DNA of 64,000 nucleotides, from positions 186,001 through 250,000 of IMG/VR virus record IMGVR_UViG_3300026078_000017. One strand, given 5' to 3'. The stretch comes from a virus. Positions 1 to 64,000 of the stretch are shown piece by piece. The notes under the pieces are model-generated. The model made no database searches, was not told the origin of the DNA, and saw only the letters and a program-made list of their open reading frames with translations. How positions within the stretch are numbered: the first letter of the stretch is position 1; the number at the start of each line of letters is the position of its first letter. Position numbers and translations under genes: made by a program.

Positions 1-3000
1 GAGAGATTCTGTCTGAAAGATTCTTGGAGAATCCAGCCGGAATACCAACGGTAAGGATTTTCACCTTTTGATCGGCACTAGTCTTGTGAGAGTATGTTGG
101 TTGTTGAAGCATCGACAGAAGAGCGTTGAACTCTGGGACTGGGATTCTGTCCGTTACCAAATAACCGCTGTTTGCCTCAAGAGAAGAGTCGTCTAGAGAC
201 GTGTCAGAGATTTTATCGTTATAGTTGTCAAACAACCAAGAACTGACTCTTACTTGAGAAGGGTTTCTGACAAGGTCAAAATCTTGAATGGTTGTTCCTG
301 TCGTTGCAAGGAAGTTTTGCAAGGAAGTCTTCGTGAAAGTGTGGATGACTGTTTCCTTGGTTGCCAAAAGACGAGAAGAAATCACACTGTAGATGTGGAG
401 GATGTTCTTGATGGTCTTGTCTTCATCATCCAACTTAGATCTGTTGCCAACAATGGTTTTTCTCAACTCCAACAACTGGGTGGATTCCTGAACATTAATC
501 AAGCCAATCGTGGTGTTTGAAAATACCTTACCAAATCCAAATTTTGGAGTATTGATGATGGTTGACAGATTTGGCAAGTTTAAAGTATTGCTCTTCACGC
601 CAGGCGAGAAAATAGGTGGAACGAGACTTGGGTTATTTACTCCAACTTGACCAGAGACATTTGGAAGTCGTGGCTTTTCATTTGACAAGTCAAAGTTAAA
701 CAAGGAGAATGGAGCTTGTGGAGCTGGTGTTGACGTTGTTAGATTTTGAATGTTTAGTCCACTAGCAACTTTGGTTGTTGCTCTTGTGGCTACAAATAGA
801 ATCTTGGCTGCCACAATATCCTTGAGTATTTTCACCACTCCATCTGACATGGAAGTATCAACCGTAAGACTACCCTCAACAAGTGAACTGTCCTTGTTGA
901 AAGAAGCAAAGGTATACCTGTTGGCAAAAGCCGACATTGTTTCAAAAATAAACAAAAGCAATGTACTTGTACTGAAGTAGTTCTGTCTTGTTCTTCCAGT
1001 GCCATCCTGAAGAGTGTAAACTGGGTTGGAACTTATAGAAGCATTCTGGTCAAGTTTGACAGCAATATCCACGAACTCCTTGCAGAGATTTGTAGACGAG
1101 GGTCCAATTGCTGCAACGTTGTTGAGTAAGGTTTCTCTGATTTCTCCACGTCTAAAAGACATGAAGTAACCATTTCTGTTCAAGGTAATTAGAATTCTGT
1201 TGGAGTTTAAAATTTGAGCTGCCACACCAACAGAACCTAAAGTCTGAGTTGGAGCAGAAATATTAGGAGAGAGAACGGTTGGTCTTAGAGAAGGAACACT
1301 CTTGGTGTATCCCTTCTTCAGCAAAGAAGTATTGAGGGTGCTTGTCAGAGAAAACACCTTGGTTTCAATTGCATCAACAACTGCCTCGATATATGGTCGA
1401 AGACCAGATTGACCACCAAAAAAGTTTGTGTTGTCGTTAGGAGAAACATTGGCAAACTTCAAAGCCTGAACTGTACCAAGTTCTGAACCGAGATTTTGAA
1501 AAATGCTCTTTTGGTCAGTTGGAGTCAAGGATGACAACCCAAGGAGCAACAGATATTCGAACAACATGTTCTTCAGGGTTGTGTCTGAGTTTGCAAGTCT
1601 CAACAAGGCTACAGAAATAGCCTGACTTCTGTTGATGCCGGAACTGTTGACAAGTCCAGCCATTGCCTCAGCTAGACCATTGAGGAAAATGTCATAAGTT
1701 GCCGTTGGAGACAAAGAAGAACCTTGGTTCAACTCCAAAAGATTTTCAATGATGTTTTTCGTGTCACTTGTAATCTGATTAAACTGACTGACGAAGGTCA
1801 CATAAGGTTGAGTGTTGAAGCCATTTGCATCTACCGTCAAAATCGTGTCAACGAAGTAGGTACTGCCAGGAACGTACACACGTCTATCGGCATCGGAGTC
1901 CACATACAGACTTTCAAATGGCAGCACAAGGTTTGTGGTGTCTACATTAAACAACGTCATGGATGCCAAGGAGTTTGGTCCACGTGGGTCATTGAAAATG
2001 GTGTCACCTACATCGCCCAAGATATTATCGAAAGGATCACCATTGTCATCCTGAGCATACTTAGCCTGAAGATTTCTGGCATTTTCTGCTCTGCCCATTT
2101 GTTTAGAAACTCTAAGTTCCTTTGACAAGAAGTGGACAAGAAGCTTGATACGGTCATCTGGGTTGGATGGCAAGGAGTTGAGAAACTGATTAAAGAAAGC
2201 TGACTCGTTTGCATTACGAGGTGTATTTGGAGATCTTACGCTTGAAGGAGTAAATGTAAATCCATTGGTTTGGGTGTATGTCTTGTCAATGTTGACAGGA
2301 CTTGTGTCTGAAGCTCTGTCAGAATCCACAAGGTCAAACAAGGACAAAGAATACCCCTCAAGGATGTTCTTGAAATCTGAGGTAAGTTGGTTGATGATTT
2401 TCGAGTCTGAGAAGTTGGCAAACTTGCTTTTTGGATACTGCATCTTGCGTTCATAGAAGTCAGCAAGGGTCAAGTAGTTTGCAGTGTCGAAGGATGTGTT
2501 TGGAATGCTCTTTGGGTCAAGAGACGTGTTCACAGCCTCGATTTTATCAATCAAAGTTCCATAGTAGTTCAAAATGGTCTTGGTTGAGTTTAGACCATTA
2601 GCAAAGCTTGACTTAATTGAGTCAAGTTGGGCTTTGAACTGAGTGTTGTTTCTCATGTCCCCAATAAGACGTTCAAGTGTAATGGCTCTAACTTCGTTCG
2701 CCTGGAATTGAGACTTTAGAAGCTGCTCTGCGGTCTCAGTTGGGTCCTTGGAACTAAGTCTACCACTTCCATCAACCGGAACGAAGTTCATTATAGACAA
2801 GATCTCTGGCCGAAACACAGAAATGCCGTTTTGTTCAACAGCCTGAAACTTACCATTAGTAAATCTAAACTGGGAGACTCTAAGGGTATCTTGCGTGTAC
2901 TGTTTGGCACGTGAAAGAATGATTGGGGGAACGAATCTCAACACAGGCGGAAGAGGAATGTTTCTAACAATAGAAGGAGAGATTGTTTGTGGGCTTATGT

Positions 3001-3166
3001 TTCTGGCTGTGACAATGGCTCCAATTGTTCCTGCGCGGGAACTTGGACCAATGACGGTTGCAGAACTTGGTGTAGTTTTAGCCGCAGCAGGAGCCGAAAC
3101 CGACTGCTGTGAAACTTGACCCATTGGAGCTGGACTGCCCCTTACACCTATGCCAAAAGTACCCAT
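1..3166 (-). CDS. Very large tail/virion protein, cut by window edge
   Basis: An uninterrupted minus-strand frame runs from an ATG at 3166 to the left edge, giving 1055 visible codons and no stop. The start is fixed by a TAATG junction: the A of this ATG is the last base of the preceding gene's stop. The first 50 residues are rich in S, A, P and T; the rest is a mixed alpha/beta sequence rich in S, N, T and L with long helical stretches. I do not recognise the family. Its place at the end of the baseplate/tail run suggests a virion component such as a tail-fibre or baseplate-associated protein. That role is inferred from position only; the reading frame itself is secure. Confidence 0.8.
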   Translation of the reverse strand, partial: MGTFGIGVRGSPAPMGQVSQQSVSAPAAAKTTPSSATVIGPSSRAGTIGAIVTARNISPQTISPSIVRNIPLPPVLRFVPPIILSRAKQYTQDTLRVSQFRFTNGKFQAVEQNGISVFRPEILSIMNFVPVDGSGRLSSKDPTETAEQLLKSQFQANEVRAITLERLIGDMRNNTQFKAQLDSIKSSFANGLNSTKTILNYYGTLIDKIEAVNTSLDPKSIPNTSFDTANYLTLADFYERKMQYPKSKFANFSDSKIINQLTSDFKNILEGYSLSLFDLVDSDRASDTSPVNIDKTYTQTNGFTFTPSSVRSPNTPRNANESAFFNQFLNSLPSNPDDRIKLLVHFLSKELRVSKQMGRAENARNLQAKYAQDDNGDPFDNILGDVGDTIFNDPRGPNSLASMTLFNVDTTNLVLPFESLYVDSDADRRVYVPGSTYFVDTILTVDANGFNTQPYVTFVSQFNQITSDTKNIIENLLELNQGSSLSPTATYDIFLNGLAEAMAGLVNSSGINRSQAISVALLRLANSDTTLKNMLFEYLLLLGLSSLTPTDQKSIFQNLGSELGTVQALKFANVSPNDNTNFFGGQSGLRPYIEAVVDAIETKVFSLTSTLNTSLLKKGYTKSVPSLRPTVLSPNISAPTQTLGSVGVAAQILNSNRILITLNRNGYFMSFRRGEIRETLLNNVAAIGPSSTNLCKEFVDIAVKLDQNASISSNPVYTLQDGTGRTRQNYFSTSTLLLFIFETMSAFANRYTFASFNKDSSLVEGSLTVDTSMSDGVVKILKDIVAAKILFVATRATTKVASGLNIQNLTTSTPAPQAPFSLFNFDLSNEKPRLPNVSGQVGVNNPSLVPPIFSPGVKSNTLNLPNLSTIINTPKFGFGKVFSNTTIGLINVQESTQLLELRKTIVGNRSKLDDEDKTIKNILHIYSVISSRLLATKETVIHTFTKTSLQNFLATTGTTIQDFDLVRNPSQVRVSSWLFDNYNDKISDTSLDDSSLEANSGYLVTDRIPVPEFNALLSMLQQPTYSHKTSADQKVKILTVGIPAGFSKNLSDRIS

Positions 3167-5631
3167 TAGATAAACACTTCGTTCGTTGCTACTTCTGTTC
3201 CTCTACTAAAGTCATAGAAAACCGGAACAATGTAGTATGTCAGTTTTCCATGCTCGCCGTCTGTCAAATTATCCACAAACTGGAAATAGTTGGACTCAGA
3301 AATGTTGTGGGACTTGCCAACGACCGTTCTCATACCTACCATTTCCATGATAACTATGAAGTGGTCGATTTTTGTGACACTTCCTTGGATTCTCCACTGA
3401 ACCAAAATCGAACTTTTACCAAACTTTTGAGCAGATGCCTGGGCAATGGATGGCAAAATGTTTGCCAAGGAGACGTTTGTCGTGACAATGTTGCCAACCG
3501 AACCAAAGGAGAAGACGTTCTGGGAGTGATTTCTGGTAAGAGAGTTAGGACTTACCAAAGAACCTTTGTTGAGGGTAACAGGATGATACCACTTTGAAGG
3601 AGTAAGGTTGTAAGACTGGTTCTGAGAAGTAACAACCGTACGTGATACTGTGTTTAGGGTAGTTTCGGCACTTCTGAAATATGTCGTGACAGCGTATCGG
3701 TATTCAAATCCAGCTTCCAAAACCTTGACTCCCTGAACCTTTCCAAACTTCTTGTCTGAGAAGTCGGTTTCAGAAATTATGCCAAAGTCTTCTACCTCAC
3801 CCGTGGTAACGTTGGTACGCTTTACGTTATAGGCGATAATGTTTTGAAGTTTTTCTTTCTCGTCACCAACAGCTTTTTGGAAGAAGTCTAGGAGTCCTTG
3901 TTTTGCCAAGGTTGACTTGATTAGGTCCATGTTGGTAGGAATAAGGGAGGAGTTCAAGGTAAACTGAACGTCAATCTCTGAGTCATTTTGGACAACAAGT
4001 GGCTTAGAAAGACTTGTTTCAACAATATTCGCAGTTACTGGTTCATACTTGATGATCAGGTTGTTGGCTCCACGTTCTATTGACCCATCTGGGTACAGAA
4101 GTTGAACTTGATACTCATAGATTCGGTCTTCTTGAACGTCATTGTCTGTGAGGAACAATGGAGCAGAGGTCTCTTCGTTTGTAATAAGAGACGACTTAAC
4201 CACAAGCGAAAAATCTTCCTCGAAAATGGTAAGGTTCCTCTTTAGAAGTGACACCAAACACACTCCTGATGGAATATCGCGGATTTCGATAGAAATCGCA
4301 TTTGTGACAATTTCCCCTAACAAGGAAACGAAGTTATGTCTTCGTTGATACTTGTTTGCATTGCGAGGTCTCTGGATTCCCTTGGCTCCAGAAGAGGAGA
4401 ACTCTCCCGACTTTATGTTGTGAGAGTTATAAGGGATTGCTCTATAGAGGATTGTGTTGAAGTTGTTAACGACATCTTCCATACGTTGGAAGTCTTGTCC
4501 ATAAGTTGCATTTATGTTACCAATGAAGGTATAAGCCGCATCCACATTTGGAATGCTCTTCTTTATTTCCTTACGATATACGGCAACTCCTACGGCTGTA
4601 GGATCAAGTTGCTTAACCTGCACAACGTTCTTGCCAGGAAGTCCTGTCTGAAGAATCTGAATGCTTGGCGGAATCGTAGGAATCTGAAGATTTGCGACAT
4701 TCTTTGCGTGTGGCACAGAAATCGTAATGGTCTGGACAGGAACATTTAGGTTGTTCGTGAGTTGCAACACCAAAAAGAACTCATCAAGTTGCAACAAGCC
4801 AATTGGAATATAAAGATATTCTTGAATATCAAGGGTAGTACGAGGACTGTCTACAACCACGTTCACGTAGTCAGTAGAACGTAACTGAAGATGCGTTGAG
4901 GGATTGATTTCGTTTACCAGGTTTCCGGTCAAGGAAACCTTCTGTACGTCGCTCAAGTTCATCTGCTTGAGTACTGGGTTAGGTTGAGCTGTAACGCCTC
5001 CAGAGACCTTCTTGGCGCTCTGAATGGTCCTTGTAGGAGCACCTGAGATCTGTGCAGGATCTACACCCTTAGAAGCCAGTTGTAAGGATACATTTTTGGC
5101 AATGCTTGTGTTTCTTACCAATCCTGGAGACAGGATTGCTGTGGAGATGTTGTTCTCCAGCACAGGCATGATAATGTTTGAGTTCGTGATTTCCTGTACA
5201 GACTTCAACTTTACCAACTTGTCCTTCTTCAGGGTAACTTCCGGAACCAAGGTTTGAATGGCAGGTTTTAGGGTAAGTTGAGTTGTCTTGTCGTTTGGAA
5301 TCTTGGCACTAATATCCGAAATATAAGTGAAGAACACATTTGAAACCTGTCCTCTGGACTGGTCTTTGTTGTTCGAACTCTTTTTCAGAATATTGCTGAT
5401 TAACTGGTCTGGATTGAATGAAGTCAGAATTTTCTGTGGTTGGTTGGTAATCGGCTTTGAGGAAGCCAACATCTTTACCAATATAGACTTATTTTGGATA
5501 GCCTTACGAGGGTCTGTTCTGTAGTTCACCTCATACTTGAAGTAACCATCAGATGTGATTTCAAGCAAATGTACCGCCCCATCTTCTGGGACGTCAATGA
5601 TGTTGGTTTGCTTTTTAAGTGAGACCTTCAT
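3166..5631 (-). CDS. Tail/baseplate protein with Fn3-like modules
   Basis: An 821-residue protein. From about residue 285 onward there are at least three or four stretches with the alternating pattern of fibronectin-III-like modules, for example 'VGVAVYRKEI', 'FEYRYAVTTYF' and the C-terminal 'HFIVIMEMVG' followed by 'LTYYIVPVFYD'. The N-terminal 280 residues are S/N/K-rich and unrecognised. Such modules are common in phage tail and baseplate surface proteins, where they may bind carbohydrate or act as spacers. It lies 14 bases downstream of the 5646 gene and is coupled by TAATG to the next gene. The Fn3 call is pattern-based and needs a profile search. Confidence 0.7.
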   Translation of the reverse strand: MKVSLKKQTNIIDVPEDGAVHLLEITSDGYFKYEVNYRTDPRKAIQNKSILVKMLASSKPITNQPQKILTSFNPDQLISNILKKSSNNKDQSRGQVSNVFFTYISDISAKIPNDKTTQLTLKPAIQTLVPEVTLKKDKLVKLKSVQEITNSNIIMPVLENNISTAILSPGLVRNTSIAKNVSLQLASKGVDPAQISGAPTRTIQSAKKVSGGVTAQPNPVLKQMNLSDVQKVSLTGNLVNEINPSTHLQLRSTDYVNVVVDSPRTTLDIQEYLYIPIGLLQLDEFFLVLQLTNNLNVPVQTITISVPHAKNVANLQIPTIPPSIQILQTGLPGKNVVQVKQLDPTAVGVAVYRKEIKKSIPNVDAAYTFIGNINATYGQDFQRMEDVVNNFNTILYRAIPYNSHNIKSGEFSSSGAKGIQRPRNANKYQRRHNFVSLLGEIVTNAISIEIRDIPSGVCLVSLLKRNLTIFEEDFSLVVKSSLITNEETSAPLFLTDNDVQEDRIYEYQVQLLYPDGSIERGANNLIIKYEPVTANIVETSLSKPLVVQNDSEIDVQFTLNSSLIPTNMDLIKSTLAKQGLLDFFQKAVGDEKEKLQNIIAYNVKRTNVTTGEVEDFGIISETDFSDKKFGKVQGVKVLEAGFEYRYAVTTYFRSAETTLNTVSRTVVTSQNQSYNLTPSKWYHPVTLNKGSLVSPNSLTRNHSQNVFSFGSVGNIVTTNVSLANILPSIAQASAQKFGKSSILVQWRIQGSVTKIDHFIVIMEMVGMRTVVGKSHNISESNYFQFVDNLTDGEHGKLTYYIVPVFYDFSRGTEVATNEVFI

Positions 5632-5645
5632 GTCGTATAAGTAGA

Positions 5646-6590
5646 TTATTCGAATATTAACGAAAACATGTTGACGAAAGTTGTTGTGCCAGTGTCATCA
5701 ATAAACACTTTTCCAACGAAAAACACATGTTTTGTTGGGAATTCTATATCATTTGGAACCGTAAATAGACCAAAGTCGATAACATCTAGTTTTGTTATGG
5801 CATTTCCAGCCACTTCGAACATTTGACATACCAAGTTGTTCTGTCTGGAGGTCTGAAGGAAGGTCACCGTTTGCTTAAATCCAAGTTGATCACTATACCT
5901 AAACTCATTTTCAAGGTCATCATTGGTTAGGATTGGTGCTTGACCAAGGCTTGGGAAGACGCCAAGGGAAGACGTTGTGTTGCCGATTCTAGCTTTATTC
6001 ACAGGTGGCAAATACTTGAAATTGGGCACATGCGAGAGTCTCTTGTCCATGAAAAGACTTTCAATGCTGTTCACCTTGACACTTTGAAGAGCACTTGCTG
6101 AAATAGGAAGGTTGTTGGTAACCGTAAACTTCAGATTGTCATTTCCAATAAGGAACTCGTTAAATCTCTGGTCGAAGAAGTCTGGAGAACCCAACACACG
6201 CAACCTGGAGAAGGCATCAATCGAGGCAGAAGTCAAGAGGTCCCCTGACAAACTTGCAAAGTCAGACCCGGTTACAAACTGTCCAAGACTTCCAGAAAAA
6301 AGCTGACCTGCCTGAATGGTTAGGCCAGAGCTTCTAAAAGCCATGAGTTTGCCAGAGTCATCAGCCTCGAAAGTCACCTGGTCTTGTGGCAAGGAAGTAG
6401 CCTCAAAACAAATACGATAGGTTTCGTCCAGGTGAGATCCTGTGTTGATGGTGTCTGTGTTGTAAATGGCAAATGCATCAGTAAAGCTGTAGTACTCAGC
6501 CTTCATTTTACCAGATGCGAACTGACGGCGACCTTCCTGGGTTACGAAGGTGTCGAAAATGCGAGTCTTTGCGTCGAGTATTCCAGCCAT
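5646..6590 (-). CDS. Conserved phage structural protein
   Basis: A 314-residue protein starting 'MAGILDAKTRIFDTFVTQEG', a beginning I associate with conserved structural proteins of large tailed phages. The motif 'SLPQDQVTFEADDSG' near residue 70 fits the same impression. No signal peptide or membrane segment is present. It lies in the unbroken series of tail genes, 8 bases after its upstream neighbour, so it is very probably a virion protein. The exact place in the particle cannot be read from the sequence. Confidence 0.7.
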   Translation of the reverse strand: MAGILDAKTRIFDTFVTQEGRRQFASGKMKAEYYSFTDAFAIYNTDTINTGSHLDETYRICFEATSLPQDQVTFEADDSGKLMAFRSSGLTIQAGQLFSGSLGQFVTGSDFASLSGDLLTSASIDAFSRLRVLGSPDFFDQRFNEFLIGNDNLKFTVTNNLPISASALQSVKVNSIESLFMDKRLSHVPNFKYLPPVNKARIGNTTSSLGVFPSLGQAPILTNDDLENEFRYSDQLGFKQTVTFLQTSRQNNLVCQMFEVAGNAITKLDVIDFGLFTVPNDIEFPTKHVFFVGKVFIDDTGTTTFVNMFSLIFE

Positions 6591-6598
6591 TTTGTTAA

Positions 6599-7801
6599 TT
6601 AGTCAACTGCTTCAATATCAAAGTATGGCTGTCCCACACGTGCATGGATGTCAAATTGACCATTATCACGTGGATTAAACGTGCTTGCTCCAGAAGCAAT
6701 TAGGTCCAGACTAGCTGAGTTGTAGACTTGTGTTCCGCTGAGGAACGAAATCATAACTGGATAGTCAAGGGTTATGTTGTCTGAGGAAATGGTTGCGCCA
6801 TAAGGTGAAGTTTCCAAAAGGTCTCGGAAGAAACCAAAGTGGGTACGTCTGAAGACGTATTTTGGATTCACTGGGTTGGCATTCAGGACGCCATACTTGA
6901 ATCCTCTTAGTCTTGGGTTTGCTATGAAGTACAGATTGTTTGAGTTGCTTTGACTGTTAAACAAGTACACGTCAAATTGAGGCATTGTATGAAAGTTTGG
7001 AAGGGCAACTCTAGATGCCGAAACTGTCAACTCGGTTCCATCTCCGGCACCAAAGAAAACTTTCTTTATAAGGTCGAAGTTGACTGTTGTGAAACCACCA
7101 TTCAAACTAATGCTGGCCGACATGCTTTGACTTATATTGACGCTTGAAAACGAGACTTCTGGATTTGAGTTACAAACCGTTTCAAACCAATAAGAGTTAT
7201 ACCAACTTGGTAGTGTGGCAGAAGCAACACTTACGAAATGTAAGCCACCAAGAACTCTTCCTCCCAAAGCACCAGTAATGTATCCAAGTTGTCTGGTCTG
7301 AAATGTTTGTCTGATGATTTGTTTGTATTTGCTTTGAAATGGAAAACTGACAGGCCAAGGAGATGATGCACTCATGTAAATGTCAATTGCATCATTGTGA
7401 CTAATGGCTTCTGCATTTACGTCTGAATTTCCAAGATAGCCTAAAAGGCTAAAGCTAGCATAGTCTCCACTACGATCTGCAATCTTGGCCATATTTGGCA
7501 TTGTACTATCAAAAAAGATAGCATCTTGATTACTGCAAAACAGGAATCTGTTGTTTCCTTTGACTATGGCTCCAGACACAAACTGAATGAAGTCGTGATA
7601 TCTCCACTTTGGAAGTGTTGTAAAAAGAGAAGATGTTATTCCTGTAGACAGGTCTCCAATAACTTGACGTTTTACGTTATAGATGGAAGCCGAAACAGCA
7701 ATGCTTGAAGTCAAGGTTGACTTGCCAACCACAAACTGTGATGTCATGGAACCGCTAAACTCGGCTTTGAGTTCAAGTCCAAACTGATCAAAAACTGTCA
7801 T
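6599..7801 (-). CDS. Virion/tail protein, unknown
   Basis: A 400-residue protein rich in S, F, N and G with alternating polar and hydrophobic residues, typical of beta-rich phage fibre or baseplate proteins. The start overlaps the stop of the 9555-7798 gene (ATGA), so the two are translationally coupled. No known catalytic motif, signal peptide or membrane helix is visible. Its company suggests a baseplate or fibre component; I do not recognise the family. Confidence 0.65.
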   Translation of the reverse strand: MTVFDQFGLELKAEFSGSMTSQFVVGKSTLTSSIAVSASIYNVKRQVIGDLSTGITSSLFTTLPKWRYHDFIQFVSGAIVKGNNRFLFCSNQDAIFFDSTMPNMAKIADRSGDYASFSLLGYLGNSDVNAEAISHNDAIDIYMSASSPWPVSFPFQSKYKQIIRQTFQTRQLGYITGALGGRVLGGLHFVSVASATLPSWYNSYWFETVCNSNPEVSFSSVNISQSMSASISLNGGFTTVNFDLIKKVFFGAGDGTELTVSASRVALPNFHTMPQFDVYLFNSQSNSNNLYFIANPRLRGFKYGVLNANPVNPKYVFRRTHFGFFRDLLETSPYGATISSDNITLDYPVMISFLSGTQVYNSASLDLIASGASTFNPRDNGQFDIHARVGQPYFDIEAVD

Positions 7802-9555
7802 TCGATTGCCTCATGAATTGAGTTAGAAAACATGACTTGATTAAAGCCTGAGTTGAACTCAGTTCCTTCTTGAAGGTAAGAACCATAAAGAACAACCTTT
7901 GAGAAACCAGGAGCGATCGTAAGCTGTGCTCCAAAGTTACCACTACCAGTAATGAAAATTCCATCAGGATGTTGACGATCCCAAGTATCTCCCGTGTGAG
8001 GAGATTGCCAACCAAAAATCAACTGATCATTAGGGTACAAAATATATGGATTCAAAATCCAAGAGACGCCATTGATTTGATCTACCAGGCCAGTTGTAGA
8101 GTCGAAAACGCCATGACGTTGGTTGCCAGCAGTTGAATTCAAGAAGTTTCGATTGCCTACAATGGAAGAACTTCCATTTCTAGAATTGGGGAACGTTGGG
8201 ATTGTGTCATAAGTGTCAAACAAGTTACTTCCGCTTCTAATACGAAGGACAGCACCGTTGTCTTGATCTGTGGTAAACAAAGGAGTTGGAGCACAGACCA
8301 CTCCAGAAACAACATACTTGCCTGACCACTTCAACAAGGAACCATCAGGATCATCAGATCGTTGAAATGGAAAAATGATATTTACATTGAGATTTTTCTG
8401 CAAAGCAGGAACAATAGAAATATCTCTGGTTGCTGGATCTGTGGAAAAAGCTCCGGTGCCTGGTGTAAAGATAGGAAGACAGGCAACAATGTCCATCGTA
8501 CCTGAGTTATGGGAAACGGTGTAAGAAGCTGTTGTGTTTGAGAAACTGGTTGGCCCAGGATTTAAGACTACCGTTTCATTAACACTTCCATTTTTACGTT
8601 GGTTCAAAATAAAGAAGAAACTGGTACCTGAACCCAAGGCACCACCACTCCAGTTACATACAAGGTCACCAGAATTAAAGCTTCCAGTAAACTGAACGGC
8701 TACAGCTTCTACCAAAAATGGTCTTCGAAGTTTATTACTCATCGAGTAAAGAATCGAAGAAGAAACTCCAGTGTCTGGAACGAAGTACTTGTCAGCAAAA
8801 GGAAATCCATGTTCCTTGAATGGACGTACTGCCGAAAGCAATTCCATGTTAGGAAGAGCGTTCGTGTAAATGCCAGAAAAGGCACCAAATCCAATTGCTT
8901 TTTCTTTGTACCAAGGAACAATACCGACAGAACCTGTGGCAAGTGCCTGAGAAACGTAGTAGGTTGCCACACGTGGACTTCCAACAGGCTGCCAAGAAGC
9001 AGACCCATGGTTATAATAAGCCATTGTGTATGACTCTGAAATAGCAGGACCCCAGGCATCCCCAAGTGTTCTTGAGGCTACAGCCGAAAGATTGATTTCA
9101 ATCTTTTGTTTGCTCCACAAAGGACTACCAAAACCAATAATCTGAGTTCCGCTTGAGTACAACTGCAAGTTCTGAGACTTACCATCTACAGCAAACTGAT
9201 CATTATCGATAAATGGGTTGATGTTAGAACTGGAAGTATAGTATTTTGGGATATCCAGAAACACGTCAGAGATACCAGCGGCTACATAACCTGAACCTGT
9301 AATAGAAGGCAATAGTCCAGAACTAGAAATAGCAGGAATATAACTTGACCCAGTTGGGACGTTCAAACCATAATAAACATTTCTTTTGTTAAAGACGATA
9401 GTTTCAGTTTGATCATTAAATGGGCTTACGGTGGTTGTTACACCAATGGTTTTGGAAATAACTGGAGGATAACTGCCTGTTGTGCTGTCCTGAATGGTTA
9501 GTCTTACCTTGGGTGGAAGTCCTCTAATGGTTGTTCTTTTTTCGGTTCTTGCCAT
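7798..9555 (-). CDS. Virion/tail protein, unknown, beta-rich
   Basis: A 585-residue protein starting 'MARTEKRTTIRGLPPKVRL', followed by many short G/S/T-rich beta segments. Around residue 515 'DQLIFGWQSPHTGDTWDRQ' resembles the loop-rich surface modules of tail proteins. It follows the 9558-10388 gene by two bases and couples by ATGA to the next gene. The composition (high S, G, T, F and N, low K) matches its tail neighbours. Structural role inferred from context. Confidence 0.65.
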   Translation of the reverse strand: MARTEKRTTIRGLPPKVRLTIQDSTTGSYPPVISKTIGVTTTVSPFNDQTETIVFNKRNVYYGLNVPTGSSYIPAISSSGLLPSITGSGYVAAGISDVFLDIPKYYTSSSNINPFIDNDQFAVDGKSQNLQLYSSGTQIIGFGSPLWSKQKIEINLSAVASRTLGDAWGPAISESYTMAYYNHGSASWQPVGSPRVATYYVSQALATGSVGIVPWYKEKAIGFGAFSGIYTNALPNMELLSAVRPFKEHGFPFADKYFVPDTGVSSSILYSMSNKLRRPFLVEAVAVQFTGSFNSGDLVCNWSGGALGSGTSFFFILNQRKNGSVNETVVLNPGPTSFSNTTASYTVSHNSGTMDIVACLPIFTPGTGAFSTDPATRDISIVPALQKNLNVNIIFPFQRSDDPDGSLLKWSGKYVVSGVVCAPTPLFTTDQDNGAVLRIRSGSNLFDTYDTIPTFPNSRNGSSSIVGNRNFLNSTAGNQRHGVFDSTTGLVDQINGVSWILNPYILYPNDQLIFGWQSPHTGDTWDRQHPDGIFITGSGNFGAQLTIAPGFSKVVLYGSYLQEGTEFNSGFNQVMFSNSIHEAIE

Positions 9556-9557
9556 TG

Positions 9558-10388
9558 TTAACTGCCCCTAACCGTTCCCAGAAATGTAATAGAGTCTGTG
9601 CCGTAAATTGCTGAATCTCTACCATAAACGAAAGTATTTGTGTTAGCGGACCTGGTGCGACTTGGACGCAAGTCGCCATTGAGGTTCATATCCATGTTGT
9701 TTAGAACGCTCAGGAGGTCGCTGGTGGCACTTGTGGTCTGGGGAAGGGCGTTGATGGTCGTGTCGTTAAAAGCCCGTATAAGGCGTTCCTGGCCGAACGT
9801 ATAGCCATCTATGACGATACCATTCGAGATAGGACCCCAAACAGCCTCACCTTCATCCAAGAAGAACCTTTGCTGAATAGGGTCATCATATTCCTTGAAC
9901 TGGGTGGTTCTGTTGGCATTCTTGAAGATTGTGTCAAAGTCATTGCCATCTTCAACTTGACCAGCTACCCTGTGAGCGTAAAATGGACCTTCATTGCCAT
10001 TTTTCCTGAATGGGATCGTCAAAGGCATGATAATGGTTTCCTCTTCCTCTTGAGGACCATCATTGAACACGATAGGAAGTGGGTAGTTCATTCCCAGAAC
10101 AATAAAACTAACCGGGTCGAACTCTGGCAAGTCTTGGAACAAGGGAGAGTTCTCATACTCCGTGAAAGACCTTGCCTGACCAATGGTGTGAATATCCACA
10201 ACGTGGTCAAGGTCACCAGACCAAATTTTAGGTTGAGTAGAGAAGAATCTATGACGATTTGTGGTAATTTCCACACCTTGACGGTAGGCGTCAATAGCCA
10301 AGGTATCACTTCCACCAGTGTCTGAGTCTGTTGGAATGTAAATTACCTGTTGTGAGTCGTCAAATGGTGTAAATTCGTTAGAAGACAT
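9558..10388 (-). CDS. Virion protein, unknown
   Basis: A 276-residue acidic protein with many aspartates and glutamates near the start ('FTPFDDSQQVIYIPTDSDTG'). The C-terminal 80 residues contain an N/T/S-rich segment and 'FVYGRDSAIYGTDSITFLG'. It sits one base after the 1148-residue tail protein and two bases before the next gene, within the tail operon. No family recognised; probably a baseplate or tail-fibre connector by position. Confidence 0.6.
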   Translation of the reverse strand: MSSNEFTPFDDSQQVIYIPTDSDTGGSDTLAIDAYRQGVEITTNRHRFFSTQPKIWSGDLDHVVDIHTIGQARSFTEYENSPLFQDLPEFDPVSFIVLGMNYPLPIVFNDGPQEEEETIIMPLTIPFRKNGNEGPFYAHRVAGQVEDGNDFDTIFKNANRTTQFKEYDDPIQQRFFLDEGEAVWGPISNGIVIDGYTFGQERLIRAFNDTTINALPQTTSATSDLLSVLNNMDMNLNGDLRPSRTRSANTNTFVYGRDSAIYGTDSITFLGTVRGS

Positions 10389-10389
10389 A

Positions 10390-13300
10390 TTAGTACCGCT
10401 TAAAGTCGCCCGTGATCAACTGCAACAAAATCGTATCTTTTAGACCATGACGGTTATTGTCGCCAAGGTAAATATCAGAGTACAGATATTCCAGTTTTGG
10501 TCTTTCAAGCATGTGGCTTTCAATAACGAAGTTAGTTCCAAGATACTTGGTTTTTCTTGGAATAAGTTGAGCAATGAAAGTTCCAATATTTGTGTCAAAC
10601 CACTTATAGAACTCGAAGAAGCTCTTCAGGTTCATTTTGTCTGTAAGTCTGTTGAAGTAGACTTCTCTAAGGAAGGCAAGTCGTGGGTAGTCAGGGGAGA
10701 ACAACAACTCAGGATTACCAATGATGTTATCCAGGGCATTAAGAGTTGAGAAAATGCCAACCATGTCTTGGTCAAGAGCATCTACAATCGAGAAGTCGAT
10801 GGTGAATCTTGTGTTGTCTGTTGGTTGTTCAGAAAGCTCCACACGATACAAGGGAGCAACTGCCGCATAAGAGCTGGAAAGGACATTTTGATAGTTCAAG
10901 AAGGACCTTGGACGTACCTTCTCTGTTGTGGAGGCTTCATCGAACTTTGGAGAGATGTAACTATAAAAGAATCTCTCTGGAACTACGACAGAAGATGTAG
11001 CTGGGAAAGAACTACCGGAAAAATGCGACAAGGCTCCGAGATAGTTCAAGTTTTGGGAGTAGTCGAAGAACTGAATCTGTCCAGAAGCATCCGACTGTGT
11101 AACCTGTTGATCCATGGAAACATCGAGACGAAGTCTTTCCCAAGAACCTGATGCGTTCGTCACGAAGTTGAAGTTAAGATCAGGGTTCTGAACACCAAGA
11201 GACTTGAAGTTTCTTACGTGTTCTTGCCATTCGTCACTCTCAAGATATTTTGACCAGAATCTAATCTGACCAACACGACCATCGAAATAGGTTACTCTAG
11301 AAGTCTCAGGTGCCGAACCTGTCTGGTTCAAGAAATATGGAGAGGTTGAAGAAAGACTTTGGGAACCCAAGGCCAACCAGGATGCGCTTGCATTTGCAAC
11401 GCTGCTATTGGTTCCCCAAACCGAAGTTGCTCCACCAGGAATTTCATTGAAGAAACTAGATGTAAAGTAGGCTTCAGTAATGTCACCAAAACTCTGCTTG
11501 GCTGCTCTAAGGAAATAAGAAGAAGAGACCACAGAGTTGAGGTCTGGGTGATCACTTCTTTGACGACCATAAGAGACATACCACTGACCACCATCAAAAA
11601 TGTCTGCACCCGTAAGAACAAGACTAACAATTGGACTTGCAGAAGCCGTGATGGTTGGTTGTGTGTAAAGTGTAATATTTTTGGAACCAGAAACCGCTAC
11701 AACGTTCAACAGGGCTTGTTCGCCTGGAACGCTTCCGGTGTTCATGATACGAATAAGACCTTGAGACACATGGTTAACGGTATTCTTTGGAAACCTATAT
11801 GTTCCTTCAATTGTGAAGGAACCAGAAGTAAGATAGCCGGCATCCGTTGTGAATCCAGGTGTAACGAAAGGATAGCCAGGTTCAAATCTGGTCTGGTACA
11901 AATATTCGCTTCTTAGGTATCCGCCTGACACGAAGTTGGCAAAGGAAGAAATCTCCGAACGTTTGTCTCTGACGAAAGAAAGAGGAGCCTTTGTTGGACC
12001 ACCAAACTCACGAATTCTGAAGTTGTTATCTGGGTCAATACCAACAGAACGAATGAAGGACTTCACTGAGTGAATCGTTCCCTTGGACTTTACAACGTCT
12101 TGAAGGTTGATCAAAATACGTCTCCAGATTTGATTCTGGATGTACTGAAGGCTTAGAGCATTTGTAGAAACATCGTCTTGGATGTTTTCTCGATTAATAT
12201 ACTGCTCAATAGAACTGCCAACAAACAACGGTGGCAAGTTGAAGCCCTGTTGTTTAGCCATAAACTGCAAAAATTGATCTGGGACAGTGTCTTCAGAATT
12301 ATAGTCAACCCAGTTCAAGTTAGAGAATGACTGGATGTAAAGCTTCATTTCATCGAAGTACTTTGCCCACACATAAGCAAATGACAAGAGAAGTTGAGTA
12401 CCTCCCAGTTGAGCTGACCGAGGGTCTGTACCAGAAATGATGGTATTGATGATGTTGCCTTGTTCTGTAGCAAGTCCATCTTGAACTTGACCTTCAAGAA
12501 GGTAGTGTTTTGGAACAAGTTTCGTAATGAGGTTGGGGTTGGCGTCATCAAAGTTGGATGCACTAACCATGAAGCTTTGATTGAACGTAAGAACTTGTGG
12601 GTGAGTACCGAAAAGAATTGGCGTGAACTCCAACTTCTCATAGGTCATTGGGTCTGGACCTGCAACAGAACCTGTAGGAATCTCTCTGACTCTGAGAGCA
12701 TTTCCGGCAATGTTCAACTGTCCATGAAGACCTTGACCACTAGAATCCAAGGTAAGAAGCGTGTTTGATCCTGAAGGTTCATTAAGTTTGAAGTACAACC
12801 TAAGGTCATCACTTGCAAAGACTGCCTTCTTTTGGTAGTTCAGTCTGTCATCAAGACTTCTAACCGAATGCCAAATTCTAAAGTCATCTAGGGCACCAGA
12901 AAGTGTATTTTGTGGTGCGTGAGTAAATGATCCCATGGAGAAACCGGAACCAGAACCTATGACAAGGTCAATGCCGTCCCAAAAGGTTTCTCCCAGTTCA
13001 AACGAAACGCTTGATCCAGTCAACGCCTGATTGACATAAGCGTACATTTGGTTGACATTTGGAGTTCTGTCCCAAATCAAAGCTACATTGTTCCAGGTTC
13101 CCTTTCGCAAGGAGAACGACATTGTTTGACCCAAGGATTTACTTGCAACCGTGTAGTACATCGGTGCCATGTCAGTATTTGCGGTACCGCTGACAACCAA
13201 GGAGAAACCATCAAGTCCACTAATGGACTGGGACATCTTACTGAAGACTGTTTGTGTGGTATTTGAACCTGAAGGAAGATAAACCCAAAACTCTATTGTC

Positions 13301-13836
13301 GTAGAGTCAAGACCAGGATTAAGCTTAGAGGCACCTGTGATGTCCTTGGAGACGTTTGGGAAGGCAGCACCGGCACTGTCCTTGACAGTAATCCAAGTGC
13401 CAGCATTCGTCTCTGAACCCTTAGAGCCAGAGAAGAAGGCATATCCCTTGTACTTGGGATAATTGTCAAAGACATATTTCTCAAAGCCCGTCAAGCGGTC
13501 AAAGAACATTTCATATTCTTTTTGTGAGCCGTCAAATGGGAAAGAGTCGACAATTGTTGTAAATGCAACGTTAGTCTTGACCTGAGCACTGTTGAAGAAT
13601 GTGTGATTTTCAAACTTGGACCAGTCTACATTCAACTGTTGAGTGGACTTGAGTCCTTCATTGTCAAGGTCATACTTGAAGGAAGCTGTCATGCCAATTA
13701 CAGAATCAGCCAAGTCTGCACCAATAACCTTCGTAAATGTCGAAGATTTTGCTGCATCTTCTGTTAAGCCTCTTACAAGATTTGGCGTAAACAGGGATGG
13801 TCGGTTGAACCGTAAGTTGTCATTGTTATCTGTCAT
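10390..13836 (-). CDS. Large baseplate/tail protein with two LamG-like domains
   Basis: An 1148-residue protein. Two concanavalin/LamG-like jelly-roll segments can be picked out: residues about 165-350 ('TIEFWVYLPSG', 'WNNVALIWD', 'GALDDFRIWHSVRSLDDRL') and about 660-890 ('SFTIEGTYRFPKN', 'GRVGQIRFWSKYL'). The C-terminal 200 residues are more globular and end '..LQLITGDFKRY'. Following the gp6-like gene, a protein this size could be the counterpart of T4 gp7 (about 1030 residues), but I see no direct gp7 signature. LamG-type domains usually bind carbohydrate. It begins at a TAATG junction with the upstream gene. Confidence 0.75.
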   Translation of the reverse strand: MTDNNDNLRFNRPSLFTPNLVRGLTEDAAKSSTFTKVIGADLADSVIGMTASFKYDLDNEGLKSTQQLNVDWSKFENHTFFNSAQVKTNVAFTTIVDSFPFDGSQKEYEMFFDRLTGFEKYVFDNYPKYKGYAFFSGSKGSETNAGTWITVKDSAGAAFPNVSKDITGASKLNPGLDSTTIEFWVYLPSGSNTTQTVFSKMSQSISGLDGFSLVVSGTANTDMAPMYYTVASKSLGQTMSFSLRKGTWNNVALIWDRTPNVNQMYAYVNQALTGSSVSFELGETFWDGIDLVIGSGSGFSMGSFTHAPQNTLSGALDDFRIWHSVRSLDDRLNYQKKAVFASDDLRLYFKLNEPSGSNTLLTLDSSGQGLHGQLNIAGNALRVREIPTGSVAGPDPMTYEKLEFTPILFGTHPQVLTFNQSFMVSASNFDDANPNLITKLVPKHYLLEGQVQDGLATEQGNIINTIISGTDPRSAQLGGTQLLLSFAYVWAKYFDEMKLYIQSFSNLNWVDYNSEDTVPDQFLQFMAKQQGFNLPPLFVGSSIEQYINRENIQDDVSTNALSLQYIQNQIWRRILINLQDVVKSKGTIHSVKSFIRSVGIDPDNNFRIREFGGPTKAPLSFVRDKRSEISSFANFVSGGYLRSEYLYQTRFEPGYPFVTPGFTTDAGYLTSGSFTIEGTYRFPKNTVNHVSQGLIRIMNTGSVPGEQALLNVVAVSGSKNITLYTQPTITASASPIVSLVLTGADIFDGGQWYVSYGRQRSDHPDLNSVVSSSYFLRAAKQSFGDITEAYFTSSFFNEIPGGATSVWGTNSSVANASASWLALGSQSLSSTSPYFLNQTGSAPETSRVTYFDGRVGQIRFWSKYLESDEWQEHVRNFKSLGVQNPDLNFNFVTNASGSWERLRLDVSMDQQVTQSDASGQIQFFDYSQNLNYLGALSHFSGSSFPATSSVVVPERFFYSYISPKFDEASTTEKVRPRSFLNYQNVLSSSYAAVAPLYRVELSEQPTDNTRFTIDFSIVDALDQDMVGIFSTLNALDNIIGNPELLFSPDYPRLAFLREVYFNRLTDKMNLKSFFEFYKWFDTNIGTFIAQLIPRKTKYLGTNFVIESHMLERPKLEYLYSDIYLGDNNRHGLKDTILLQLITGDFKRY

Positions 13837-15419
13837 TATTCAGAAACTACCTTAAATCTGAACCCTTGTTCGTAGAAGAAGTCTGTTCTACCATTTTCCT
13901 CAAGCTTGAACTCGAACTCATACACTTTACTTGCCTGAAGGTCATTGAACCAAAAATCAAAGAACATTCCTTGGCTGTCTGAAGACAACTTTGTTCCTTG
14001 GGTGTCAAACGGAACAATGATTTCTTTAGTATAGGGGTCAATAACTCTCCAGTACATATTTTTGAAAATTCTAGACACCGCTGGCTTTGGAAGGCGTTGT
14101 GTGGCGAAGTCGAACTCCCAGTCTTGAATGAACACACGAAGACGTGTGTTTTCTTTCTTTGTGTAGAACTGTTCAAGATTGGTGATGTTAACCACATAGT
14201 TTCTTTGGTCGAAAGAAACACCATCACCCATAAGCTTGGAAAACTTCACATATCCACCAGAAGCAAACAAGTAGGTTTTGTCCAAGGACTTCCACAACAA
14301 CAAGAAACTCTGGTCATAACCTGAGGCACTTACAAATGAGTTGAGTTGAATGTCCGAGAACGTGTTAAGTGACACGTCAGCATAATAAGAACCTGTTTGT
14401 TTCAGGTTGCCAAAGGAAAGCTGACTGCCAGTAAAGGAAGAACTAAAGTAAGAATTGCTGCTAGTGTAAAATGTGATTGACTGTGAGTGGCTTTGTGACC
14501 AAGAGGTTACTGGAATAATGCTGCTCTTGGAAGCAACCAACTCCAACATCAAACAGTTTGAACCTGTGATTTCCTGAGCACCCGACATGAAGTTGTGATA
14601 AATGCCTCTTGGAGACGAGTAGACAAAAAATCTATTTGGCACATCAAACATAGCCAAGTTAGAGTCATCAGAAACGACATTGCCATCATATTTGATGTAA
14701 AGTTGAGGTCTAAAAGTTGGGTTATTGGTGTTGCGTCCACCAAACCTCTTTACAAATCGAGTTGTCTGGTCAGTCTCCTGAGAGTCGATGAAGCTGAGTC
14801 TGAAGCCATTGTTTGGAAGATTTCCCCACAAGGAAGCAGACACGAGTTGTGTTACATTCATGAACAAGTCTTCATCACCACGACCAAAAGACTGTGTGAC
14901 ACTCAAACTCTGAGAACCAAAACCAATGTTGCCGCTTACGTAATAATCACAGATGTCACCGATAGCTCCCGAGGCAGCAGCACCAGAAACTGTCCACAAG
15001 GTCACAGAAGGGTTTACAGAGGCTGTAATCCAGTTAGCAGCGTCCAAGTCTCTAAAGTAAAGAACGTCAGAACCTGCTCCTTCGTTCCAGTCTTTTGCAA
15101 GAGGATGAAGTTGAAGGGTAAAATTCGATGGAACAGTTTGACCGCCATTAATGTTTTTCAAGTACAAAAAGGCACCAAAATTTGCACCAGAAGCATCTAA
15201 GATGGAACTGGTCAAGGACTGAAGAGGTGAGTAGTCAAACTTCAACAGGGCTCTTGATAGCTCGGTTGGATTGTTTGTTCCAGATAGTGTCGTTTCACCA
15301 TAAAGGTGGAACAGGTCCATGCTTGCTGCTTGACCAACGTTTGAGTACAAAGACCTAGACCCGAACAAGATTTTGTCGGTAATGTAGGAATCTTTGCTTG
15401 ATGACAAAATTCTAAACAT
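13836..15419 (-). CDS. Baseplate/tail protein, DNRLRE-like N-terminus
   Basis: A 527-residue protein. The first 250 residues ('KDSYITDKIL', 'SRALLKFDYSPL', 'LHPLAKDWNEGAG') resemble the beta-rich DNRLRE-type domain found in surface proteins, and the C-terminal half continues with immunoglobulin-like patterns ('SKVYEFEFKLEENG'). It lies between the gp6-like wedge gene and the LamG protein, two bases after the former, so it is very likely part of the baseplate wedge periphery. Domain assignment is by pattern only. Confidence 0.7.
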   Translation of the reverse strand: MFRILSSSKDSYITDKILFGSRSLYSNVGQAASMDLFHLYGETTLSGTNNPTELSRALLKFDYSPLQSLTSSILDASGANFGAFLYLKNINGGQTVPSNFTLQLHPLAKDWNEGAGSDVLYFRDLDAANWITASVNPSVTLWTVSGAAASGAIGDICDYYVSGNIGFGSQSLSVTQSFGRGDEDLFMNVTQLVSASLWGNLPNNGFRLSFIDSQETDQTTRFVKRFGGRNTNNPTFRPQLYIKYDGNVVSDDSNLAMFDVPNRFFVYSSPRGIYHNFMSGAQEITGSNCLMLELVASKSSIIPVTSWSQSHSQSITFYTSSNSYFSSSFTGSQLSFGNLKQTGSYYADVSLNTFSDIQLNSFVSASGYDQSFLLLWKSLDKTYLFASGGYVKFSKLMGDGVSFDQRNYVVNITNLEQFYTKKENTRLRVFIQDWEFDFATQRLPKPAVSRIFKNMYWRVIDPYTKEIIVPFDTQGTKLSSDSQGMFFDFWFNDLQASKVYEFEFKLEENGRTDFFYEQGFRFKVVSE

Positions 15420-15421
15420 GA

Positions 15422-17263
15422 TTATACCGATGTTCCTTCAATATCAAAGTCCTTGTATCGGATTTCGAAAATAGATCCTGGTGGGCCAATGATAATACCC
15501 TTGGTTGTGTTAGAAGCCACGTCGAACTGTGCTGAACTGTAAACTCTACTGTTCTGTGCACCAGTAAGGTTCTTCACAGAAACGTTCGTTACAGACACAA
15601 CACCGTTGTTATTGAAAATAAGATTCTGCAAGTCAGATAGAATGATTGGTTGGTCAATCTCAAAGTGCTTTATAGAAAAGTACTGTGTCAATCTTGACAC
15701 AATGTTTTGAAGAACGAGTTTCTTGTTCTTGGTTGGGTCGATCACCACAGAAAACTCAACCTTGAGGTTGATGATTTGAGCATCGAGAATATCGATGGCA
15801 TCAGAAATCATTCTGAAGGAATTCAAATAGGTCTGAAGGTTCTTCTTCAAGCTATCTGGAGACACAACAAGTTGACCTTGTTGATTTCTCGAAATGATGT
15901 AAAGTTGAGTTGCAAGTGGGTTGTTCTGGTTGGACCTAACAGAAGCACGATAAACTCTTCCAAAGTTGGAAGGCATCGTATACACACGGGCAAGCAAGTC
16001 TGGCTTTGTGACAATGCGACTCTGGGAGGCACGAACTGCTGGAATGCGAGTCTTTAGTTCGTCTGTGGTTGGAGCGTCATCTCCTCCTCCAGCATCTTGT
16101 TCATTTACTGCATCTACGGATTTTCTAACGAAAGATGCAACAGATGTACTTGGACCATTTGGGAAACTAATGTTGAGAGTACCAACACCTCTAATAGCTC
16201 CACCAATGACGTTGTGTTTCAAACCACCACCATATCTGTATTCTACAGACAAGGTCGAGTTTGGAGAAATAACACCAAATGTCGTGGTCTGAAGAAGATT
16301 GCCAGGATTCAAGGTAAATCTGGAGAAAGTCTTCTTTCCATAGAGTGGAACTGCAAACTCACTTGGATCTGGAATGATGTCATCATCCAAGGTAGAAGCA
16401 CCACTTCCACCAAAGGTCAAAGACGTAAGGCGTGTCTGAATGTCAGTTCTCTTGATAAAACGATATGGAGCTGGAATGATAGCCAAGTTTTCTTGAACCA
16501 GTTCATTGTCATCGTTTCGGTTAATCAGAGCCTGGAATACTGTGTCTTGGGTCAGGTACTCAACTTCATAGTACTTGTTGCCCTGTGAGTCAGAAACTGA
16601 AATGACCTCAGTAACATTTTCTTTTGAAAGGGTGAACTTCTTGAAAGCCTCGAAATTTCCGATAGAGAAAGACTCGACCTGACGATTACCAGAAAGAGCT
16701 GTGCCCTTTCGAGACATGATGAATGCTGTAGGATTGTTATTCGCATCTCTTCCAGAGATACGAACGCTCGCAACATAGTTGCCGTCAATCGTTTCAGAAA
16801 AATCTAGGTCATCCACAAGTTCGAAGGATGTACCCACGTTTGAAGGGAAGGTTGTACCTGCCTCAATAACTGGGATAGCTGCTAGAAGGGGAGCCGGAGG
16901 GTTTTGGTTTGGGTCGGCTGGGACTTCGAGAGAGATCGTAATATCCACGACAGCCGGGGACGAACCAACGATATCAACACCCGCATTTCTGAGGTGGCGT
17001 TCGATATTCCGAAGCTCAACAGACGAATTCGGGTCCAACTCATGGAACTGATGATCGAGATAGAAACTTTGTACGTCCCCAATATACGCGGCAAATTCCA
17101 AGAACATACCACCAAGCGAAGGCTCGCTAAGGTCACGAATGCGATCCGGGAAGTGTACTCTTGCATATTCAAACAAATCCTGCTTAAAACCAGAGAAATC
17201 CTTGTTTAAGTATTTTCTGGTCTTGATTTGCTTTAAAATCTGCTTTCGTGAATCAGTTGGCAT
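15422..17263 (-). CDS. Baseplate wedge protein, gp6/Baseplate_J-like
   Basis: A 613-residue protein with the hallmarks of T4 gp6 and other Baseplate_J proteins. The N-terminal 'YLNKDFSGFKQDLFEYARVHFPD' region is followed by 'GGMFLEFAAYIGDVQSFYLD', and the central part carries 'RASQSRIVTKPDLLARVYTMP'. In T4, gp6 dimers form the inner iris of the baseplate that drives sheath contraction. The upstream neighbour is the gp25 homologue, its usual partner in the wedge core. A TTAAATAA box and the Shine-Dalgarno element AAGGA lie just before the ATG. Confidence 0.9.
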   Translation of the reverse strand: MPTDSRKQILKQIKTRKYLNKDFSGFKQDLFEYARVHFPDRIRDLSEPSLGGMFLEFAAYIGDVQSFYLDHQFHELDPNSSVELRNIERHLRNAGVDIVGSSPAVVDITISLEVPADPNQNPPAPLLAAIPVIEAGTTFPSNVGTSFELVDDLDFSETIDGNYVASVRISGRDANNNPTAFIMSRKGTALSGNRQVESFSIGNFEAFKKFTLSKENVTEVISVSDSQGNKYYEVEYLTQDTVFQALINRNDDNELVQENLAIIPAPYRFIKRTDIQTRLTSLTFGGSGASTLDDDIIPDPSEFAVPLYGKKTFSRFTLNPGNLLQTTTFGVISPNSTLSVEYRYGGGLKHNVIGGAIRGVGTLNISFPNGPSTSVASFVRKSVDAVNEQDAGGGDDAPTTDELKTRIPAVRASQSRIVTKPDLLARVYTMPSNFGRVYRASVRSNQNNPLATQLYIISRNQQGQLVVSPDSLKKNLQTYLNSFRMISDAIDILDAQIINLKVEFSVVIDPTKNKKLVLQNIVSRLTQYFSIKHFEIDQPIILSDLQNLIFNNNGVVSVTNVSVKNLTGAQNSRVYSSAQFDVASNTTKGIIIGPPGSIFEIRYKDFDIEGTSV

Positions 17264-17271
17264 GTGTATCC

Positions 17272-17745
17272 TTAAATAACAAACAGGGTGACTTCTAATT
17301 TGGCATTATTGATCGCAAGTGAAGCTACAGAATAAATTAGCACCAGTTTGACGATTCCGGTGTATCTATTTTCCACTTGGTCGACATATGACTCATAAGC
17401 CACAGGTGTAACGAAAGGCATCCACTTCGAAATGGCTGTGTTTATACGAATCATCGCCTCTTGATCAAAGTCTGGTTTTGATGAGAAATCAACCAAAAGT
17501 GGTCTTAAATTGGCACCAAGGAAATAGTTTCCGAGTCTTTCGCCCCAATTCGTTAAGATAAGGTTTCGAAGATTGTCAGCAACCTGAGCCTTAATGTCAG
17601 TGTTCATTAGGAACAAGCCGTTCTGAGATGGGTCAGGTTCTACTGGGGTTTTGATGCCAATTGGCGTAATGGTCTTGTTCTTATTCAAGACGTCTTGTTG
17701 CTTAAAGCCCGTTACGCCAACATCTTTGAAAGAGATTTGTGCCAT
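17272..17745 (-). CDS. Baseplate wedge protein, gp25-like
   Basis: A 157-residue protein of the GPW/gp25 family. The diagnostic part is the central helix and strand around residues 45-80, 'DIKAQVADNLRNLILTNWGE' followed by 'RLGNYFLGANLRPLL'. In T4, gp25 joins gp6 and the sheath initiator; the length is close to that of T4 gp25 (132). It sits eight bases upstream of the gp6-like gene. The sequence TATTTAACAAA directly precedes the ATG without a good Shine-Dalgarno element. Confidence 0.88.
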   Translation of the reverse strand: MAQISFKDVGVTGFKQQDVLNKNKTITPIGIKTPVEPDPSQNGLFLMNTDIKAQVADNLRNLILTNWGERLGNYFLGANLRPLLVDFSSKPDFDQEAMIRINTAISKWMPFVTPVAYESYVDQVENRYTGIVKLVLIYSVASLAINNAKLEVTLFVI

Positions 17746-17769
17746 TTTGTTAAATATTTCGACAAGGGA

Positions 17770-18012
17770 TTATGCGCTAGACCCTGTTGGAAGACCTAAG
17801 GTCGTCACACGGGTACTGAGCTGGTTGATTTGGCTTTGAATGGACACAAAGCTGGCAGTTATCTGGTTTTGTATGTACAGGTCTATTTCTGTAGCAAGAT
17901 TCTGAGCAAAGGACAACTTCAGGGTTTGAGCCTGTTCAGGAGTCGTTACAGTTTGTGAGGAGTCCAAAATCCTTACGATTGCATCCCCAAGTTCTTTTTT
18001 GTTTGTTGCCAT
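17770..18012 (-). CDS. Small coiled-coil protein between spike and gp25
   Basis: An 80-residue protein with one long predicted helix or coiled coil ('QTLKLSFAQNLATEIDLYIQ' and 'SFVSIQSQINQLSTRVTTLG'). It begins at a TAATG overlap with the stop of the spike gene and has a good Shine-Dalgarno element (GGAGAA) inside that gene's last codons. The family is not recognised; its place within the baseplate module suggests a small baseplate or chaperone-like subunit. Confidence 0.7.
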   Translation of the reverse strand: MATNKKELGDAIVRILDSSQTVTTPEQAQTLKLSFAQNLATEIDLYIQNQITASFVSIQSQINQLSTRVTTLGLPTGSSA

Positions 18013-19601
18013 TATTCTCCGAAGATTCTTTCTGACTTGGCTTTCTCGACAATAGAGTTGTCACCACTGCCTACTAGATTTTGTTCTTTTTGAGTAATTG
18101 TTTGTTGAAGTTGACCTCTATAAAGAGTATTCGACAAAATTTGACTGGATGCAATTGCCTGAAGGGAAGCAATGTTGCTATATGGAACCGCAATGGCAGT
18201 GTTGAAAGCTGTCTCCAAGGTAGTCGTCAAACTTGAACAGAAGTCCTTCAAGGCATTTACTTGATCCTGAAGATTCTGAATGGAGTTCTTGTATTCTGAC
18301 CACTTGATGTATGGCTCAGCCTTTCCAGTTGCCTTGCCCAGGTACATCTCTGGGGCATACATCTGAAGCTTGCCATTTTTATCAATATACAGATAAGCAA
18401 GGTCATCTTCATTATCTGCTTGACGAATGATTAGGATGGTTCCATCGATTTGGTCGGTCTTTCTGGCAATCACACGAATGTGGTCTGCCTTGGCAGCAAC
18501 ATAAGACTTACCAATAGTACCATCGTTTCCATCTTGAGGTTGTTCAAACTCTAGGGTATCATCAGGAAAACTGACATCTGTCAACTTGAAGTTTTTGTCA
18601 AGTTCTGACTGCATCGTAACCATAATACGAGCAGCATCATTCTCCATGTCAGGATCACCCTCACGTGGGTTATCTTGCTTTCCTTCTTGAAGATATGGGG
18701 TTTTGTTTACCTCTTCCACATGACGAGAGTTCTCTACGACACGTGGAGCTGTCTCTTCTGGATCCGTGTTCTCATCTGGAGGGAGCTTACGAGCACGTCC
18801 TGCGACTATGTCAATAGAACCTGCCTGACCGATAGCATCTGCTTCAGCACGAACCACAGGACCCGTTCTGTCTTCTCCAAAAACAATCATGGAGTTGTTC
18901 TTGCCCTGAAGAACAAACTCACCTACGCGTTTGTTGAATCTAGGAACAGGTTCAAAGGTGAAGTTCTTTATCGAGTTGCTGCCCTCCACAATGCCATCGT
19001 AGGGGTTTTCGTTGTTTGACCCAGTAACTCTAAGGGTCAAGGTCTGAGGCGTGTCAGCACCATTTGGGAAGCTTGGAGTATGGTCCTGGTCTCGTCCACG
19101 TTCTGTGGTGGATAGGAGTTGTGGATTGTATTCCGGAAAGAATCTACGGTCATGAACGTTATAGTTCACATCCTCAATAGTTCTCTGTTCTGAGACTCTG
19201 GAAATCCAATAGCCAACCACCGTTCCACTTCGACTTGGATCTGGGAAAATAACCCAAACCTGTTCGCCAGGAACAATAGGAAGTTCAATATAGGAAGAGA
19301 ACAAAGGAAACAACACAGTAGAGATAGGGTTACCACTGTCTGCCGAGTCTGAAACCATTCTTGCCAAAATGGAGTTGACAGGAAGAATGTCTACGAGTTC
19401 AGGGTTGTTTACCTGTTCAGCAAGTGCTTGTTTCTGGTCATCTGACAAAGCACTAGGGTTATCCAAAACCTCTACTACAACAGCCCTTTGAAGGGTTGGA
19501 GCTTGACCTTGTGTTTGAACTGCCCTGATTTCCTGAGTAGGCTGACCAAGGGTCGAACCTCCCACAGCTCTTCTAGAAACCGCACTTGATATTCTTGCCA
19601 T
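18012..19601 (-). CDS. Baseplate hub/spike protein, gp5-like
   Basis: A 529-residue protein. The region around residues 115-155, 'ELPIVPGEQVWVIFPDPSRS' then 'GTVVGYWISRV', matches the OB-fold at the base of gp5/VgrG-type spikes. A second half (residues 190-400) alternates short strands, for example 'NNSMIVFGEDRTG' and 'GSIDIVAGRAR', consistent with an extended spike. The C-terminus has a helix ('YKNSIQNLQDQVNALKDFCS'). I do not see the lysozyme domain present in T4 gp5. The ATG follows CTATTTAACGATT, a box shared with other late genes. Confidence 0.82.
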   Translation of the reverse strand: MARISSAVSRRAVGGSTLGQPTQEIRAVQTQGQAPTLQRAVVVEVLDNPSALSDDQKQALAEQVNNPELVDILPVNSILARMVSDSADSGNPISTVLFPLFSSYIELPIVPGEQVWVIFPDPSRSGTVVGYWISRVSEQRTIEDVNYNVHDRRFFPEYNPQLLSTTERGRDQDHTPSFPNGADTPQTLTLRVTGSNNENPYDGIVEGSNSIKNFTFEPVPRFNKRVGEFVLQGKNNSMIVFGEDRTGPVVRAEADAIGQAGSIDIVAGRARKLPPDENTDPEETAPRVVENSRHVEEVNKTPYLQEGKQDNPREGDPDMENDAARIMVTMQSELDKNFKLTDVSFPDDTLEFEQPQDGNDGTIGKSYVAAKADHIRVIARKTDQIDGTILIIRQADNEDDLAYLYIDKNGKLQMYAPEMYLGKATGKAEPYIKWSEYKNSIQNLQDQVNALKDFCSSLTTTLETAFNTAIAVPYSNIASLQAIASSQILSNTLYRGQLQQTITQKEQNLVGSGDNSIVEKAKSERIFGE

Positions 19602-19638
19602 AATCGTTAAATAGTTACAGTCAAGAATTCAAAATAGT

Positions 19639-20091
19639 CTAATGTTTTGCTGAAGCTTCTATTTGGTCGTAAAGTGCGTCTTCTGTTAGTTCCGTTGTTT
19701 CCTTCTTACGGGCAGCACCAACCAGTTCAACCAGCTTCAAAAGCTGGTCATTTGCCTTTGACATACGTTCAAGGTACCTTGACAAGTTTTGTCCATGAAT
19801 AGCATGTTCTGAAGGCTTACCTTGAACTTCCATGTAAAGGTCAGTCCAAATAATATAGGCATTCATACGATCCGTAATGGAGTTCTCGTAAATCTGTCTC
19901 CACAGGGATTTTTGTTTGTCTTCTGTGCTGGCAAGAGTTTCCAACAGCTCATTGAAAGACGCTAGTTGTTCGGTGGTCTTCTCTCTTAGAGAGTCAATGT
20001 TCTCACCAACAAAATTCCCCACAGGACTGTTAGTTTCAAGTTCTTCATCGTCTGTTATCAAAGCCTGTTGTTTTTTAGAATTGGAACTCAT
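19639..20091 (-). CDS. Hypothetical helical protein downstream of late sigma gene
   Basis: A 150-residue, mostly helical acidic protein ('MSSNSKKQQALITDDEELET' start). The middle carries 'WRQIYENSITDRMNAYIIW' and 'HAIHGQNLSRYLERMSKAND'. It overlaps the sigma gene by 17 bases, so the two are co-translated. In T4, gp55 works with the co-activator gp33; I see no clear gp33 sequence match, so a transcription role is speculation from the neighbour. A small terminase or scaffold-like role is equally possible. Confidence 0.65.
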   Translation of the reverse strand: MSSNSKKQQALITDDEELETNSPVGNFVGENIDSLREKTTEQLASFNELLETLASTEDKQKSLWRQIYENSITDRMNAYIIWTDLYMEVQGKPSEHAIHGQNLSRYLERMSKANDQLLKLVELVGAARKKETTELTEDALYDQIEASAKH

Positions 20092-20917
20092 CGCGTTTCT
20101 TTAGCTCCCTGTAGTGTTTCTTCAAAGAAGCCAAAACAATGCTCAGTTGCTTGGAAGAAAGACCTGTGATCTCTCTTAAATATAGTAGAATGGCTCTTTT
20201 ATTCAAGAGGTCCACTTCATCTAGATTTTCAACCAAAATCTTGATTGCCTTAACGCAATTTTGTTCGTTGTCAGTCTTTACCTTGACGCCAATTTCTCTA
20301 ATCAAGGCAGTAATCTGATTTTTAAGTTCTCTACCAGCCATAATCTCCTCACCGTCAGGAGCAATGTTGTAAGACTCAATGGTCTCCAAGTCCTGCTGAG
20401 AGATGGCATCCTTGTTGTCAATGGATATGTAGGTTTGAGTCTTCTTGGCGTTCTGTTTTGACTTTATGGTCAACCAGTGTTTCGCAACGACGTTGAAGTA
20501 GGAGAAAGCCTTAGAACCCTTTTCAGCATTGAACTTTGGAAGGGCTCCATACAAGAACTCCAAACACTCATTCTTGAGATCTGTACGACTCTCATACATA
20601 ACAGTAAAGCCATATACGTTAATGAGGTTCTCAACCAAGGAATCAAAGGCAGGGTAAATCTGCTCTAGGTAGATTTTGTTCTTACCGTTGTAGGTTGTTT
20701 CTTTCTGATAAGCAACAATGGATTTTTGGGTATTGTGGTCGAAGTAGTTGATGGTCTTTGTGCCAGGCTTTTTTCTAGAAATCTTTCTTTTTCCAGATAG
20801 CGTTAACTCTTCGGTTGGAGCAGTTGACATTTTAGTAGTGTTGTCCGATTTATCTTTCAATGGACGGCGGGAGTCTGTCTTTTCTTCCACCTTCGAGTTC
20901 TTGTTCGTCTTCTTCAT
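20075..20917 (-). CDS. Late sigma factor, T4 gp55-like
   Basis: A 280-residue protein resembling the late-transcription sigma factors of T4-type phages. The region around residues 95-155 ('KNECLEFLYGALPKFNAEKG', 'SKAFSYFNVVAKHWLTIKSK') is the sigma region-2-like core that contacts host RNA polymerase and the promoter -10 element. It is longer than T4 gp55 (185 residues) because of a K/S/T-rich N-terminal tail of about 50 residues and a longer C-terminus ('YLREITGLSSKQLSIVLASL'). Start ATG 20917 has GAGG five bases upstream, although it overlaps the preceding gene by 68 bases. It presumably directs host polymerase to the late genes of this strand. Confidence 0.85.
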   Translation of the reverse strand: MKKTNKNSKVEEKTDSRRPLKDKSDNTTKMSTAPTEELTLSGKRKISRKKPGTKTINYFDHNTQKSIVAYQKETTYNGKNKIYLEQIYPAFDSLVENLINVYGFTVMYESRTDLKNECLEFLYGALPKFNAEKGSKAFSYFNVVAKHWLTIKSKQNAKKTQTYISIDNKDAISQQDLETIESYNIAPDGEEIMAGRELKNQITALIREIGVKVKTDNEQNCVKAIKILVENLDEVDLLNKRAILLYLREITGLSSKQLSIVLASLKKHYRELKKRDEFQF

Positions 20918-21233
20918 CGGACCTCACTGTTATATATCTCTCTTTACTAAGACGAGTAAAGTCGTTGATTAATGCCACAAGGGCTGTTCTACTGAGACGA
21001 ACACTGCTTAAGGCTTCCTCAACAGCGTATTTTACTTCTTTTGAATCAAAGAAAAGCTTCATTTCTAGAAGACTCTCTAGTGCTCCATATATTCCATTTA
21101 AAGTCTCAAGTGCATTTTCCAACTTGTCTTCAATTGAGAAGATAATTCTGGCAAACTTGATCAGATAGAAGGTTTCAACCCCTAAAAGACCTAACAAAAG
21201 AACAATAAGAGTAACTAGGAGAAATATCAACAT
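20850..21233 (-). CDS. Small N-terminally anchored membrane protein
   Basis: A 127-residue protein with one strong hydrophobic segment at the N-terminus (residues 2-25, 'LIFLLVTLIVLLLGLLG'), a middle helix and a charged C-terminal tail ('RSDEEDEQELEGGRKDRLPP'). This suggests a single-pass membrane protein with the bulk in the cytoplasm. It overlaps the sigma gene by 68 bases in another frame and begins just after the glycosyltransferase stop at 21235. Function unknown. Confidence 0.7.
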   Translation of the reverse strand: MLIFLLVTLIVLLLGLLGVETFYLIKFARIIFSIEDKLENALETLNGIYGALESLLEMKLFFDSKEVKYAVEEALSSVRLSRTALVALINDFTRLSKERYITVRSDEEDEQELEGGRKDRLPPSIER

Positions 21234-21234
21234 T

Positions 21235-22413
21235 TTACACTACGCTTCCCAAAACCGCATCATAAGCTGTGGAAATTGCTTGAAAAGAGTGTGTTTTCAA
21301 CAATTTACCCTGAAGCTCCTCAGCCCACTGTTTTGGAATGGTCGAGTTTTCATAGAACTTGAGGACACGCTTCTTGAAGTCTTCCTCGTCAGCAATGCCC
21401 CATTGAGAGCCTGGCATCCAGATTTCATTGTCAAAACGACCTGGAGGAACTGCTCCTACCTTGGTATCAACCTTGATGTACTTGCCTTGACCCAGGAACT
21501 CTGTGTGAGCTGACCAACCAGAGGCAATCACTGGAACACCGCTTGCTGCCGCCTCTAAAATCGGTAAACCGAATCCTTCACCATGGGTGAGGGTTACTAG
21601 CGCCTTGATGGAAGGGTGCTTATAGAGCCTTACAACCTCCTCGTCGTTCATTTCCCCGTGAAGAAGATAAAGTTTTGGATTTGTGCCTTTGTTGACTTGG
21701 CTAAGAAGACCCGTCAACTGTTGCTTGCACAAGAACTCATCTGCCTTGGTGTAACGACCCATGTTGGTCTTCAGAACAATGCCAACGTCTGGCTTGTCTG
21801 CAAAGACCTCAAACAGCCACTTGAGCGTAAATGGAAGGTTCTTTCGGTCGGTAGCTGCGTCACCACCCGTGATCTGACCAAATACCAAGAAGTTAAATGC
21901 CGTGTCGGTTTTGAAGTCAAGAGGCTCAACTGTGGAAGACTCTAGAATCTTGTCAAAGAAAGCCTCGGGAACAACAACGATTGGGGTTGTGACCTTTCCA
22001 GAGTTCATGAACACAGACTTGGTAAACTCAGAAGGAACAATAACCAAGGTCATCTTGTTTACGTGTTCAATCCACTTTGGATTACAGCGGTCTGCCTCTA
22101 CGCCTGCCGTCATACCAATATTTACCTTACCAAGTTCAGGACACCACTCATTTGGGAGCTGGAGTTGGATTGTCACATCATAAAGCTTCTTTTGCTTTTG
22201 GGTGGCACTTGCCTGAAAACAACGACCAATCAGGTCATTCTGGGCATAGGTGTCAACATACCAAGGAGTACCTCCCCAGTTCAAAAGTTCTGTCGTAATG
22301 TCCAAGTTGCCATTCTTGTCGGCACGGTCAAACAACCACCTTGCAACTTGTCTTGCGTGAACTCCATAACCACTCTGTGAAAGAAGTGGCGCTCTCAGAA
22401 GAACTGTTTTCAT
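21235..22413 (-). CDS. Glycosyltransferase, GT4-like
   Basis: A 392-residue GT-B glycosyltransferase. The N-terminal domain starts 'MKTVLLRAPLLSQSGYGVHA' with the glycine-rich loop of group-1 transferases. The C-terminal domain carries the donor-binding signature 'THGEGFGLPILEAAASGVPV', whose E-x7-E pattern holds the nucleotide sugar in GT4 enzymes. It is the last gene of the glycan locus and overlaps the upstream transferase by four bases. The sugar transferred cannot be told from the sequence. Confidence 0.87.
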   Translation of the reverse strand: MKTVLLRAPLLSQSGYGVHARQVARWLFDRADKNGNLDITTELLNWGGTPWYVDTYAQNDLIGRCFQASATQKQKKLYDVTIQLQLPNEWCPELGKVNIGMTAGVEADRCNPKWIEHVNKMTLVIVPSEFTKSVFMNSGKVTTPIVVVPEAFFDKILESSTVEPLDFKTDTAFNFLVFGQITGGDAATDRKNLPFTLKWLFEVFADKPDVGIVLKTNMGRYTKADEFLCKQQLTGLLSQVNKGTNPKLYLLHGEMNDEEVVRLYKHPSIKALVTLTHGEGFGLPILEAAASGVPVIASGWSAHTEFLGQGKYIKVDTKVGAVPPGRFDNEIWMPGSQWGIADEEDFKKRVLKFYENSTIPKQWAEELQGKLLKTHSFQAISTAYDAVLGSVV

Positions 22414-23852
22414 TTTGCGCTTGCCTTTGTGATTTTGATGTTTTTCATCAAGTGAGCCGTAATGTCCATTGGAAGTTTTGCAACACTTGGGTCAATTTTA
22501 ATTTGCTTCTGTTCAAAGAGCTGTTGAGTAGCTTCCTGTTGATTCTTTGGTTGTGGATTTGGATTATCGATGAGAGAAAGACTCCAAGTCTTTGGTTTGT
22601 TTGCCTTGTACTTGAGGATTGTGTCTTCAAGGGTTCTATCCCAGTCAGCAACCATCTTCTCATAAGAGAACTCAAAGTTCGTGTACTCAAGTAGCTTCTG
22701 CTTCATAGCTACTTTCTCTTCTGGTGTGTACTCGTAAACCTTCATGAAGGCATCCACAACCTGTTGGTGATTTGTGAAGTCTTCATAAATGTATGGAACC
22801 ATCTGAGAACCAACGAGCTGTTGACTTGCTGGTGGAATGGCTACTCCGTTTTCTGAGCCGTCTCTGTGATCAATGACCTGACGAGTCAAACCACCAGTGG
22901 TAAGAGCAATGATTGGCTTACCAACCATCATCTGAATCAAGGTAGACAAACCAAAACCTTCAGCCTTGGCAATGTTGATTAGAACGTCAGACATGTTGTG
23001 AACGATGTTCATGTCACTTGGATTAAGCTTTTCTGTGGAGAACATCAGGTGCTCTCTAAGACCATAGAGATTGCTTACCTCAGCCAAGTTGCCGCCTTCG
23101 ACGTCAAATGGATCTGTGTGCATAATCATCATGGCTTTTCTGTGTCCATGCTTTTTTTCAAGAGCATCAAGGAACTCACTGAAGCATGCAATGACATCAG
23201 AGCCCATTTTACGATGAGCATTTCGGTTAACCCACAAGACCTTGAACCAGTCAGCCTTGTCTCCGAACTTGCCAGTATTGAACTCCGTCATCTTTTCTTC
23301 AGGAAGTGGATAGTAGATTTCCTTTGGAAAGCTGTGAGGAATGTAGTTCGTCTTCTCAGGGAAATGAGGCTGAACTAACTCATATGTCTTATATGCAAGA
23401 CAGTTGATGAGGTCAGTTGAGTTGTACCAAATCTCATTGAACTTTGGATATGGACCATTATCCCACACGTGCCAGTAAACAAGTGGAGCGAGTTGATGAA
23501 TTTCATCCAAGACTTCCCAGGTCCAAATGAACTGACGTGGATCAGTAAACAAGAACACAGCATCTGGACGCTCTGACAACAAGATCTGACGAAGTTGTTC
23601 CTTCGTACCAAAACCATCAACTGGTTTGATGATCATGTCAGGATGTGGTTGAGATACACGATAATCGGAGTGCTTCTGTGCACCACCCAAACAAACAAAC
23701 TTGTACTTGCCGGTATTGAGTAGACCATTGAACAATGCGCCAGCCTGGACGCCTACACCTGAGGTAGACAAAGGATGATCGCAAAGCGTTAAAATCTTGA
23801 ACTTCTTTTTGGGAAGTTGTGCCTGTATGTCGCTTGGGTTAAATCCGGTCAT
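22410..23852 (-). CDS. Glycosyltransferase, GT4-like
   Basis: A 480-residue GT-B glycosyltransferase. The N-terminal part has 'CDHPLSTSGVGVQAGALFNG', and the C-terminal domain has 'NIAKAEGFGLSTLIQMMVGK', a form of the GT4 E-x7-E motif in which the second glutamate is replaced (EGFGLSTLIQ). The last 80 residues form a charged extension beyond the usual fold. Four-base overlaps link it to the fused nucleotide-sugar gene upstream and the next GT4 gene downstream. Confidence 0.83.
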   Translation of the reverse strand: MTGFNPSDIQAQLPKKKFKILTLCDHPLSTSGVGVQAGALFNGLLNTGKYKFVCLGGAQKHSDYRVSQPHPDMIIKPVDGFGTKEQLRQILLSERPDAVFLFTDPRQFIWTWEVLDEIHQLAPLVYWHVWDNGPYPKFNEIWYNSTDLINCLAYKTYELVQPHFPEKTNYIPHSFPKEIYYPLPEEKMTEFNTGKFGDKADWFKVLWVNRNAHRKMGSDVIACFSEFLDALEKKHGHRKAMMIMHTDPFDVEGGNLAEVSNLYGLREHLMFSTEKLNPSDMNIVHNMSDVLINIAKAEGFGLSTLIQMMVGKPIIALTTGGLTRQVIDHRDGSENGVAIPPASQQLVGSQMVPYIYEDFTNHQQVVDAFMKVYEYTPEEKVAMKQKLLEYTNFEFSYEKMVADWDRTLEDTILKYKANKPKTWSLSLIDNPNPQPKNQQEATQQLFEQKQIKIDPSVAKLPMDITAHLMKNIKITKASAK

Positions 23853-25855
23853 TTCTTTGTTTCCATTTCAAGTAACAATGTACGCTGTCTATCGCTCGTT
23901 ACTGTGTCTTTCATTAAGTTCATCAAGTCATCTTGATACATTATTTTGGCAAGTTCCTTGAACTTTACTTTTGGTTCCCAACCAAGAATGTTTCTTGCTT
24001 TTGTTGGGTCGCTTTCAAGATGCGTAACTTCATGAGGTCTGAGTTGTTGTGGGTCGAACACTACGTATTTTTCCCAATCTAGCCCTGCTTGTTCAAAAAC
24101 TGCAATTACAAACTCTTTTACAGAGTGACTTTCTCCTGTGCCAATAACGAAGTCATCTGGAACATCATGTTGAAGCATTTTCCACATGCACTCCACGTAC
24201 TCTCTGGAGAAACCCCAGTCACGCTTGGCGTCAAGGTTACCCAGAAGAAGCTTGTCTTGTTTACCCAAGGTAATGTTTGCTACAGCCTTTGTAATCTTTC
24301 TTGTTACGAAGTTTTCGCCACGTCTTGGAGATTCATGATTATGTAAAATACCAACGGCAATGAACATTTTGTATGCCTCACGATAGTTCACACAAATATT
24401 ATGTGCAGCTACCTTGGCACAAGCATAAGGACTTGCTGGCATGAAAGCGGTCTGTTCATTCTGAGGATGTTGGGGATTGAAACCAAACTGCTCAGAAGAA
24501 CCAGCCTGATAAATACGGGTATGAGGAATCAAAACCTTTGCTGCGTTGAGAAGTCTGAGGGTTCCCATGGCAACAACATCAAATGTCTCTTCAGGACAGT
24601 CAAAGCTGACTCTTACATGAGACTGAGCTGCTAGATTGTAAATCTCATCAGGCTTGTATTCTTCCAAAATCTTCCACAGGGAACTTGAATCCTGCATGTT
24701 TCCATAAACAGAAATGAAGTTTGGATGTTCGATTATGTTCTTCATCCATGGGTGCATGCTTTGGGAGTTTCGACGAAACATACCAACAACGACGTAGTTC
24801 TTCAAAAGTAAGAACTCAGCAAGGTAGCTTCCATCTTGACCAGCCACTCCAGTGATTAAGGCGACTTTACGGTGAGTGTCTTCTTTTTTCATGTTTGGAT
24901 TTTTATTCTGGGTTTCCAAGAAGAAATCATAAGCATTTTTTAATGAATCTTCGAAGGTAATTTTAGGCTTCCAACCCAATTTTGTCTGTCTTGACACATC
25001 CGAAAGTTTTTGAAACATTCCATCAGGTCTTGAGGTGTTGAAGGCAAACTTGATTTTTTGTTCAGAACCTACCTTGGTTTCCCCAGTAAGAACCTCAACA
25101 GCCTTTTCATAGATTTCCTTGATACTCAGGTCATATCCAGTAGACACGTTCATGATGTCTGGAACTTCATCGAACTTATCCAAGGAGAAAAAGATAAAAT
25201 CTGCTAAGTCAGCAGCATCCATGAACTCTCTTCTTGGTGTGCCAGTTCCCCAAATCTCAATATAAGTGTCAGACTGTGTTTCCAGTCTTATCTTGGCCTC
25301 ATGAACCTTACGAATGATGGCTGGAAGAAGATGGCTTGCTTCAGGGTCAAAGTGATCCCATCTACCAAACAAGTTGCAAGGAATATAGGTTTTATATGAG
25401 ACACCCTTTTCTTCAGAAGCATACTGACAGGCTCTTTGAACTGCATTTTTAGCAATCGCGTAACCTTCATTGGTTGGCTCAAGAGGACCAGTGAACAGAT
25501 ACGACTCCTTCATTGGCTGTTGAGCCTCACGTGGATACATGCAGGTAGAACCAAGATTAATCATCTTGGATACCCCGAGCTGTTTTGCAGCTCTTACCAC
25601 ATTCAAACCCATGGTGATGTTATCCATCATGAAATTGAACATGTTGGTTTTGTTGGCCTGAATGCCACCAACCAAGCCAGCCGTGTGAATGATGAGGTCT
25701 GGCTTGGTAATGTCTATTGTCTCAACAACTTGAGCAAAGTTCAACAAGTCGAGGTCCTTGCGTGAGGGAGCAATGATTTCGTGTTGTTGAGCTGCTGGAT
25801 GTTCTAGGATATTTCTTCCTACCATTCCAGTGCCACCAGTTAAAAGGATCTTCAT
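23849..25855 (-). CDS. Fused GDP-L-fucose synthase / GDP-mannose 4,6-dehydratase
   Basis: A 668-residue fusion of two extended short-chain dehydrogenases. Residues 1-318 match GDP-fucose synthase (WcaG/Fcl): 'GGTGMVG' at 7-13, Ser103 in 'LGSTCMYP', Tyr132 and Lys136 in 'GYAIAKNA'. Residues 322-668 match GDP-mannose 4,6-dehydratase (Gmd): 'ITGVAGQDGSYLAEF', 'NLAAQSHVRVSF' and 'SPYACAKVAAHN'. Together they would turn GDP-mannose into GDP-L-fucose in one polypeptide. The two are normally separate adjacent genes. There is no Shine-Dalgarno element before the Met322 ATG, which supports a true fusion. It feeds the transferases of this locus. Confidence 0.92.
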   Translation of the reverse strand: MKILLTGGTGMVGRNILEHPAAQQHEIIAPSRKDLDLLNFAQVVETIDITKPDLIIHTAGLVGGIQANKTNMFNFMMDNITMGLNVVRAAKQLGVSKMINLGSTCMYPREAQQPMKESYLFTGPLEPTNEGYAIAKNAVQRACQYASEEKGVSYKTYIPCNLFGRWDHFDPEASHLLPAIIRKVHEAKIRLETQSDTYIEIWGTGTPRREFMDAADLADFIFFSLDKFDEVPDIMNVSTGYDLSIKEIYEKAVEVLTGETKVGSEQKIKFAFNTSRPDGMFQKLSDVSRQTKLGWKPKITFEDSLKNAYDFFLETQNKNPNMKKEDTHRKVALITGVAGQDGSYLAEFLLLKNYVVVGMFRRNSQSMHPWMKNIIEHPNFISVYGNMQDSSSLWKILEEYKPDEIYNLAAQSHVRVSFDCPEETFDVVAMGTLRLLNAAKVLIPHTRIYQAGSSEQFGFNPQHPQNEQTAFMPASPYACAKVAAHNICVNYREAYKMFIAVGILHNHESPRRGENFVTRKITKAVANITLGKQDKLLLGNLDAKRDWGFSREYVECMWKMLQHDVPDDFVIGTGESHSVKEFVIAVFEQAGLDWEKYVVFDPQQLRPHEVTHLESDPTKARNILGWEPKVKFKELAKIMYQDDLMNLMKDTVTSDRQRTLLLEMETKK

Positions 25856-26538
25856 TTTCTTACCTTAAAGACTCCATAACTGACACAGTCATTGTAGACT
25901 GGGCTATAAAGTAATGATTTGTCTGCGTTTTGCTTCATTACAACTGCATCACATGGTTCAAACAAGTCAAAGGCATCAAGAGTAAAGTCTGTCATGCCAT
26001 ATGAGGTATTTTGATCCTCTGTCTTTAGGCCAGCTCGGTTTCTGGCTCTTTCAAGTTCATTCCATGGAAGACATGACTGGTCATAGTGATCCCAGTACTC
26101 ATCCAAGGTAATAACCATTTTTCCACCTGGACGAAGAACTCTGTGCATTTCCTTCAAAATCTTCTTGAAGAGGTCAAAGTTATCAATGTGTTCAAATGTA
26201 GAAATGGCGTAAACTAAGTCGATGGAGTTATCTGGCATCTGAAGGTTCGATGCATCCATCCACAAGACTTTATGGTTTGGAGTATTGATTTCTTCATTCT
26301 TGATTCGAGAGTCGAAGTCAAATCCAAGGTAGGATTTCGGCTTTAGGTTGTCTCTAACGAACTCATGCCAGTTGTGCTCTGAAGGTAAACCAGTTCCAAA
26401 GTCAATAACGTCCAATCCTTCTACAGGCTCTACAAAAGCAGCCCACATGTACTCATAAGGTCTGGAACCCCAGTTTCCAAAACGAATGCCAGGCAACTGT
26501 GGGTCTGAGGTTTTAAAGTATCCAAATTTTTTCATCAC
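25852..26538 (-). CDS. SAM-dependent methyltransferase
   Basis: A 228-residue class I methyltransferase. Motif I is 'LDVIDFGTGLPSEHNW' near residue 40, motif II includes 'VLWMDASNLQMPDNSIDLVY', and 'VLRPGGKMVITLDEYWDHYD' is the usual post-motif strand. It overlaps its neighbours by four bases on both sides within the glycan locus, so it probably methylates a sugar or glycan chain; small-molecule targets are also possible. Confidence 0.85.
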   Translation of the reverse strand: MMKKFGYFKTSDPQLPGIRFGNWGSRPYEYMWAAFVEPVEGLDVIDFGTGLPSEHNWHEFVRDNLKPKSYLGFDFDSRIKNEEINTPNHKVLWMDASNLQMPDNSIDLVYAISTFEHIDNFDLFKKILKEMHRVLRPGGKMVITLDEYWDHYDQSCLPWNELERARNRAGLKTEDQNTSYGMTDFTLDAFDLFEPCDAVVMKQNADKSLLYSPVYNDCVSYGVFKVRK

Positions 26539-27473
26539 AACACCTTCAGGATATTATTGATTCGATTCACGAAAGTGTGTTTGTCCTTGACCTTTTGAAC
26601 CAATTCTCTTAGCGTTTGGGGATCTGGGTTTTCTTCCCACAGTTTTGCCTTAAGGTACATTTCTGCTGTGTCAGGAGAATATGGAAGCTTTTGGTCAAAC
26701 AAATCCCACACCGTCTGAGAGTTGGTTGCCGTCATACGACCAAAGGATAGGTTTTTAAAGACACGACAAGGCACATAGCCCTTGTCTACTTGCCAGGACC
26801 CCTGAAGGGCTGGGGCTATCCAGGACTCGGCTATAGCACGAGGCTGGAGGTCATTCTGGAGCTTGGCATGAATAAGTTGGACTCCATCACCCTTGGCTGC
26901 CTGAGCCAAGTCTTGAATTTTGTCATCATTCCTGTGAGGACCACCCATGATGCTACCAATCCAAAAGATTTGCTTGCGACGTTTGTGTTGCATGGCAATC
27001 GTGTGGTCTGGGTCTATTTCACTTGGAAGCAGATTTGTTGCCCATGGTTGGTAAAGAGTTCTGTTGTCACACCCGTGATCAGGTCTGGAATAATCCGGAT
27101 CTTTTTGATAATAGGCGAGCTGTTCAAGGTCAACAGGAACAACATTTCTTGTCAAACAGTCATGAGTGTAAACCTGAAGGTTCAAGACGTTCGGAAGAAT
27201 AGGGCGATACTTGTCCAGGTTGCAGTTATGAATGACGTACTTGCTTGACGCAACAATTGGAATGTTTTGATCAACCTGTCCTTCAGTGAGGAACAGGCAA
27301 TTCTCAAAAGAAAGACCAGAGACATCATCGGAGTTGTCCAGCCATAAAACCTCATATCCCATGTAGTTGAAGGTTCGATACCAGGAGTCATGAATAAAAG
27401 CAAAAGTGTTTGCCGTTCTAGCATCCAGGAGTTTATGACCCCAAACAACTACCTTGTTAAATTTTTCTGTCAT
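26535..27473 (-). CDS. Glycosyltransferase-like protein (GT-B type)
   Basis: A 312-residue protein. The N-terminal half starts 'MTEKFNKVVVWGHKLLDART' and the C-terminal half has 'GYVPCRVFKNLSFGRMTATN', which resembles the donor-site region of transferases annotated in other phage and capsule loci. The ending 'LVQKVKDKHTFVNRINNIL' also fits. Embedded by overlaps between a methyltransferase and a nucleotide-sugar dehydratase. The fold is fairly likely but the family is not certain. Confidence 0.65.
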   Translation of the reverse strand: MTEKFNKVVVWGHKLLDARTANTFAFIHDSWYRTFNYMGYEVLWLDNSDDVSGLSFENCLFLTEGQVDQNIPIVASSKYVIHNCNLDKYRPILPNVLNLQVYTHDCLTRNVVPVDLEQLAYYQKDPDYSRPDHGCDNRTLYQPWATNLLPSEIDPDHTIAMQHKRRKQIFWIGSIMGGPHRNDDKIQDLAQAAKGDGVQLIHAKLQNDLQPRAIAESWIAPALQGSWQVDKGYVPCRVFKNLSFGRMTATNSQTVWDLFDQKLPYSPDTAEMYLKAKLWEENPDPQTLRELVQKVKDKHTFVNRINNILKVL

Positions 27474-28479
27474 ACGTTTCCTTTTCTAAAAACTGATCAA
27501 GCCTTCTGGAAAGTTCTTCATAGGAGATGACAACATCTTTAGAGGAATAGTCCTTAAAAGGACCAGAAGCCTTCTGACGTGACCAGGACTCCCTGATGCA
27601 ATATGCAAAGCCATAGTCTTCCTTCTTTATGTCCTCAAGTTCGTTCATCATGATTTCATGAATCTTTTCTCCAGGACGAATACCAATGATTTTAGTAGGC
27701 TTGTTGAACTTCTTGCTAAAATATGTGGCAAGGTCTTCAACCTTGAATGAGTCGAGTTTTGGAACCCACATAGAACCTGAAGTGCCATAGGCAAGAGCCA
27801 TGTCAATAAGCTTAACCGACTCCTCCAGAAGCATCATGAACCTTGTCATGTTCGGATCTGTAATGGTAAAGGCTTCAGCCTCCTTGGCTTGCTTTAAAAA
27901 CAAGGGAACGATACTTCCTCTTGAGGAGATAACATTTCCATATCTTGTAACCATGTAGGCAACCGAACTTTTTGCAGCCGTAGCAATAACCAGTTTCTCA
28001 GAAATGCTCTTACACATGCCATATACGTTAATCGGATTGCATGCCTTGTCGGTTGACACAAAACAAACTCTGGTGATTTTATTGTCTGGACGTATGGAGT
28101 TTTCCTCAATGGCATCCAGTACGTTTCTAACGCCAATTACGTTTGTGTCGATTGACTCACTTGGTTGATTCTCGCAAGTATCTACCTGTTTCAAAGCCTG
28201 TGCAATAATGACATAAGTTGGGTTCTCTTGACGAATAACCTGACTTACACGACGTGGATCACGAACATCACAAATAATCGTGCTTATTTTCTTGCGGCTG
28301 TTTAACGGAGGAAACTTGTTCTTGAGTTCCCAGTGCTTTGCTTCATCCCTGGAAACCACAACAATGTCAGAAATATATTGCCTGTAAAAGGAAACAAGGG
28401 CTTGTCCCAAAGAACCAGCCCCTCCAAAAATCAACAACTTCTTGTCAGTTAAGTTACTTACGTGTTGCATTTGCCCCAT
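27457..28479 (-). CDS. Nucleotide-sugar dehydratase/epimerase, CapD/PseB-like
   Basis: A 340-residue extended short-chain dehydrogenase of the polysaccharide-biosynthesis type. It shows the NAD(P)-binding 'LLIFGGAGSLGQALVSFY', 'VCFVSTDKACNPINVYGM' containing the active-site region, and 'TRYGNVISSRGSIVPLFLKQ', which is characteristic of UDP-GlcNAc 4,6-dehydratases and C5-inverting PseB-type enzymes. The downstream 'IRPGEKIHEIMMNE' is also typical. It would supply an unusual deoxy-amino-sugar precursor. The start could be ATG 28479 or ATG 28470; both lie inside the end of the upstream gene. Confidence 0.85.
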   Translation of the reverse strand: MGQMQHVSNLTDKKLLIFGGAGSLGQALVSFYRQYISDIVVVSRDEAKHWELKNKFPPLNSRKKISTIICDVRDPRRVSQVIRQENPTYVIIAQALKQVDTCENQPSESIDTNVIGVRNVLDAIEENSIRPDNKITRVCFVSTDKACNPINVYGMCKSISEKLVIATAAKSSVAYMVTRYGNVISSRGSIVPLFLKQAKEAEAFTITDPNMTRFMMLLEESVKLIDMALAYGTSGSMWVPKLDSFKVEDLATYFSKKFNKPTKIIGIRPGEKIHEIMMNELEDIKKEDYGFAYCIRESWSRQKASGPFKDYSSKDVVISYEELSRRLDQFLEKETYDRKI

Positions 28480-29342
28480 CCGAAGTAAGTGTCTATCGGA
28501 ATCTGGAAGTTGTGTTCCTTGGCTTTTATGAATTGATCCATTTTAATTCCCCTGATTTCCTCGGGCATTATTGTCCTGGAAATGAAGTCTGCCACGAAGT
28601 CAGTCTTGGCTTGGTGATGTTGTTGACTCTGATGATCCCAGTTACTGGACCTACAATAGTGCAAGAAGGCATTTCCAAAGAACTCAAGGTTCCACTCAGG
28701 ATTGTATGAACCAACAATCTCATCAGGAAGACAATGCATGTTTTTGTTTTCTGGCTTGATATGCCAGGTGTTGTGCATGGTTCTTACTGCGGCTTTCACC
28801 TCAGGATGCTTCTCAAAATACAAGTGAAGTCCACCACCCGTGTCAAGACGAGTGTTGTTAATTCCAATACCTTCCCAGTCAATCGTCTCAGCCTCTGGCA
28901 ACAGCTCAGGATTTGCCATCACAATCACAGGTGTGAGATAGTGGTAAATGTGATCTCTCTGTTGTTTACACCCACCAAAGGTTCCTGTGTCTCCAAGAAA
29001 CTCATTGACGGAAAATGGAGCAACCATAAAGCAGTCGCCATCAAGGAACATCACATAGGAATCCTTGTGTTTACACATGTCAGAACGCCAAACCATGTTC
29101 AAGGAATCGGCATGATGTTTTCCTGCCAGGTGAAAGGGTGTATCTGAGTGAGTCTGGATTGTAAAAAGCCCAGCAGCTTCTGCTGTTGTATTAATAGCAT
29201 CTCTCAAACTCTGTTCTCTGGCATTATTGATGATGGTGAAGTCAAAAGGGTCTTTTAGGTGCTTTTGAAGGGTCATCAACTGCCATCTGATAAACTCAGG
29301 ACGATTGTAGTGAACAGCATATACATGTACAGGTTTAGTCAT
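28458..29342 (-). CDS. Glycosyltransferase-like protein (GT-A type)
   Basis: A 294-residue protein. 'VYAVHYNRPEFIRWQLMTLQ' and 'FDFTIINNAREQSLRDAI' mirror the start of GT2-type folds, and 'YVMFLDGDCFMVAPFSV' provides an aspartate motif (DGD) expected for metal and nucleotide-sugar binding. 'NNTRLDTGGGLHLYFEKHPE' could form the acceptor region. Its start overlaps the sugar-reductase gene upstream. Donor and acceptor unknown. Confidence 0.78.
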   Translation of the reverse strand: MTKPVHVYAVHYNRPEFIRWQLMTLQKHLKDPFDFTIINNAREQSLRDAINTTAEAAGLFTIQTHSDTPFHLAGKHHADSLNMVWRSDMCKHKDSYVMFLDGDCFMVAPFSVNEFLGDTGTFGGCKQQRDHIYHYLTPVIVMANPELLPEAETIDWEGIGINNTRLDTGGGLHLYFEKHPEVKAAVRTMHNTWHIKPENKNMHCLPDEIVGSYNPEWNLEFFGNAFLHYCRSSNWDHQSQQHHQAKTDFVADFISRTIMPEEIRGIKMDQFIKAKEHNFQIPIDTYFGWGKCNT

Positions 29343-30189
29343 TTTCTTTCATCCACTCTCTCAGTTCACAAAGTTGATCACAAATGTTTGGTGCTTCTCC
29401 ATTGCTAGGCAACAGAGCACGATTGACTGCTTTTGGAGCTTTAACATTTTCAACCAAAGGATTTTTCCACTCATTACAAAACACGTTGCTAATGTTAACC
29501 AGAAGATCATATTTTGTTATTGGTGCACTTGCTAGTTGTACGAGCATTCCTGGTGGAAGAGTTAGCAATTGACTTTTGTTGAAAATAAATCTCTCAAGGT
29601 ATTGAGCCAAATATAAAGTTGTTACACCAGACCAAATATGGTTGTTAAATCCTGGAACGCTTTGTTTTGGACTGTTCCTAAACCACTCAAACAAACCATG
29701 TTCAGTGTCGGCCGGACCAATGATGCTTGTCCTTACCACGATAGTGTCTGATGGTTCTCCAAGAGCCTTAGAAATACCATAGTCATCATCTGCGTCCTTT
29801 GGTGCTGAGGCGATATATCGTTCACCTGGTTTGAGGTCGCCCTTAAACACACAGTCACTTGAAATGTGAATTAGTTTGACATTAGCCTTTTTACAAGCCA
29901 ATGCCAGCTTCCATGGAAATACAGCATTAACCTCATAAAAGTCTGAGGACTTCAATCCTTCTTTTTGCTTGATGTTTCCAATGCAGTTAATGACAAAGTC
30001 ATAACCTTCAAAACTTGGTAGCAAGTCCGACTTCACGTCAAACTTGATAACTCCCACAGCTTTTCTTGTAGGCATCCAAGAAGGAATTTTGTCTCGAACA
30101 GTAAAGGTAACATTGTGATCTTTAGAAATCAAATACCTAACAACCACACTGCCCAACATCCCTGTGCCGCCGAGTACCAATACTTTCAT
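29335..30189 (-). CDS. Nucleotide-sugar 4-reductase/epimerase, RmlD-like
   Basis: A 284-residue short-chain dehydrogenase starting 'MKVLVLGGTGMLGSVVVRYL' with the GxxGxxG nucleotide-binding motif. 'DFVINCIGNIKQKEGLKSSD' and 'LIHISSDCVFKGD' followed by 'DDYGISKALGE' supply the Ser and Tyr-x3-Lys active-site residues. The pattern is closest to dTDP-4-dehydrorhamnose reductase-like (RmlD) proteins, though the true substrate may be another 4-keto sugar made by the CapD-like enzyme next door. Confidence 0.85.
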   Translation of the reverse strand: MKVLVLGGTGMLGSVVVRYLISKDHNVTFTVRDKIPSWMPTRKAVGVIKFDVKSDLLPSFEGYDFVINCIGNIKQKEGLKSSDFYEVNAVFPWKLALACKKANVKLIHISSDCVFKGDLKPGERYIASAPKDADDDYGISKALGEPSDTIVVRTSIIGPADTEHGLFEWFRNSPKQSVPGFNNHIWSGVTTLYLAQYLERFIFNKSQLLTLPPGMLVQLASAPITKYDLLVNISNVFCNEWKNPLVENVKAPKAVNRALLPSNGEAPNICDQLCELREWMKEND

Positions 30190-30875
30190 GTTCTCATTTC
30201 CTTGTGGTTTTTATCAAGAGCCAAGAGTCTCTTCTGAAATGGAAGAGACCAGGACTCAGGATAACAGTAAGAAGGCGACAAGGACAAAGTAGGAGGATTA
30301 TCGATAAAATACCTGTTCATGTGAGACTCATCATGCCAAACGGCTATGATATTTTTGGCTTTATCTTCCAAAACACGACTACCAATGGTTTCACACATCT
30401 TCAGGTATTCTTTAGCAGAACCTCCATTGAATCCACCAGCATAATACACAGTGCCCTCTGAAGGCGCTACAAAGGCTTTGGAGACACGATTGGTCTCATA
30501 GGTGAATGCCTCCCTTGGCTTGTTGAAAAAGCCCGGGTGGATGGTTCCTACGCGGTCTGAGAGCACTTCATCCCCAACCGTGTCCACAAACAACATGTCG
30601 GCATCACAATAAAAGAGATAATCCATCTCTTCTAGTTGCTTCTTTGTCGAAGGCATGGTGAACACATTATACCGAAATAAGGTTGGTCCCGGCCAAGCCA
30701 TATGGATTTGTGGGATAATAACCTGACCAGGTTCTGGTGTGATGCCATGTTTGTTTGTGAAGACAAACATAGTAACCTCATGTTTGGTCAAAAAATGCTT
30801 TTTAACCGACTCCCATAAAGGTGGTACAAAGTCATAGTATTTATTTGTGGCAATAACCAACAGTCCAATTTTCAC
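30186..30875 (-). CDS. GT6 family glycosyltransferase (histo-blood-group-like)
   Basis: A 229-residue protein with a strong match to GT6, the family of the human ABO transferases. 'FRYNVFTM' is followed by 'MDYLFYCDADMLFVDTVGDE', with the metal-binding DxD at residues 91-93; then 'GGFNGG' at 147-152; 'NIIAVWHDESHMNRYF' with Glu183 in the place of the catalytic glutamate; and 'LSPSYCYPESW'. These retaining enzymes add alpha-Gal or alpha-GalNAc, often next to fucose, which the fused GDP-fucose enzyme of the same operon could provide. It is shorter than animal enzymes because it lacks the membrane stem. Confidence 0.93.
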   Translation of the reverse strand: MKIGLLVIATNKYYDFVPPLWESVKKHFLTKHEVTMFVFTNKHGITPEPGQVIIPQIHMAWPGPTLFRYNVFTMPSTKKQLEEMDYLFYCDADMLFVDTVGDEVLSDRVGTIHPGFFNKPREAFTYETNRVSKAFVAPSEGTVYYAGGFNGGSAKEYLKMCETIGSRVLEDKAKNIIAVWHDESHMNRYFIDNPPTLSLSPSYCYPESWSLPFQKRLLALDKNHKEMRT

Positions 30876-30879
30876 AGGA

Positions 30880-31479
30880 TTACTCCTTGAGCTTCATGAA
30901 CAAGACAACTTCCTTTGGGTTCACACGAACCCAAGTAAATGAAGTGACCTTTGGGTTCTGGCTCAAGAAGTTCTCAATATCTTGCTTGTTGTAGCGGTTA
31001 TGGAAAAGTTGATCTGGCTCAAAGAAGTCAATCTTCTCTGGTTCATCTGTTGGCTCAATGAAGAAAATGTTGATGGCTTCTTTTTGTCCAATACGAATCA
31101 TCTCTCCAAGACACTCACGAAACGTAGGAAGATGTTCAAGAACGTGGCGAGAGAAAGCAACCTCAAAGGATGAGTCTGGAAGTGAAATCTCCTCAACTGG
31201 AGAATGAAGCGCAGGAACTCCTTGAGAGGTAATGTGGCTATACAAAACCCAGGAAGAGTCAACTCCCATGTAGGAGATCTCATATCCATCATTCTTGTAG
31301 CCAAAATACTCAGTGGCTGGTCCGCATCCAAGATCTACAAGAGACTTATAGCCTGCATTTTTGACATAGTTTCTTACGAAAACCTTGGACTCTGCGTTGA
31401 AGTCACCAATCCAGCTCTTAAACTCACCGAATTTCTGACCAACGTTCTTGTCCCACCATGTTTGATTAAATCTCTCAGT
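30880..31479 (-). CDS. SAM-dependent methyltransferase
   Basis: A 199-residue class I methyltransferase. 'SLVDLGCGPATEYFGY' is motif I and 'DSSFEVAFSRHVLEHLPTFR' is the post-II region shared with Methyltransf_11 enzymes. ATG 31479 ('MTERFNQTWWDKNVG') is chosen because it overlaps the stop of the upstream gene by five bases, as elsewhere in this operon. It lies four bases upstream of the GT6 gene, so a glycan or sugar substrate is likely. Confidence 0.85.
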   Translation of the reverse strand, partial: TERFNQTWWDKNVGQKFGEFKSWIGDFNAESKVFVRNYVKNAGYKSLVDLGCGPATEYFGYKNDGYEISYMGVDSSWVLYSHITSQGVPALHSPVEEISLPDSSFEVAFSRHVLEHLPTFRECLGEMIRIGQKEAINIFFIEPTDEPEKIDFFEPDQLFHNRYNKQDIENFLSQNPKVTSFTWVRVNPKEVVLFMKLKE

Positions 31480-31882
31480 CATTGTCCCACATTTCCTTCT
31501 CGTAAGAATACTTCTTGGCAATCCACTCTTTGTAAAAATGATGTCCTATGTCTAGAGACACATAGTTGTCTCCTTGCATGCCTTGCTCAGAGTAGTCTAC
31601 ATCGTTACAAGCTTTCTTAGAAAATCCTTTTTTGGCTAGGAACTTATGAAACTCCTGTAGCCACAAGCCATCCGTGTAAATCAGTCCATGTTTATCTGGA
31701 TTCCAGGAACTCTTGTAAAAGTAAACCTTGAGTTCTCCCCAGGGCTTCTGTACAGGTCCATCCCAGGATTCGAAAATAAATCTGGCTCTGGCATCACGCA
31801 TCTTGACTTTTCTGTACTCATTTGACCACAACCCATTGCCGGCTGTTTGAATAAGCTTGTTTATTGCCAGATGTTTTTTCAT
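31475..31882 (-). CDS. Hypothetical protein in glycan locus
   Basis: A 135-residue basic, aromatic-rich protein ('WNPDKHGLIYTDGLWLQEFH', 'GHHFYKEWIAKKY'). There is no membrane segment or motif that I recognise. It sits one base from a GT2 gene and overlaps a methyltransferase gene, so it is probably part of the same sugar-decorating system. Confidence 0.6.
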   Translation of the reverse strand: MKKHLAINKLIQTAGNGLWSNEYRKVKMRDARARFIFESWDGPVQKPWGELKVYFYKSSWNPDKHGLIYTDGLWLQEFHKFLAKKGFSKKACNDVDYSEQGMQGDNYVSLDIGHHFYKEWIAKKYSYEKEMWDND

Positions 31883-31883
31883 G

Positions 31884-32606
31884 TTACTTACCTGCTGTTT
31901 GTTGGAGGGCTGCCTTCATTGAGATACAGCAAAGTTGAGGAATCCGTGGGTCATACTTCGGATTATGAGAAACGTTATATTCAACCAGCATCTCATCCAG
32001 GTTTGCAAAATTAAACCAAGAAACACACTTAAGCCATAAGTGATAGTCTTCTGCTACTGGATAGGTGTTGTCGTATCCACCAGTTCTCAAGACAACTTCC
32101 GGGCGAAACACCACAGAAGGGTGGGCAAGGGCATTGTGACCAAGGAGTAGCGTTTTCTTTATTTCTGCATTTTCCTTGGGATAAGTCATCTGACTATTCA
32201 AAACGACTTTGGTCCCTGTGGAATAGTCGACTCTTAGGATTTGAGTACCACAAATATGAACGTCAGGATTTTCTGTCATGAACTTGACTTGTTTTTGGAG
32301 TTTGGTTGGTTCCCAAACGTCATCAGCATCAAGTCGAGCAATCAAGTCTGAACTTGCTTCCCCAAGAATCGTAAAGAGTCCTTTGTTCAAGGCAGGAACG
32401 ATTCCAGGTTCCTTGCAAGAAAGCAAGGTCCAATCTTGACCAGCCTCATCCATAAGGTCACTAACGATTTTTACGGTATTGTCCGTGCAGTTGTTGTCAA
32501 CCAACACAAGACGATAGACTCTATAAGTCTGAACTAATAAAGATCTAATTGCTCTTTCAATGGTTTTCTCACCATTGAACACAGGAAGCAAAACCGCTAC
32601 TTTCAT
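31884..32606 (-). CDS. Glycosyltransferase family 2
   Basis: A 240-residue GT-A enzyme. 'VAVLLPVFNGEKTIERAIRS' and 'YRLVLVDNNCTDNTVKIVSD' form the GT2 N-terminal signature. 'DLIARLDADDVWEPTKLQKQ' holds the DxDD metal site, and 'TGGYDNTYPVAEDYHLWLK' is the usual acceptor-side ED motif. All key residues look intact, so it should be an active inverting transferase. Confidence 0.92.
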   Translation of the reverse strand: MKVAVLLPVFNGEKTIERAIRSLLVQTYRVYRLVLVDNNCTDNTVKIVSDLMDEAGQDWTLLSCKEPGIVPALNKGLFTILGEASSDLIARLDADDVWEPTKLQKQVKFMTENPDVHICGTQILRVDYSTGTKVVLNSQMTYPKENAEIKKTLLLGHNALAHPSVVFRPEVVLRTGGYDNTYPVAEDYHLWLKCVSWFNFANLDEMLVEYNVSHNPKYDPRIPQLCCISMKAALQQTAGK

Positions 32607-32609
32607 AAA

Positions 32610-33416
32610 TCACCTCTTTACAAAAGTCAAAGGTACTAGTTGATGAGCCGACTTGTTCTTGATTCTTTGGAATGTTTTAATGTCAATCTTCTTGCCTTCA
32701 TTCCACAAGCTAAGCAAGTCTCCTTCAGAACCTCCACCAAACACGTTCTTTACTTCAGACTGCACACGGTTATGGGGAACGTTGAAAACTCTCGATACCG
32801 TGAAACAAGCCATCTGTGGATGAGGAATCTGATTGTGAAGGTGAGACATGTTTCCTTCAAAGGTATTTGGGGATTTCCAGTCACCACTGTTGTTCATGGC
32901 AAACAAGGCGTCTGTCCTACGAAACACGTGCCCATCTACGGACAAAGGGTAATTCCAGTCCCAGTCTGTACCCTTCCAGTTCCACACAAAGAATGGTTCT
33001 TTGGTTACGCCTGCATGTGGAACACTCTGTCTTGATTGTGTGGAATAACAAAAATCTAGGTGCTTGCCAAGTCTGAGACTAAAGCAAAACACTGGAAGGT
33101 TGCCTCCAAGAAATCTTGTTATCAGGTCAAAATCCACATTATCCTTAAACACGTCATCGTCTGTGAAGTACACGACATGTTCCTTGGCTCCATTCACAAG
33201 ACCCATGGTTTGTGTGCGAAAGTCAAACTCAGGATGAAAGTTCACTTTTGGGAAAGCCTGTTTCGCCTGTTCCATAGGCCAAATATACTCGTGGTCAGCC
33301 TTGTAAAGGACATTCACATCTGTAGGATCCATGTTCGAGTTATAAAACATGGACTCCAACAGAGCAAACAACTGCATTGGTCTGTTTTTAGAAAACACAA
33401 TTGCGGTAATGTTCAT
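32610..33416 (-). CDS. Glycosyltransferase-like protein (GT-A type)
   Basis: A 268-residue protein. 'MNITAIVFSKNRPMQLFALL' is a GT2-like beginning, and 'EHVVYFTDDDVFKDNVDFDL' gives a DDD metal motif around residue 88. ATG 33416 is preferred over an upstream start because it forms an ATGA overlap with the preceding gene. 'VFRRTDALFAMNNSGDWKSP' may be the acceptor region. Likely a sugar transferase of the same locus. Confidence 0.78.
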   Translation of the reverse strand: MNITAIVFSKNRPMQLFALLESMFYNSNMDPTDVNVLYKADHEYIWPMEQAKQAFPKVNFHPEFDFRTQTMGLVNGAKEHVVYFTDDDVFKDNVDFDLITRFLGGNLPVFCFSLRLGKHLDFCYSTQSRQSVPHAGVTKEPFFVWNWKGTDWDWNYPLSVDGHVFRRTDALFAMNNSGDWKSPNTFEGNMSHLHNQIPHPQMACFTVSRVFNVPHNRVQSEVKNVFGGGSEGDLLSLWNEGKKIDIKTFQRIKNKSAHQLVPLTFVKR

Positions 33417-34414
33417 AGTGGATGTTTCTCGCACCAGTCTTTCATGATTTCAGGTGCGTTTCTCAAAATCTTGACAGAAGGAGTTGTGGAACCATCCCAA
33501 GGACTGTGGAAAATCCATCCGCCAGTCTTGTCGCGAAGTTCCTTTGCCTTGGCTTCAATCATCTCATCCGTAACCTGTTCCCAGGGAACATCAAAGAAGA
33601 CATTCGAGGAACGATTGATGTCATTATACATTGACTTCCAGAAATCCCCAAAGAAGTGCTTATACTTCTCAATCTTGCCCTTGATGCTGTACCAGGAATA
33701 GTGATACACCGTTGGCAAACCAAAACTCATTTGATTATACCATTTTTCATAGGCTTCAAGAGCCTTAGGATCTTTTAGGGCTGCCATTCTCAAGGACTCA
33801 AGTTGACTATTCATGAAGTTCAAACTTGGAACCGGAAGTCCTTGTTCTTTATTGATATAGTCACAGGTGTCCGTTCCTGGCTTTGCATAAACTAGTCCGT
33901 TGACAACCTGACGATGTGTAACCGGCATACCATGAGTAATGCCTGGGTGATTGCGACTTACACGCCACTTCCATGGGTTGATGTCCACACGAACTTTGTC
34001 TGGACCGCCCCAAAACTCCACAACTGGCAAGCACAACAGAGGAACATCCTCAAGGTTTTTTGCTTGAACAATCAAGTTATCCAAAATAGGTCTGTCAGAG
34101 GCATGAACGACTTCATCACAGTCCATCTGCCAAAGATAGTCGCCTGTACACTTCTCACGAGCTGCTTGCTTGAGCACACCATCATACACTCCGTGGTTTG
34201 GAGCATTCCAGTCCATGTCGGCATAATAAACAAAGAGCTTACCTTTGTTGGCTGCCATCATGTCTGCGAGAACTTTTCTCGTGTCATCGGTTCCGTCCGA
34301 GGAGTCCATTACAACGACTTCATCACAGAAGTCGATAAGAGACTGAATGGACTCCCTAAAAGGGTAATCCATGGCAATGCAGTTACGAGTGGTTGTATAT
34401 CCAGATAGTTTCAT
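33413..34414 (-). CDS. Glycosyltransferase, GT2-like
   Basis: A 333-residue protein. 'GYTTTRNCIAMDYPFRESIQ' and 'CDEVVVMDSSDGTDDTRKVL' are characteristic of GT2 enzymes related to LPS-modifying transferases, and 'DYLWQMDCDEVVHASDRPIL' supplies the DxDE metal site. The start ATG 34414 ('MKLSGYTTT') gives the normal family N-terminus and leaves an eight-base gap from the nuclease gene. It is the first gene of the glycan locus in the direction of transcription. Confidence 0.85.
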   Translation of the reverse strand: MKLSGYTTTRNCIAMDYPFRESIQSLIDFCDEVVVMDSSDGTDDTRKVLADMMAANKGKLFVYYADMDWNAPNHGVYDGVLKQAAREKCTGDYLWQMDCDEVVHASDRPILDNLIVQAKNLEDVPLLCLPVVEFWGGPDKVRVDINPWKWRVSRNHPGITHGMPVTHRQVVNGLVYAKPGTDTCDYINKEQGLPVPSLNFMNSQLESLRMAALKDPKALEAYEKWYNQMSFGLPTVYHYSWYSIKGKIEKYKHFFGDFWKSMYNDINRSSNVFFDVPWEQVTDEMIEAKAKELRDKTGGWIFHSPWDGSTTPSVKILRNAPEIMKDWCEKHPL

Positions 34415-34422
34415 TTGATTCC

Positions 34423-35286
34423 TTACTTGCAATGTTCAGTCATGTAATATGGACAATACTTGCATGAGTTTCTATTTTTGGTGAAAATCTTCTTTTCGAC
34501 AGACCCAACCATTCTGTAGATGTTCTCCATTGCCTTTTCGATTGCCTTCTCACCAACCGACACAGGCACGAACTCGATGTGCTCACCTGGCTTTGCTGTT
34601 CTCTTGAGAAGAACCCAGGCACATCTAACCTTTTCGATTGGAACATTATTCTTGGCACACCAGAAGTGCTTGTAAAGCACAAGCTGCATCTGTTTCATTT
34701 GGTCACGCTTCTTGTCCCCAGTCCAACCCCAGTCGGTTGTCTTCCAGTCAATAATCCAATATTGCTGTTCAATCTCTGGTTCCTTCTTACGCTTGTCGAC
34801 CTTCTCACACTCAAGGACACAGTCAATAAAGCCCTTGAAGTAGCGGTTCTTCTTTTTTTCTAGACTTTCGAACAAGTCGTACTCAGCAGCAATGATCTTG
34901 TAGTTCTGAAAGTTCTCCTGAAGAAATCCTGGAAGTTCCTCAAAAATAGGCTTGACTGTGGCAGCCCACACAGCAGGGTCATCCTTGAACTCAGGGATTG
35001 CCTTGAGAACCTCAATGACCTTCTCGCCTGTGACAACAGGGTCTAGTGGAGCCTTGCCAAGCAAATACTGCTCAATGGCATCATGGAGCGTTCCACCAAA
35101 CTCTGTGTGTTGGGTTGGCTTGTCCTCCCCAAGTTTATCGATGTGCTTCAACTTGTGACGAAAGGAACACTCGAACCAATCTGTGAACTCGGAATAGGAC
35201 ACATGCCACTTCAACGTTGGAAGTGGGTTGCCCTCAAAGATCATTGGTAACTTGATTTTTTCTTGTTCTTCTGTTATTTCAGACAT
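34423..35286 (-). CDS. PD-(D/E)XK nuclease, Cas4/RecB-like with Fe-S cysteines
   Basis: A 287-residue protein of the PD-(D/E)XK exonuclease superfamily. The catalytic core reads 'YFKGFIDCVLECE' and 'QYWIIDWKTTDWGW' (D...DxK), followed by the QxxxY helix 'QMKQMQLVLYKHF'. One cysteine near residue 39 ('WFECSFRHKL') plus three at the C-terminus ('CKYCPYYMTEHCK') match the iron-sulphur staple of Cas4/AddB nucleases. In phages such enzymes serve DNA recombination or processing. No cas genes or CRISPR array are in the window, so adaptation is unlikely. Confidence 0.87.
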   Translation of the reverse strand: MSEITEEQEKIKLPMIFEGNPLPTLKWHVSYSEFTDWFECSFRHKLKHIDKLGEDKPTQHTEFGGTLHDAIEQYLLGKAPLDPVVTGEKVIEVLKAIPEFKDDPAVWAATVKPIFEELPGFLQENFQNYKIIAAEYDLFESLEKKKNRYFKGFIDCVLECEKVDKRKKEPEIEQQYWIIDWKTTDWGWTGDKKRDQMKQMQLVLYKHFWCAKNNVPIEKVRCAWVLLKRTAKPGEHIEFVPVSVGEKAIEKAMENIYRMVGSVEKKIFTKNRNSCKYCPYYMTEHCK

Positions 35287-35334
35287 TACAAGAGTAAGTC
35301 TGCGTTACAAAGAACCGAAAGGATTATGTGAGTC

Positions 35335-35586
35335 TTATTCTTCAATTCCTGCTTCAATTTTTTCTTTCTTTGTCATTGGTGCCAAACAATATTTTGTTGA
35401 TCGCTTTATTGTTCTACCCAATGGGGTTTCAATAGATGTTTCATCAATGAAACATTCATTAACATCTATAGAATCTTTTTCTTCACCTTCTCCTAAGAGA
35501 CTTTTCACGAAATTCATCGCAAGTTTCTTAGTAGAAAAATAATGTGTATTAGAAGTCGAATAAATATAGACAGAATAAATCTTCAT
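35335..35586 (-). CDS. Small hypothetical protein, AT-rich gene
   Basis: An 83-residue protein ('[20 protein letters not shown]' start, 'RSTKYCLAPMTKKEKIEAG' end). The gene is visibly richer in A+T than its neighbours, which hints at a later arrival. It starts with an ATGA overlap on the GuaB/GuaC-like stop and contains a perfect 9-bp palindrome (35436-35455). No domain recognised. Confidence 0.65.
   Translation of the reverse strand: MKIYSVYIYSTSNTHYFSTKKLAMNFVKSLLGEGEEKDSIDVNECFIDETSIETPLGRTIKRSTKYCLAPMTKKEKIEAGIEE
35436..35455. repeat. Perfect inverted repeat inside a small gene
   Basis: ATGTTTCAT, two bases (CA), then ATGAAACAT: a perfect 9-bp dyad. It lies in the coding sequence of the 83-residue AT-rich gene and could fold in RNA or bind a dimeric protein. 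There is no T-run, so it is not a typical terminator. Confidence 0.6.
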
Positions 35587-36632
35587 TTTCTAACTCCAAA
35601 TGACACGTTCTTACGGAACTCTTCAAGGTTTCTTGCGTTAGAGTAACTCATAGAACTCTGAAGTCCACCCTTAATGTGTTTAACCACATCTCCAACCGTC
35701 TCACCCGAGATATCCAACACTGTGGAAATACCTTCTGGTGTAGGTAGCACTGCGGCGTCCTTGATGGTCAACATGGCATCTTTGGAAGCCATACCACGAT
35801 AGACCTTCATTCCATTGATACGCGGTCCTGGAGCCTCCTGGCAGCTCGCAAAAAGCCTTCCGGACATAACCAGGTCAGCACCCAAGCCAAGAGCCTTGGC
35901 AATGTCGCCAATTTCCTGGATACCACCATCAGCAACAAGTAGGGGCTTTTCCAACATGTGATTATGGGCTTGTTTATACTTGTCCAGGTAAATTCTTTGG
36001 TTAATATCACGAGCACAATCCATTACGGCCGAAAACTGAGGGACAGTTACGCCTGTGATATTCTTGGTTGTACACACAGCACCTGGACCAATGCCAATTT
36101 TAACAGCATCTGCACCCCAGGAAATCAAGTCAAGACAACCTTCCGGAGTTGCCACGTTTCCTGCCATGATGAACGTGTACACGCCAAACTTTTGACGCAT
36201 GAACTTAATCATGTCCTTCATCATCAAGGAGTGACCATGAGCAATGTCAATAATGAAGTTTCTGGCTCCTGCCTTGAAAAGAGCTTCTGCTCTTTCTTTT
36301 GAGTCAGAGTTTACTCCGACAGAAACAAAACATTGTCCATCTTCATTCTGAACACGTTCAAACTGTGCTACATTTTCCTCGATTGACATAAAACGATGAA
36401 CAGCACCAATACCACCAGCTCTCCAAATAGCTAGAGCCATGTTCCCATCAGTAACTGTATCCATGTTTGCTGACATGACCGGAACGTCCAGTTTAAAATC
36501 CGGAGAACCCAACAAGCCCTCTTTCAACACAAGACTTGTGTCTACTTGCGTCCTGGACGTAATGTCGCTGTACTGTGGATAAATGAACACGTTCTTGTAG
36601 TCCAGGTTTTCTACCTCTTTATGTATTTTCAC
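35583..36632 (-). CDS. IMP dehydrogenase/GMP reductase family enzyme
   Basis: A 349-residue TIM-barrel enzyme. The catalytic loop '[18 protein letters not shown]' puts the active cysteine at residue 187; '[19 protein letters not shown]' and '[20 protein letters not shown]' bind phosphate and nucleotide, and '[13 protein letters not shown]' completes the site. There is no CBS pair, and at about 350 residues the size fits GMP reductase rather than IMP dehydrogenase (about 490), although phage enzymes could be either. It would shift host purine nucleotides during infection. Start GTG 36632 overlaps the previous gene by 14 bases. Confidence 0.87.
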
Positions 36633-37071
36633 TATTAAGTTCCTTTACAACATCCGAATATTCAATCAAGTCATCTGCAAAATAGAAGTCTGTCTCGTCT
36701 TTAGACTTGTCGCACAGGTAACCAATGCTACCTTTTTCCGACAGCACGTAAAACTCAGAGGTTACAACAACAGTTTCTGTGGTGGGGTTACCCTTGTCGT
36801 CATAATACCCATCAGCATGGATAATACGACCCACATCAACATGAACAATGGACCCGATTGGGTACTTCTTTTGAAGCAAGTCCCAAATCTGGAACAACAT
36901 GTTGAGTTCCTTCTGGCTAGTAACTGGACGACGTCTTCCATAAAGAGTTTGAAGTCCAAACAAGATACCCGAAGGCAAAGTCATTGGTTGAACCGAAACA
37001 ATCTGTTGAGATATTAGTTGTGGCAAAACTGTCCTGACAGTGGGAAATCTAACTTTTTTTGGTGGTGCCAT
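36619..37071 (-). CDS. Chimeric protein with capsid-like motif
   Basis: A 150-residue protein. Residues about 10-45 ('RTVLPQLISQQIVSVQPMTL', then 'PSGILFGLQTLYGRRRP') closely resemble a conserved segment of T4 gp23-type major capsid proteins (R-x-x-x-P-x-L-I...VQPM-x-x-P-x-G...YG). The remaining 100 residues are a beta-rich domain ('PIGSIVHVDVGRIIHADGY', 'GSIGYLCDKSKDETDFYFAD') that is not part of capsid proteins. The start is fixed by a TGATG overlap with the glycosyltransferase stop. The function of the chimera is unknown; it may bind capsid-related partners. Confidence 0.7.
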   Translation of the reverse strand: MAPPKKVRFPTVRTVLPQLISQQIVSVQPMTLPSGILFGLQTLYGRRRPVTSQKELNMLFQIWDLLQKKYPIGSIVHVDVGRIIHADGYYDDKGNPTTETVVVTSEFYVLSEKGSIGYLCDKSKDETDFYFADDLIEYSDVVKELNSENT

Positions 37072-38054
37072 CAGAGAACTATTTGATCCCAAAATGCTTT
37101 GCCACGACCACGAAGATATTGTACCGTGTCTTCAACAGTTCCAGCAAACCAAGGCTCATCCTTGTGCTGAACATTTTCATTGAGGTCAAGAGCACAACCA
37201 ATAATCTTCGCCTCAATAACAACTCTTGGACAGGTGTCAAAATCCAAAGGATGGAAAACTAGTCCATCGCACTTTGCAAGTTCTTGAAGGAAATCGTTGG
37301 CAGCCAAGTTAGAAAGGATCTTGACAGGCATTCTCTTTTCCGTACACCACTTTATGGTTTCCTGTGTACCCTTAATCCAGTTGCTGGACCCCTGAACAGC
37401 CCAAATCTTAATTGGAAGCTTACCAGCCACTTGCTCATGAACTTGACGAAGTTCCAAAAGCTTGTCAATTGTCTCATCTGAGAAAACTGAACTCAAAACA
37501 ACATGCTTGCTTTCTTCCACGAAGAGAAGAGCAGGCATTCTTGACAGGAAATGTTCCTTCTGTTTTTCTGACATCCAGAAAATATGCTGGGCTGCTGAGT
37601 ACAACTTCTCCACGACCATCCCATGAGGACGAAGAGGACAGTCACAAGGACTATTTGTCTGCTTCACGTGTGCCACCTCAGACCTAAACATGCAGTACTT
37701 GTAGTCATATTCGATTACTGAGTACTTGATGTTGTTCTGAATCATGTAGGCAAGACTTGCTACGTCACACTGTGTATAGTTGCCAAGGATCCAATATACG
37801 TCCTTGTATTTCTCCAACATGTCAATCGTGAGACTTGAGGAATGAACCTTGAAAATCTTATGAGGGGACTTCTGGATTATCGCCTCTGAGGTAGCCTCGG
37901 CTCCTCCTGCATAATCCTCTAAAAACATGTCACCGACAAAAACAACACGGGTCCCTGATGGAACTACAAATTCCATAGGAACCCCCGTGAAGTGATTATT
38001 TGCTGTGGCTGCGCCTAAGTTACGCAGAGTCTTTTCCTGTGGTTGCTGTGTCAT
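37071..38054 (-). CDS. Glycosyltransferase-like protein (GT-B C-terminal half)
   Basis: A 327-residue protein. The C-terminal part has 'ANDFLQELAKCDGLVFHPLD' then 'FDTCPRVVIEAKIIGCALDL', matching the donor-binding end of GT4-like transferases (E-x7 pattern replaced by CPRVVIEA). The N-terminal 180 residues ('VVFVGDMFLEDYAGGAEATS') fit a Rossmann domain. Start ATG 38054 ('MTQQPQEKTL') is preferred to one 90 bases upstream because GAGAG precedes it; it overlaps the primase gene by 35 bases. It is placed apart from the main glycan locus. Confidence 0.72.
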   Translation of the reverse strand: MTQQPQEKTLRNLGAATANNHFTGVPMEFVVPSGTRVVFVGDMFLEDYAGGAEATSEAIIQKSPHKIFKVHSSSLTIDMLEKYKDVYWILGNYTQCDVASLAYMIQNNIKYSVIEYDYKYCMFRSEVAHVKQTNSPCDCPLRPHGMVVEKLYSAAQHIFWMSEKQKEHFLSRMPALLFVEESKHVVLSSVFSDETIDKLLELRQVHEQVAGKLPIKIWAVQGSSNWIKGTQETIKWCTEKRMPVKILSNLAANDFLQELAKCDGLVFHPLDFDTCPRVVIEAKIIGCALDLNENVQHKDEPWFAGTVEDTVQYLRGRGKAFWDQIVL

Positions 38055-38757
38055 TCTTACTCTCGGGTTGTGTGTGCTTGACAACCTCGCGTCCACCCTT
38101 GAACACGTAGGTTCGGCCAACGCTATCAGCATACACCTTAACAATCACCTTGTACGTCATTTCGTCATCCAAACCGAAAGGCTTGTCGTTTCGATAAAGA
38201 ATCTGACCGAAACCCATCGTCAGGGCATTGTCAAGGTCAACCAGGCTGATGGTCTCTTCCTCGGTATCAAAGTGATACTTGCGGTCGTACTTGTTGTACC
38301 CACGAGGACAACCAATCATACTGTCAGCGTCAATCTTCTTGATGCTATACATGGTGTTCTTGATTCCAACAATGTCACCCACCTGGATGGCATCCATGAA
38401 ATCACGAGTACGTTCCTCGTCATAAACCAACGTTCCAGCCTCATAGTCCGCTTCCTGCTCAGGCGAAAGCTTCTCGAAAAGCTTGATCTGTGCCATGAGC
38501 AAATCCTGGCTGGACTGCTGCATCCCGTTATACTTGAAGTCATCCGGGTTGTACTTGCGATCGGTCGTGATAATGTCCTCACGAGTCTCAATCAAGGTCA
38601 ACGGAAGACCATCAGGTCCAATAGGACCATTTCCAGAAGCTGCCGCAGTATCTTCCTCGGTACTTCCCTCGACAGGCGTGGCAACAGGAGCTGCCTCAAC
38701 CACAGGCTCAGAAACCGCGACCTCTTCAACCGACTTAGACTTTTTCTTGGTAGCCAT
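38020..38757 (-). CDS. Possible in-frame internal gene at the 3' end of the primase gene
   Basis: Within the 662-codon primase frame, ATG 38757 ('MATKKKSKSVEEVAVSEPVV') is preceded by GGAGAGATACA, an excellent Shine-Dalgarno element in mid-gene. It would produce a 245-residue protein with a charged, A/P/E-rich linker and a globular C-terminal domain ('FMDAIQVGDIVGIKNTMYSI'). The codons here look more GC-rich than those upstream. Either the primase carries a fused C-terminal domain or the second half is also made as a separate protein. Confidence 0.45.
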   Translation of the reverse strand: MATKKKSKSVEEVAVSEPVVEAAPVATPVEGSTEEDTAAASGNGPIGPDGLPLTLIETREDIITTDRKYNPDDFKYNGMQQSSQDLLMAQIKLFEKLSPEQEADYEAGTLVYDEERTRDFMDAIQVGDIVGIKNTMYSIKKIDADSMIGCPRGYNKYDRKYHFDTEEETISLVDLDNALTMGFGQILYRNDKPFGLDDEMTYKVIVKVYADSVGRTYVFKGGREVVKHTQPESKNDTATTGKDSA

Positions 38758-40008
38758 TGTATCTCTCCGATTGCTTACATCTTCGCACGTTTCTTCAGCT
38801 TGTGCAAGGACATTCTCGTTTGTATCTATATTCCATAGATTTGCCTTGGATGTTCTTGTCCGTGTAAATCCAAGAGACCGCAACTTCTCAGCCAAAAGCT
38901 GAGACTTGTAGGTTGCAAAATCCTTGATGTCATGACTTTGATACCACGACTTACGCTTCTCTGCAACCCATGCCAAGGAAACCAAAGTTTTTCCAGGTTT
39001 AAGACTGGAGAAAAATAAGGAGTCAACCTGTTCAACCATCTCCAGGTCATTTTTGATCCCTTTCTTCTCCAACCACTTACAGTAATTCTTGTTTACATTT
39101 TCTGAACTGGAGTTGTACACGGGATATCTCATGACTGATACCACGATTCCACGAAGCTCCTTGTCATCAAAGGTTTCAGGATTTTCCAGACAAGCCTTGT
39201 AGTGAACTGCCAAAGCCATCAAGTCTTCATAGGTCGCTACTCCCTTTGCCCTGTGAGAAGACAACATTCGATGGATGGTGATGTTGCGAACACCTGAAGG
39301 GATTTTAACTCCTTCATCTATTTTAGCCTTAACGTCAGCAATGGGATTTTTGTGCCAGGATTCGAATATTGGGTCTGCCACCTGAACGTCAGCACTGAAA
39401 AGGTTTTTCTTCTTGGGCTTTCTTGGACGTCGACTCTTTTGCATCTCGTCATGAGATTTCTTGGTCATGTCCAAGATATGTTTTGGAAGGTCAACAATAG
39501 GTTCATTTAATCCATAAATGAGTTCATAGAATTTTCCTGACTTATGTTTGCTTGGAGGAACAATAACATAACCTGAGGAACCCTTGATGTCGACCTTGCT
39601 GGCAACACCAGAATATGAACAACTTACTGGAACATCACTCCAGTACCAAAAGTGATATCCACCAGATCCAGTACGATAACTGAAGGTTCTTGGAAGAGAC
39701 TTGATTATCTCGTGTTCTACTTGATCAACGTCTACAACAACCAGGTATTTGCCTGTCTTTGAGGATTTCTGACCTGTGATGACAGCGTAATTAACACTAC
39801 GTTTTCCAGCCATCTTGTTGAATTTCTCAAGGTTGTTGGTGGCAAGCTTTTTCCATCCGAAGTTGAGAAATGGATGTTTTCCTGGTGTACGACAAGTCTC
39901 CTTGTTTCGACAGGTACATTTACAGTTTTCATCAACTGAGTGAACTGGGAATATTTGTAAATCGCAGTCTTCTACGAAGTATTTGAGTATGTCTTCGACA
40001 GGGAACAT
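38020..40008 (-). CDS. Bifunctional DNA primase/polymerase-like protein
   Basis: A 662-residue protein. The N-terminal 210 residues match prim-pol (archaeo-eukaryotic primase) domains: 'TPGKHPFLNFGWKKL', the metal-binding DVD at residues 93-95 in 'YLVVVDVDQVEHE', and 'YRTGSGGYHFWYW' with the conserved histidine 119. A short cysteine cluster at residues 29-39 may bind zinc. A helical region (residues 220-415) follows, then a possible second protein starting at Met418. Role: primer synthesis or DNA synthesis at the phage fork. ATG 40008 follows AAGGGACAC. Confidence 0.85.
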   Translation of the reverse strand: MFPVEDILKYFVEDCDLQIFPVHSVDENCKCTCRNKETCRTPGKHPFLNFGWKKLATNNLEKFNKMAGKRSVNYAVITGQKSSKTGKYLVVVDVDQVEHEIIKSLPRTFSYRTGSGGYHFWYWSDVPVSCSYSGVASKVDIKGSSGYVIVPPSKHKSGKFYELIYGLNEPIVDLPKHILDMTKKSHDEMQKSRRPRKPKKKNLFSADVQVADPIFESWHKNPIADVKAKIDEGVKIPSGVRNITIHRMLSSHRAKGVATYEDLMALAVHYKACLENPETFDDKELRGIVVSVMRYPVYNSSSENVNKNYCKWLEKKGIKNDLEMVEQVDSLFFSSLKPGKTLVSLAWVAEKRKSWYQSHDIKDFATYKSQLLAEKLRSLGFTRTRTSKANLWNIDTNENVLAQAEETCEDVSNRRDTMATKKKSKSVEEVAVSEPVVEAAPVATPVEGSTEEDTAAASGNGPIGPDGLPLTLIETREDIITTDRKYNPDDFKYNGMQQSSQDLLMAQIKLFEKLSPEQEADYEAGTLVYDEERTRDFMDAIQVGDIVGIKNTMYSIKKIDADSMIGCPRGYNKYDRKYHFDTEEETISLVDLDNALTMGFGQILYRNDKPFGLDDEMTYKVIVKVYADSVGRTYVFKGGREVVKHTQPESKNDTATTGKDSA

Positions 40009-40104
40009 GTGTCCCTTAGGTCTAAGTCATATGATTTGGTATGTATCTATCACTCTAATTGGTTATGTTCCACTGTGTTTAATTTGACACACACAATCTA
40101 AACA

Positions 40105-40821
40105 TCAGCTTCCAAATGAAGTGATATATGTTTCTGCACTTGCAAGTTGAGTAGTCACATCATTTCCATGAAGAATCATAAAAGCTTTAACGTCCATGGT
40201 AGCTGGTAAACCACCAGTAGCTCTGTTGCCAAGACACAAGAGAGCTGTGGTGAAATTGGCAACTAAACATCCAGTTGAACCACCAGACAAGGTTTGTGAT
40301 ACACCATCAATTCTAATATCCGAACAACCTCTAGTATTACTAGTGTCAATAATTTGAGTTATCGTATGCCATTGATTTTGAGGTCCTGCTGCGGACGTTT
40401 CATTATAACCGAATGTTCCACCCGAACCCCATGCACCACCATTTAATTTGTTATTGGCTGCTGTGAAAGATTGTCCAACACCAAAAGTGTTTGGATTTCC
40501 AGAAAATGCATTACCTAGTTCAAGCCAAATTTCAGCAGCAGTATTTGAACCATGTCTAACTCTCCAAATAATAGCAATTTTTGAATCTGACGTAAATGCA
40601 TTAGTTGAAGGTGTTGCAGTTGGATTGCAATTAGCAAATGAAATATAATCCGAAGTTTTGGTTGGTTTTGTGCCAGAGGTTGCAAAACTTAGAACAGATT
40701 TTCTTCCAGTCCAAGCATTTACTGTTCCAGCAGAAACGTCTCCTGCTACCAATAAATCAATGGTATAAGAACCAACTGGATTCCAAGTACTGTGTCCTGT
40801 TGCTAAAATTACGGCTGTCAT
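40105..40821 (-). CDS. Fibre-associated protein, concanavalin/LamG-like fold
   Basis: A 238-residue S/G/T/N-rich protein. The strands 'SKIAIIWRVRHGSNTAAEIW', 'QNQWHTITQIIDTSNTRG' and 'MDVKAFMILHGNDVTTQLAS' follow the jelly-roll order of concanavalin-type lectin domains often found at phage fibre tips. It starts 16 bases after the stop of the glycine-rich fibre gene and ends 96 bases before the primase gene. A probable receptor- or glycan-binding tip protein. Confidence 0.7.
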   Translation of the reverse strand: MTAVILATGHSTWNPVGSYTIDLLVAGDVSAGTVNAWTGRKSVLSFATSGTKPTKTSDYISFANCNPTATPSTNAFTSDSKIAIIWRVRHGSNTAAEIWLELGNAFSGNPNTFGVGQSFTAANNKLNGGAWGSGGTFGYNETSAAGPQNQWHTITQIIDTSNTRGCSDIRIDGVSQTLSGGSTGCLVANFTTALLCLGNRATGGLPATMDVKAFMILHGNDVTTQLASAETYITSFGS

Positions 40822-40836
40822 CAGCTAGTAAATATA

Positions 40837-42987
40837 TTAGCGGAACCAATTCAAACCATTACGTGAACTGATGGACAACAAACCACAACCAAGAGATCCA
40901 GTATATGGAGTTGACAACATGTTTAGAGTTGTGCCGCCAGAGCAGGAAATGATTGGAAGCGAAGCACTGTGTTCAAGTTGCAACAAAATAATGCCAGCAT
41001 TTCCTGTTGGGAAACTTGCCGTCAAAGAACTGTTGAGTTGGATGACAATTGAACTGCTTAGGGTATAAGCCACAACCTTACCGAAATCGGTTGCCAAGAG
41101 AGTGTCGGTTGAACCTGTTACAACTCTGACGCTTGGAGTATCCACATATTGTTTATTCGTTGCGGCAGATCCTGTTGTAGGAGTCGGAACGATAACTGTG
41201 CTGCTAAAGGATGCCGTGTTTAATCCATAAAAAACACCAGAAACCACAGCATCGCCTCTGAACAAGGACACGTTACCATTTGAGGTGTCTTTTCCACCGA
41301 TATTACCGGAGACTACAAAAAGGATATCCTTTTCATTGATGCCTGCGTTGGCATTGGCAAGTCCTGTAATTTGGATTGCGCTTACACTACCCGCAGACGT
41401 ATTTCCATTTGCATGAAGATTGATCAAGGATCCACTAAATCCAATACCGCCATCACTATTACCATTTATGATGAAGTTTGAAGTGTTGGCTGAAGACGAA
41501 ACCATTTGAATGGTGCCAGACATATACATGTCACAACCAAAGACAGCAACTCTTTGAACAGAGCCGCCCGGAATAGAGTTTACAGTTCCACTAGCAAGAA
41601 AAATATATTTTGGGTTAGGAGTACTGGTAATGTTGTCGCCAATGTTAATGCTTCTGGAAGTGTAGAAGTTTCCAGAAACAAGAGTGTCTCCAGCAAACAC
41701 TGCTATTGAACCAGAACTGTTAACAGTGTTTGCATTCTTTACACCAAGACCACCAGAGACATAAAAGAAAATGTCCTTACCTGGGTAACCTGCTGTACCT
41801 ATAATTGGGTTGCCATTGAAAAATGCCTTGGCAACTAAGTTCTTGTTTGGAAGATCTCCAACGATGAAGAAGGACCCAGACTCAGAAAACCAAGAAGGAC
41901 GGCTTGCACCAAAGTTACTTCCACCAAAAAGAATGTTGCCAGCTTTGCTTACATAAATGCTTCCACTAAAGGCAGAATAACCTGCTTGTAGGGTTATGGT
42001 ACCTCCAGTACCATGACTACCAGTTGTTGTAAGAACAGGACCAGCAGCACCACCAGCAATGAAAATACCACCACCATCACCACCAATTCCACGATAAGCT
42101 GAAGCACCTGATCCGGCAGAAAGTCCAACAGAACCTCCCGCTCCACCACTACCTGTATTTTCTGAAAGTCCAAAACCTTGAGAATCGCCAGCCGTGATGT
42201 TAACGCTACCACCAGTTCCAGAACTTCCGGTTAAGACATTTGCAAAACCGCCAAAGCCTGCCAGAATAACAACTGTTCCACCACCTCCAGCAGAAGTATT
42301 TTCAATGTTCGCATCACCACCAGCACCTCCTTCAACGAAGGATGATCCACCACTTCCAGCAACCGTTCCTGCTTGAATGGTTGATCCGCCAACACCAGCA
42401 AATAATTGAATGGTACCTCCACCAAGTCCACCGACGGTATTTATGCCAGCATTTCCGCCTTGCAAAATGAGATCACCACCACCACCTGAAACAACAGCAG
42501 TGCCTGCAACAATTTGCATAGAACGTCCTGCTTGAGGAAATCCTGTTGCGTCATTCATGCCCTCAACAGTAATCGTTCGTGGTGTGGTGCTGCCAGCTTC
42601 TACCTTAAAGACAACATCGGACTTGTAGAGTTCAACAGAACCGGTGGTGTAGATAACGTTTGAGGAAGTAGAGAACCAATAACTTGTTCCGCCTCCACCA
42701 GTTCCACCAATTGTGAGATTTCCAGACACATGAAGATCACCACCGAACACAGAAATGGCATGAGTGTTGGCTGTTCCTTTTTGACCAACACCACCTGAGA
42801 CATACAAGAAGACATCTGTACCAATGGAACTTGTACCAAACACTGCCGCATTTATGTTGCCGATGTTTGGAGTCGAAGGATTATCGGCTGCAATCGGATA
42901 AAACAAAAGGGAAGCACCAGTTCCAGTTGAACCTGAACTGATGAACTTCGCACCTCTAAGTTGACTTGCTCTAAAATCTAGTGTCAA
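40837..42987 (-). CDS. Glycine-rich tail fibre protein with internal repeats
   Basis: A 716-residue fibre protein. A module of the type 'FLYVSGGVGQK', then 'ISVFGGDLHVSG' recurs at least four times, separated by a long glycine-rich central part ('GGAGGSVGLSAGSGASAY') typical of trimeric fibres. Near the C-terminus 'GSAATNKQYVDTPSV' is a common fibre element. It starts with TTG 42987 ('MTLDFRASQL'), preceded by AAGG nine bases away; no in-frame ATG lies nearby. The original ATG may have been displaced by a GIY-YIG insertion. Confidence 0.82.
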   Translation of the reverse strand: MTLDFRASQLRGAKFISSGSTGTGASLLFYPIAADNPSTPNIGNINAAVFGTSSIGTDVFLYVSGGVGQKGTANTHAISVFGGDLHVSGNLTIGGTGGGGTSYWFSTSSNVIYTTGSVELYKSDVVFKVEAGSTTPRTITVEGMNDATGFPQAGRSMQIVAGTAVVSGGGGDLILQGGNAGINTVGGLGGGTIQLFAGVGGSTIQAGTVAGSGGSSFVEGGAGGDANIENTSAGGGGTVVILAGFGGFANVLTGSSGTGGSVNITAGDSQGFGLSENTGSGGAGGSVGLSAGSGASAYRGIGGDGGGIFIAGGAAGPVLTTTGSHGTGGTITLQAGYSAFSGSIYVSKAGNILFGGSNFGASRPSWFSESGSFFIVGDLPNKNLVAKAFFNGNPIIGTAGYPGKDIFFYVSGGLGVKNANTVNSSGSIAVFAGDTLVSGNFYTSRSINIGDNITSTPNPKYIFLASGTVNSIPGGSVQRVAVFGCDMYMSGTIQMVSSSANTSNFIINGNSDGGIGFSGSLINLHANGNTSAGSVSAIQITGLANANAGINEKDILFVVSGNIGGKDTSNGNVSLFRGDAVVSGVFYGLNTASFSSTVIVPTPTTGSAATNKQYVDTPSVRVVTGSTDTLLATDFGKVVAYTLSSSIVIQLNSSLTASFPTGNAGIILLQLEHSASLPIISCSGGTTLNMLSTPYTGSLGCGLLSISSRNGLNWFR

Positions 42988-43144
42988 AATTGCACCTTAT
43001 ATTTCCATTGAAGTTTGCCTGCGGTCTTATTTCTGCCACTTGAGCATTCACTAATTGTTGTACGTTTAATTGAGGTTTTTTCAGAAGAACCAACATACAA
43101 CTTTCCATTATATCTGTTTTTGATGATGTAAATGCCTAGTGTCA
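42978..43144. repeat. 9-bp direct repeat flanking the GIY-YIG remnant
   Basis: CTAGTGTCA occurs at 42978-42986 and again at 43136-43144 (plus strand), 158 bases apart. One copy covers codons 1-4 of the fibre gene, the other codons 1-4 of the GIY-YIG remnant. This is consistent with a duplication made when a small element was inserted at the fibre gene start, or with recombination between short homologies. Confidence 0.55.
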
Positions 43145-43145
43145 T
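42984..43145 (-). pseudogene. GIY-YIG nuclease remnant (N-terminal fragment)
   Basis: A 53-codon frame starting ATG 43145 with AGGAT upstream. The N-terminus 'MTLGIYIIKNRYNGKLYVGS' is a textbook GIY...YVG motif of GIY-YIG endonucleases, but the frame ends after 53 codons, without the catalytic Arg/His/Glu region of a full domain. Its stop TGA overlaps the TTG start of the fibre gene. The first codons and those of the fibre gene share TGACACTAG. Most likely the tail end of a homing-endonuclease insertion. Confidence 0.7.
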
Positions 43146-43179
43146 TGTGGTTTATCCTGAGTTCTAAATATCTCAATTG

Positions 43180-43914
43180 TTAATAAAATGCGATGAAATC
43201 AATGGTGGTGTTTGTTGGTGCAGAGATTTCAACAGTTTCAGAGTTGCTTGAGGAAGTCTGATGACTAAAGGCAACGTCTGCACTTCCATCATTTATACCA
43301 ACGTTTGCCCAGGCAGTGTCATAGTAGAACTTTGGAAGACCCGGTAGGGTCGCGAAGGATGCCGTGTAAAAGCTTTTCCCACCAGGAGCGACAGAACCTG
43401 CCGAGGCTGTAATGGATGCCGTATAGGCGCTTGTAGCGACCGCAGGATAGGTTGGAGAGTAGATGGCTCTCCAACGAATACTTCCCGAGAATGGTGCCGA
43501 GAAGTCAAATGTAAATCCTGTGGTTGTTATGTTTCCACCATAAAGATTTAGGTTTCCGCCATAAATCGATGCAGATTCAACAGAAAGGACCACATATGGT
43601 TGATGACTGAAGGTAAAACCAAAGGAACCTGTACCAGAAGTTCCAAGACTTGGAAGTGTGAAAATACCTTCAGAGTACTCTGCCGTGGCAAAAGCAAAAC
43701 TGCTGGTGATAATAACCTGAGATCCTGAGTTGACACCGTTGATTATAAAGAAATCTCGATGACGTAGGGTTTTGTTTAAGTCTAGGGAGTAGGTGACCTG
43801 CGTTTGAGGGTCAACAATACTAACGACCTGAGGTTTGTTGTTGTGGTAGCCATAAACCTTTCTCCAAAGGTTTCGGGCATTACCACCATATTTGTTATTC
43901 TGGTCGTTGCTCAT
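43180..43914 (-). CDS. Fibre/virion protein, S/G-rich
   Basis: A 244-residue protein. The start 'MSNDQNNKYGGNARNLWRKV' is followed by about 200 residues of S/T/G/F-rich beta strands ('FGFTFSHQPYVVLSVESASI', 'YGGNLNLYGGNITTTGFTFD'). It lies next to the glycine-rich fibre and is probably a fibre or whisker subunit. The start codon is preceded directly by a 10-bp hairpin that buries the Shine-Dalgarno element. Confidence 0.68.
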   Translation of the reverse strand: MSNDQNNKYGGNARNLWRKVYGYHNNKPQVVSIVDPQTQVTYSLDLNKTLRHRDFFIINGVNSGSQVIITSSFAFATAEYSEGIFTLPSLGTSGTGSFGFTFSHQPYVVLSVESASIYGGNLNLYGGNITTTGFTFDFSAPFSGSIRWRAIYSPTYPAVATSAYTASITASAGSVAPGGKSFYTASFATLPGLPKFYYDTAWANVGINDGSADVAFSHQTSSSNSETVEISAPTNTTIDFIAFY

Positions 43915-43937
43915 GAGGGTAAATAGGATTTACCCTC
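43915..43937 (-). promoter_or_regulatory. Perfect hairpin covering the ribosome-binding site
   Basis: GAGGGTAAAT, three bases, ATTTACCCTC: a perfect 10-bp inverted repeat that ends one base before the ATG of the 43914 gene. In mRNA the purine-rich GAGGG arm, the likely Shine-Dalgarno element, is paired with CCCUC beside the start codon, so translation may be off until the hairpin opens. It also contains a copy of the TAAATA box seen before other late genes. Confidence 0.6.
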
Positions 43938-43952
43938 CTAAACACACCCGAC

Positions 43953-45311
43953 TCAAAGAATCTTAGCAGCCAAGGTTGCCAACTCAGAACGTTCACCCTT
44001 TGTAAGTGTGACGTGACCTGAGATCTGTTCTTTTTTGAACTTCTCAATAGCCACCGTCAAACCGTTAGAAAGACTGTCCACGTAGGTGTTGTCGATCTGC
44101 TCAATGTCACCTGTGAGAACGATCTTGGTGTTTTCGCCAACTCTCGTAAGAATCGTCTTCAACTCATGGGCATTGAGGTTCTGAGCTTCATCGATAATCA
44201 TGAAAGCATTGGAGATACTTCTGCCACGAATGAAGGTCATTGCCTCAACTTCAATCGTACCTTCCTCGAAGTACATGTTCAAGGTCTCTTCAATGTTTCT
44301 GGATTTTTTACCAGAAGCACTCAACAAGAAACGCAAGTTGTCCTTGATAGGAGCAACCCATGGTTCCATTTTCTCTTCAATGGTACCTGGAAGGAAACCA
44401 ATGTCTTTACCCATTGGCTGAACTGGACGACAAACCACAAGACTCTTGTACTTCTTCTTTTCAAGAACAAGCTCCAAGCCTGCTGCGATTGACAACAAGG
44501 TTTTACCACAACCAGCCAAGCCTGCAAGAGTTACGAGTTTGACATCTGGGTCAAGAAGCAACTGAAGGGCGAATCTCTGTTCTTTGTTCTTTGCTTCCAA
44601 CTTACCAAGTTTCATTACATCATCTACCAAGTAGAGAGGTTCATCCTTGGAAACGAAACGTACAAGTCCAATAGACTCTTCATCAGACTCCGTGTCTTCT
44701 AAAACAAGGAACTGATTTGGAAGCAAGCCCCACTCATCTACCTTACCTGGGTGGATTTCAAGACACTTATCAGCGTAAAGTTTGTCAATGTCAAAATCTC
44801 CCTTAAGAGTCTTGACACCCGAGTACAAACTAGAAACTGATGTGGTTGCTTGAGCCTTTTTATAGTCTTCACACTCAAGACCAAGAATATCTGCCTTGAG
44901 TCTAAGGAGTGTGTCTCTTGTTACCAAAACAAGTTTTTCCTCTGTCTTAGCAGCGACGATTGTCTGACACAAGGTAAGGATGGAGTTGTCTCCAGACTGT
45001 TTGCCTGCAAGTTCGACTGGGAGAGCTTGTGGAGCTGCATTCACAATGTCATCAACAGACAAGATTCTAAGGGTGCCACCATTATTGAGAGCAATGCCGG
45101 TTTTAAGTGCCTTGTCATTTTTGGTAATATCTGCCAACTTACGAACAGTCTCACGGGCATTTCTACCAACTTCGTCTTGACGGTCCTTGTGACGATCGAG
45201 TTCCTCAATAACAATCAAAGGCAAAATGACGTAATTGTCTTCAAATGAAAAAAGTGCTTCTGGATCGGAAAGTAGAACGTTCGTGTCAATAACAAAAGTT
45301 TTCTTGGCCAT
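43953..45311 (-). CDS. phoH: PIN-PhoH protein (PhoH2 type)
   Basis: A 452-residue two-domain protein. Residues 1-150 form a PIN ribonuclease domain ('FVIDTNVLLSDPEALF' with Asp9, 'SGDNSIL' with Asp108, 'TRDTLLR' with Asp133). Residues 245-452 form the PhoH ATPase with Walker A 'LAGLAGCGKT' (261-270) and Walker B 'FMIIDEAQNL' (369-378). PhoH2 proteins are reported to unwind and cut RNA, and PhoH is common in marine and T4-like phages. All catalytic positions look intact. TATTTAA precedes the ATG by one base. Confidence 0.93.
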   Translation of the reverse strand: MAKKTFVIDTNVLLSDPEALFSFEDNYVILPLIVIEELDRHKDRQDEVGRNARETVRKLADITKNDKALKTGIALNNGGTLRILSVDDIVNAAPQALPVELAGKQSGDNSILTLCQTIVAAKTEEKLVLVTRDTLLRLKADILGLECEDYKKAQATTSVSSLYSGVKTLKGDFDIDKLYADKCLEIHPGKVDEWGLLPNQFLVLEDTESDEESIGLVRFVSKDEPLYLVDDVMKLGKLEAKNKEQRFALQLLLDPDVKLVTLAGLAGCGKTLLSIAAGLELVLEKKKYKSLVVCRPVQPMGKDIGFLPGTIEEKMEPWVAPIKDNLRFLLSASGKKSRNIEETLNMYFEEGTIEVEAMTFIRGRSISNAFMIIDEAQNLNAHELKTILTRVGENTKIVLTGDIEQIDNTYVDSLSNGLTVAIEKFKKEQISGHVTLTKGERSELATLAAKIL

Positions 45312-45376
45312 TTAAATACACTTATCCCTTCGTACCAAAGAGGTACTAGATACACGGTCACCACTCACTCAACCAG

Positions 45377-45613
45377 CTACTCAGACTTAGGTTTTCTTTT
45401 CACTTTTGCGCTTTTGTCATCCGCATTATTTGCTTCAATGTCAATAAGTTGCGTAGGTTCACTAAAGTGCACAAGTGCATTTTTATGAACTTTCTCTTCG
45501 GTTGTATCACTAATGGGTTTTGTTTTCTCAACAAATGTTCCACTTGGGCCAACTTCGACATTGAGCGGATCTAAGCCTCTTATAAGAAGGTCACGTTTTA
45601 TCGTTCCTAGCAT
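45377..45613 (-). CDS. Small hypothetical protein
   Basis: A 78-residue charged protein ('MLGTIKRDLLIRGLDPLNVE') with a lysine-rich tail ('KVKRKPKSE'). CTATTTAAGGAC directly precedes the ATG, giving both the shared late box and the Shine-Dalgarno element AAGGA. A 65-base gap with a short hairpin (GTACC, five bases, GGTAC at 45332-45346) separates it from phoH. Function unknown. Confidence 0.6.
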   Translation of the reverse strand: MLGTIKRDLLIRGLDPLNVEVGPSGTFVEKTKPISDTTEEKVHKNALVHFSEPTQLIDIEANNADDKSAKVKRKPKSE

Positions 45614-45629
45614 GTCCTTAAATAGAGCC

Positions 45630-46154
45630 TCAACCTACAAAAAGATCCCACAAGAACTTACCAATTGCTGATAATAGGCCAGTTAGGACAAAACCGCCAA
45701 ACCACCAAGCACCCTTGCTAAGTTTGACTGCCTTCTGCAAATCCTTGTTGTCTTCTCCAGCAACCTTTTGGATTTGTTTAATCTTGCTGTCTGTGTCGTC
45801 AGTTCTCTTTTCAACCGAGGAAACTCTAATGTGCATCTTTTCATCAAAGTTAGAAAGGGCATCTACCTTATTGGTAAGGTTTGCAATCATTCCTTCAGAC
45901 TTGTGAAGCTTGGAGTAAATGCCATCTTCAGGGTCATAGAGACGATCAAGCTTTTCCTCAATGCGGCTGTCGTTCTGTTTGTGAGATTCAAAGTCGACGT
46001 TCAACTTGGCTTGCATACTCTTGATTTGAGACACCTCAGCCTCAAGTCTATCAAAGCCTCCGTTTAACACTTTGGCCGATCCAATCTTCTGATTGATTTG
46101 AGTTAGAAGTGCCTTGATTTGCTGGTCGTTTTCGTTGTCGTCAATTTTGGCCAT
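45630..46154 (-). CDS. Coiled-coil protein with C-terminal membrane helix
   Basis: A 174-residue protein. Residues 10-140 form an almost continuous coiled coil with heptad patterns ('LTNKVDALSNFDEKMHIRVS') and the C-terminus is a hydrophobic helix ('WWFGGFVLTGLLSAIGKFLW'). It could be a membrane-tethered rod. ATG 46154 ('MAKIDDNEND') is chosen because GGGGGA lies six bases upstream; another ATG lies at 46166. It is the first gene of the leftward region. Confidence 0.75.
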   Translation of the reverse strand: MAKIDDNENDQQIKALLTQINQKIGSAKVLNGGFDRLEAEVSQIKSMQAKLNVDFESHKQNDSRIEEKLDRLYDPEDGIYSKLHKSEGMIANLTNKVDALSNFDEKMHIRVSSVEKRTDDTDSKIKQIQKVAGEDNKDLQKAVKLSKGAWWFGGFVLTGLLSAIGKFLWDLFVG

Positions 46155-46208
46155 TACATCCCCCAAGTGAATACAACGATAAATATAAACAACAGACTGA
46201 TAAATAAG
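46155..46208. promoter_or_regulatory. Divergent promoter region
   Basis: Fifty-four bases between two divergent genes. It holds GATAAATA twice on the plus strand (46178-46185 and again at about 46199-46206), close to the TATAAATA late-promoter box of T4-type phages and pointing toward the GroEL-like gene. In the other orientation it contains TATTTATC for the leftward gene. No -35 sigma-70 box is visible. Its assignment as a late promoter is an inference. Confidence 0.4.
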
Positions 46209-47612
46209 ATGACATCAACAACAACCTTCGTTGACAGAGAAGACTATCAGAAACAAATTCGCCTGTTATCTGAGGAGATTTTAACCAAATACAATGGAAT
46301 TTCTTCACTTTTAACAGAGGACTTGACCGCACTAGATTCTAATACTCTCCATCTTATTGGTAAAGTTTTACGCTCGAATTCACCTCTGGGGGTGAGTTTT
46401 TGTAAGCTCCTTGGTAACTCTTTGTTACAGGCTGAGTCACTAGCTGGCAACTCTGCCAACATTGGACTCATCTATTGCCTGAGCCTCCTTAAGAACGTTT
46501 TGGCATCAGATACCCTAAAAGGCATGTCAGATGTTGCACTTCTGTCTCAATATGAGACAATTCTCCTCAAGCTAAAAGAAGCCATCGAAAACAGCTATCA
46601 AGTTCCTAACTTGGAAGACCTGGAGCAGATTATCGAAAAGGTGTGTGAGGATCGTCTGTTGGCACAGGTTGTCGTTGGAGCAATGAAGGTTGCCGGACTT
46701 CAAGGAAAGATCTACTTTGAAAACGGCAGACAGCACAACTTTGTCGTAGAACGTAGAACTGGGTACAACTTCAAAACAAAACCCTACAAGTTCTTCTTGG
46801 ACTCAAGTGGAGTCTGGGAAAGACAGAATGTAAGGGTTCTGTTGATTGATGGTGTTCTTGAGCAGGTATCTGAGATTGATCAGATTTTGAATGCCGCTCT
46901 TACAAACAAACAGTCAGGTATGATTGTGTGCAGAGGTTTCTCTGAAGAAGTTATTGCCACTCTCAAGGCCAACTTTGACAGAGGACTAATCGACGTCATG
47001 CCCGTCAGAATCAACTCTGACCTGGAGTCCATTAATATTCTCAATGACATGGCAAGTGTGTGCGGCTGTGATATTGTTTCTTCCCTTAAGGGCGATTTGA
47101 TTTCTTGTGTAAAGTGGGATAGTCTTCCTGTTATCAACAAGGTTAGATGTCTTCTTGACAAGACAACCATTGAGGAAGAGAAAACCAGAAATAGTGTCAA
47201 TGCCCAAATCAAACACTTGTTGGCTAAAAGATTTGACAACCAAAACTTGGAAGACGTTGTGAACCTGATTGACGAGAGAATCAAGGCTCTAACCTCTGAG
47301 TCTGTTATTGTTAGACTTCCAGTTATGACCCATCTTCAAAACCAAACAGCAAAAGGGAAGTTCGATACTTCCCTTCGTACAGTCAAGGCAGTTTTGAATA
47401 ATGGCCTAATGACCTTTGGTGACCTGAGAAACAATTTTAAACCAAATAATACTCCACTCGACAGAGCAGTACTTCAAAGCCTAGAAGAAACCCTAAAACA
47501 TTTTGAGAATGTCAAGGTTTCTTCCTTGTCAGCTTACTTGGCCTTCAATGTTTGTGGTAAACAAACGTTGATGATTGCCTCAACTAACGGTGCTATTGTT
47601 GAGGAGGACTGA
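46209..47612 (+). CDS. GroEL-like chaperonin, diverged ATP site
   Basis: A 467-residue protein with recognisable GroEL order. The intermediate/apical part reads 'VVVGAMKVAGLQGKIYFENG', and then 'IVCRGFSEEVIATLKANF', 'GLIDVMPVRINSDLES', 'NILNDMASVCGCDIVSS' line up with the GroEL apical domain. The C-terminal 'FDTSLRTVKAVLNNGLMTFG' corresponds to the GroEL stretch holding Asp398. The ATP motif AGDGTTT is 'AGNSANI' here (residues 79-85), and the Asp398 position is a threonine, so ATPase activity may be lost. It is about 80 residues shorter than GroEL. Start ATG 46209 is preferred because upstream codons overlap the divergent gene. Confidence 0.8.
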   Translation: MTSTTTFVDREDYQKQIRLLSEEILTKYNGISSLLTEDLTALDSNTLHLIGKVLRSNSPLGVSFCKLLGNSLLQAESLAGNSANIGLIYCLSLLKNVLASDTLKGMSDVALLSQYETILLKLKEAIENSYQVPNLEDLEQIIEKVCEDRLLAQVVVGAMKVAGLQGKIYFENGRQHNFVVERRTGYNFKTKPYKFFLDSSGVWERQNVRVLLIDGVLEQVSEIDQILNAALTNKQSGMIVCRGFSEEVIATLKANFDRGLIDVMPVRINSDLESINILNDMASVCGCDIVSSLKGDLISCVKWDSLPVINKVRCLLDKTTIEEEKTRNSVNAQIKHLLAKRFDNQNLEDVVNLIDERIKALTSESVIVRLPVMTHLQNQTAKGKFDTSLRTVKAVLNNGLMTFGDLRNNFKPNNTPLDRAVLQSLEETLKHFENVKVSSLSAYLAFNVCGKQTLMIASTNGAIVEED

Positions 47613-49272
47613 TCTTCCAACCAGCCTTTAGAAGTGCACTGAGAACTTGCTTGTTGTTTTGGATTGGACCACCAGCAATCTGTGTAACCTTCGCAGCCAT
47701 GTCATCGACGTTTGGAGCGTTTGGCTGACCTGGAGGAGTTTGTTGCTGTCCTGCTTGTGGAGTAGGACTTGCTGTGTTTTGTTGATTTGTCTGTTGAACT
47801 TGGGATGCTCCATTTGGCGGTGGAGGTGCCGCACCCGCTGTTCTCTGAGCCTGATTAGAAGGCTGAGAGCTTTGGGTTGGAGCTGCCTGTCCCGCTGGAG
47901 TTGTACCAGAAGCCTGTTGGGTTCCTTGGGATGCGTTTTGACCTGGGGTGATCGGGTGACCTCCCTTGTCCATGCCTGGAGGAAGTTTTAGACCATTGAG
48001 CCTGGTGAAGAAGTTCTCAAGGTGTTGAACTGTTGCCTGGTCATTTGCAGCAGTTCCTTGTTTCAAGACATTTATCAAGTCTGTCGTGATGGCTTCTGGA
48101 CGAAGAGCAGGATCAGTTGTGCCGGACTTAAAGAAGTTAGAAATTCTCTTGAATAGATTTTGACCAACACCCTTGTTGATGAGAGCTTCCAGTTGTTGAA
48201 GTTCTTGATCATTTAGTGGTCTGTTATCAGGCAGCAACTGATTGATTTTTGGCCAAAGTTCAGCAAGCTTCTCGAAGTAGTTGTAGACGATGTTTGCAGT
48301 TGCAGCCACACCCTTGATAGATGGATCAAGGAAGTTCTTTTTGCCTGAGGCAGCAGCCAAGGCTTGACCACGAAGCTTTTCGAGAGCAGCACCAGTTGCC
48401 TGGAGTTCTGGAAATTGCTTGATGATGGTAGAAATCTTCTGGAGTCCCTGATTGACTCTTTGAAGCTGCATAGCAGGATCTTCGCCTGCTTCCTTGAGGA
48501 AGGCTTCTTCCTCTTCTGTCAGAACATCGCCTCCCTCAGGTGCTTTTGGGTTTGTGCCTGTCGCTGCCTCCATCGCAGGAGCTGCCATTGGAGCTGCTTC
48601 TGCCTTTTCTGGAGTAGCTACAAGCGGAACCTTGTCAACAGACATAAGTTGCTTGAAGTCTCCGGCACTCAGGTTCAAAAGTTCATCTGCGATTTTCTCA
48701 TAGTCCAAGGTTGGAAGTTCCATGGACTTGTACATCCTCTTGAGGATTTCTTGGACTTCATGACCTGGAACCAAGGCATGAAGAATCGCCTTCTTCATTC
48801 TTTCAGCCTCTGCAAGATCCTTGAGAGGTGTGGTTGGGTTCTCGATAGCCTTTCTGAAAATAGGGAACTCCAACATGGACTTCATGTCTCTGTTGAAGAA
48901 CCTCGAAAGGTTGTTGTAAAGCAAGGACATGTACTTTACCATGTAGGTTGCTGGTTCCTTGATTGACTCTTTTTCCTCATCTGTCAAACGAAGACGACCA
49001 TCCGCACGGGTGATCTTCTCGCCCATGGTAATACGGTTCATGAGTTCAACAGCATCGTCAAGGCTTTTCTTGACTTCTGGAACTCTTGCTGCAAACGGAG
49101 CAAATACTGAGTCAAACTTCGAAATTGAACTCTGGAGTCTCTGGAGCGCCTCACGATTAAAAGTCTCGTTGAGCAACAAAACGTTTTCCATTACCCAAGA
49201 AACAGCGGCTTCGTTTATCGCTTTATTCTTTTGGACTTTAAACTTGCCATACTCTTCTCTAAGTGTTACCAT
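47593..49272 (-). CDS. Large hypothetical protein with Q/P-rich tail
   Basis: A 559-residue protein. Residues 1-420 are mainly helical and acidic ('MVTLREEYGKFKVQKNKAIN', 'AERMKKAILHALVPGHEVQE'); residues 425-520 are low-complexity Q/P/A/T-rich ('PTQSSQPSNQAQRTAGAAPP'); a short globular end follows ('VTQIAGGPIQNNKQVLSALL'). It converges with the GroEL-like gene, the 3' ends overlapping by 20 bases. A possible scaffold-like or virion protein. AAGAGG precedes ATG 49272. Confidence 0.68.
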   Translation of the reverse strand: MVTLREEYGKFKVQKNKAINEAAVSWVMENVLLLNETFNREALQRLQSSISKFDSVFAPFAARVPEVKKSLDDAVELMNRITMGEKITRADGRLRLTDEEKESIKEPATYMVKYMSLLYNNLSRFFNRDMKSMLEFPIFRKAIENPTTPLKDLAEAERMKKAILHALVPGHEVQEILKRMYKSMELPTLDYEKIADELLNLSAGDFKQLMSVDKVPLVATPEKAEAAPMAAPAMEAATGTNPKAPEGGDVLTEEEEAFLKEAGEDPAMQLQRVNQGLQKISTIIKQFPELQATGAALEKLRGQALAAASGKKNFLDPSIKGVAATANIVYNYFEKLAELWPKINQLLPDNRPLNDQELQQLEALINKGVGQNLFKRISNFFKSGTTDPALRPEAITTDLINVLKQGTAANDQATVQHLENFFTRLNGLKLPPGMDKGGHPITPGQNASQGTQQASGTTPAGQAAPTQSSQPSNQAQRTAGAAPPPPNGASQVQQTNQQNTASPTPQAGQQQTPPGQPNAPNVDDMAAKVTQIAGGPIQNNKQVLSALLKAGWKISPPQQ

Positions 49273-49329
49273 GAGATTTCCTCTTGAAAGTGCATCTAAG
49301 CATAAGTAAATAGGTAAGAATACCCCAAT

Positions 49330-50010
49330 ATGCCCATCGATATAAAACCAACCGGAAAAACAATTTCCCTAGAAGAGCTTCTTCGAAAGGAAAATGCTGT
49401 TTATTTGCCCAAGCCTATGATTTCCCGACCAAATTCCCCAAGTGTGGAAAATGAGGAAGACAAGGTTCCAAGCAAGTTTTACTTGCCAGTCCTGAGGATT
49501 AATGACCCAACACAGTGGGAATCGAAACCCCTGAGCGAACGAGTACACTTCACAGATGAGGTGGCAAAGAAGACCTGTCTAGGAAACTGTTGTGGTGTCA
49601 AGGACTTGCGTGCCGGGTGTTGTCAGCTCGACGTGGACGAGGGAGACATGGAGCACGTTCTAGGTCCGGTGGATGAGGACTGGATCAAGAAAACAATCCA
49701 CTGGATGAAAAAGAAGGGATTGAACGTGACAAGACACGATCTTGTGATAGACTACGATGAAGGTAAACTAATCGGGCAACAGTTCTTTCACGATCACGAG
49801 GTCTTCAAACAGAAGGACACCTATCCAATCTTACGCATCCAGGCCAACGGAAAACGCTTTGCCTGCAAATTCCTAAATGTTCATAATGGTATGTGTACCA
49901 TTTACGAACAAAGACCGAACATGTGTAGAGACTATTTATGTGAGTATGTGAAGTCGAACTTCCTTGCAAGGACCAAGGAACACCCGAATACGTATAAAAA
50001 GCTAAGGTAG
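49330..50010 (+). CDS. YkgJ-like cysteine-cluster protein
   Basis: A 226-residue protein of the YkgJ/CxxxCxxCC metal-binding type. Cysteines occur in 'CLGNCC', 'AGCC', 'FACKFLNVHNGMCTIYEQRP' and 'NMCRDYLCEY', the spacing expected for binding iron-sulphur or zinc. The N-terminal 70 residues are variable. It lies four bases before the YkuK-like gene, and the order looks like a rightward operon 49330-51724. The biochemical role of the family is poorly known. Confidence 0.78.
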   Translation: MPIDIKPTGKTISLEELLRKENAVYLPKPMISRPNSPSVENEEDKVPSKFYLPVLRINDPTQWESKPLSERVHFTDEVAKKTCLGNCCGVKDLRAGCCQLDVDEGDMEHVLGPVDEDWIKKTIHWMKKKGLNVTRHDLVIDYDEGKLIGQQFFHDHEVFKQKDTYPILRIQANGKRFACKFLNVHNGMCTIYEQRPNMCRDYLCEYVKSNFLARTKEHPNTYKKLR

Positions 50011-50013
50011 AAT

Positions 50014-50586
50014 ATGATAACGAAAACCGCAAAACCGATGCCAGTGACCGTTGACACGTGGACGCAGGGAAACGATCCAAAGCAGTATGCTATGGACGAG
50101 ATGCTCGATATTGTACGTCAGAAGTACAATAACCCTGACACCATTACTCACGTGATGGTTGGAACCGACAGTCACTCTGCCGGCGCGAACTACCATTTCG
50201 TTACCGTGCTTTGTGTGTGGGACGAGGGTAAGGGCGGCACGTACTTCTACAAGTCGACCTATGAGCCTAGGAAGACCTTCCAGGGCTCTCAGAAAATGAG
50301 ACTTCAAGACGAGGTTACCAAGAGCCTTGCCTTGGCTTTTGAACTTGAGGAAAAAACCAAGATCAAGCCAGAGGTCCATATTGATGCCTCTCCAGCGGAC
50401 AAAAAGGAATTCTCTTCCTCCTTCAGTGATTTTCTGAAGGGCTATGTACTTTCTTCGGGTTATGATGCAATACTGAAGCCAGAAAGCTTCGTCTCAAATT
50501 GTATTGCAGACAAGCACACCCGTAAAAGAGTACGGGCACGAAGAGGAAACAAAAATGGATCGCAAACAATTGGAAACAGCAATTGA
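50014..50586 (+). CDS. YkuK-like RNase H-fold protein (DUF458)
   Basis: A 190-residue protein. 'MVGTDSHSAGANYHFVTVLC', 'PEVHIDASPADKKEF' and 'LKPESFVSNCIADKHTRKR' match the conserved acidic positions of YkuK/DUF458, a predicted ribonuclease-H-related family. It would act on RNA or RNA/DNA hybrids. It ends 31 bases inside the next gene, which has its own Shine-Dalgarno element, so the two are coupled. Confidence 0.8.
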   Translation: MITKTAKPMPVTVDTWTQGNDPKQYAMDEMLDIVRQKYNNPDTITHVMVGTDSHSAGANYHFVTVLCVWDEGKGGTYFYKSTYEPRKTFQGSQKMRLQDEVTKSLALAFELEEKTKIKPEVHIDASPADKKEFSSSFSDFLKGYVLSSGYDAILKPESFVSNCIADKHTRKRVRARRGNKNGSQTIGNSN

Positions 50587-50863
50587 ACGTCAAACCTTCA
50601 AATTTCTCACAATGATAAAGGAGTCTGCCTCAGACACCGTAATGTTGTGGGCAAATAGAAACAGGGTTGATGTTGACGTTGCTCTTCTACAAAGAATCCT
50701 TGACCAGTACAAGGCAGCAATTGAGAACGAGTATCTTGGCAAAGTCGATTACTTCATGAAGAACTTAGATGGGGAACTTGAAAAGTTTTCTGAGGTGTCA
50801 AACCCTTTGCCACTTACCGACGAGTTGAAGCCCAAGAGAAAAAACTCCAAAAAGAGCGCCTGA
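50555..50863 (+). CDS. Hypothetical helical protein
   Basis: A 102-residue mostly helical protein ('MDRKQLETAIERQTFKFLTM', 'YFMKNLDGELEKFSEVSNPL') with a lysine-rich C-terminus. ATG 50555 is chosen over one 51 bases upstream because GAGGAAAC is correctly spaced. Overlaps the YkuK-like stop. Function unknown. Confidence 0.62.
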   Translation: MDRKQLETAIERQTFKFLTMIKESASDTVMLWANRNRVDVDVALLQRILDQYKAAIENEYLGKVDYFMKNLDGELEKFSEVSNPLPLTDELKPKRKNSKKSA

Positions 50864-50949
50864 GTACCAAGCTTAGGATCGCTCTTTTTGTACTTGGTGG
50901 TATAGGCTTGGTCGGTATAGGTTTTCTTTCCGCCTTGTTATTGCTATGA
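50860..50949 (+). CDS. 29-residue membrane peptide with CTG start
   Basis: A 29-codon frame, CTG 50860 to TGA 50949, encoding '(M)STKLRIALFVLGGIGLVG' then 'IGFLSALLLL'. It is a single hydrophobic segment preceded by two positive charges. The start CTGA overlaps the upstream stop exactly as ATGA would, and its own stop overlaps the next ATG (ATGA), so both ends fit the operon's coupling pattern. An unusual CTG start and very short length keep confidence modest. Confidence 0.42.
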   Translation: MSTKLRIALFVLGGIGLVGIGFLSALLLL

Positions 50950-51419
50950 GAGACTACGTAAAGCACCTTATTCAATGCAAGTGCATTCTGATGCAGTTTC
51001 GTCAGATGCCAGATCCTCCTTTTCACAAGTTCATTGTGTTCTCGGAAATCGAACCCCCGGGCATTATAGTAAAATCTATTGTCCAGTGCCCGAACTGTGG
51101 TGCGGTTCACCGAGTAAAAGAAGTCGGAGTCAGTGAAGTCCTTCGTAAGGAAGATGCCCCAAGCATTCTGACAATCGAGGAAATCAAATCCTCCCTGCCA
51201 GAGAAACTGGTTGCAGGATTTTCAGGGTATGACCTTGAACTCCACCAGTGGATGGAAATCAAGTGGATCCTAGACAATGAACAGTGGGGCAGAAACGTCA
51301 TTCTCACAAAAGACTCTGCCGATGGTCTTGTCACAGGAAAGTATGTCCAAATCATATCCAAGGACATTTGGCGATTTAACAACTTCTCCCGTGAGGAGAT
51401 GATTGCAGAGAAGACATGA
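50946..51419 (+). CDS. Hypothetical protein with CxxC zinc motif
   Basis: A 157-residue protein. 'SIVQCPNCGAVHRVKEVG' gives a CxxC knuckle around residue 48, and a beta-rich C-terminus ends 'VQIISKDIWRFNNFSREEMI'. It could bind zinc and nucleic acid or protein. The start overlaps the upstream stop and the stop overlaps the next start (ATGA on both sides). Family not recognised. Confidence 0.65.
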   Translation: MRDYVKHLIQCKCILMQFRQMPDPPFHKFIVFSEIEPPGIIVKSIVQCPNCGAVHRVKEVGVSEVLRKEDAPSILTIEEIKSSLPEKLVAGFSGYDLELHQWMEIKWILDNEQWGRNVILTKDSADGLVTGKYVQIISKDIWRFNNFSREEMIAEKT

Positions 51420-51724
51420 CAGACACCAAAGAACAAACCCCAGCAGAGTTTTGGGAAGAAGAACAACCAGATCAGGTTTACATCAAACCACGTCTAGAGA
51501 TGAATCTTTCCCCAAAGCAGAAACAAGACTGTAGAGACATTGCCCTGGAGATTCGTAAGTTCGGAATCAACTACAGACAGAGATTGTTTCTGTTGGAACT
51601 CCTTGCCCTTGAGTGCGAAGATAATAACCTCATCCGAGATATCAAGGCTGCCATTGAGAAGTCCAGGGAGACTTTCGGCAAGCAACAGGAATCCGGGTTG
51701 ATTATTCCTGGGTCAAACGACTGA
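51416..51724 (+). CDS. Hypothetical acidic helical protein
   Basis: A 102-residue protein ('MTDTKEQTPAEFWEEEQPDQ' start), acidic at the N-terminus and helical in the middle ('QKQDCRDIALEIRKFGIN'). ATGA overlap with the 50946 gene. Its 3' end converges with the leftward 51702 gene and overlaps it by 23 bases. Function unknown. Confidence 0.62.
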   Translation: MTDTKEQTPAEFWEEEQPDQVYIKPRLEMNLSPKQKQDCRDIALEIRKFGINYRQRLFLLELLALECEDNNLIRDIKAAIEKSRETFGKQQESGLIIPGSND

Positions 51725-52052
51725 CCCGACACAAGTTGTGGTAGGCGTTTCTGATAAATGTCATCTGATAAATACCAACCGTCACAACCTGATTTTTGTA
51801 TAAGCAGCGATAGTACTCGCCATTTATCTGATCTGCTGACCTTGGCACAAACTCAAGAATAAGCAACCAACCCGGAAACATCAGGTTTGTTGGTCTACGA
51901 TAGTGACCATATTCATGCTTCTCTGAAAGCACTGACAAAGAAAAGTCAGCCCCTATAATGAGAAGGTCACCAGGCTCAAAGACGTCCGTTTGGAAGAGCG
52001 ATAATCCTTCGGGTGACTCCGTCTTCTGGGAACGTGTAGGTGTACTCGCCAT
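51702..52052 (-). CDS. Small protein of the GD-barrel family (leftward copy)
   Basis: A 116-residue protein with the same layout as the tandem family at 56262-63978: 'FEPGDLLIIGADFSLSVLSE', then 'FPGWLLILEFVP', then a beta ending 'NQVVTVGIYQMTFIRNAYHN'. It is nearest to the 'PGMYILFL' sub-type. The start chosen (ATG 52052) lacks a good Shine-Dalgarno element, and a later in-frame start is possible. It overlaps the 52278 gene by 77 bases. Confidence 0.55.
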   Translation of the reverse strand: MASTPTRSQKTESPEGLSLFQTDVFEPGDLLIIGADFSLSVLSEKHEYGHYRRPTNLMFPGWLLILEFVPRSADQINGEYYRCLYKNQVVTVGIYQMTFIRNAYHNLCRVSRLTQE

Positions 52053-52278
52053 ATAGACTGTGTTCGTTTGGACCCGCTTCTCGATAGTAGTACCCTGGAG
52101 TACTCTTGTCAAGCTTAGTCTTTAACTTCGTACCATCCGTGTCCATCCAGTGAATAAAGTGTAACATGAACTCCTGGTAAATAACCGGATTGACACCAGG
52201 AGGAGATACCCTGCGGAAAATCCTCTCCATGCCAGTTGTCATCTTTGGAGTTGGAAGTGTTGGTTTTGGTGGTTGCAT
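51976..52278 (-). CDS. Hypothetical small protein
   Basis: A 100-residue proline-rich, basic protein ('MQPPKPTLPTPKMTTGMERI'), ending 'EYTYTFPEDGVTRRIIALPN'. ATG 52278 directly follows the stop of the 52441 gene (TAATATG). No recognised motif. It belongs to a leftward block of four genes (53397-51702). Confidence 0.6.
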   Translation of the reverse strand: MQPPKPTLPTPKMTTGMERIFRRVSPPGVNPVIYQEFMLHFIHWMDTDGTKLKTKLDKSTPGYYYREAGPNEHSLYGEYTYTFPEDGVTRRIIALPNGRL

Positions 52279-52279
52279 A

Positions 52280-52441
52280 TTATCTGTACCTTGGGTAAGT
52301 CGCATGTCTTCGACAACACTTTTGGAAGTCTTCCTCAGCCTTACGTAAAACTTCTCGAAACTGTTCAGGCGTGGGAACTTCTACCTTCTCATAGTCTTCC
52401 TCAGAAAGAGTCTTGAAAATATCTGGTCTGTTGTCAGTCAT
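52280..52441 (-). CDS. 53-residue hypothetical protein
   Basis: A short gene, 53 codons from ATG 52441 with the strong Shine-Dalgarno sequence AGGGGAG four bases upstream. It encodes an acidic helix ('TLSEEDYEKVEVPTPEQFRE') and ends with a basic tail containing two cysteines ('FQKCCRRHATYPRYR'). Its stop is joined to the next start as TAATATG. Family unknown, but the signals argue for a real gene. Confidence 0.6.
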   Translation of the reverse strand: MTDNRPDIFKTLSEEDYEKVEVPTPEQFREVLRKAEEDFQKCCRRHATYPRYR

Positions 52442-52455
52442 AGCACTCCCCTAGT

Positions 52456-53397
52456 TTATGGGATTGGTAATAAAATGGGCAAAGACAAGGGATCTGGACA
52501 AGCCCACACAGGAGCATCAACCCATACCGGAATCCTACCAGAAAACCAAATCTTGTAGAAAATGGTCTTGTAGTCATTCCCACCAACATATTGACCGTCA
52601 GCCGTAAGAGAGTGAGTTACTACCCTGTAGTCCATCAAGGTCCCAACCAACCCACACAAAGGAAACTTCACATAAGTCTCCCCTGTCAAGTCACTAGAAC
52701 TCTGATGTATGTTGTTATTGGTGTTGTTGAAAAACCAGTGCTTCTGTCTTCTGGTCTCAACTACTCCAGGAATACCAGTTATCATGTCCGTGTCCAACCA
52801 GGCAATCTGGTGGAAGTTCACACTGTCCCCAGCAGAGAACCCTATCGACTGTCCATCTCCATTAAGAATCTTTGACCTTTTTGTCACATAGTCCCTTAAC
52901 CGAAGTCCCCCATGCTCCCGCATGTCCCAACGTTTCGTGTCCGTCATGGACTCCTCATAGTCATAACCAGTCAACTCCAACATTCCGTCCACATCCAAAA
53001 AACAATTCAATGTCAAAGTCGGTATGTACTTCGTCTCCTCAGGACTTCCCTTTGTGGTGTGATTTACAATATCTACCATAATGAACTTGTCCTTTAGGGC
53101 AGGAGGTAAGAAGTAGTGGTTAGGATAAGAGAAGGCGGTGCTTACAAACTGTAGGTCACACTTAACAGCCACCAGGTCACCTATCGTCGGAAGATAGTCC
53201 TCAAGCCCTCCTAGAGCCGGCAATAATACATTCTTGGGCGGTACATCCGGAAGATGTGTCACAACAAGTCTCCGACCATCAAAATATCTCCAAGAGGCAT
53301 GATATATCGACATGTACAATCTACCAGAACCATACTCATTAACCCGCGCACGAGTAAACCACTTGTCCATGATAAATGCATTCCGACACCCCCGCAT
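52456..53397 (-). CDS. Hypothetical protein, possible two GD-type domains
   Basis: A protein of about 313 residues. 'YLPTIGDLVAVKCDLQFV' and 'GFSAGDSVNFHQIAWLDTD' each resemble the G-D core of the small tandem family to the right, so it may hold two copies of that domain. Start ATG 53397 is chosen because the box CTATTTAAAT lies just upstream, as before phoH; ATG 53367 is also possible. The hydrophobic stretch obtained by extending to 53508 is read from an AT-rich repeat tract and is probably not translated. Confidence 0.55.
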   Translation of the reverse strand: MRGCRNAFIMDKWFTRARVNEYGSGRLYMSIYHASWRYFDGRRLVVTHLPDVPPKNVLLPALGGLEDYLPTIGDLVAVKCDLQFVSTAFSYPNHYFLPPALKDKFIMVDIVNHTTKGSPEETKYIPTLTLNCFLDVDGMLELTGYDYEESMTDTKRWDMREHGGLRLRDYVTKRSKILNGDGQSIGFSAGDSVNFHQIAWLDTDMITGIPGVVETRRQKHWFFNNTNNNIHQSSSDLTGETYVKFPLCGLVGTLMDYRVVTHSLTADGQYVGGNDYKTIFYKIWFSGRIPVWVDAPVWACPDPLSLPILLPIP

Positions 53398-53965
53398 ACC
53401 ATTTAAATAGATGACCACAAATACCCAAATCAACTTATTCCCAAATATCCACTTATTGCCAATATGAACAAATGCCAATATCAATAAAACAAATATCCAT
53501 ATAACCAATAATCAACCCACCATAATAAAACATGCTCATCATCCCAGGATCCCTAGAAGCACTCGCCATCCTCATAGTCACCCTCACTATGGCATATACC
53601 CTCTTCTACCTCCTCTCAGATAATGACCACTAACCCATAAAGACACTGAGTGGCGAGAGTGAGAGATACAGAGAGAGAGAACACACCCACGTCCTCCCCT
53701 AAGATTTTCTGAGATTTATCAGGCGTTTTTCTTCGCAAAGTTTCAGAAGTTGACAAAAGGGTGAGACCCAACCCCTAATTTACACCTCCACCCTCTTTTG
53801 GAATTCCCAGGTTTCCCCTTAGTTCTCAGACACTTACAAAGATTTCCCTAAAGAGTGTGGTTTTGGGTGTGTTTAGAATTCCCTAAGGAATTCCATATGT
53901 GGCGGCAGTTCTGGTTTCTCTTTTGGGGATTACACAAGATTTGAGGTTGATACCAAAATATCCTT
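53398..53965. other. Gene-poor regulatory-looking stretch
   Basis: About 570 bases without a convincing gene. It contains an AT-rich part with repeated CCAAATATCCA/TGCCAATAT-type words (53410-53520), a GA-run (53650-53685), and C-rich text. A perfect dyad, GAATTCC, CTAA, GGAATTC, lies at 53876-53893. A TTGATACC word just upstream of the 53966 start matches the dyad cluster at 56127-56227. Possibly a promoter/operator or replication-linked region; nothing more definite can be said. Confidence 0.4.
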
Positions 53966-55375
53966 ATGCGAAATTCCTCCTCCAAGTCCAAGTCCCCGGT
54001 TTCTAAGAAAACCAAACAGCCAAGGAAACACCTGGCAAAACAGCAGGCCAAAAACAACAAGAAGATGTCTTCCAAAAAGCAGCAGACTCAGAAGGAGAGT
54101 CTGTTAAGCCTGAAGTCTGGTGGGACATTTCCTAGAAGTGTAAGTTCTTCTTCTGCTGGTACCTGGAGTGTTCAACCAGTTTCCTCCACCGGAATACCTT
54201 CCACAAGCAACAGCACCACATTTGAACTAAAGAAGGCAATGTCCTCTCGACTCTTACACAAGGTCAAGGCATTTACTCCTGGGGAGATGGTTTTGAAAAA
54301 GCTAGCTGTGATGGAGTACATCGACCTGTACCTGAGGATTCTGAAAAAGGTGAACTCCACAAACACGCCATCCCTTGGAGGTTTAGGGGGAAGTCCAAAT
54401 GTGGTTATTGCCACTTCTGGGTACTCGGTGTCTCTCAGTCCAATCACCACTTCCACGCCAATGTCCACAAGCACCTCAGTGTCTGTTGGTGGTAGTAAAC
54501 CAATAAACCTGGGTTCGGCTTTTACACACATTGGTGGGTCGTCTTCTCCTTCCTCAGGTGCCTCGGTTGAACTTACCATTCTCCCACAACCCCAGTTTTC
54601 TAAAATAGACATGGAAGTCACCTTCGACGGGTCAGAGCTTGAAGAGGTAGTTTACAAAACCAAAAGCAAGCAAGCCGAGCCAGCCAAGTCAACCGCAAAG
54701 AAGGCAACCAAAAAGCTGGCCCAGGAGAAGGAAGGACCAATAACCAAGTCCTTGAGAGAAGCCACAGAAGGGTTGCCATCCTTTGCCAATATGTCCCCGG
54801 CAGGCATCCTGGGAACCTTGATTTCCGATAACCTAAACCCTGGGTTGAAGGATGCTGGAAATCTGGAAAGAGACATCACCAAGTCAACCTCTGCCACGGA
54901 CGTGATCTTTGCCGAAATGCTCCTGTGTGTGTCCAAGCCTTTTTTGAAAAAGAGGGACATCGAAAAGGAACAGGAAGAAGTCGAAAAACAACTCACCTTC
55001 AAGTTTCATGGACAAGGAGACAGGTCAGACTCTTCTTCCTCCATTACACCAGAACACCTCAGGGACTACGACCTGTCGAAACTGGAAAACCTGGAAGTCA
55101 CCACAGACCACACAGAAGACAGCGATGAAGAAGACCCAAAAGGGCTTTGGTCCAAGTCACTCGACACCGGCGGATTCACCTTTTCTGGAAGTTCTGCTGG
55201 GTATTTCGGAGAAGCCAACACGATCTTTCAGGAGTTCTGGAACCTTGAGAAAAACTGCAAGGTCGAGGTTGCCCTGAGTGCCTTTGAACCAAAACACCTG
55301 GAGGTCTATGACCCACAGGGGATTCACAAAAACTGGAAGTCCCTGTCAACCTTGAAGAAAGACCTTGGCGAGTAG
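53966..55375 (+). CDS. Hypothetical protein, S/T/K-rich
   Basis: A 469-residue protein of low complexity at the N-terminus ('MRNSSSKSKSPVSKKTKQPR'), with a T/S-rich middle ('TSTPMSTSTSVSVGGSKPIN'), a helical part ('ATDVIFAEMLLCVSKPFLKK') and an acidic segment ('TTDHTEDSDEEDPKGLW'). The start is not supported by a clear Shine-Dalgarno element; ATG 54065 is an alternative. It is followed by the 55381 gene after five bases. Unknown function; perhaps a virion or host-interaction protein. Confidence 0.58.
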   Translation: MRNSSSKSKSPVSKKTKQPRKHLAKQQAKNNKKMSSKKQQTQKESLLSLKSGGTFPRSVSSSSAGTWSVQPVSSTGIPSTSNSTTFELKKAMSSRLLHKVKAFTPGEMVLKKLAVMEYIDLYLRILKKVNSTNTPSLGGLGGSPNVVIATSGYSVSLSPITTSTPMSTSTSVSVGGSKPINLGSAFTHIGGSSSPSSGASVELTILPQPQFSKIDMEVTFDGSELEEVVYKTKSKQAEPAKSTAKKATKKLAQEKEGPITKSLREATEGLPSFANMSPAGILGTLISDNLNPGLKDAGNLERDITKSTSATDVIFAEMLLCVSKPFLKKRDIEKEQEEVEKQLTFKFHGQGDRSDSSSSITPEHLRDYDLSKLENLEVTTDHTEDSDEEDPKGLWSKSLDTGGFTFSGSSAGYFGEANTIFQEFWNLEKNCKVEVALSAFEPKHLEVYDPQGIHKNWKSLSTLKKDLGE

Positions 55376-55380
55376 TTCCC

Positions 55381-55956
55381 GTGAGTTCCTCAATCGCCAA
55401 GTTCCAAAAAGTCCTAAGAGACGCAGCTCGGTATCAAATCATCAAAAGGATGAACGAGATCGAGGCCGAAACAGACTTTGAGTCCAGTTGTTACCTTGCT
55501 GAGTCTACAAATAGTGTTGACATAACCCCCGAGATAACCAAAATGGCAAACCCAAGTTCTGACGATGAGAAACCCCTGGATGCAGACCTTCACGAAACCC
55601 TTAGGGCCAAGTATGGGACCTATGCTATTCCAAAATACATGTATGGTCAAGCTTTGGCACAAGGCAGTCTTTACAAAAGAAACGACAAGGGTGTTCCGGA
55701 CTGGGACAGAGGCAGAGTTACTTCCTCTTCTGGTATAGGAGACCCAAACCAGTATCTCTTCACCCAAAGTAACACAACGATTCCCTTGAACTACGCCTTC
55801 AAGACTGGTGACATCATTCTGATAACTTCAAGCCCACAGGCAGAACAGCCCTGGCAAAACGTCCTGGTGCTCCACAATAACGCCAGAGCCAGACTTTACA
55901 CAAACCCCGAGATTCTGTTGTACTGGGACCTTGTGAGCGAACCTGAGGTCAAGTAA
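55381..55956 (+). CDS. Hypothetical protein with GD-barrel C-terminus
   Basis: A 191-residue protein with a GTG start five bases after the previous stop. The N-terminal 120 residues are unrecognised. The C-terminal 60 residues ('YAFKTGDIILITSS', 'WQNVLVLHNN', 'EILLYWDLVSE') follow the pattern of the small tandem family that begins about 300 bases downstream. The gene may represent an ancestral or specialised fused form. A hairpin resembling a terminator follows the stop. Confidence 0.6.
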   Translation: MSSSIAKFQKVLRDAARYQIIKRMNEIEAETDFESSCYLAESTNSVDITPEITKMANPSSDDEKPLDADLHETLRAKYGTYAIPKYMYGQALAQGSLYKRNDKGVPDWDRGRVTSSSGIGDPNQYLFTQSNTTIPLNYAFKTGDIILITSSPQAEQPWQNVLVLHNNARARLYTNPEILLYWDLVSEPEVK

Positions 55957-55971
55957 GGGATTTCAAAGTCC

Positions 55972-55995
55972 AAAATTCTCCCGGGAATTTTTTCC
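55972..55995 (+). terminator. Intrinsic terminator-like hairpin
   Basis: AAAATTC, TCCCGG, GAATTTT, then a further TT-run: a 7-bp stem whose centre can also pair as CCCGGG, followed by six T. It lies 15 bases after the stop of the 55381 gene. A second, weaker copy (GGGAAATTCCC, then T6) follows at about 55999-56023. Confidence 0.5.
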
Positions 55996-56071
55996 ACAGG
56001 GAAATTCCCCAGGAAATTTTTTCCAAAATTGAAATTGGAATTTGAAAATTGACTTGCGCCAAAAAGTACAG

Positions 56072-56227
56072 GGGTCAAGCCTATTAACACAATAGGAACC
56101 CCCGGTCATTATGGACGTGGGGGGGTGGGGTCAATTTGATACCCCTGGTAGGGGTGGGGGTCAATACCCCCAATTGACGGGTATCAAGTTCGATACAGTG
56201 TCAAGTGTAGGTATCAAACGAGATACC
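56072..56227. repeat. Cluster of GGTATC/GATACC dyads (operator or iteron array)
   Basis: Within 156 bases there are four dyads with centres 25-30 bases apart: GGGGTCAATTTGATACCCC (56127-56145), GGGGGT-CAAT-ACCCCC (56156-56171), GTATC-N6-GATAC (56181-56196) and GGTATC-N6-GATACC (56210-56227). The word GGnTCAA or GGTATCAA also appears near 56072 and 56198, and a six-base dyad CCTATT-AACAC-AATAGG sits at 56080-56096. TTGACA abuts the last dyad. The array precedes the tandem gene set, so operators for an early promoter are a fair guess; replication iterons are an alternative. Confidence 0.6.
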
Positions 56228-56261
56228 TTGACAAGGCATGTGATGTATGCTAGGGTGTATC

Positions 56262-56471
56262 ATGTCTGAGTGGCATCACAACTGGCAGCCTGGGTATCTA
56301 TATAGGTGCATACATCATCATGGCACATGGATTGCACCTGGCGACTTAGTTTTGTTATTGAATGAAGGTGGTGATGGTCGGTATGAGGTGTATCACTTCC
56401 GTCTTGGACAGAAGGCATTGGTATTGCATCATGATGCGGTGTGGCATTTTAAGTTAGAAGCCAAGCTTTGA
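56262..56471 (+). CDS. Tandem GD-barrel family member 1
   Basis: A 69-residue protein, first of the array. 'PGYLYRCIHHHGTWI' is followed by the family core 'APGDLVLLLNE' and 'RYEVYHFRLGQK'. Start ATG 56262 ('MSEWHHNW') was chosen over one 15 bases upstream because it begins the conserved layout. It begins 35 bases after the dyad cluster. Histidine-rich, with no catalytic motif. Confidence 0.6.
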   Translation: MSEWHHNWQPGYLYRCIHHHGTWIAPGDLVLLLNEGGDGRYEVYHFRLGQKALVLHHDAVWHFKLEAKL

Positions 56472-56479
56472 GGGTCAAC

Positions 56480-56752
56480 ATGGAAAATTGTTCTACTGAG
56501 GAGAAGGAGCATTTGTCTTTAACCAACATGCCTAGGGTTGGCGACTTGGTTTGGTTACCGAATTACTACACTCCGCACTTATATCTTGTGATACAAAATC
56601 CGGTAGTATCATGGTTGAACTCTACTGATGGATATTTGGTGGAGTTTTTGTGTGTTGACATGGTGACGCAGAGAAAAGGACTTCAGTGTTTCGAGCAGTA
56701 TCCCGATATTTGTATCGATAGCGATTATCGGATCATGTCGAGGTTTTGTTGA
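56480..56752 (+). CDS. Tandem GD-barrel family member 2
   Basis: A 90-residue protein with the core 'MPRVGDLVWLPNYYTPHLYL' and 'YLVEFLCVDMVTQ'. ATG 56480 is preceded by GAGGGTC, a good Shine-Dalgarno element; a TTG start at 56468 would overlap the preceding gene. A cysteine-bearing C-terminus ('FEQYPDICIDSDYRIMSRFC') differs from its neighbours. Confidence 0.65.
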   Translation: MENCSTEEKEHLSLTNMPRVGDLVWLPNYYTPHLYLVIQNPVVSWLNSTDGYLVEFLCVDMVTQRKGLQCFEQYPDICIDSDYRIMSRFC

Positions 56753-56783
56753 CATGTTGTCATGGGTCTGCTAGTGTGAGAGG

Positions 56784-57017
56784 GTGGAAGAGAACGTTGG
56801 AAAGTTATTGAGGGCGAAGGGATCCTGTCGAGCCTGGGCTTTGGTCTCAGTTGGGGAAGTGATTTGTCTTATCCATCCTTCGGATATCATTTTGGTCTTG
56901 AGGTGGCATAACTCACATTTTATTGTGTGGGACTTGACACAGCAATGCATGTACGAGGTTTTCTTTCTAGATTTTGCGCGTATGGACTGGGAAGAGGTAA
57001 CGAGTGAAGGATTCTGA
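56784..57017 (+). CDS. Tandem GD-barrel family member 3
   Basis: A 77-residue protein, GTG start at 56784, 31 bases after the previous stop. 'WALVSVGEVICLI', 'DIILVLRWHNSHFIVWDLTQ' match the family strands G-[DE]-[IV], L-V-L and W-D-L. The divergence from its neighbours is high. Confidence 0.58.
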   Translation: MEENVGKLLRAKGSCRAWALVSVGEVICLIHPSDIILVLRWHNSHFIVWDLTQQCMYEVFFLDFARMDWEEVTSEGF

Positions 57018-57312
57018 CTTTGGTGGGCTTTATAAGCCTTTGAGACGTGTTCCTAGGGCTGGGGATATTCTCTTGCAGGATTTTCCTCGGTGGGCTAGTG
57101 GCGAGCTTGGAATCTACATGGTAACCTCAGAGCCTGCATATCACACCACCAAGAGTCCATATTTGCCGCCAGGGACTTTAATTTGGCACATTGACTTGTG
57201 GAACTTGGTTGACTATGGATTTACGTGGTGGGAGCCGCAGGGTTTGGAAGATGGTAAGTTGACTTCTGAGAGTGTGCAAGGGTGGTATTTGGCGACTTAT
57301 GACAAAGTCTAG
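57004..57312 (+). CDS. Tandem GD-barrel family member 4
   Basis: A 102-residue protein with a GTG start overlapping the previous gene by 14 bases. Core 'VPRAGDILLQDFPRWASGEL', 'IYMVTSEPAYHTT' and 'LIWHIDLWNLVDYGFTWW', one of the most tryptophan-rich members. The longer loop between strands accounts for its length. Confidence 0.62.
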   Translation: MKDSDFGGLYKPLRRVPRAGDILLQDFPRWASGELGIYMVTSEPAYHTTKSPYLPPGTLIWHIDLWNLVDYGFTWWEPQGLEDGKLTSESVQGWYLATYDKV

Positions 57313-57616
57313 CAAAAATCTTGTGCCGGCAACCTTTGTGCCAGAGGTTGGGGAGATTTATAGGATTAAGGGAAATTATGGCCGTGGCAATAGCAGCGTG
57401 CCATTTTACACAATCAATGACCGTTTGTCAGGGGATTTTAGTTTCTTGCACACGGGTGATCTTGTTCTTTTTCTTTGTGAGGAGGAGAATTCTCACTGGA
57501 AAGGCACGCCTTATGCTTGTAAGTGGTGGAAGGTCTTTGACTTGAAGAATCTTTTGGTTGGACATATCATGGATGACACCAGGACGATTGAGAGCTTGTC
57601 TAAGGACTTGGCATGA
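57299..57616 (+). CDS. Tandem GD-barrel family member 5
   Basis: A 105-residue protein. ATG 57299 ('MTKSSKNLVP') overlaps the previous gene. It contains both sub-type cores: 'VPEVGEIYRIKGNYG' and 'LHTGDLVLFLCEEENS', then 'WWKVFDLKNLLVGHIMDD'. This helps to align the two sub-types of the array. Confidence 0.63.
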   Translation: MTKSSKNLVPATFVPEVGEIYRIKGNYGRGNSSVPFYTINDRLSGDFSFLHTGDLVLFLCEEENSHWKGTPYACKWWKVFDLKNLLVGHIMDDTRTIESLSKDLA

Positions 57617-57879
57617 AAATTGACTTACAGGTTGGCGACGTGTTTCAGACCAAAGCCACAAGTCACGCGTGGATTGGGCCAAAGTATTTGTTACTTGACA
57701 AATGTCCGATTGAACCAAAATACGGCAATTTTGAGTCGGCGTTTGCACTTGACCTTGACAAGTGTGAATGTTTCAGGTTTGCTATTGCGAGCGACAGCAC
57801 ACAGTTGACCATGGGTTATGAGTTAACGGTTTGGTCTATGTCAGGCAAGATGAAAATCTATACCAGTGAAATGTTATGA
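57613..57879 (+). CDS. Tandem GD-barrel family member 6
   Basis: An 88-residue protein with an ATGA overlap. 'DLQVGDVFQTKATSHAWIGP', 'KYLLLDKCPIEPKYGNFE' and 'ALDLDKCECFRF' follow the family order. The C-terminus 'MGYELTVWSMSGKMKIYT' adds two more strands. Confidence 0.62.
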   Translation: MKIDLQVGDVFQTKATSHAWIGPKYLLLDKCPIEPKYGNFESAFALDLDKCECFRFAIASDSTQLTMGYELTVWSMSGKMKIYTSEML

Positions 57880-58169
57880 CGTGTGAGTGCAAAAACTGTT
57901 GTTTCGTCCGCAAGCAAGAATTGCCTATGTGGACCTTTGGTGAACGTCCACCGAGGGTTGGTGACCATATCTTTCTTGACACGCCATCCAACATTTTCAG
58001 ACGACACAAGGCATCACACTTGATACTTTCGATTGACGAGCATGAAGATGAGTGGAAAATGTTCAAGTATTTTACACAGACGATTCAATACATGGACGGC
58101 AAGGATTCTAGGTCGCCATTGAATCTCAAAGTCACAGACAGTTATTGGTTGCTTGGAAGTGTGGATTGA
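57876..58169 (+). CDS. Tandem GD-barrel family member 7
   Basis: A 97-residue protein. The N-terminus has four cysteines ('MTCECKNCCFVRKQE') before the core 'PPRVGDHIFLDTPSN' and 'SHLILSIDEHEDEWKMFKYF'. The cysteine set may bind metal and is unique among the copies. ATGA overlap with the previous gene. Confidence 0.6.
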   Translation: MTCECKNCCFVRKQELPMWTFGERPPRVGDHIFLDTPSNIFRRHKASHLILSIDEHEDEWKMFKYFTQTIQYMDGKDSRSPLNLKVTDSYWLLGSVD

Positions 58170-58188
58170 GGTATACTAGGTAATTGCG

Positions 58189-58461
58189 ATGTTTGAGAGA
58201 CCTTTATTTCCTCCTGTGTGTGAGTCTGGCATGTTATATGTGGTAACACACGCCATGCCATTTTACAAAAATTGTTTTGTAAATGTTCCACCTGACCTAT
58301 TGCCAACGATGTTGACTGGTCACAAGGTTTTGCCTCTTGGACCGATTCATGCACTTGAGTACAACTTCCAGCAAATATGGAATTTGACGTCAGGACATAT
58401 TGGGTTTGTGTTTGGTCCAACCACTTATCACTTTAGGAAGCTTGAGGAAGATGGCTTATAA
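58189..58461 (+). CDS. Tandem GD-barrel family member 8 (diverged)
   Basis: A 90-residue protein. 'FPPVCESGMLYVVTHAMPFY' and 'EYNFQQIWNLTSGHIGFVFG' align with the family strands, but the G-D pair at the first core is 'SGMLYVV', so this copy is more distant. Starts 19 bases after the previous stop. Confidence 0.5.
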   Translation: MFERPLFPPVCESGMLYVVTHAMPFYKNCFVNVPPDLLPTMLTGHKVLPLGPIHALEYNFQQIWNLTSGHIGFVFGPTTYHFRKLEEDGL

Positions 58462-58711
58462 CGAGCAAAAGCCTGAGGCTGGTGATGTGTGGATTGTCAC
58501 AAAGACAAGTGGCACTTATGTAAGTGTACCTGCCAGCATTTTCGGTTCCAACGAACATCGTGTAGCAAAACATATACCATATGGCACGTATGTTTTGTTT
58601 CTTGAGAATGCACAATTTAAGAATGCAAATGGCACTGCCATTATGGTAAATGGAGAAAAATGTTGGGTATCTCCGTATTATCTTCACGGAATAAGCCCGA
58701 TTCGAGGATGA
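58451..58711 (+). CDS. Tandem GD-barrel family member 9
   Basis: An 86-residue protein. ATG 58451 ('MAYNEQKPEAGDVWIV') has GAGGAAG upstream and overlaps the previous gene by 11 bases. The core 'EAGDVWIVTKT', 'IPYGTYVLFLENAQ' and 'EKCWVSPYYLHG' define the PYG-x-Y-x-LFLE sub-type shared with the next gene, which looks like a recent duplicate. Confidence 0.66.
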   Translation: MAYNEQKPEAGDVWIVTKTSGTYVSVPASIFGSNEHRVAKHIPYGTYVLFLENAQFKNANGTAIMVNGEKCWVSPYYLHGISPIRG

Positions 58712-58714
58712 CTT

Positions 58715-58978
58715 ATGAGAGGCGCAAAGTTACCAAAAAAGGGTGACATCTGGATTGTCAAGTCACATTCGGTTTATGTGAGGGTTCCAGGCGCGTCACC
58801 TTATGCGGATATCACTACTCGATACGCAATTCCTGTGCCATACGGGTCATACCTCTTATTTCTTGAAGATATGCGGGATTTTCCAGAGCAGGTTGAAGTT
58901 TTGTGGAAAAATCAAAAGTGTTGGATAACATTTAGTTATGTGACTCAACACATGCAAGACATGGAGAGATTGAAGTGA
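58715..58978 (+). CDS. Tandem GD-barrel family member 10
   Basis: An 87-residue protein. 'KLPKKGDIWIVKSHSVYVRV', 'VPYGSYLLFLEDMRDF' and 'NQKCWITFSYVTQ' are near-parallel to the preceding gene, so the pair is the clearest duplication of the array. Starts three bases after the previous stop. Confidence 0.66.
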   Translation: MRGAKLPKKGDIWIVKSHSVYVRVPGASPYADITTRYAIPVPYGSYLLFLEDMRDFPEQVEVLWKNQKCWITFSYVTQHMQDMERLK

Positions 58979-58980
58979 CG

Positions 58981-59289
58981 ATGACACCAGAAGAAAAAGA
59001 CAACTTGACAAGCGTTTTCTACCTGCTCATGCGGGATTATGTTCCAACTGGCACAATTGCAAAGCTCGTGCAGGACTTGGAGAAACATCCAGGTCCGCAC
59101 GAGTTTACGAGCAAGTATCTTGCGGCTTACGCTGGCGAGCTTGTAGAACGCATCGCTAAGGTGCCGCAAAGCCCTTCTTCCAATAAACCTTCGCCTTCCT
59201 TGGAAAGTCTACGGAAGGAGATTGAGGTTTTGCGGCAGAAGATTGCCGAGATGGGTCCGATTCGGAATGACGGTTTCCAGGACCCGTAA
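58981..59289 (+). CDS. Helical hypothetical protein in the array
   Basis: A 102-residue protein that does not share the barrel motifs. It has helices ('MTPEEKDNLTSVFYLLMRDY', 'AKLVQDLEKHPGPHEFTSKY') and a C-terminal coiled coil ('SLRKEIEVLRQKIAEMG'). GTG 58975, giving a GTGA overlap, is an alternative start. It ends four bases before the stop of a leftward gene. Confidence 0.6.
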   Translation: MTPEEKDNLTSVFYLLMRDYVPTGTIAKLVQDLEKHPGPHEFTSKYLAAYAGELVERIAKVPQSPSSNKPSPSLESLRKEIEVLRQKIAEMGPIRNDGFQDP

Positions 59290-59293
59290 ACAC

Positions 59294-59518
59294 TCAGATC
59301 TTATCATGTTGCCAATATTTGGCAATGAGAGAAATAATTTCTTCTTTCTCAACCTGCCCTGTCTTGAGGTTGAGTTTAGTTAGTGTGTAATAATTCCGGC
59401 CATCGGGCTTTTCCACACGTAACACTAAGTGAATGGATTTGGTCTCAAGGTGGGTGATTAGGTCGCCTGGGGACAGGTCAGTGACCAGAATCTCTTTGTA
59501 GTGGGAAAGCCTAGTCAC
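59294..59518 (-). CDS. GD-barrel family member on the opposite strand
   Basis: A 74-residue protein with the core 'DLSPGDLITHLETKSIHLVL' and 'YTLTKLNLKTGQVEKEE'. GTG 59518 overlaps the stop of the 57-residue gene by three bases. It shows that the array is not confined to one strand. Function unknown. Confidence 0.6.
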   Translation of the reverse strand: MTRLSHYKEILVTDLSPGDLITHLETKSIHLVLRVEKPDGRNYYTLTKLNLKTGQVEKEEIISLIAKYWQHDKI

Positions 59519-59688
59519 GTTGCCGATTCTGCCAGAAGAGCGTGAGCCCTTGCCTGAGAGTCTTCCTGGTACTGACGCTCACGTGAGGAGCTGAACCAGG
59601 TGAGGGATTTCAATCGACTCTGAATCAGGTCATCCTGAGACTTTTCGACGTTGGACTTCTTGCGCTTGGGGTTCTTGTTGGTCGGCAT
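59515..59688 (-). CDS. 57-residue basic hypothetical protein
   Basis: A short gene, ATG 59688 to TGA 59515, encoding a lysine-rich start ('MPTNKNPKRKKSNVEKSQDD') and a helical end ('YQEDSQARAHALLAESAT'). It is coupled by GTGA to the leftward family gene. There is no Shine-Dalgarno element close to the ATG, which lowers the confidence. Confidence 0.5.
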   Translation of the reverse strand: MPTNKNPKRKKSNVEKSQDDLIQSRLKSLTWFSSSRERQYQEDSQARAHALLAESAT

Positions 59689-59712
59689 AAGGAGATATTA
59701 GCAGAAACGACA

Positions 59713-59745
59713 AAGGGAGCAACCTATTTTTGTAGGTGCTCCCTT
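59713..59745. terminator. Strong hairpin, probable terminator
   Basis: AAGGGAGCA(A)CCTA, a short T-rich loop, then TAGGTGCTCCCTT: a 13-bp stem with one bulged A. It lies just downstream of the stop of the leftward 196-residue gene, before the 57-residue gene. T-rich text follows in both directions, so it can stop transcription of either strand. Confidence 0.65.
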
Positions 59746-59750
59746 CTTAT

Positions 59751-60341
59751 TCAGCGTCGGCAAATCGTTGGTTGTTTCACACGAACCCAATCCTCGTGAG
59801 GATCCAAGGCAAGCAAGGTATCTAGATTCTTGGAACAAACGAACATGGACACCGGCCCAGCCCCTTCACTTTCGCTCAGAAAGTCGTTGTACTCACTTGC
59901 AACCATCCGAGTCCATACGAAACATGCCGGACTATCGAACATGCGTGAAGGCTTGGGCAAGTGATTGAAATTTCGTCCGTTACTGAACGATTGAGTGTGA
60001 GAGAAAAGGGCATTTGCCAGATTCTCCATTTTCCAATCGTCGAACAAATTTGAGAAAAGACGAAAGCCATCCAAAGCATATCGTGATTTCTTGGCGTTTT
60101 CGCTTTTGCCAGTCCAGTAGATTCGATTGACTAGAACCTTACAGATCCGCGTCTGATGAGGCTTAGTGTGAGCTTCTCGAATCAACGATTCGGCTTCTTT
60201 GGCAGAATGGGCAGTAGTATAGTGCTCGTAAATGATCGCATCACGGTGGTTCGTGAAAGACTTCTCGCCACGATGCGAGCCCATGAGATCTTTGCGGGTA
60301 TCATTGCCACGGGCCAAAACCAAAACCTGATAGTCAGCCAT
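59751..60341 (-). CDS. Hypothetical protein, mixed alpha/beta
   Basis: A 196-residue protein ('MADYQVLVLARGNDTRKDLM' start), with 'SAKEAESLIREAHTKPHQTR' and 'ALDPHEDWVRVKQPTICRR' at the end. No recognised motif. GAGGATATAAA precedes the ATG. It is part of a leftward block (60752-59294) interrupting the rightward array, followed by a strong hairpin. Confidence 0.62.
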   Translation of the reverse strand: MADYQVLVLARGNDTRKDLMGSHRGEKSFTNHRDAIIYEHYTTAHSAKEAESLIREAHTKPHQTRICKVLVNRIYWTGKSENAKKSRYALDGFRLFSNLFDDWKMENLANALFSHTQSFSNGRNFNHLPKPSRMFDSPACFVWTRMVASEYNDFLSESEGAGPVSMFVCSKNLDTLLALDPHEDWVRVKQPTICRR

Positions 60342-60425
60342 TTTATATCCTCGGTGTTTGTCAGTCGCCCTGTGCTGTTGACAAAGAACGTTTTACCAGA
60401 ATCTCAGAGACGTGCAAGGATTATT

Positions 60426-60752
60426 TTAGCGTCCAACCACTGACACAGGACAACCATGCGTCAAAAGAAAATCTTGACGACGAAGTGGAGAAGTGTGCCA
60501 AAATTCTGTTCGCAATCGAACGATGCAGGAAATCCGGGAAATTGGTTCACGTGAACATAACATTGGCACAACAATTGGCAGACATTGATCAAGCATACGA
60601 TAGCCGTGTGACTGCACGCGGTCTTCACCAGCACCATAAATAGGACCTGACGCAAAAGATCCACGATCAAGTCGAGTCACGTAAACACGCGGTCCACAAC
60701 CGCTTCCAAGACTGCTGAATAGAACCAACAGAACTAACAGAAAACTTTTCAT
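60426..60752 (-). CDS. Putative lipoprotein
   Basis: A 108-residue protein. 'MKSFLLVLLVLFSSLGSGCG' looks like a lipoprotein signal peptide with cysteine at position 19, though the residues before the cysteine (LGSG) are not a perfect lipobox. The rest has no known fold. An outer-surface lipoprotein could act in superinfection exclusion; this is an inference. Another frame of the same DNA is also open (60461-60670), which lowers confidence. Confidence 0.45.
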   Translation of the reverse strand: MKSFLLVLLVLFSSLGSGCGPRVYVTRLDRGSFASGPIYGAGEDRVQSHGYRMLDQCLPIVVPMLCSREPISRISCIVRLRTEFWHTSPLRRQDFLLTHGCPVSVVGR

Positions 60753-60825
60753 CCTACACTTTATCACACCTTCCCAATGAGTCAAGGATTGACATTGGCT
60801 TTCTTTCTGCTACTCTTCCCAGGTC

Positions 60826-61137
60826 ATGCCTCAGATTTGTGATTTCTCTAGAGAACGTCTTCTGCGTCCACCTCCAATTGGCGCACTTATTGCGTGCGAA
60901 AGAGGTACGAATGCAAATGTAAACCGACCGAGAAAACTCGGTGGACCACACGAGGAATTCTTTTTGGTCCTCAGTGTCAAGATGGACACATACAGCAATA
61001 CCTCGGAGATAGTCAAGAAGTGGTTGATTGACGTCTTGGACTTACAAACCCTAACAACCACATGGATTTGGCCGCGTGAGGACGAGGAAGGAAATCTCAA
61101 GTTCATGAATGCTGATTGGTGGTTGCTGCATGAGTGA
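60826..61137 (+). CDS. Tandem GD-barrel family member 11
   Basis: A 103-residue protein resuming the rightward array. 'LRPPPIGALIACERG', 'HEEFFLVLSVKMDTYSNTSE' and 'WLIDVLDLQTLTTTWIW' keep the spacing of the family, with the G-D pair changed to G-A. A TTGACA lies at 60792-60797 in the 73-base divergent gap before it, but no good -10 element is visible. Confidence 0.6.
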   Translation: MPQICDFSRERLLRPPPIGALIACERGTNANVNRPRKLGGPHEEFFLVLSVKMDTYSNTSEIVKKWLIDVLDLQTLTTTWIWPREDEEGNLKFMNADWWLLHE

Positions 61138-61399
61138 AAAATTCCTTGATTGGGTTGACCTTGACTACACCGACATAACATATCCGCCAAAGGTCGGAGA
61201 CTTCATTTCTCCTAATGAATTTGGGCGTGATGACATTTATATGGTCATCAGAACCGAAAGAATTGACCCTGACTGTTTGCTTGTTGTTTTGTGGGACCTG
61301 AGAAAAAATTGCAAGGCTTTCAATGTTTGGCACTTAATGCCGGACACCAAGAAAGTGCGTTGGCCTTATTCTAGATGGGCGGTTGTTACGCTTCCATGA
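61130..61399 (+). CDS. Tandem GD-barrel family member 12
   Basis: An 89-residue protein starting 'MSEKFLDWVDLDYTDITYPP', followed by 'KVGDFISPNEFGRDDIYMVI' and 'CLLVVLWDLRKNCKAFNV'. ATG 61130 overlaps the previous stop. It shares an MSEK beginning with the next gene. Confidence 0.64.
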   Translation: MSEKFLDWVDLDYTDITYPPKVGDFISPNEFGRDDIYMVIRTERIDPDCLLVVLWDLRKNCKAFNVWHLMPDTKKVRWPYSRWAVVTLP

Positions 61400-61626
61400 G
61401 TGAAAAACATTACGACTTTGTTGGAAAATCATATTTGATACCCTTTGGTGTGTCAGTGTTCGGATTTGGCGTTACGAATCCTGGACACAATGAGTGGTTA
61501 AAGCCTGGCACAACATTTCTGGTGCTGAGTGACAGCCAAACAACAGGGGAATATTTTACTGTCTTGCATCTTGGTCTCAGGTATGACATAAGCTATAGTC
61601 GCCTTATGGACTGTCGTGAACTATGA
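61396..61626 (+). CDS. Tandem GD-barrel family member 13 (diverged)
   Basis: A 76-residue protein ('MSEKHYDFVGKSYLIPFGVS'), with 'KPGTTFLVLSDSQTT' and 'YFTVLHLGLRYDISYSRL'. It lacks the first G-D pair but keeps the later strands. ATGA overlaps join it to the genes on both sides. Confidence 0.55.
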   Translation: MSEKHYDFVGKSYLIPFGVSVFGFGVTNPGHNEWLKPGTTFLVLSDSQTTGEYFTVLHLGLRYDISYSRLMDCREL

Positions 61627-61952
61627 CTTTCATCAACCTGAAAAATCTTGTGGATGTTCAGCCTGGAACGTTGCTGAAAGCTCGGGGGTGTGAGGGAAGC
61701 TTTGCCTTGGTTCTTGAGCCACCCACACTAAACACAACACAAACAAACAGTGATACTTCTTTTCACCTAAATTGTAACTGTTGGCATATTTCTGAGAAGA
61801 GTCTTTACGGTACGAAAAGACAACCAACCGATTTACCAAAGCCAGATTTTCTCACCATAAAAATGCACTTCTTTCCACATCAGGGATTAAGTCTGGCGAC
61901 ATGTGTCGGATGGGAAATATACGACGGTGAGGACATAAATCATGGAACTTGA
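61623..61952 (+). CDS. Tandem GD-barrel family member 14
   Basis: A 109-residue protein. 'VDVQPGTLLKARGCEGSFAL' and 'VLEPPTLNTTQTNS' carry the family core; an insertion rich in T, N and H separates it from 'SLATCVGWEIYDGEDIN'. ATGA overlap with the previous gene; overlaps the next gene by 11 bases. Confidence 0.57.
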   Translation: MTFINLKNLVDVQPGTLLKARGCEGSFALVLEPPTLNTTQTNSDTSFHLNCNCWHISEKSLYGTKRQPTDLPKPDFLTIKMHFFPHQGLSLATCVGWEIYDGEDINHGT

Positions 61953-62175
61953 TCGACTACCACAAATCGGCGAGACATGGACGGTCAAGGAAGATCACCA
62001 AGCTTTCGCCATTGACCAAAACTACAAGCCGTGGCGATTTGTACCAGGTATGTATATTCTCTTCCTTGATACAGTCAGGTCACTAGACATAACAGATGAA
62101 TCAACACCCATTCTGTGTCAAGGTGTACGTTATCACATCATGCGACTCTATATCAGGGCCTTAGTACCTCTGTGA
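61942..62175 (+). CDS. Tandem GD-barrel family member 15
   Basis: A 77-residue protein. 'MELDRLPQIGETWTVKEDHQ', 'VPGMYILFLDTVRSLD' and 'QGVRYHIMRLYIRAL' make it a shorter member of the PG-x-Y-x-LFL sub-type, akin to members 9 and 10 and to the leftward 51702 gene. Confidence 0.63.
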   Translation: MELDRLPQIGETWTVKEDHQAFAIDQNYKPWRFVPGMYILFLDTVRSLDITDESTPILCQGVRYHIMRLYIRALVPL

Positions 62176-62182
62176 GACACAA

Positions 62183-62512
62183 ATGGAATTTCATAAATCA
62201 AAAATGATAGAAGTCAAAGTTGGTCAGGTGTATCAAATTCGAGAAGAGACAGATCCGGATCTGTGGTGTCACCTAATGATTTTTCAAGACGAAAGAGATA
62301 GTCAAGGCAACTATCCCCACAAGCACTTGGAATACCCTTCTAAGGTCGTAATAACCCGTGAGAAGCATATTTCAAACGGACGTTGGGTGATTGAGGTTCA
62401 GGTGGCAAATGTCATCTCACCGCTTCTGAGTGACCTGGAAAAACGTTGGATTTGTCGAGAAGGAGATCTCAGAGAAGATACAATTCAACTGGTAGATCAT
62501 GGAACCCCATAA
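62183..62512 (+). CDS. Tandem GD-barrel family member 16
   Basis: A 109-residue protein. 'MIEVKVGQVYQIREETDPDL', 'CHLMIFQDERDSQGN' and 'WVIEVQVANVISPLL' follow the family order, with a longer acidic loop. Seven bases separate it from the previous gene, and it overlaps the next by 14. Confidence 0.58.
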   Translation: MEFHKSKMIEVKVGQVYQIREETDPDLWCHLMIFQDERDSQGNYPHKHLEYPSKVVITREKHISNGRWVIEVQVANVISPLLSDLEKRWICREGDLREDTIQLVDHGTP

Positions 62513-62789
62513 AAATCATAGACACTATGTGTCAAGGAAAAATCTCCCTAGTGTTGGTGACATAATCCAGTGGGGCGAATGTAAGCCCGGTGAGCATTAT
62601 TTGCTGGTTTTGGAAGAGCCAAAGTTGATACAAGAAGCCAAAGATTTTTCCAGTCCCCTATTAAATGCCATAATAGACACACATTGGCAACTTTTGTGTC
62701 TCGACATTGATTCTGGAACCCTGGCACACAATTGGTTTTGGGATGATGTTATCAGCGACTATGTGTTCATTAGTCGACTTGACCCATGA
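62499..62789 (+). CDS. Tandem GD-barrel family member 17
   Basis: A 96-residue protein. 'LPSVGDIIQWGECKPGEHYL', 'LVLEEPKLIQEAKD' and 'WQLLCLDIDSGTLAHNWFWD' are close to the consensus, making it one of the clearest copies. Confidence 0.65.
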   Translation: MEPHKNHRHYVSRKNLPSVGDIIQWGECKPGEHYLLVLEEPKLIQEAKDFSSPLLNAIIDTHWQLLCLDIDSGTLAHNWFWDDVISDYVFISRLDP

Positions 62790-62817
62790 CCAAAGCCATG
62801 CTAGACTATTTGGTTCT

Positions 62818-63111
62818 ATGTTTCACAAAGGTACAGTAAAAAAACTGAAACTGCTTAAAGAAGTTCCCAAGAATGGCACGCTTCTTGTTCAGCAGCACAA
62901 CAATGGCAATAATGTGTCGCTTGATTTTTCTCTCTATCTGGTCTTGGATTCTGAGTATATCGCGACTCGACGTGACTGGCGCTTAAATCTATGGTGTATC
63001 ACAGCAGGATATAACACAAGGTGGAATCCTCCGGGCTTTCCAAATGGAAAGCTAAATCTTGACTGGACAACAGGACCCGTTAAGTGGTATGTGTTTAGTG
63101 AGCCCGAATGA
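62818..63111 (+). CDS. Tandem GD-barrel family member 18
   Basis: A 97-residue protein from ATG 62818 ('MFHKGTVKKLKLLKEVPKNG'). 'TLLVQQHNNGNNVSLDFSLY' and 'LVLDSEYIATRRDWRLNLWC' fit the family. The start is uncertain: no good Shine-Dalgarno element is seen, and the frame is open for 37 codons upstream, inside the previous gene. Confidence 0.55.
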   Translation: MFHKGTVKKLKLLKEVPKNGTLLVQQHNNGNNVSLDFSLYLVLDSEYIATRRDWRLNLWCITAGYNTRWNPPGFPNGKLNLDWTTGPVKWYVFSEPE

Positions 63112-63413
63112 CACGTCAGAAGAAAGTCAAGCATTTACCTGGCAAGATTCTTGAAATGCGTGCCAATGGATGTGTGATGTATTTTTTCTCAGATGAAGAC
63201 AATAATACTTCCAACCTCAAACACCTTCACAAGGGAAATCTCTTTATGATACTTGACACGGTCAAGTCAGAGGATGTTCCAGGCGAAGCCTGGCAAAAAA
63301 GCAACCCTCAAGAAAAGTGGTGTCGAGTTTGGCACTTCAAGTCTAATCTGATTGGATACATTGCCCTAGAGGACATAATCGTCTTCACAGAAGAAACTCG
63401 GTGGTTGACATGA
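63108..63413 (+). CDS. Tandem GD-barrel family member 19
   Basis: A 101-residue protein with an ATGA overlap. 'HLPGKILEMRANGCVMYFFS', 'LHKGNLFMILDTVKSED' and 'WCRVWHFKSNLIGYIALEDI' resemble member 5, including the second core with an asparagine in place of aspartate. Confidence 0.6.
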   Translation: MTRQKKVKHLPGKILEMRANGCVMYFFSDEDNNTSNLKHLHKGNLFMILDTVKSEDVPGEAWQKSNPQEKWCRVWHFKSNLIGYIALEDIIVFTEETRWLT

Positions 63414-63622
63414 GCACTATTCTGCGAACAGGAGACATTATCCGTTATCGGCCAGCAGCCCTTGGTACAGTATCCTTGGTTTTGACAGAACCAATTTTGG
63501 TAAACAGTCGTTGTTGGCGTGTTAAAACGTGGGACCTAACCCGAAATGAACTGTCGGGTGCAGTCTTTTACACAATCAAGAACAATGCCGATCCCAACTG
63601 GGAAGTTATTTACCACATATGA
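63410..63622 (+). CDS. Tandem GD-barrel family member 20
   Basis: A 70-residue protein. 'ILRTGDIIRYRPAALGTVSL', 'VLTEPILVNSRCWRVKTWDL' and the ending 'DPNWEVIYHI' are near-identical in layout to member 21. ATG 63410 makes an ATGA overlap; GTG 63401 is an alternative. One of the shortest copies, nearly pure core domain. Confidence 0.66.
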   Translation: MSTILRTGDIIRYRPAALGTVSLVLTEPILVNSRCWRVKTWDLTRNELSGAVFYTIKNNADPNWEVIYHI

Positions 63623-63978
63623 CCAAAGGTGACAACAGGTATTTGCCAGAAGTAGGTGACTTGATCCGTTACCGTCGTCAGGAGTTTATCGAAGGTTTGC
63701 ACCTGGTTCTTTCTACTCCAGAAAAAGCCAGAAATTCAGCTTATGCCATGTATGTGGGTGGCGTGCCTGTGCATATGGACTCTTGGGTTGTGTCAGTTTG
63801 GGAATTGACTGGAATGTGTGAAAGCGGTGCAAGCTTTCAGAAGATCAACAGTCCAGATCCCAATTGGGAAATCGTCCTCAAGTTCAAGCCATCACACACG
63901 AGTCACCAGACACAGGTGCAAGGTGCAAGTATTCCGGAATGTCCTGATTGCTCAGGAAGTACACCAGACCGTCTGTAA
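63619..63978 (+). CDS. Tandem GD-barrel family member 21
   Basis: A 119-residue protein. 'LPEVGDLIRYRRQEFIEGLH', 'LVLSTPEKARNSAYAMYVGG', 'VVSVWELTGMCESGASFQ' and 'SPDPNWEIVLKF' match member 20, plus a polar C-terminal tail with two cysteines ('PECPDCSGSTPDRL'). It ends 22 bases before the window edge, so the array may continue. Confidence 0.66.
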   Translation: MTKGDNRYLPEVGDLIRYRRQEFIEGLHLVLSTPEKARNSAYAMYVGGVPVHMDSWVVSVWELTGMCESGASFQKINSPDPNWEIVLKFKPSHTSHQTQVQGASIPECPDCSGSTPDRL

Positions 63979-64000
63979 GGGCGTTGCGAATCTCTTCCAC

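Follow-up and report, generated by a model that had tools for sequence, protein, structure and literature searches.

A GroEL paralogue without the ATPase residues and with a conserved, altered apical groove in uncultured large phages

Introduction

Amongst chaperonin pseudoenzymes, the best described in the literature searched are the vertebrate BBS proteins: BBS12, BBS10 and MKKS are chaperonin paralogues in which the ATP-hydrolysis motifs have been lost or altered, and which occur beside a canonical chaperonin (PMC2846930). A chaperonin apical domain is also found outside of the folding cage, as the Fab1_TCP domain of the PIKFYVE kinase (PMC2846930), and functional divergence has been described for the chlamydial GroEL2 and GroEL3 proteins (PMC1892554). 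With regard to phages, chaperonins of the type found in Pseudomonas phages EL and OBP are ATP-dependent and ring-forming (PMC5934643). A literature search, in which most subscription papers and preprints were beyond reach, returned no paper on a phage family of the kind described here.

The locus in question lies in a 64,000 nt stretch (hereafter the window) of a 320,479-base virus record, and encodes a 467 aa GroEL paralogue (46209..47612, + strand; ATG at 46209, stop ending at 47612), putatively ATPase-dead on the basis of homology, predicted fold and codon selection. Like the canonical phage GroELs and the EL and OBP chaperonins, it is GroEL-like and encoded by a large phage; unlike them, it has neither an ATP site nor the segment at 420–495, and it is a second gene in a genome that also carries a GroEL of the intact type. 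Chlamydial GroEL2 and GroEL3 (NCBIfam NF038369 and NF038370) are likewise divergent paralogues beside a canonical GroEL, but the window protein scores only 42.8 bits against the chlamydial GroEL3 model, for which the cut-off is 600. The BBS proteins belong to the eukaryotic group II (CCT) chaperonins and keep the ATP-binding Gly-Pro (PMC2846930), which the alignment shows to be lost in the phage family, whilst Fab1_TCP is an isolated domain within a kinase, as opposed to a protein that retains the intermediate and a reduced equatorial domain. The paralogue represents a separate, more reduced phage family, akin in kind to the BBS proteins and to chlamydial GroEL2 and GroEL3.

Homology and predicted fold

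The GroEL likeness that an earlier sequence-only reading of this DNA proposed for the frame is upheld by several searches. GroEL from the PDB matches the 467 aa protein with E = 1.4e-11 (phmmer), the PHROG 5725 (phage GroEL) profile aligns to its residues 114–400 (E = 3.9e-19) and recognizes 50/59 members of the paralogue family, and a profile built from that family reaches PDB GroEL at E = 3e-28. AlphaFold2, run on single chains, predicts a three-domain chaperonin fold with a reduced equatorial domain (pLDDT 86.3, pTM 0.73), for which Foldseek returns GroEL (E = 1.9e-25) and, with the best TMq of 0.79, the ATP-bound mtHsp60 8g7l; the alternative that the protein has no chaperonin fold was thus tried and failed. 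The model of a relative, L113, is predicted with a pLDDT of 92.7, and its matches are again GroEL and Hsp60. Identity of the window protein to GroEL is approximately 14 % in structure alignments. Pfam PF00118 does not match it, and its score against TIGR02348 (54.7 bits) lies below a cut-off of 582 that even the intact GroEL of the same phage narrowly misses (569 bits). Homology of the window protein to GroEL is nonetheless far beyond chance.

Loss of the ATP site

Positions are numbered as in E. coli GroEL (ORF numbering being that of the literature), family counts were made with corrected start codons for the kin, and R452 was left out of these counts because its occupancy differed between two samplings of adjacent positions. 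In the window protein, AGNSANI (residues 79–85; 46443..46463, + strand) replaces the GroEL phosphate loop AGDGTTT, with D87 changed to Asn, and T387 occupies the position of D398 (D386 and T387; 47364..47369, + strand). Alignment bears out both of these substitutions, which the sequence-only reading had called, along with its view that the ATPase residues are gone. That view understated the loss, as it missed the absence of D52 and of the GGG at 414–416, as well as the deletion of a segment at approximately 420–495 that holds the C-terminal nucleotide site and inter-ring contacts. Its companion claim, that known phage chaperonins keep these residues, holds for those aligned (EL and OBP not amongst them), with D398 present in 14/14, the GDGTT loop in all and D52 in 9/9.

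These changes extend to the whole family. D52, D87 and D398 are each present in 0/59 members, residues 479–481 are deleted in 59/59, and D495 is retained by none, being deleted in 57 and replaced by Glu in two. A catalytic Asp elsewhere was sought without success, although the earlier reading had overlooked D386, which sits at GroEL position 397, one residue before D398, and is invariant. This is unlikely to be the catalytic residue displaced, since the helix is free of gaps and the Asp is invariant in the family; for the same reasons an alignment slip hiding D398 is rejected.

In GroEL, D87 lies at the gamma-phosphate of ATP, whilst D52 and D398 bracket the attacking water (PMC3326522, PMC10723157). 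Activity falls to 3 % with the D398A change alone (PMC3326522) and to none with D87K (PMC10723157). With all three residues lost, no ATP hydrolysis is predicted; the alignment thus supports a paralogue that no longer hydrolyses ATP and that has probably lost ATP binding too. So far as they can be assessed from the residues present, the defining functional features of GroEL are missing, and the paralogue would not be counted amongst the working chaperonins. Other residues have become fixed in the family, namely E82, G225, E228, D397 and R401 (E. coli numbering), of which E82 and R401 flank the dead ATP site, whilst E232, T261, N265, R268, D291, G306 and R368 are invariant and the same as in E. 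coli GroEL. One idea is that E82, R368, D397 and R401 might form a salt-bridge latch at the position formerly taken by ATP.

Apical domain

Conservation within the family is highest in the apical domain (approximately residues 184–365; 46758..47303, + strand), which aligns to E. coli GroEL 191–376. Mean column entropy is 1.96 bits here and 1.19 bits within helix I, compared with 2.70 and 2.80 bits for the two equatorial halves; constraint has shifted to the apical domain. Within it, alignment locates the groove between helices H and I at residues 222–258 (46872..46982, + strand), where the surface is altered. Substrate and GroES contacts of GroEL include F204, L234, L237, L259, V263 and V264 (PMC7289027). 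L234 has become His, Asn or Asp in 59/59 members and V263 has become Lys or Arg in 49/59, such that, together with F204, these contacts are polar or charged in the majority of members, or in every one; in addition, E252 is replaced by Arg in 53/59. Hydrophobic residues at 237, 259 and 264 are partly retained, with L237 kept in 51/59, and N265 (59/59), R268 (59/59) and E232 are invariant. The groove has therefore diverged from that of GroEL and is conserved in this new state, and its residues read as those of a specific rather than a generic surface.

Distribution and selection

Kin phages were reached by way of an alignment of the baseplate wedge protein (window 15422–17263), and homologues in five kin records served to build a family alignment that led to 64 viral loci. 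In total, the family comprises 59 distinct homologues at 65 loci, including the window protein, all of them in uncultured-virus contigs of large phages. Most are 370–470 aa in length, and the closest relative, L102, is 63–64 % identical to the window protein. Single-sequence scans of the viral contigs returned no match with either the window protein or an intact GroEL as query. Amongst 50,697 GenBank phage records, queries with three members retrieved, if anything, only canonical GroELs and a single weak hit attributable to chance (E = 0.5), and one pattern scan of the GTDB species genomes detected no family member. In a maximum-likelihood tree of the region at approximately 137–410, the family falls on one side of a branch with SH-aLRT support of 99, whilst the intact GroELs that these phages also carry form a separate group (SH-aLRT 97). 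The family may have arisen by duplication within the lineage, but some branches are long and leave its deep placement unsure.

The Nei–Gojobori (NG86) dN/dS between the window gene and that of L102 is 0.11, at a saturated dS of 2.6, and it is 0.09–0.18 in six other, less diverged pairs. As reading frames are intact in all 59 sequences, a pseudogene, frameshift or assembly artefact is ruled out by the frames and dN/dS together. The gene is under purifying selection and is not decaying.

Intact GroEL and GroES in the same phages

Outside the window, and missed by the sequence-only reading, the same record also encodes a canonical GroEL of 580 aa (L001:1405-3147; matching G000:133998-135632), in which AGDGTTT and DALNAT are intact, and, approximately 8 kb from it, an 89 aa GroES (L181:1486-1755, minus strand; G000:143360-143599). 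The intact GroEL carries a lysine-run insert (KKKKKMDIGGNN...) near residues 500–530, in the C-terminal equatorial part. Besides this genome, an intact GroEL is present in 6/7 family-carrying kin records with a length of 204 kb or more, meaning that the family almost always occurs beside one in records of sufficient length to show it. None of the shorter kin fragments has one, as is expected from the spacing of the two genes, which is no less than 60 kb in records that show both; the distance between paralogue and intact GroEL ranges from 60 to 190 kb, and they do not share an operon. With regard to more distant kin, Flavobacterium phage immuto has an intact GroEL and no paralogue, whilst the searches run found neither type in LR756508 or Microcystis phage Mel-JY01.

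Gene neighbourhood

Immediately upstream of the paralogue in the window is a gene for a coiled-coil protein (45630..46154, − strand), for which a C-terminal membrane helix is predicted from sequence only. This neighbour adjoins the paralogue in 51/65 loci, being divergent in the window, whereas most kin have it directly upstream in the same orientation. On the other side, an ORF for a 559 aa protein (47593..49272, − strand) is convergent and overlaps the last 20 bases of the paralogue. By position and N-terminal sequence only, its product resembles the LKEKYE proteins (approximately 350 aa), which are convergent in 27 loci. Further downstream are a Cys-rich (CxC...CxxC) protein (50946..51419, + strand) and a small protein (51416..51724, + strand), conserved in 63/65 and 62/65 loci, respectively. 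A helicase is found near the paralogue in 54/65 loci and a ClpP-like protease in 52/65; in most kin (e.g. L163 and L160), the protease clusters with an XPD/DinG-like helicase downstream of the paralogue. ClpP of the window phage is far from the paralogue (G000:55335-55841), which weakens the ClpP or operon link as proof of function. The gene cluster is accordingly only suggestive, as the coiled-coil gene of the window phage is divergent and its ClpP lies far away. A PIN-PhoH protein (window 43953–45311) is near the paralogue in 32/65 loci, and the product of window 49330–50010 has a weak, sub-cutoff match to PF03692, a CxxCxxCC metal-binding family.

Possible function

The explanation that we favour, with confidence a little short of even, is that of a chaperonin pseudoenzyme whose apical H/I groove serves as an ATP-independent module for one specific partner, whilst the intact GroEL and GroES carry out folding. 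Its support consists of the homology, the predicted fold, the loss of the ATP site, purifying selection, the altered and conserved groove, and co-occurrence with intact GroEL. A single lineage of large phages would have fixed a GroEL paralogue that has given up ATP hydrolysis, and probably ATP binding as well. Its three-domain scaffold, and chiefly the helix H/I groove, would then bind a single partner as an assembly adaptor or scaffold, with general folding left to the separately encoded GroEL and GroES. We infer that partner binding occurs through the groove, that the protein works nucleotide-free, and that it may take part in protein quality control or in assembly of the particle. Set against this, the retention of L237 and N265 in the groove implies that a GroES-like loop may still bind, whilst a plain monomeric adaptor is at odds with the stem loop and terminal strands, features of intra-ring contact that most members (52/59) keep.

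These same ring features bear on a second possibility, the main rival, which is unlikely but to be taken seriously, that the paralogue is an inactive subunit within rings of the phage's own (or the host's) GroEL, where it may tune the ATPase, the binding of the co-chaperonin or the choice of client, or cap one ring. The stem loop (36–50) is occupied in 52/59 members and forms a hairpin in the L113 model, where the N- and C-terminal strands are also present, and the inter-ring contacts E434, E461 and V464 have been deleted from all 59 members, which is what a ring unable to stack would show (K105 and A109 are deleted in 38/59 and 41/59, respectively). The presence of intact GroEL in the same genomes is likewise in its favour. 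However, the stem-loop segment of the window protein (residues 36–45) is modelled with low confidence (pLDDT <50), some members have no stem loop, its contact residues are not strictly conserved across the family, and the wide separation of the two genes means that they do not form one operon. The sequence-only reading had named host GroEL as the protein that such a subunit modifies; if there is a partner of this kind, it is more probably the GroEL that the phage itself encodes, since the phage carries both GroEL and GroES and nearly all large kin have GroEL. A combined arrangement, in which intact GroEL and a nucleotide-free paralogue form a two-part system, the latter in its own single ring or in that of GroEL, and the re-evolved apical groove specifies a phage assembly protein, is rather unlikely also.

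The same reading had suggested a non-hydrolysing holdase, and whilst the loss of the ATPase stands, this role is weakened, and it is now improbable that the protein acts as a passive, ATP-free holdase for unfolded phage proteins. Isolated GroEL apical domains can serve as minichaperones, and the hydrophobic residues partly kept at 237, 259 and 264 are consistent with such activity. Nevertheless, the replacement of groove hydrophobics disfavours a generic holdase, given that the contacts F204, L234 and V263 (PMC7289027) are mostly polar or charged family-wide, and a generic binder has no need of polar groove residues conserved in 59/59 members.

A structural or assembly component unrelated to folding, be it in the virion, membrane-linked or a scaffold, is also quite improbable. 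The coiled-coil neighbour with its C-terminal hydrophobic helix and the linked ClpP-like protease point in this direction, but neighbourhood is weak evidence, and in the window phage the former is encoded on the opposite strand and the latter elsewhere. Marginally less credible still is a decoy or modulator of phage or host GroES, which would bind the mobile loop via what remains of the H/I groove. The phage does encode a GroES, and L237 (51/59) and N265 (59/59) are two of three listed GroES contacts (PMC7289027); the third, L234, is lost throughout, and PF00166 (GroES/Cpn10) finds no match in the kin records, even where an intact GroEL is present. Finally, a decaying, functionless duplicate, as might be read from the low identity to GroEL and the deletions, is refuted for the family at sequence level by a dN/dS of approximately 0.1, 59 intact frames and invariant new residues, and has next to no chance of being correct.

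Returning to the partner-specific pseudoenzyme, we infer that the chaperonin shape has been redeployed for another use in dozens of uncultured large phages. With at least 59 phage sequences in which the ATP site is erased and the apical domain constrained, the family allows one to ask what an ATP-free chaperonin does. It also calls for caution, as profile-based 'chaperonin groEL' labels can be given to proteins for which GroEL-like folding of clients is unlikely.

Other features of the window

ARAGORN detected no tRNA genes in the window, and the region from approximately 56000 to 64000 contains short ORFs only. Downstream of the baseplate genes, window 21235–25855 holds a run of glycosyltransferase genes together with one for a nucleotide-sugar epimerase (PHROG 2170 and 540).
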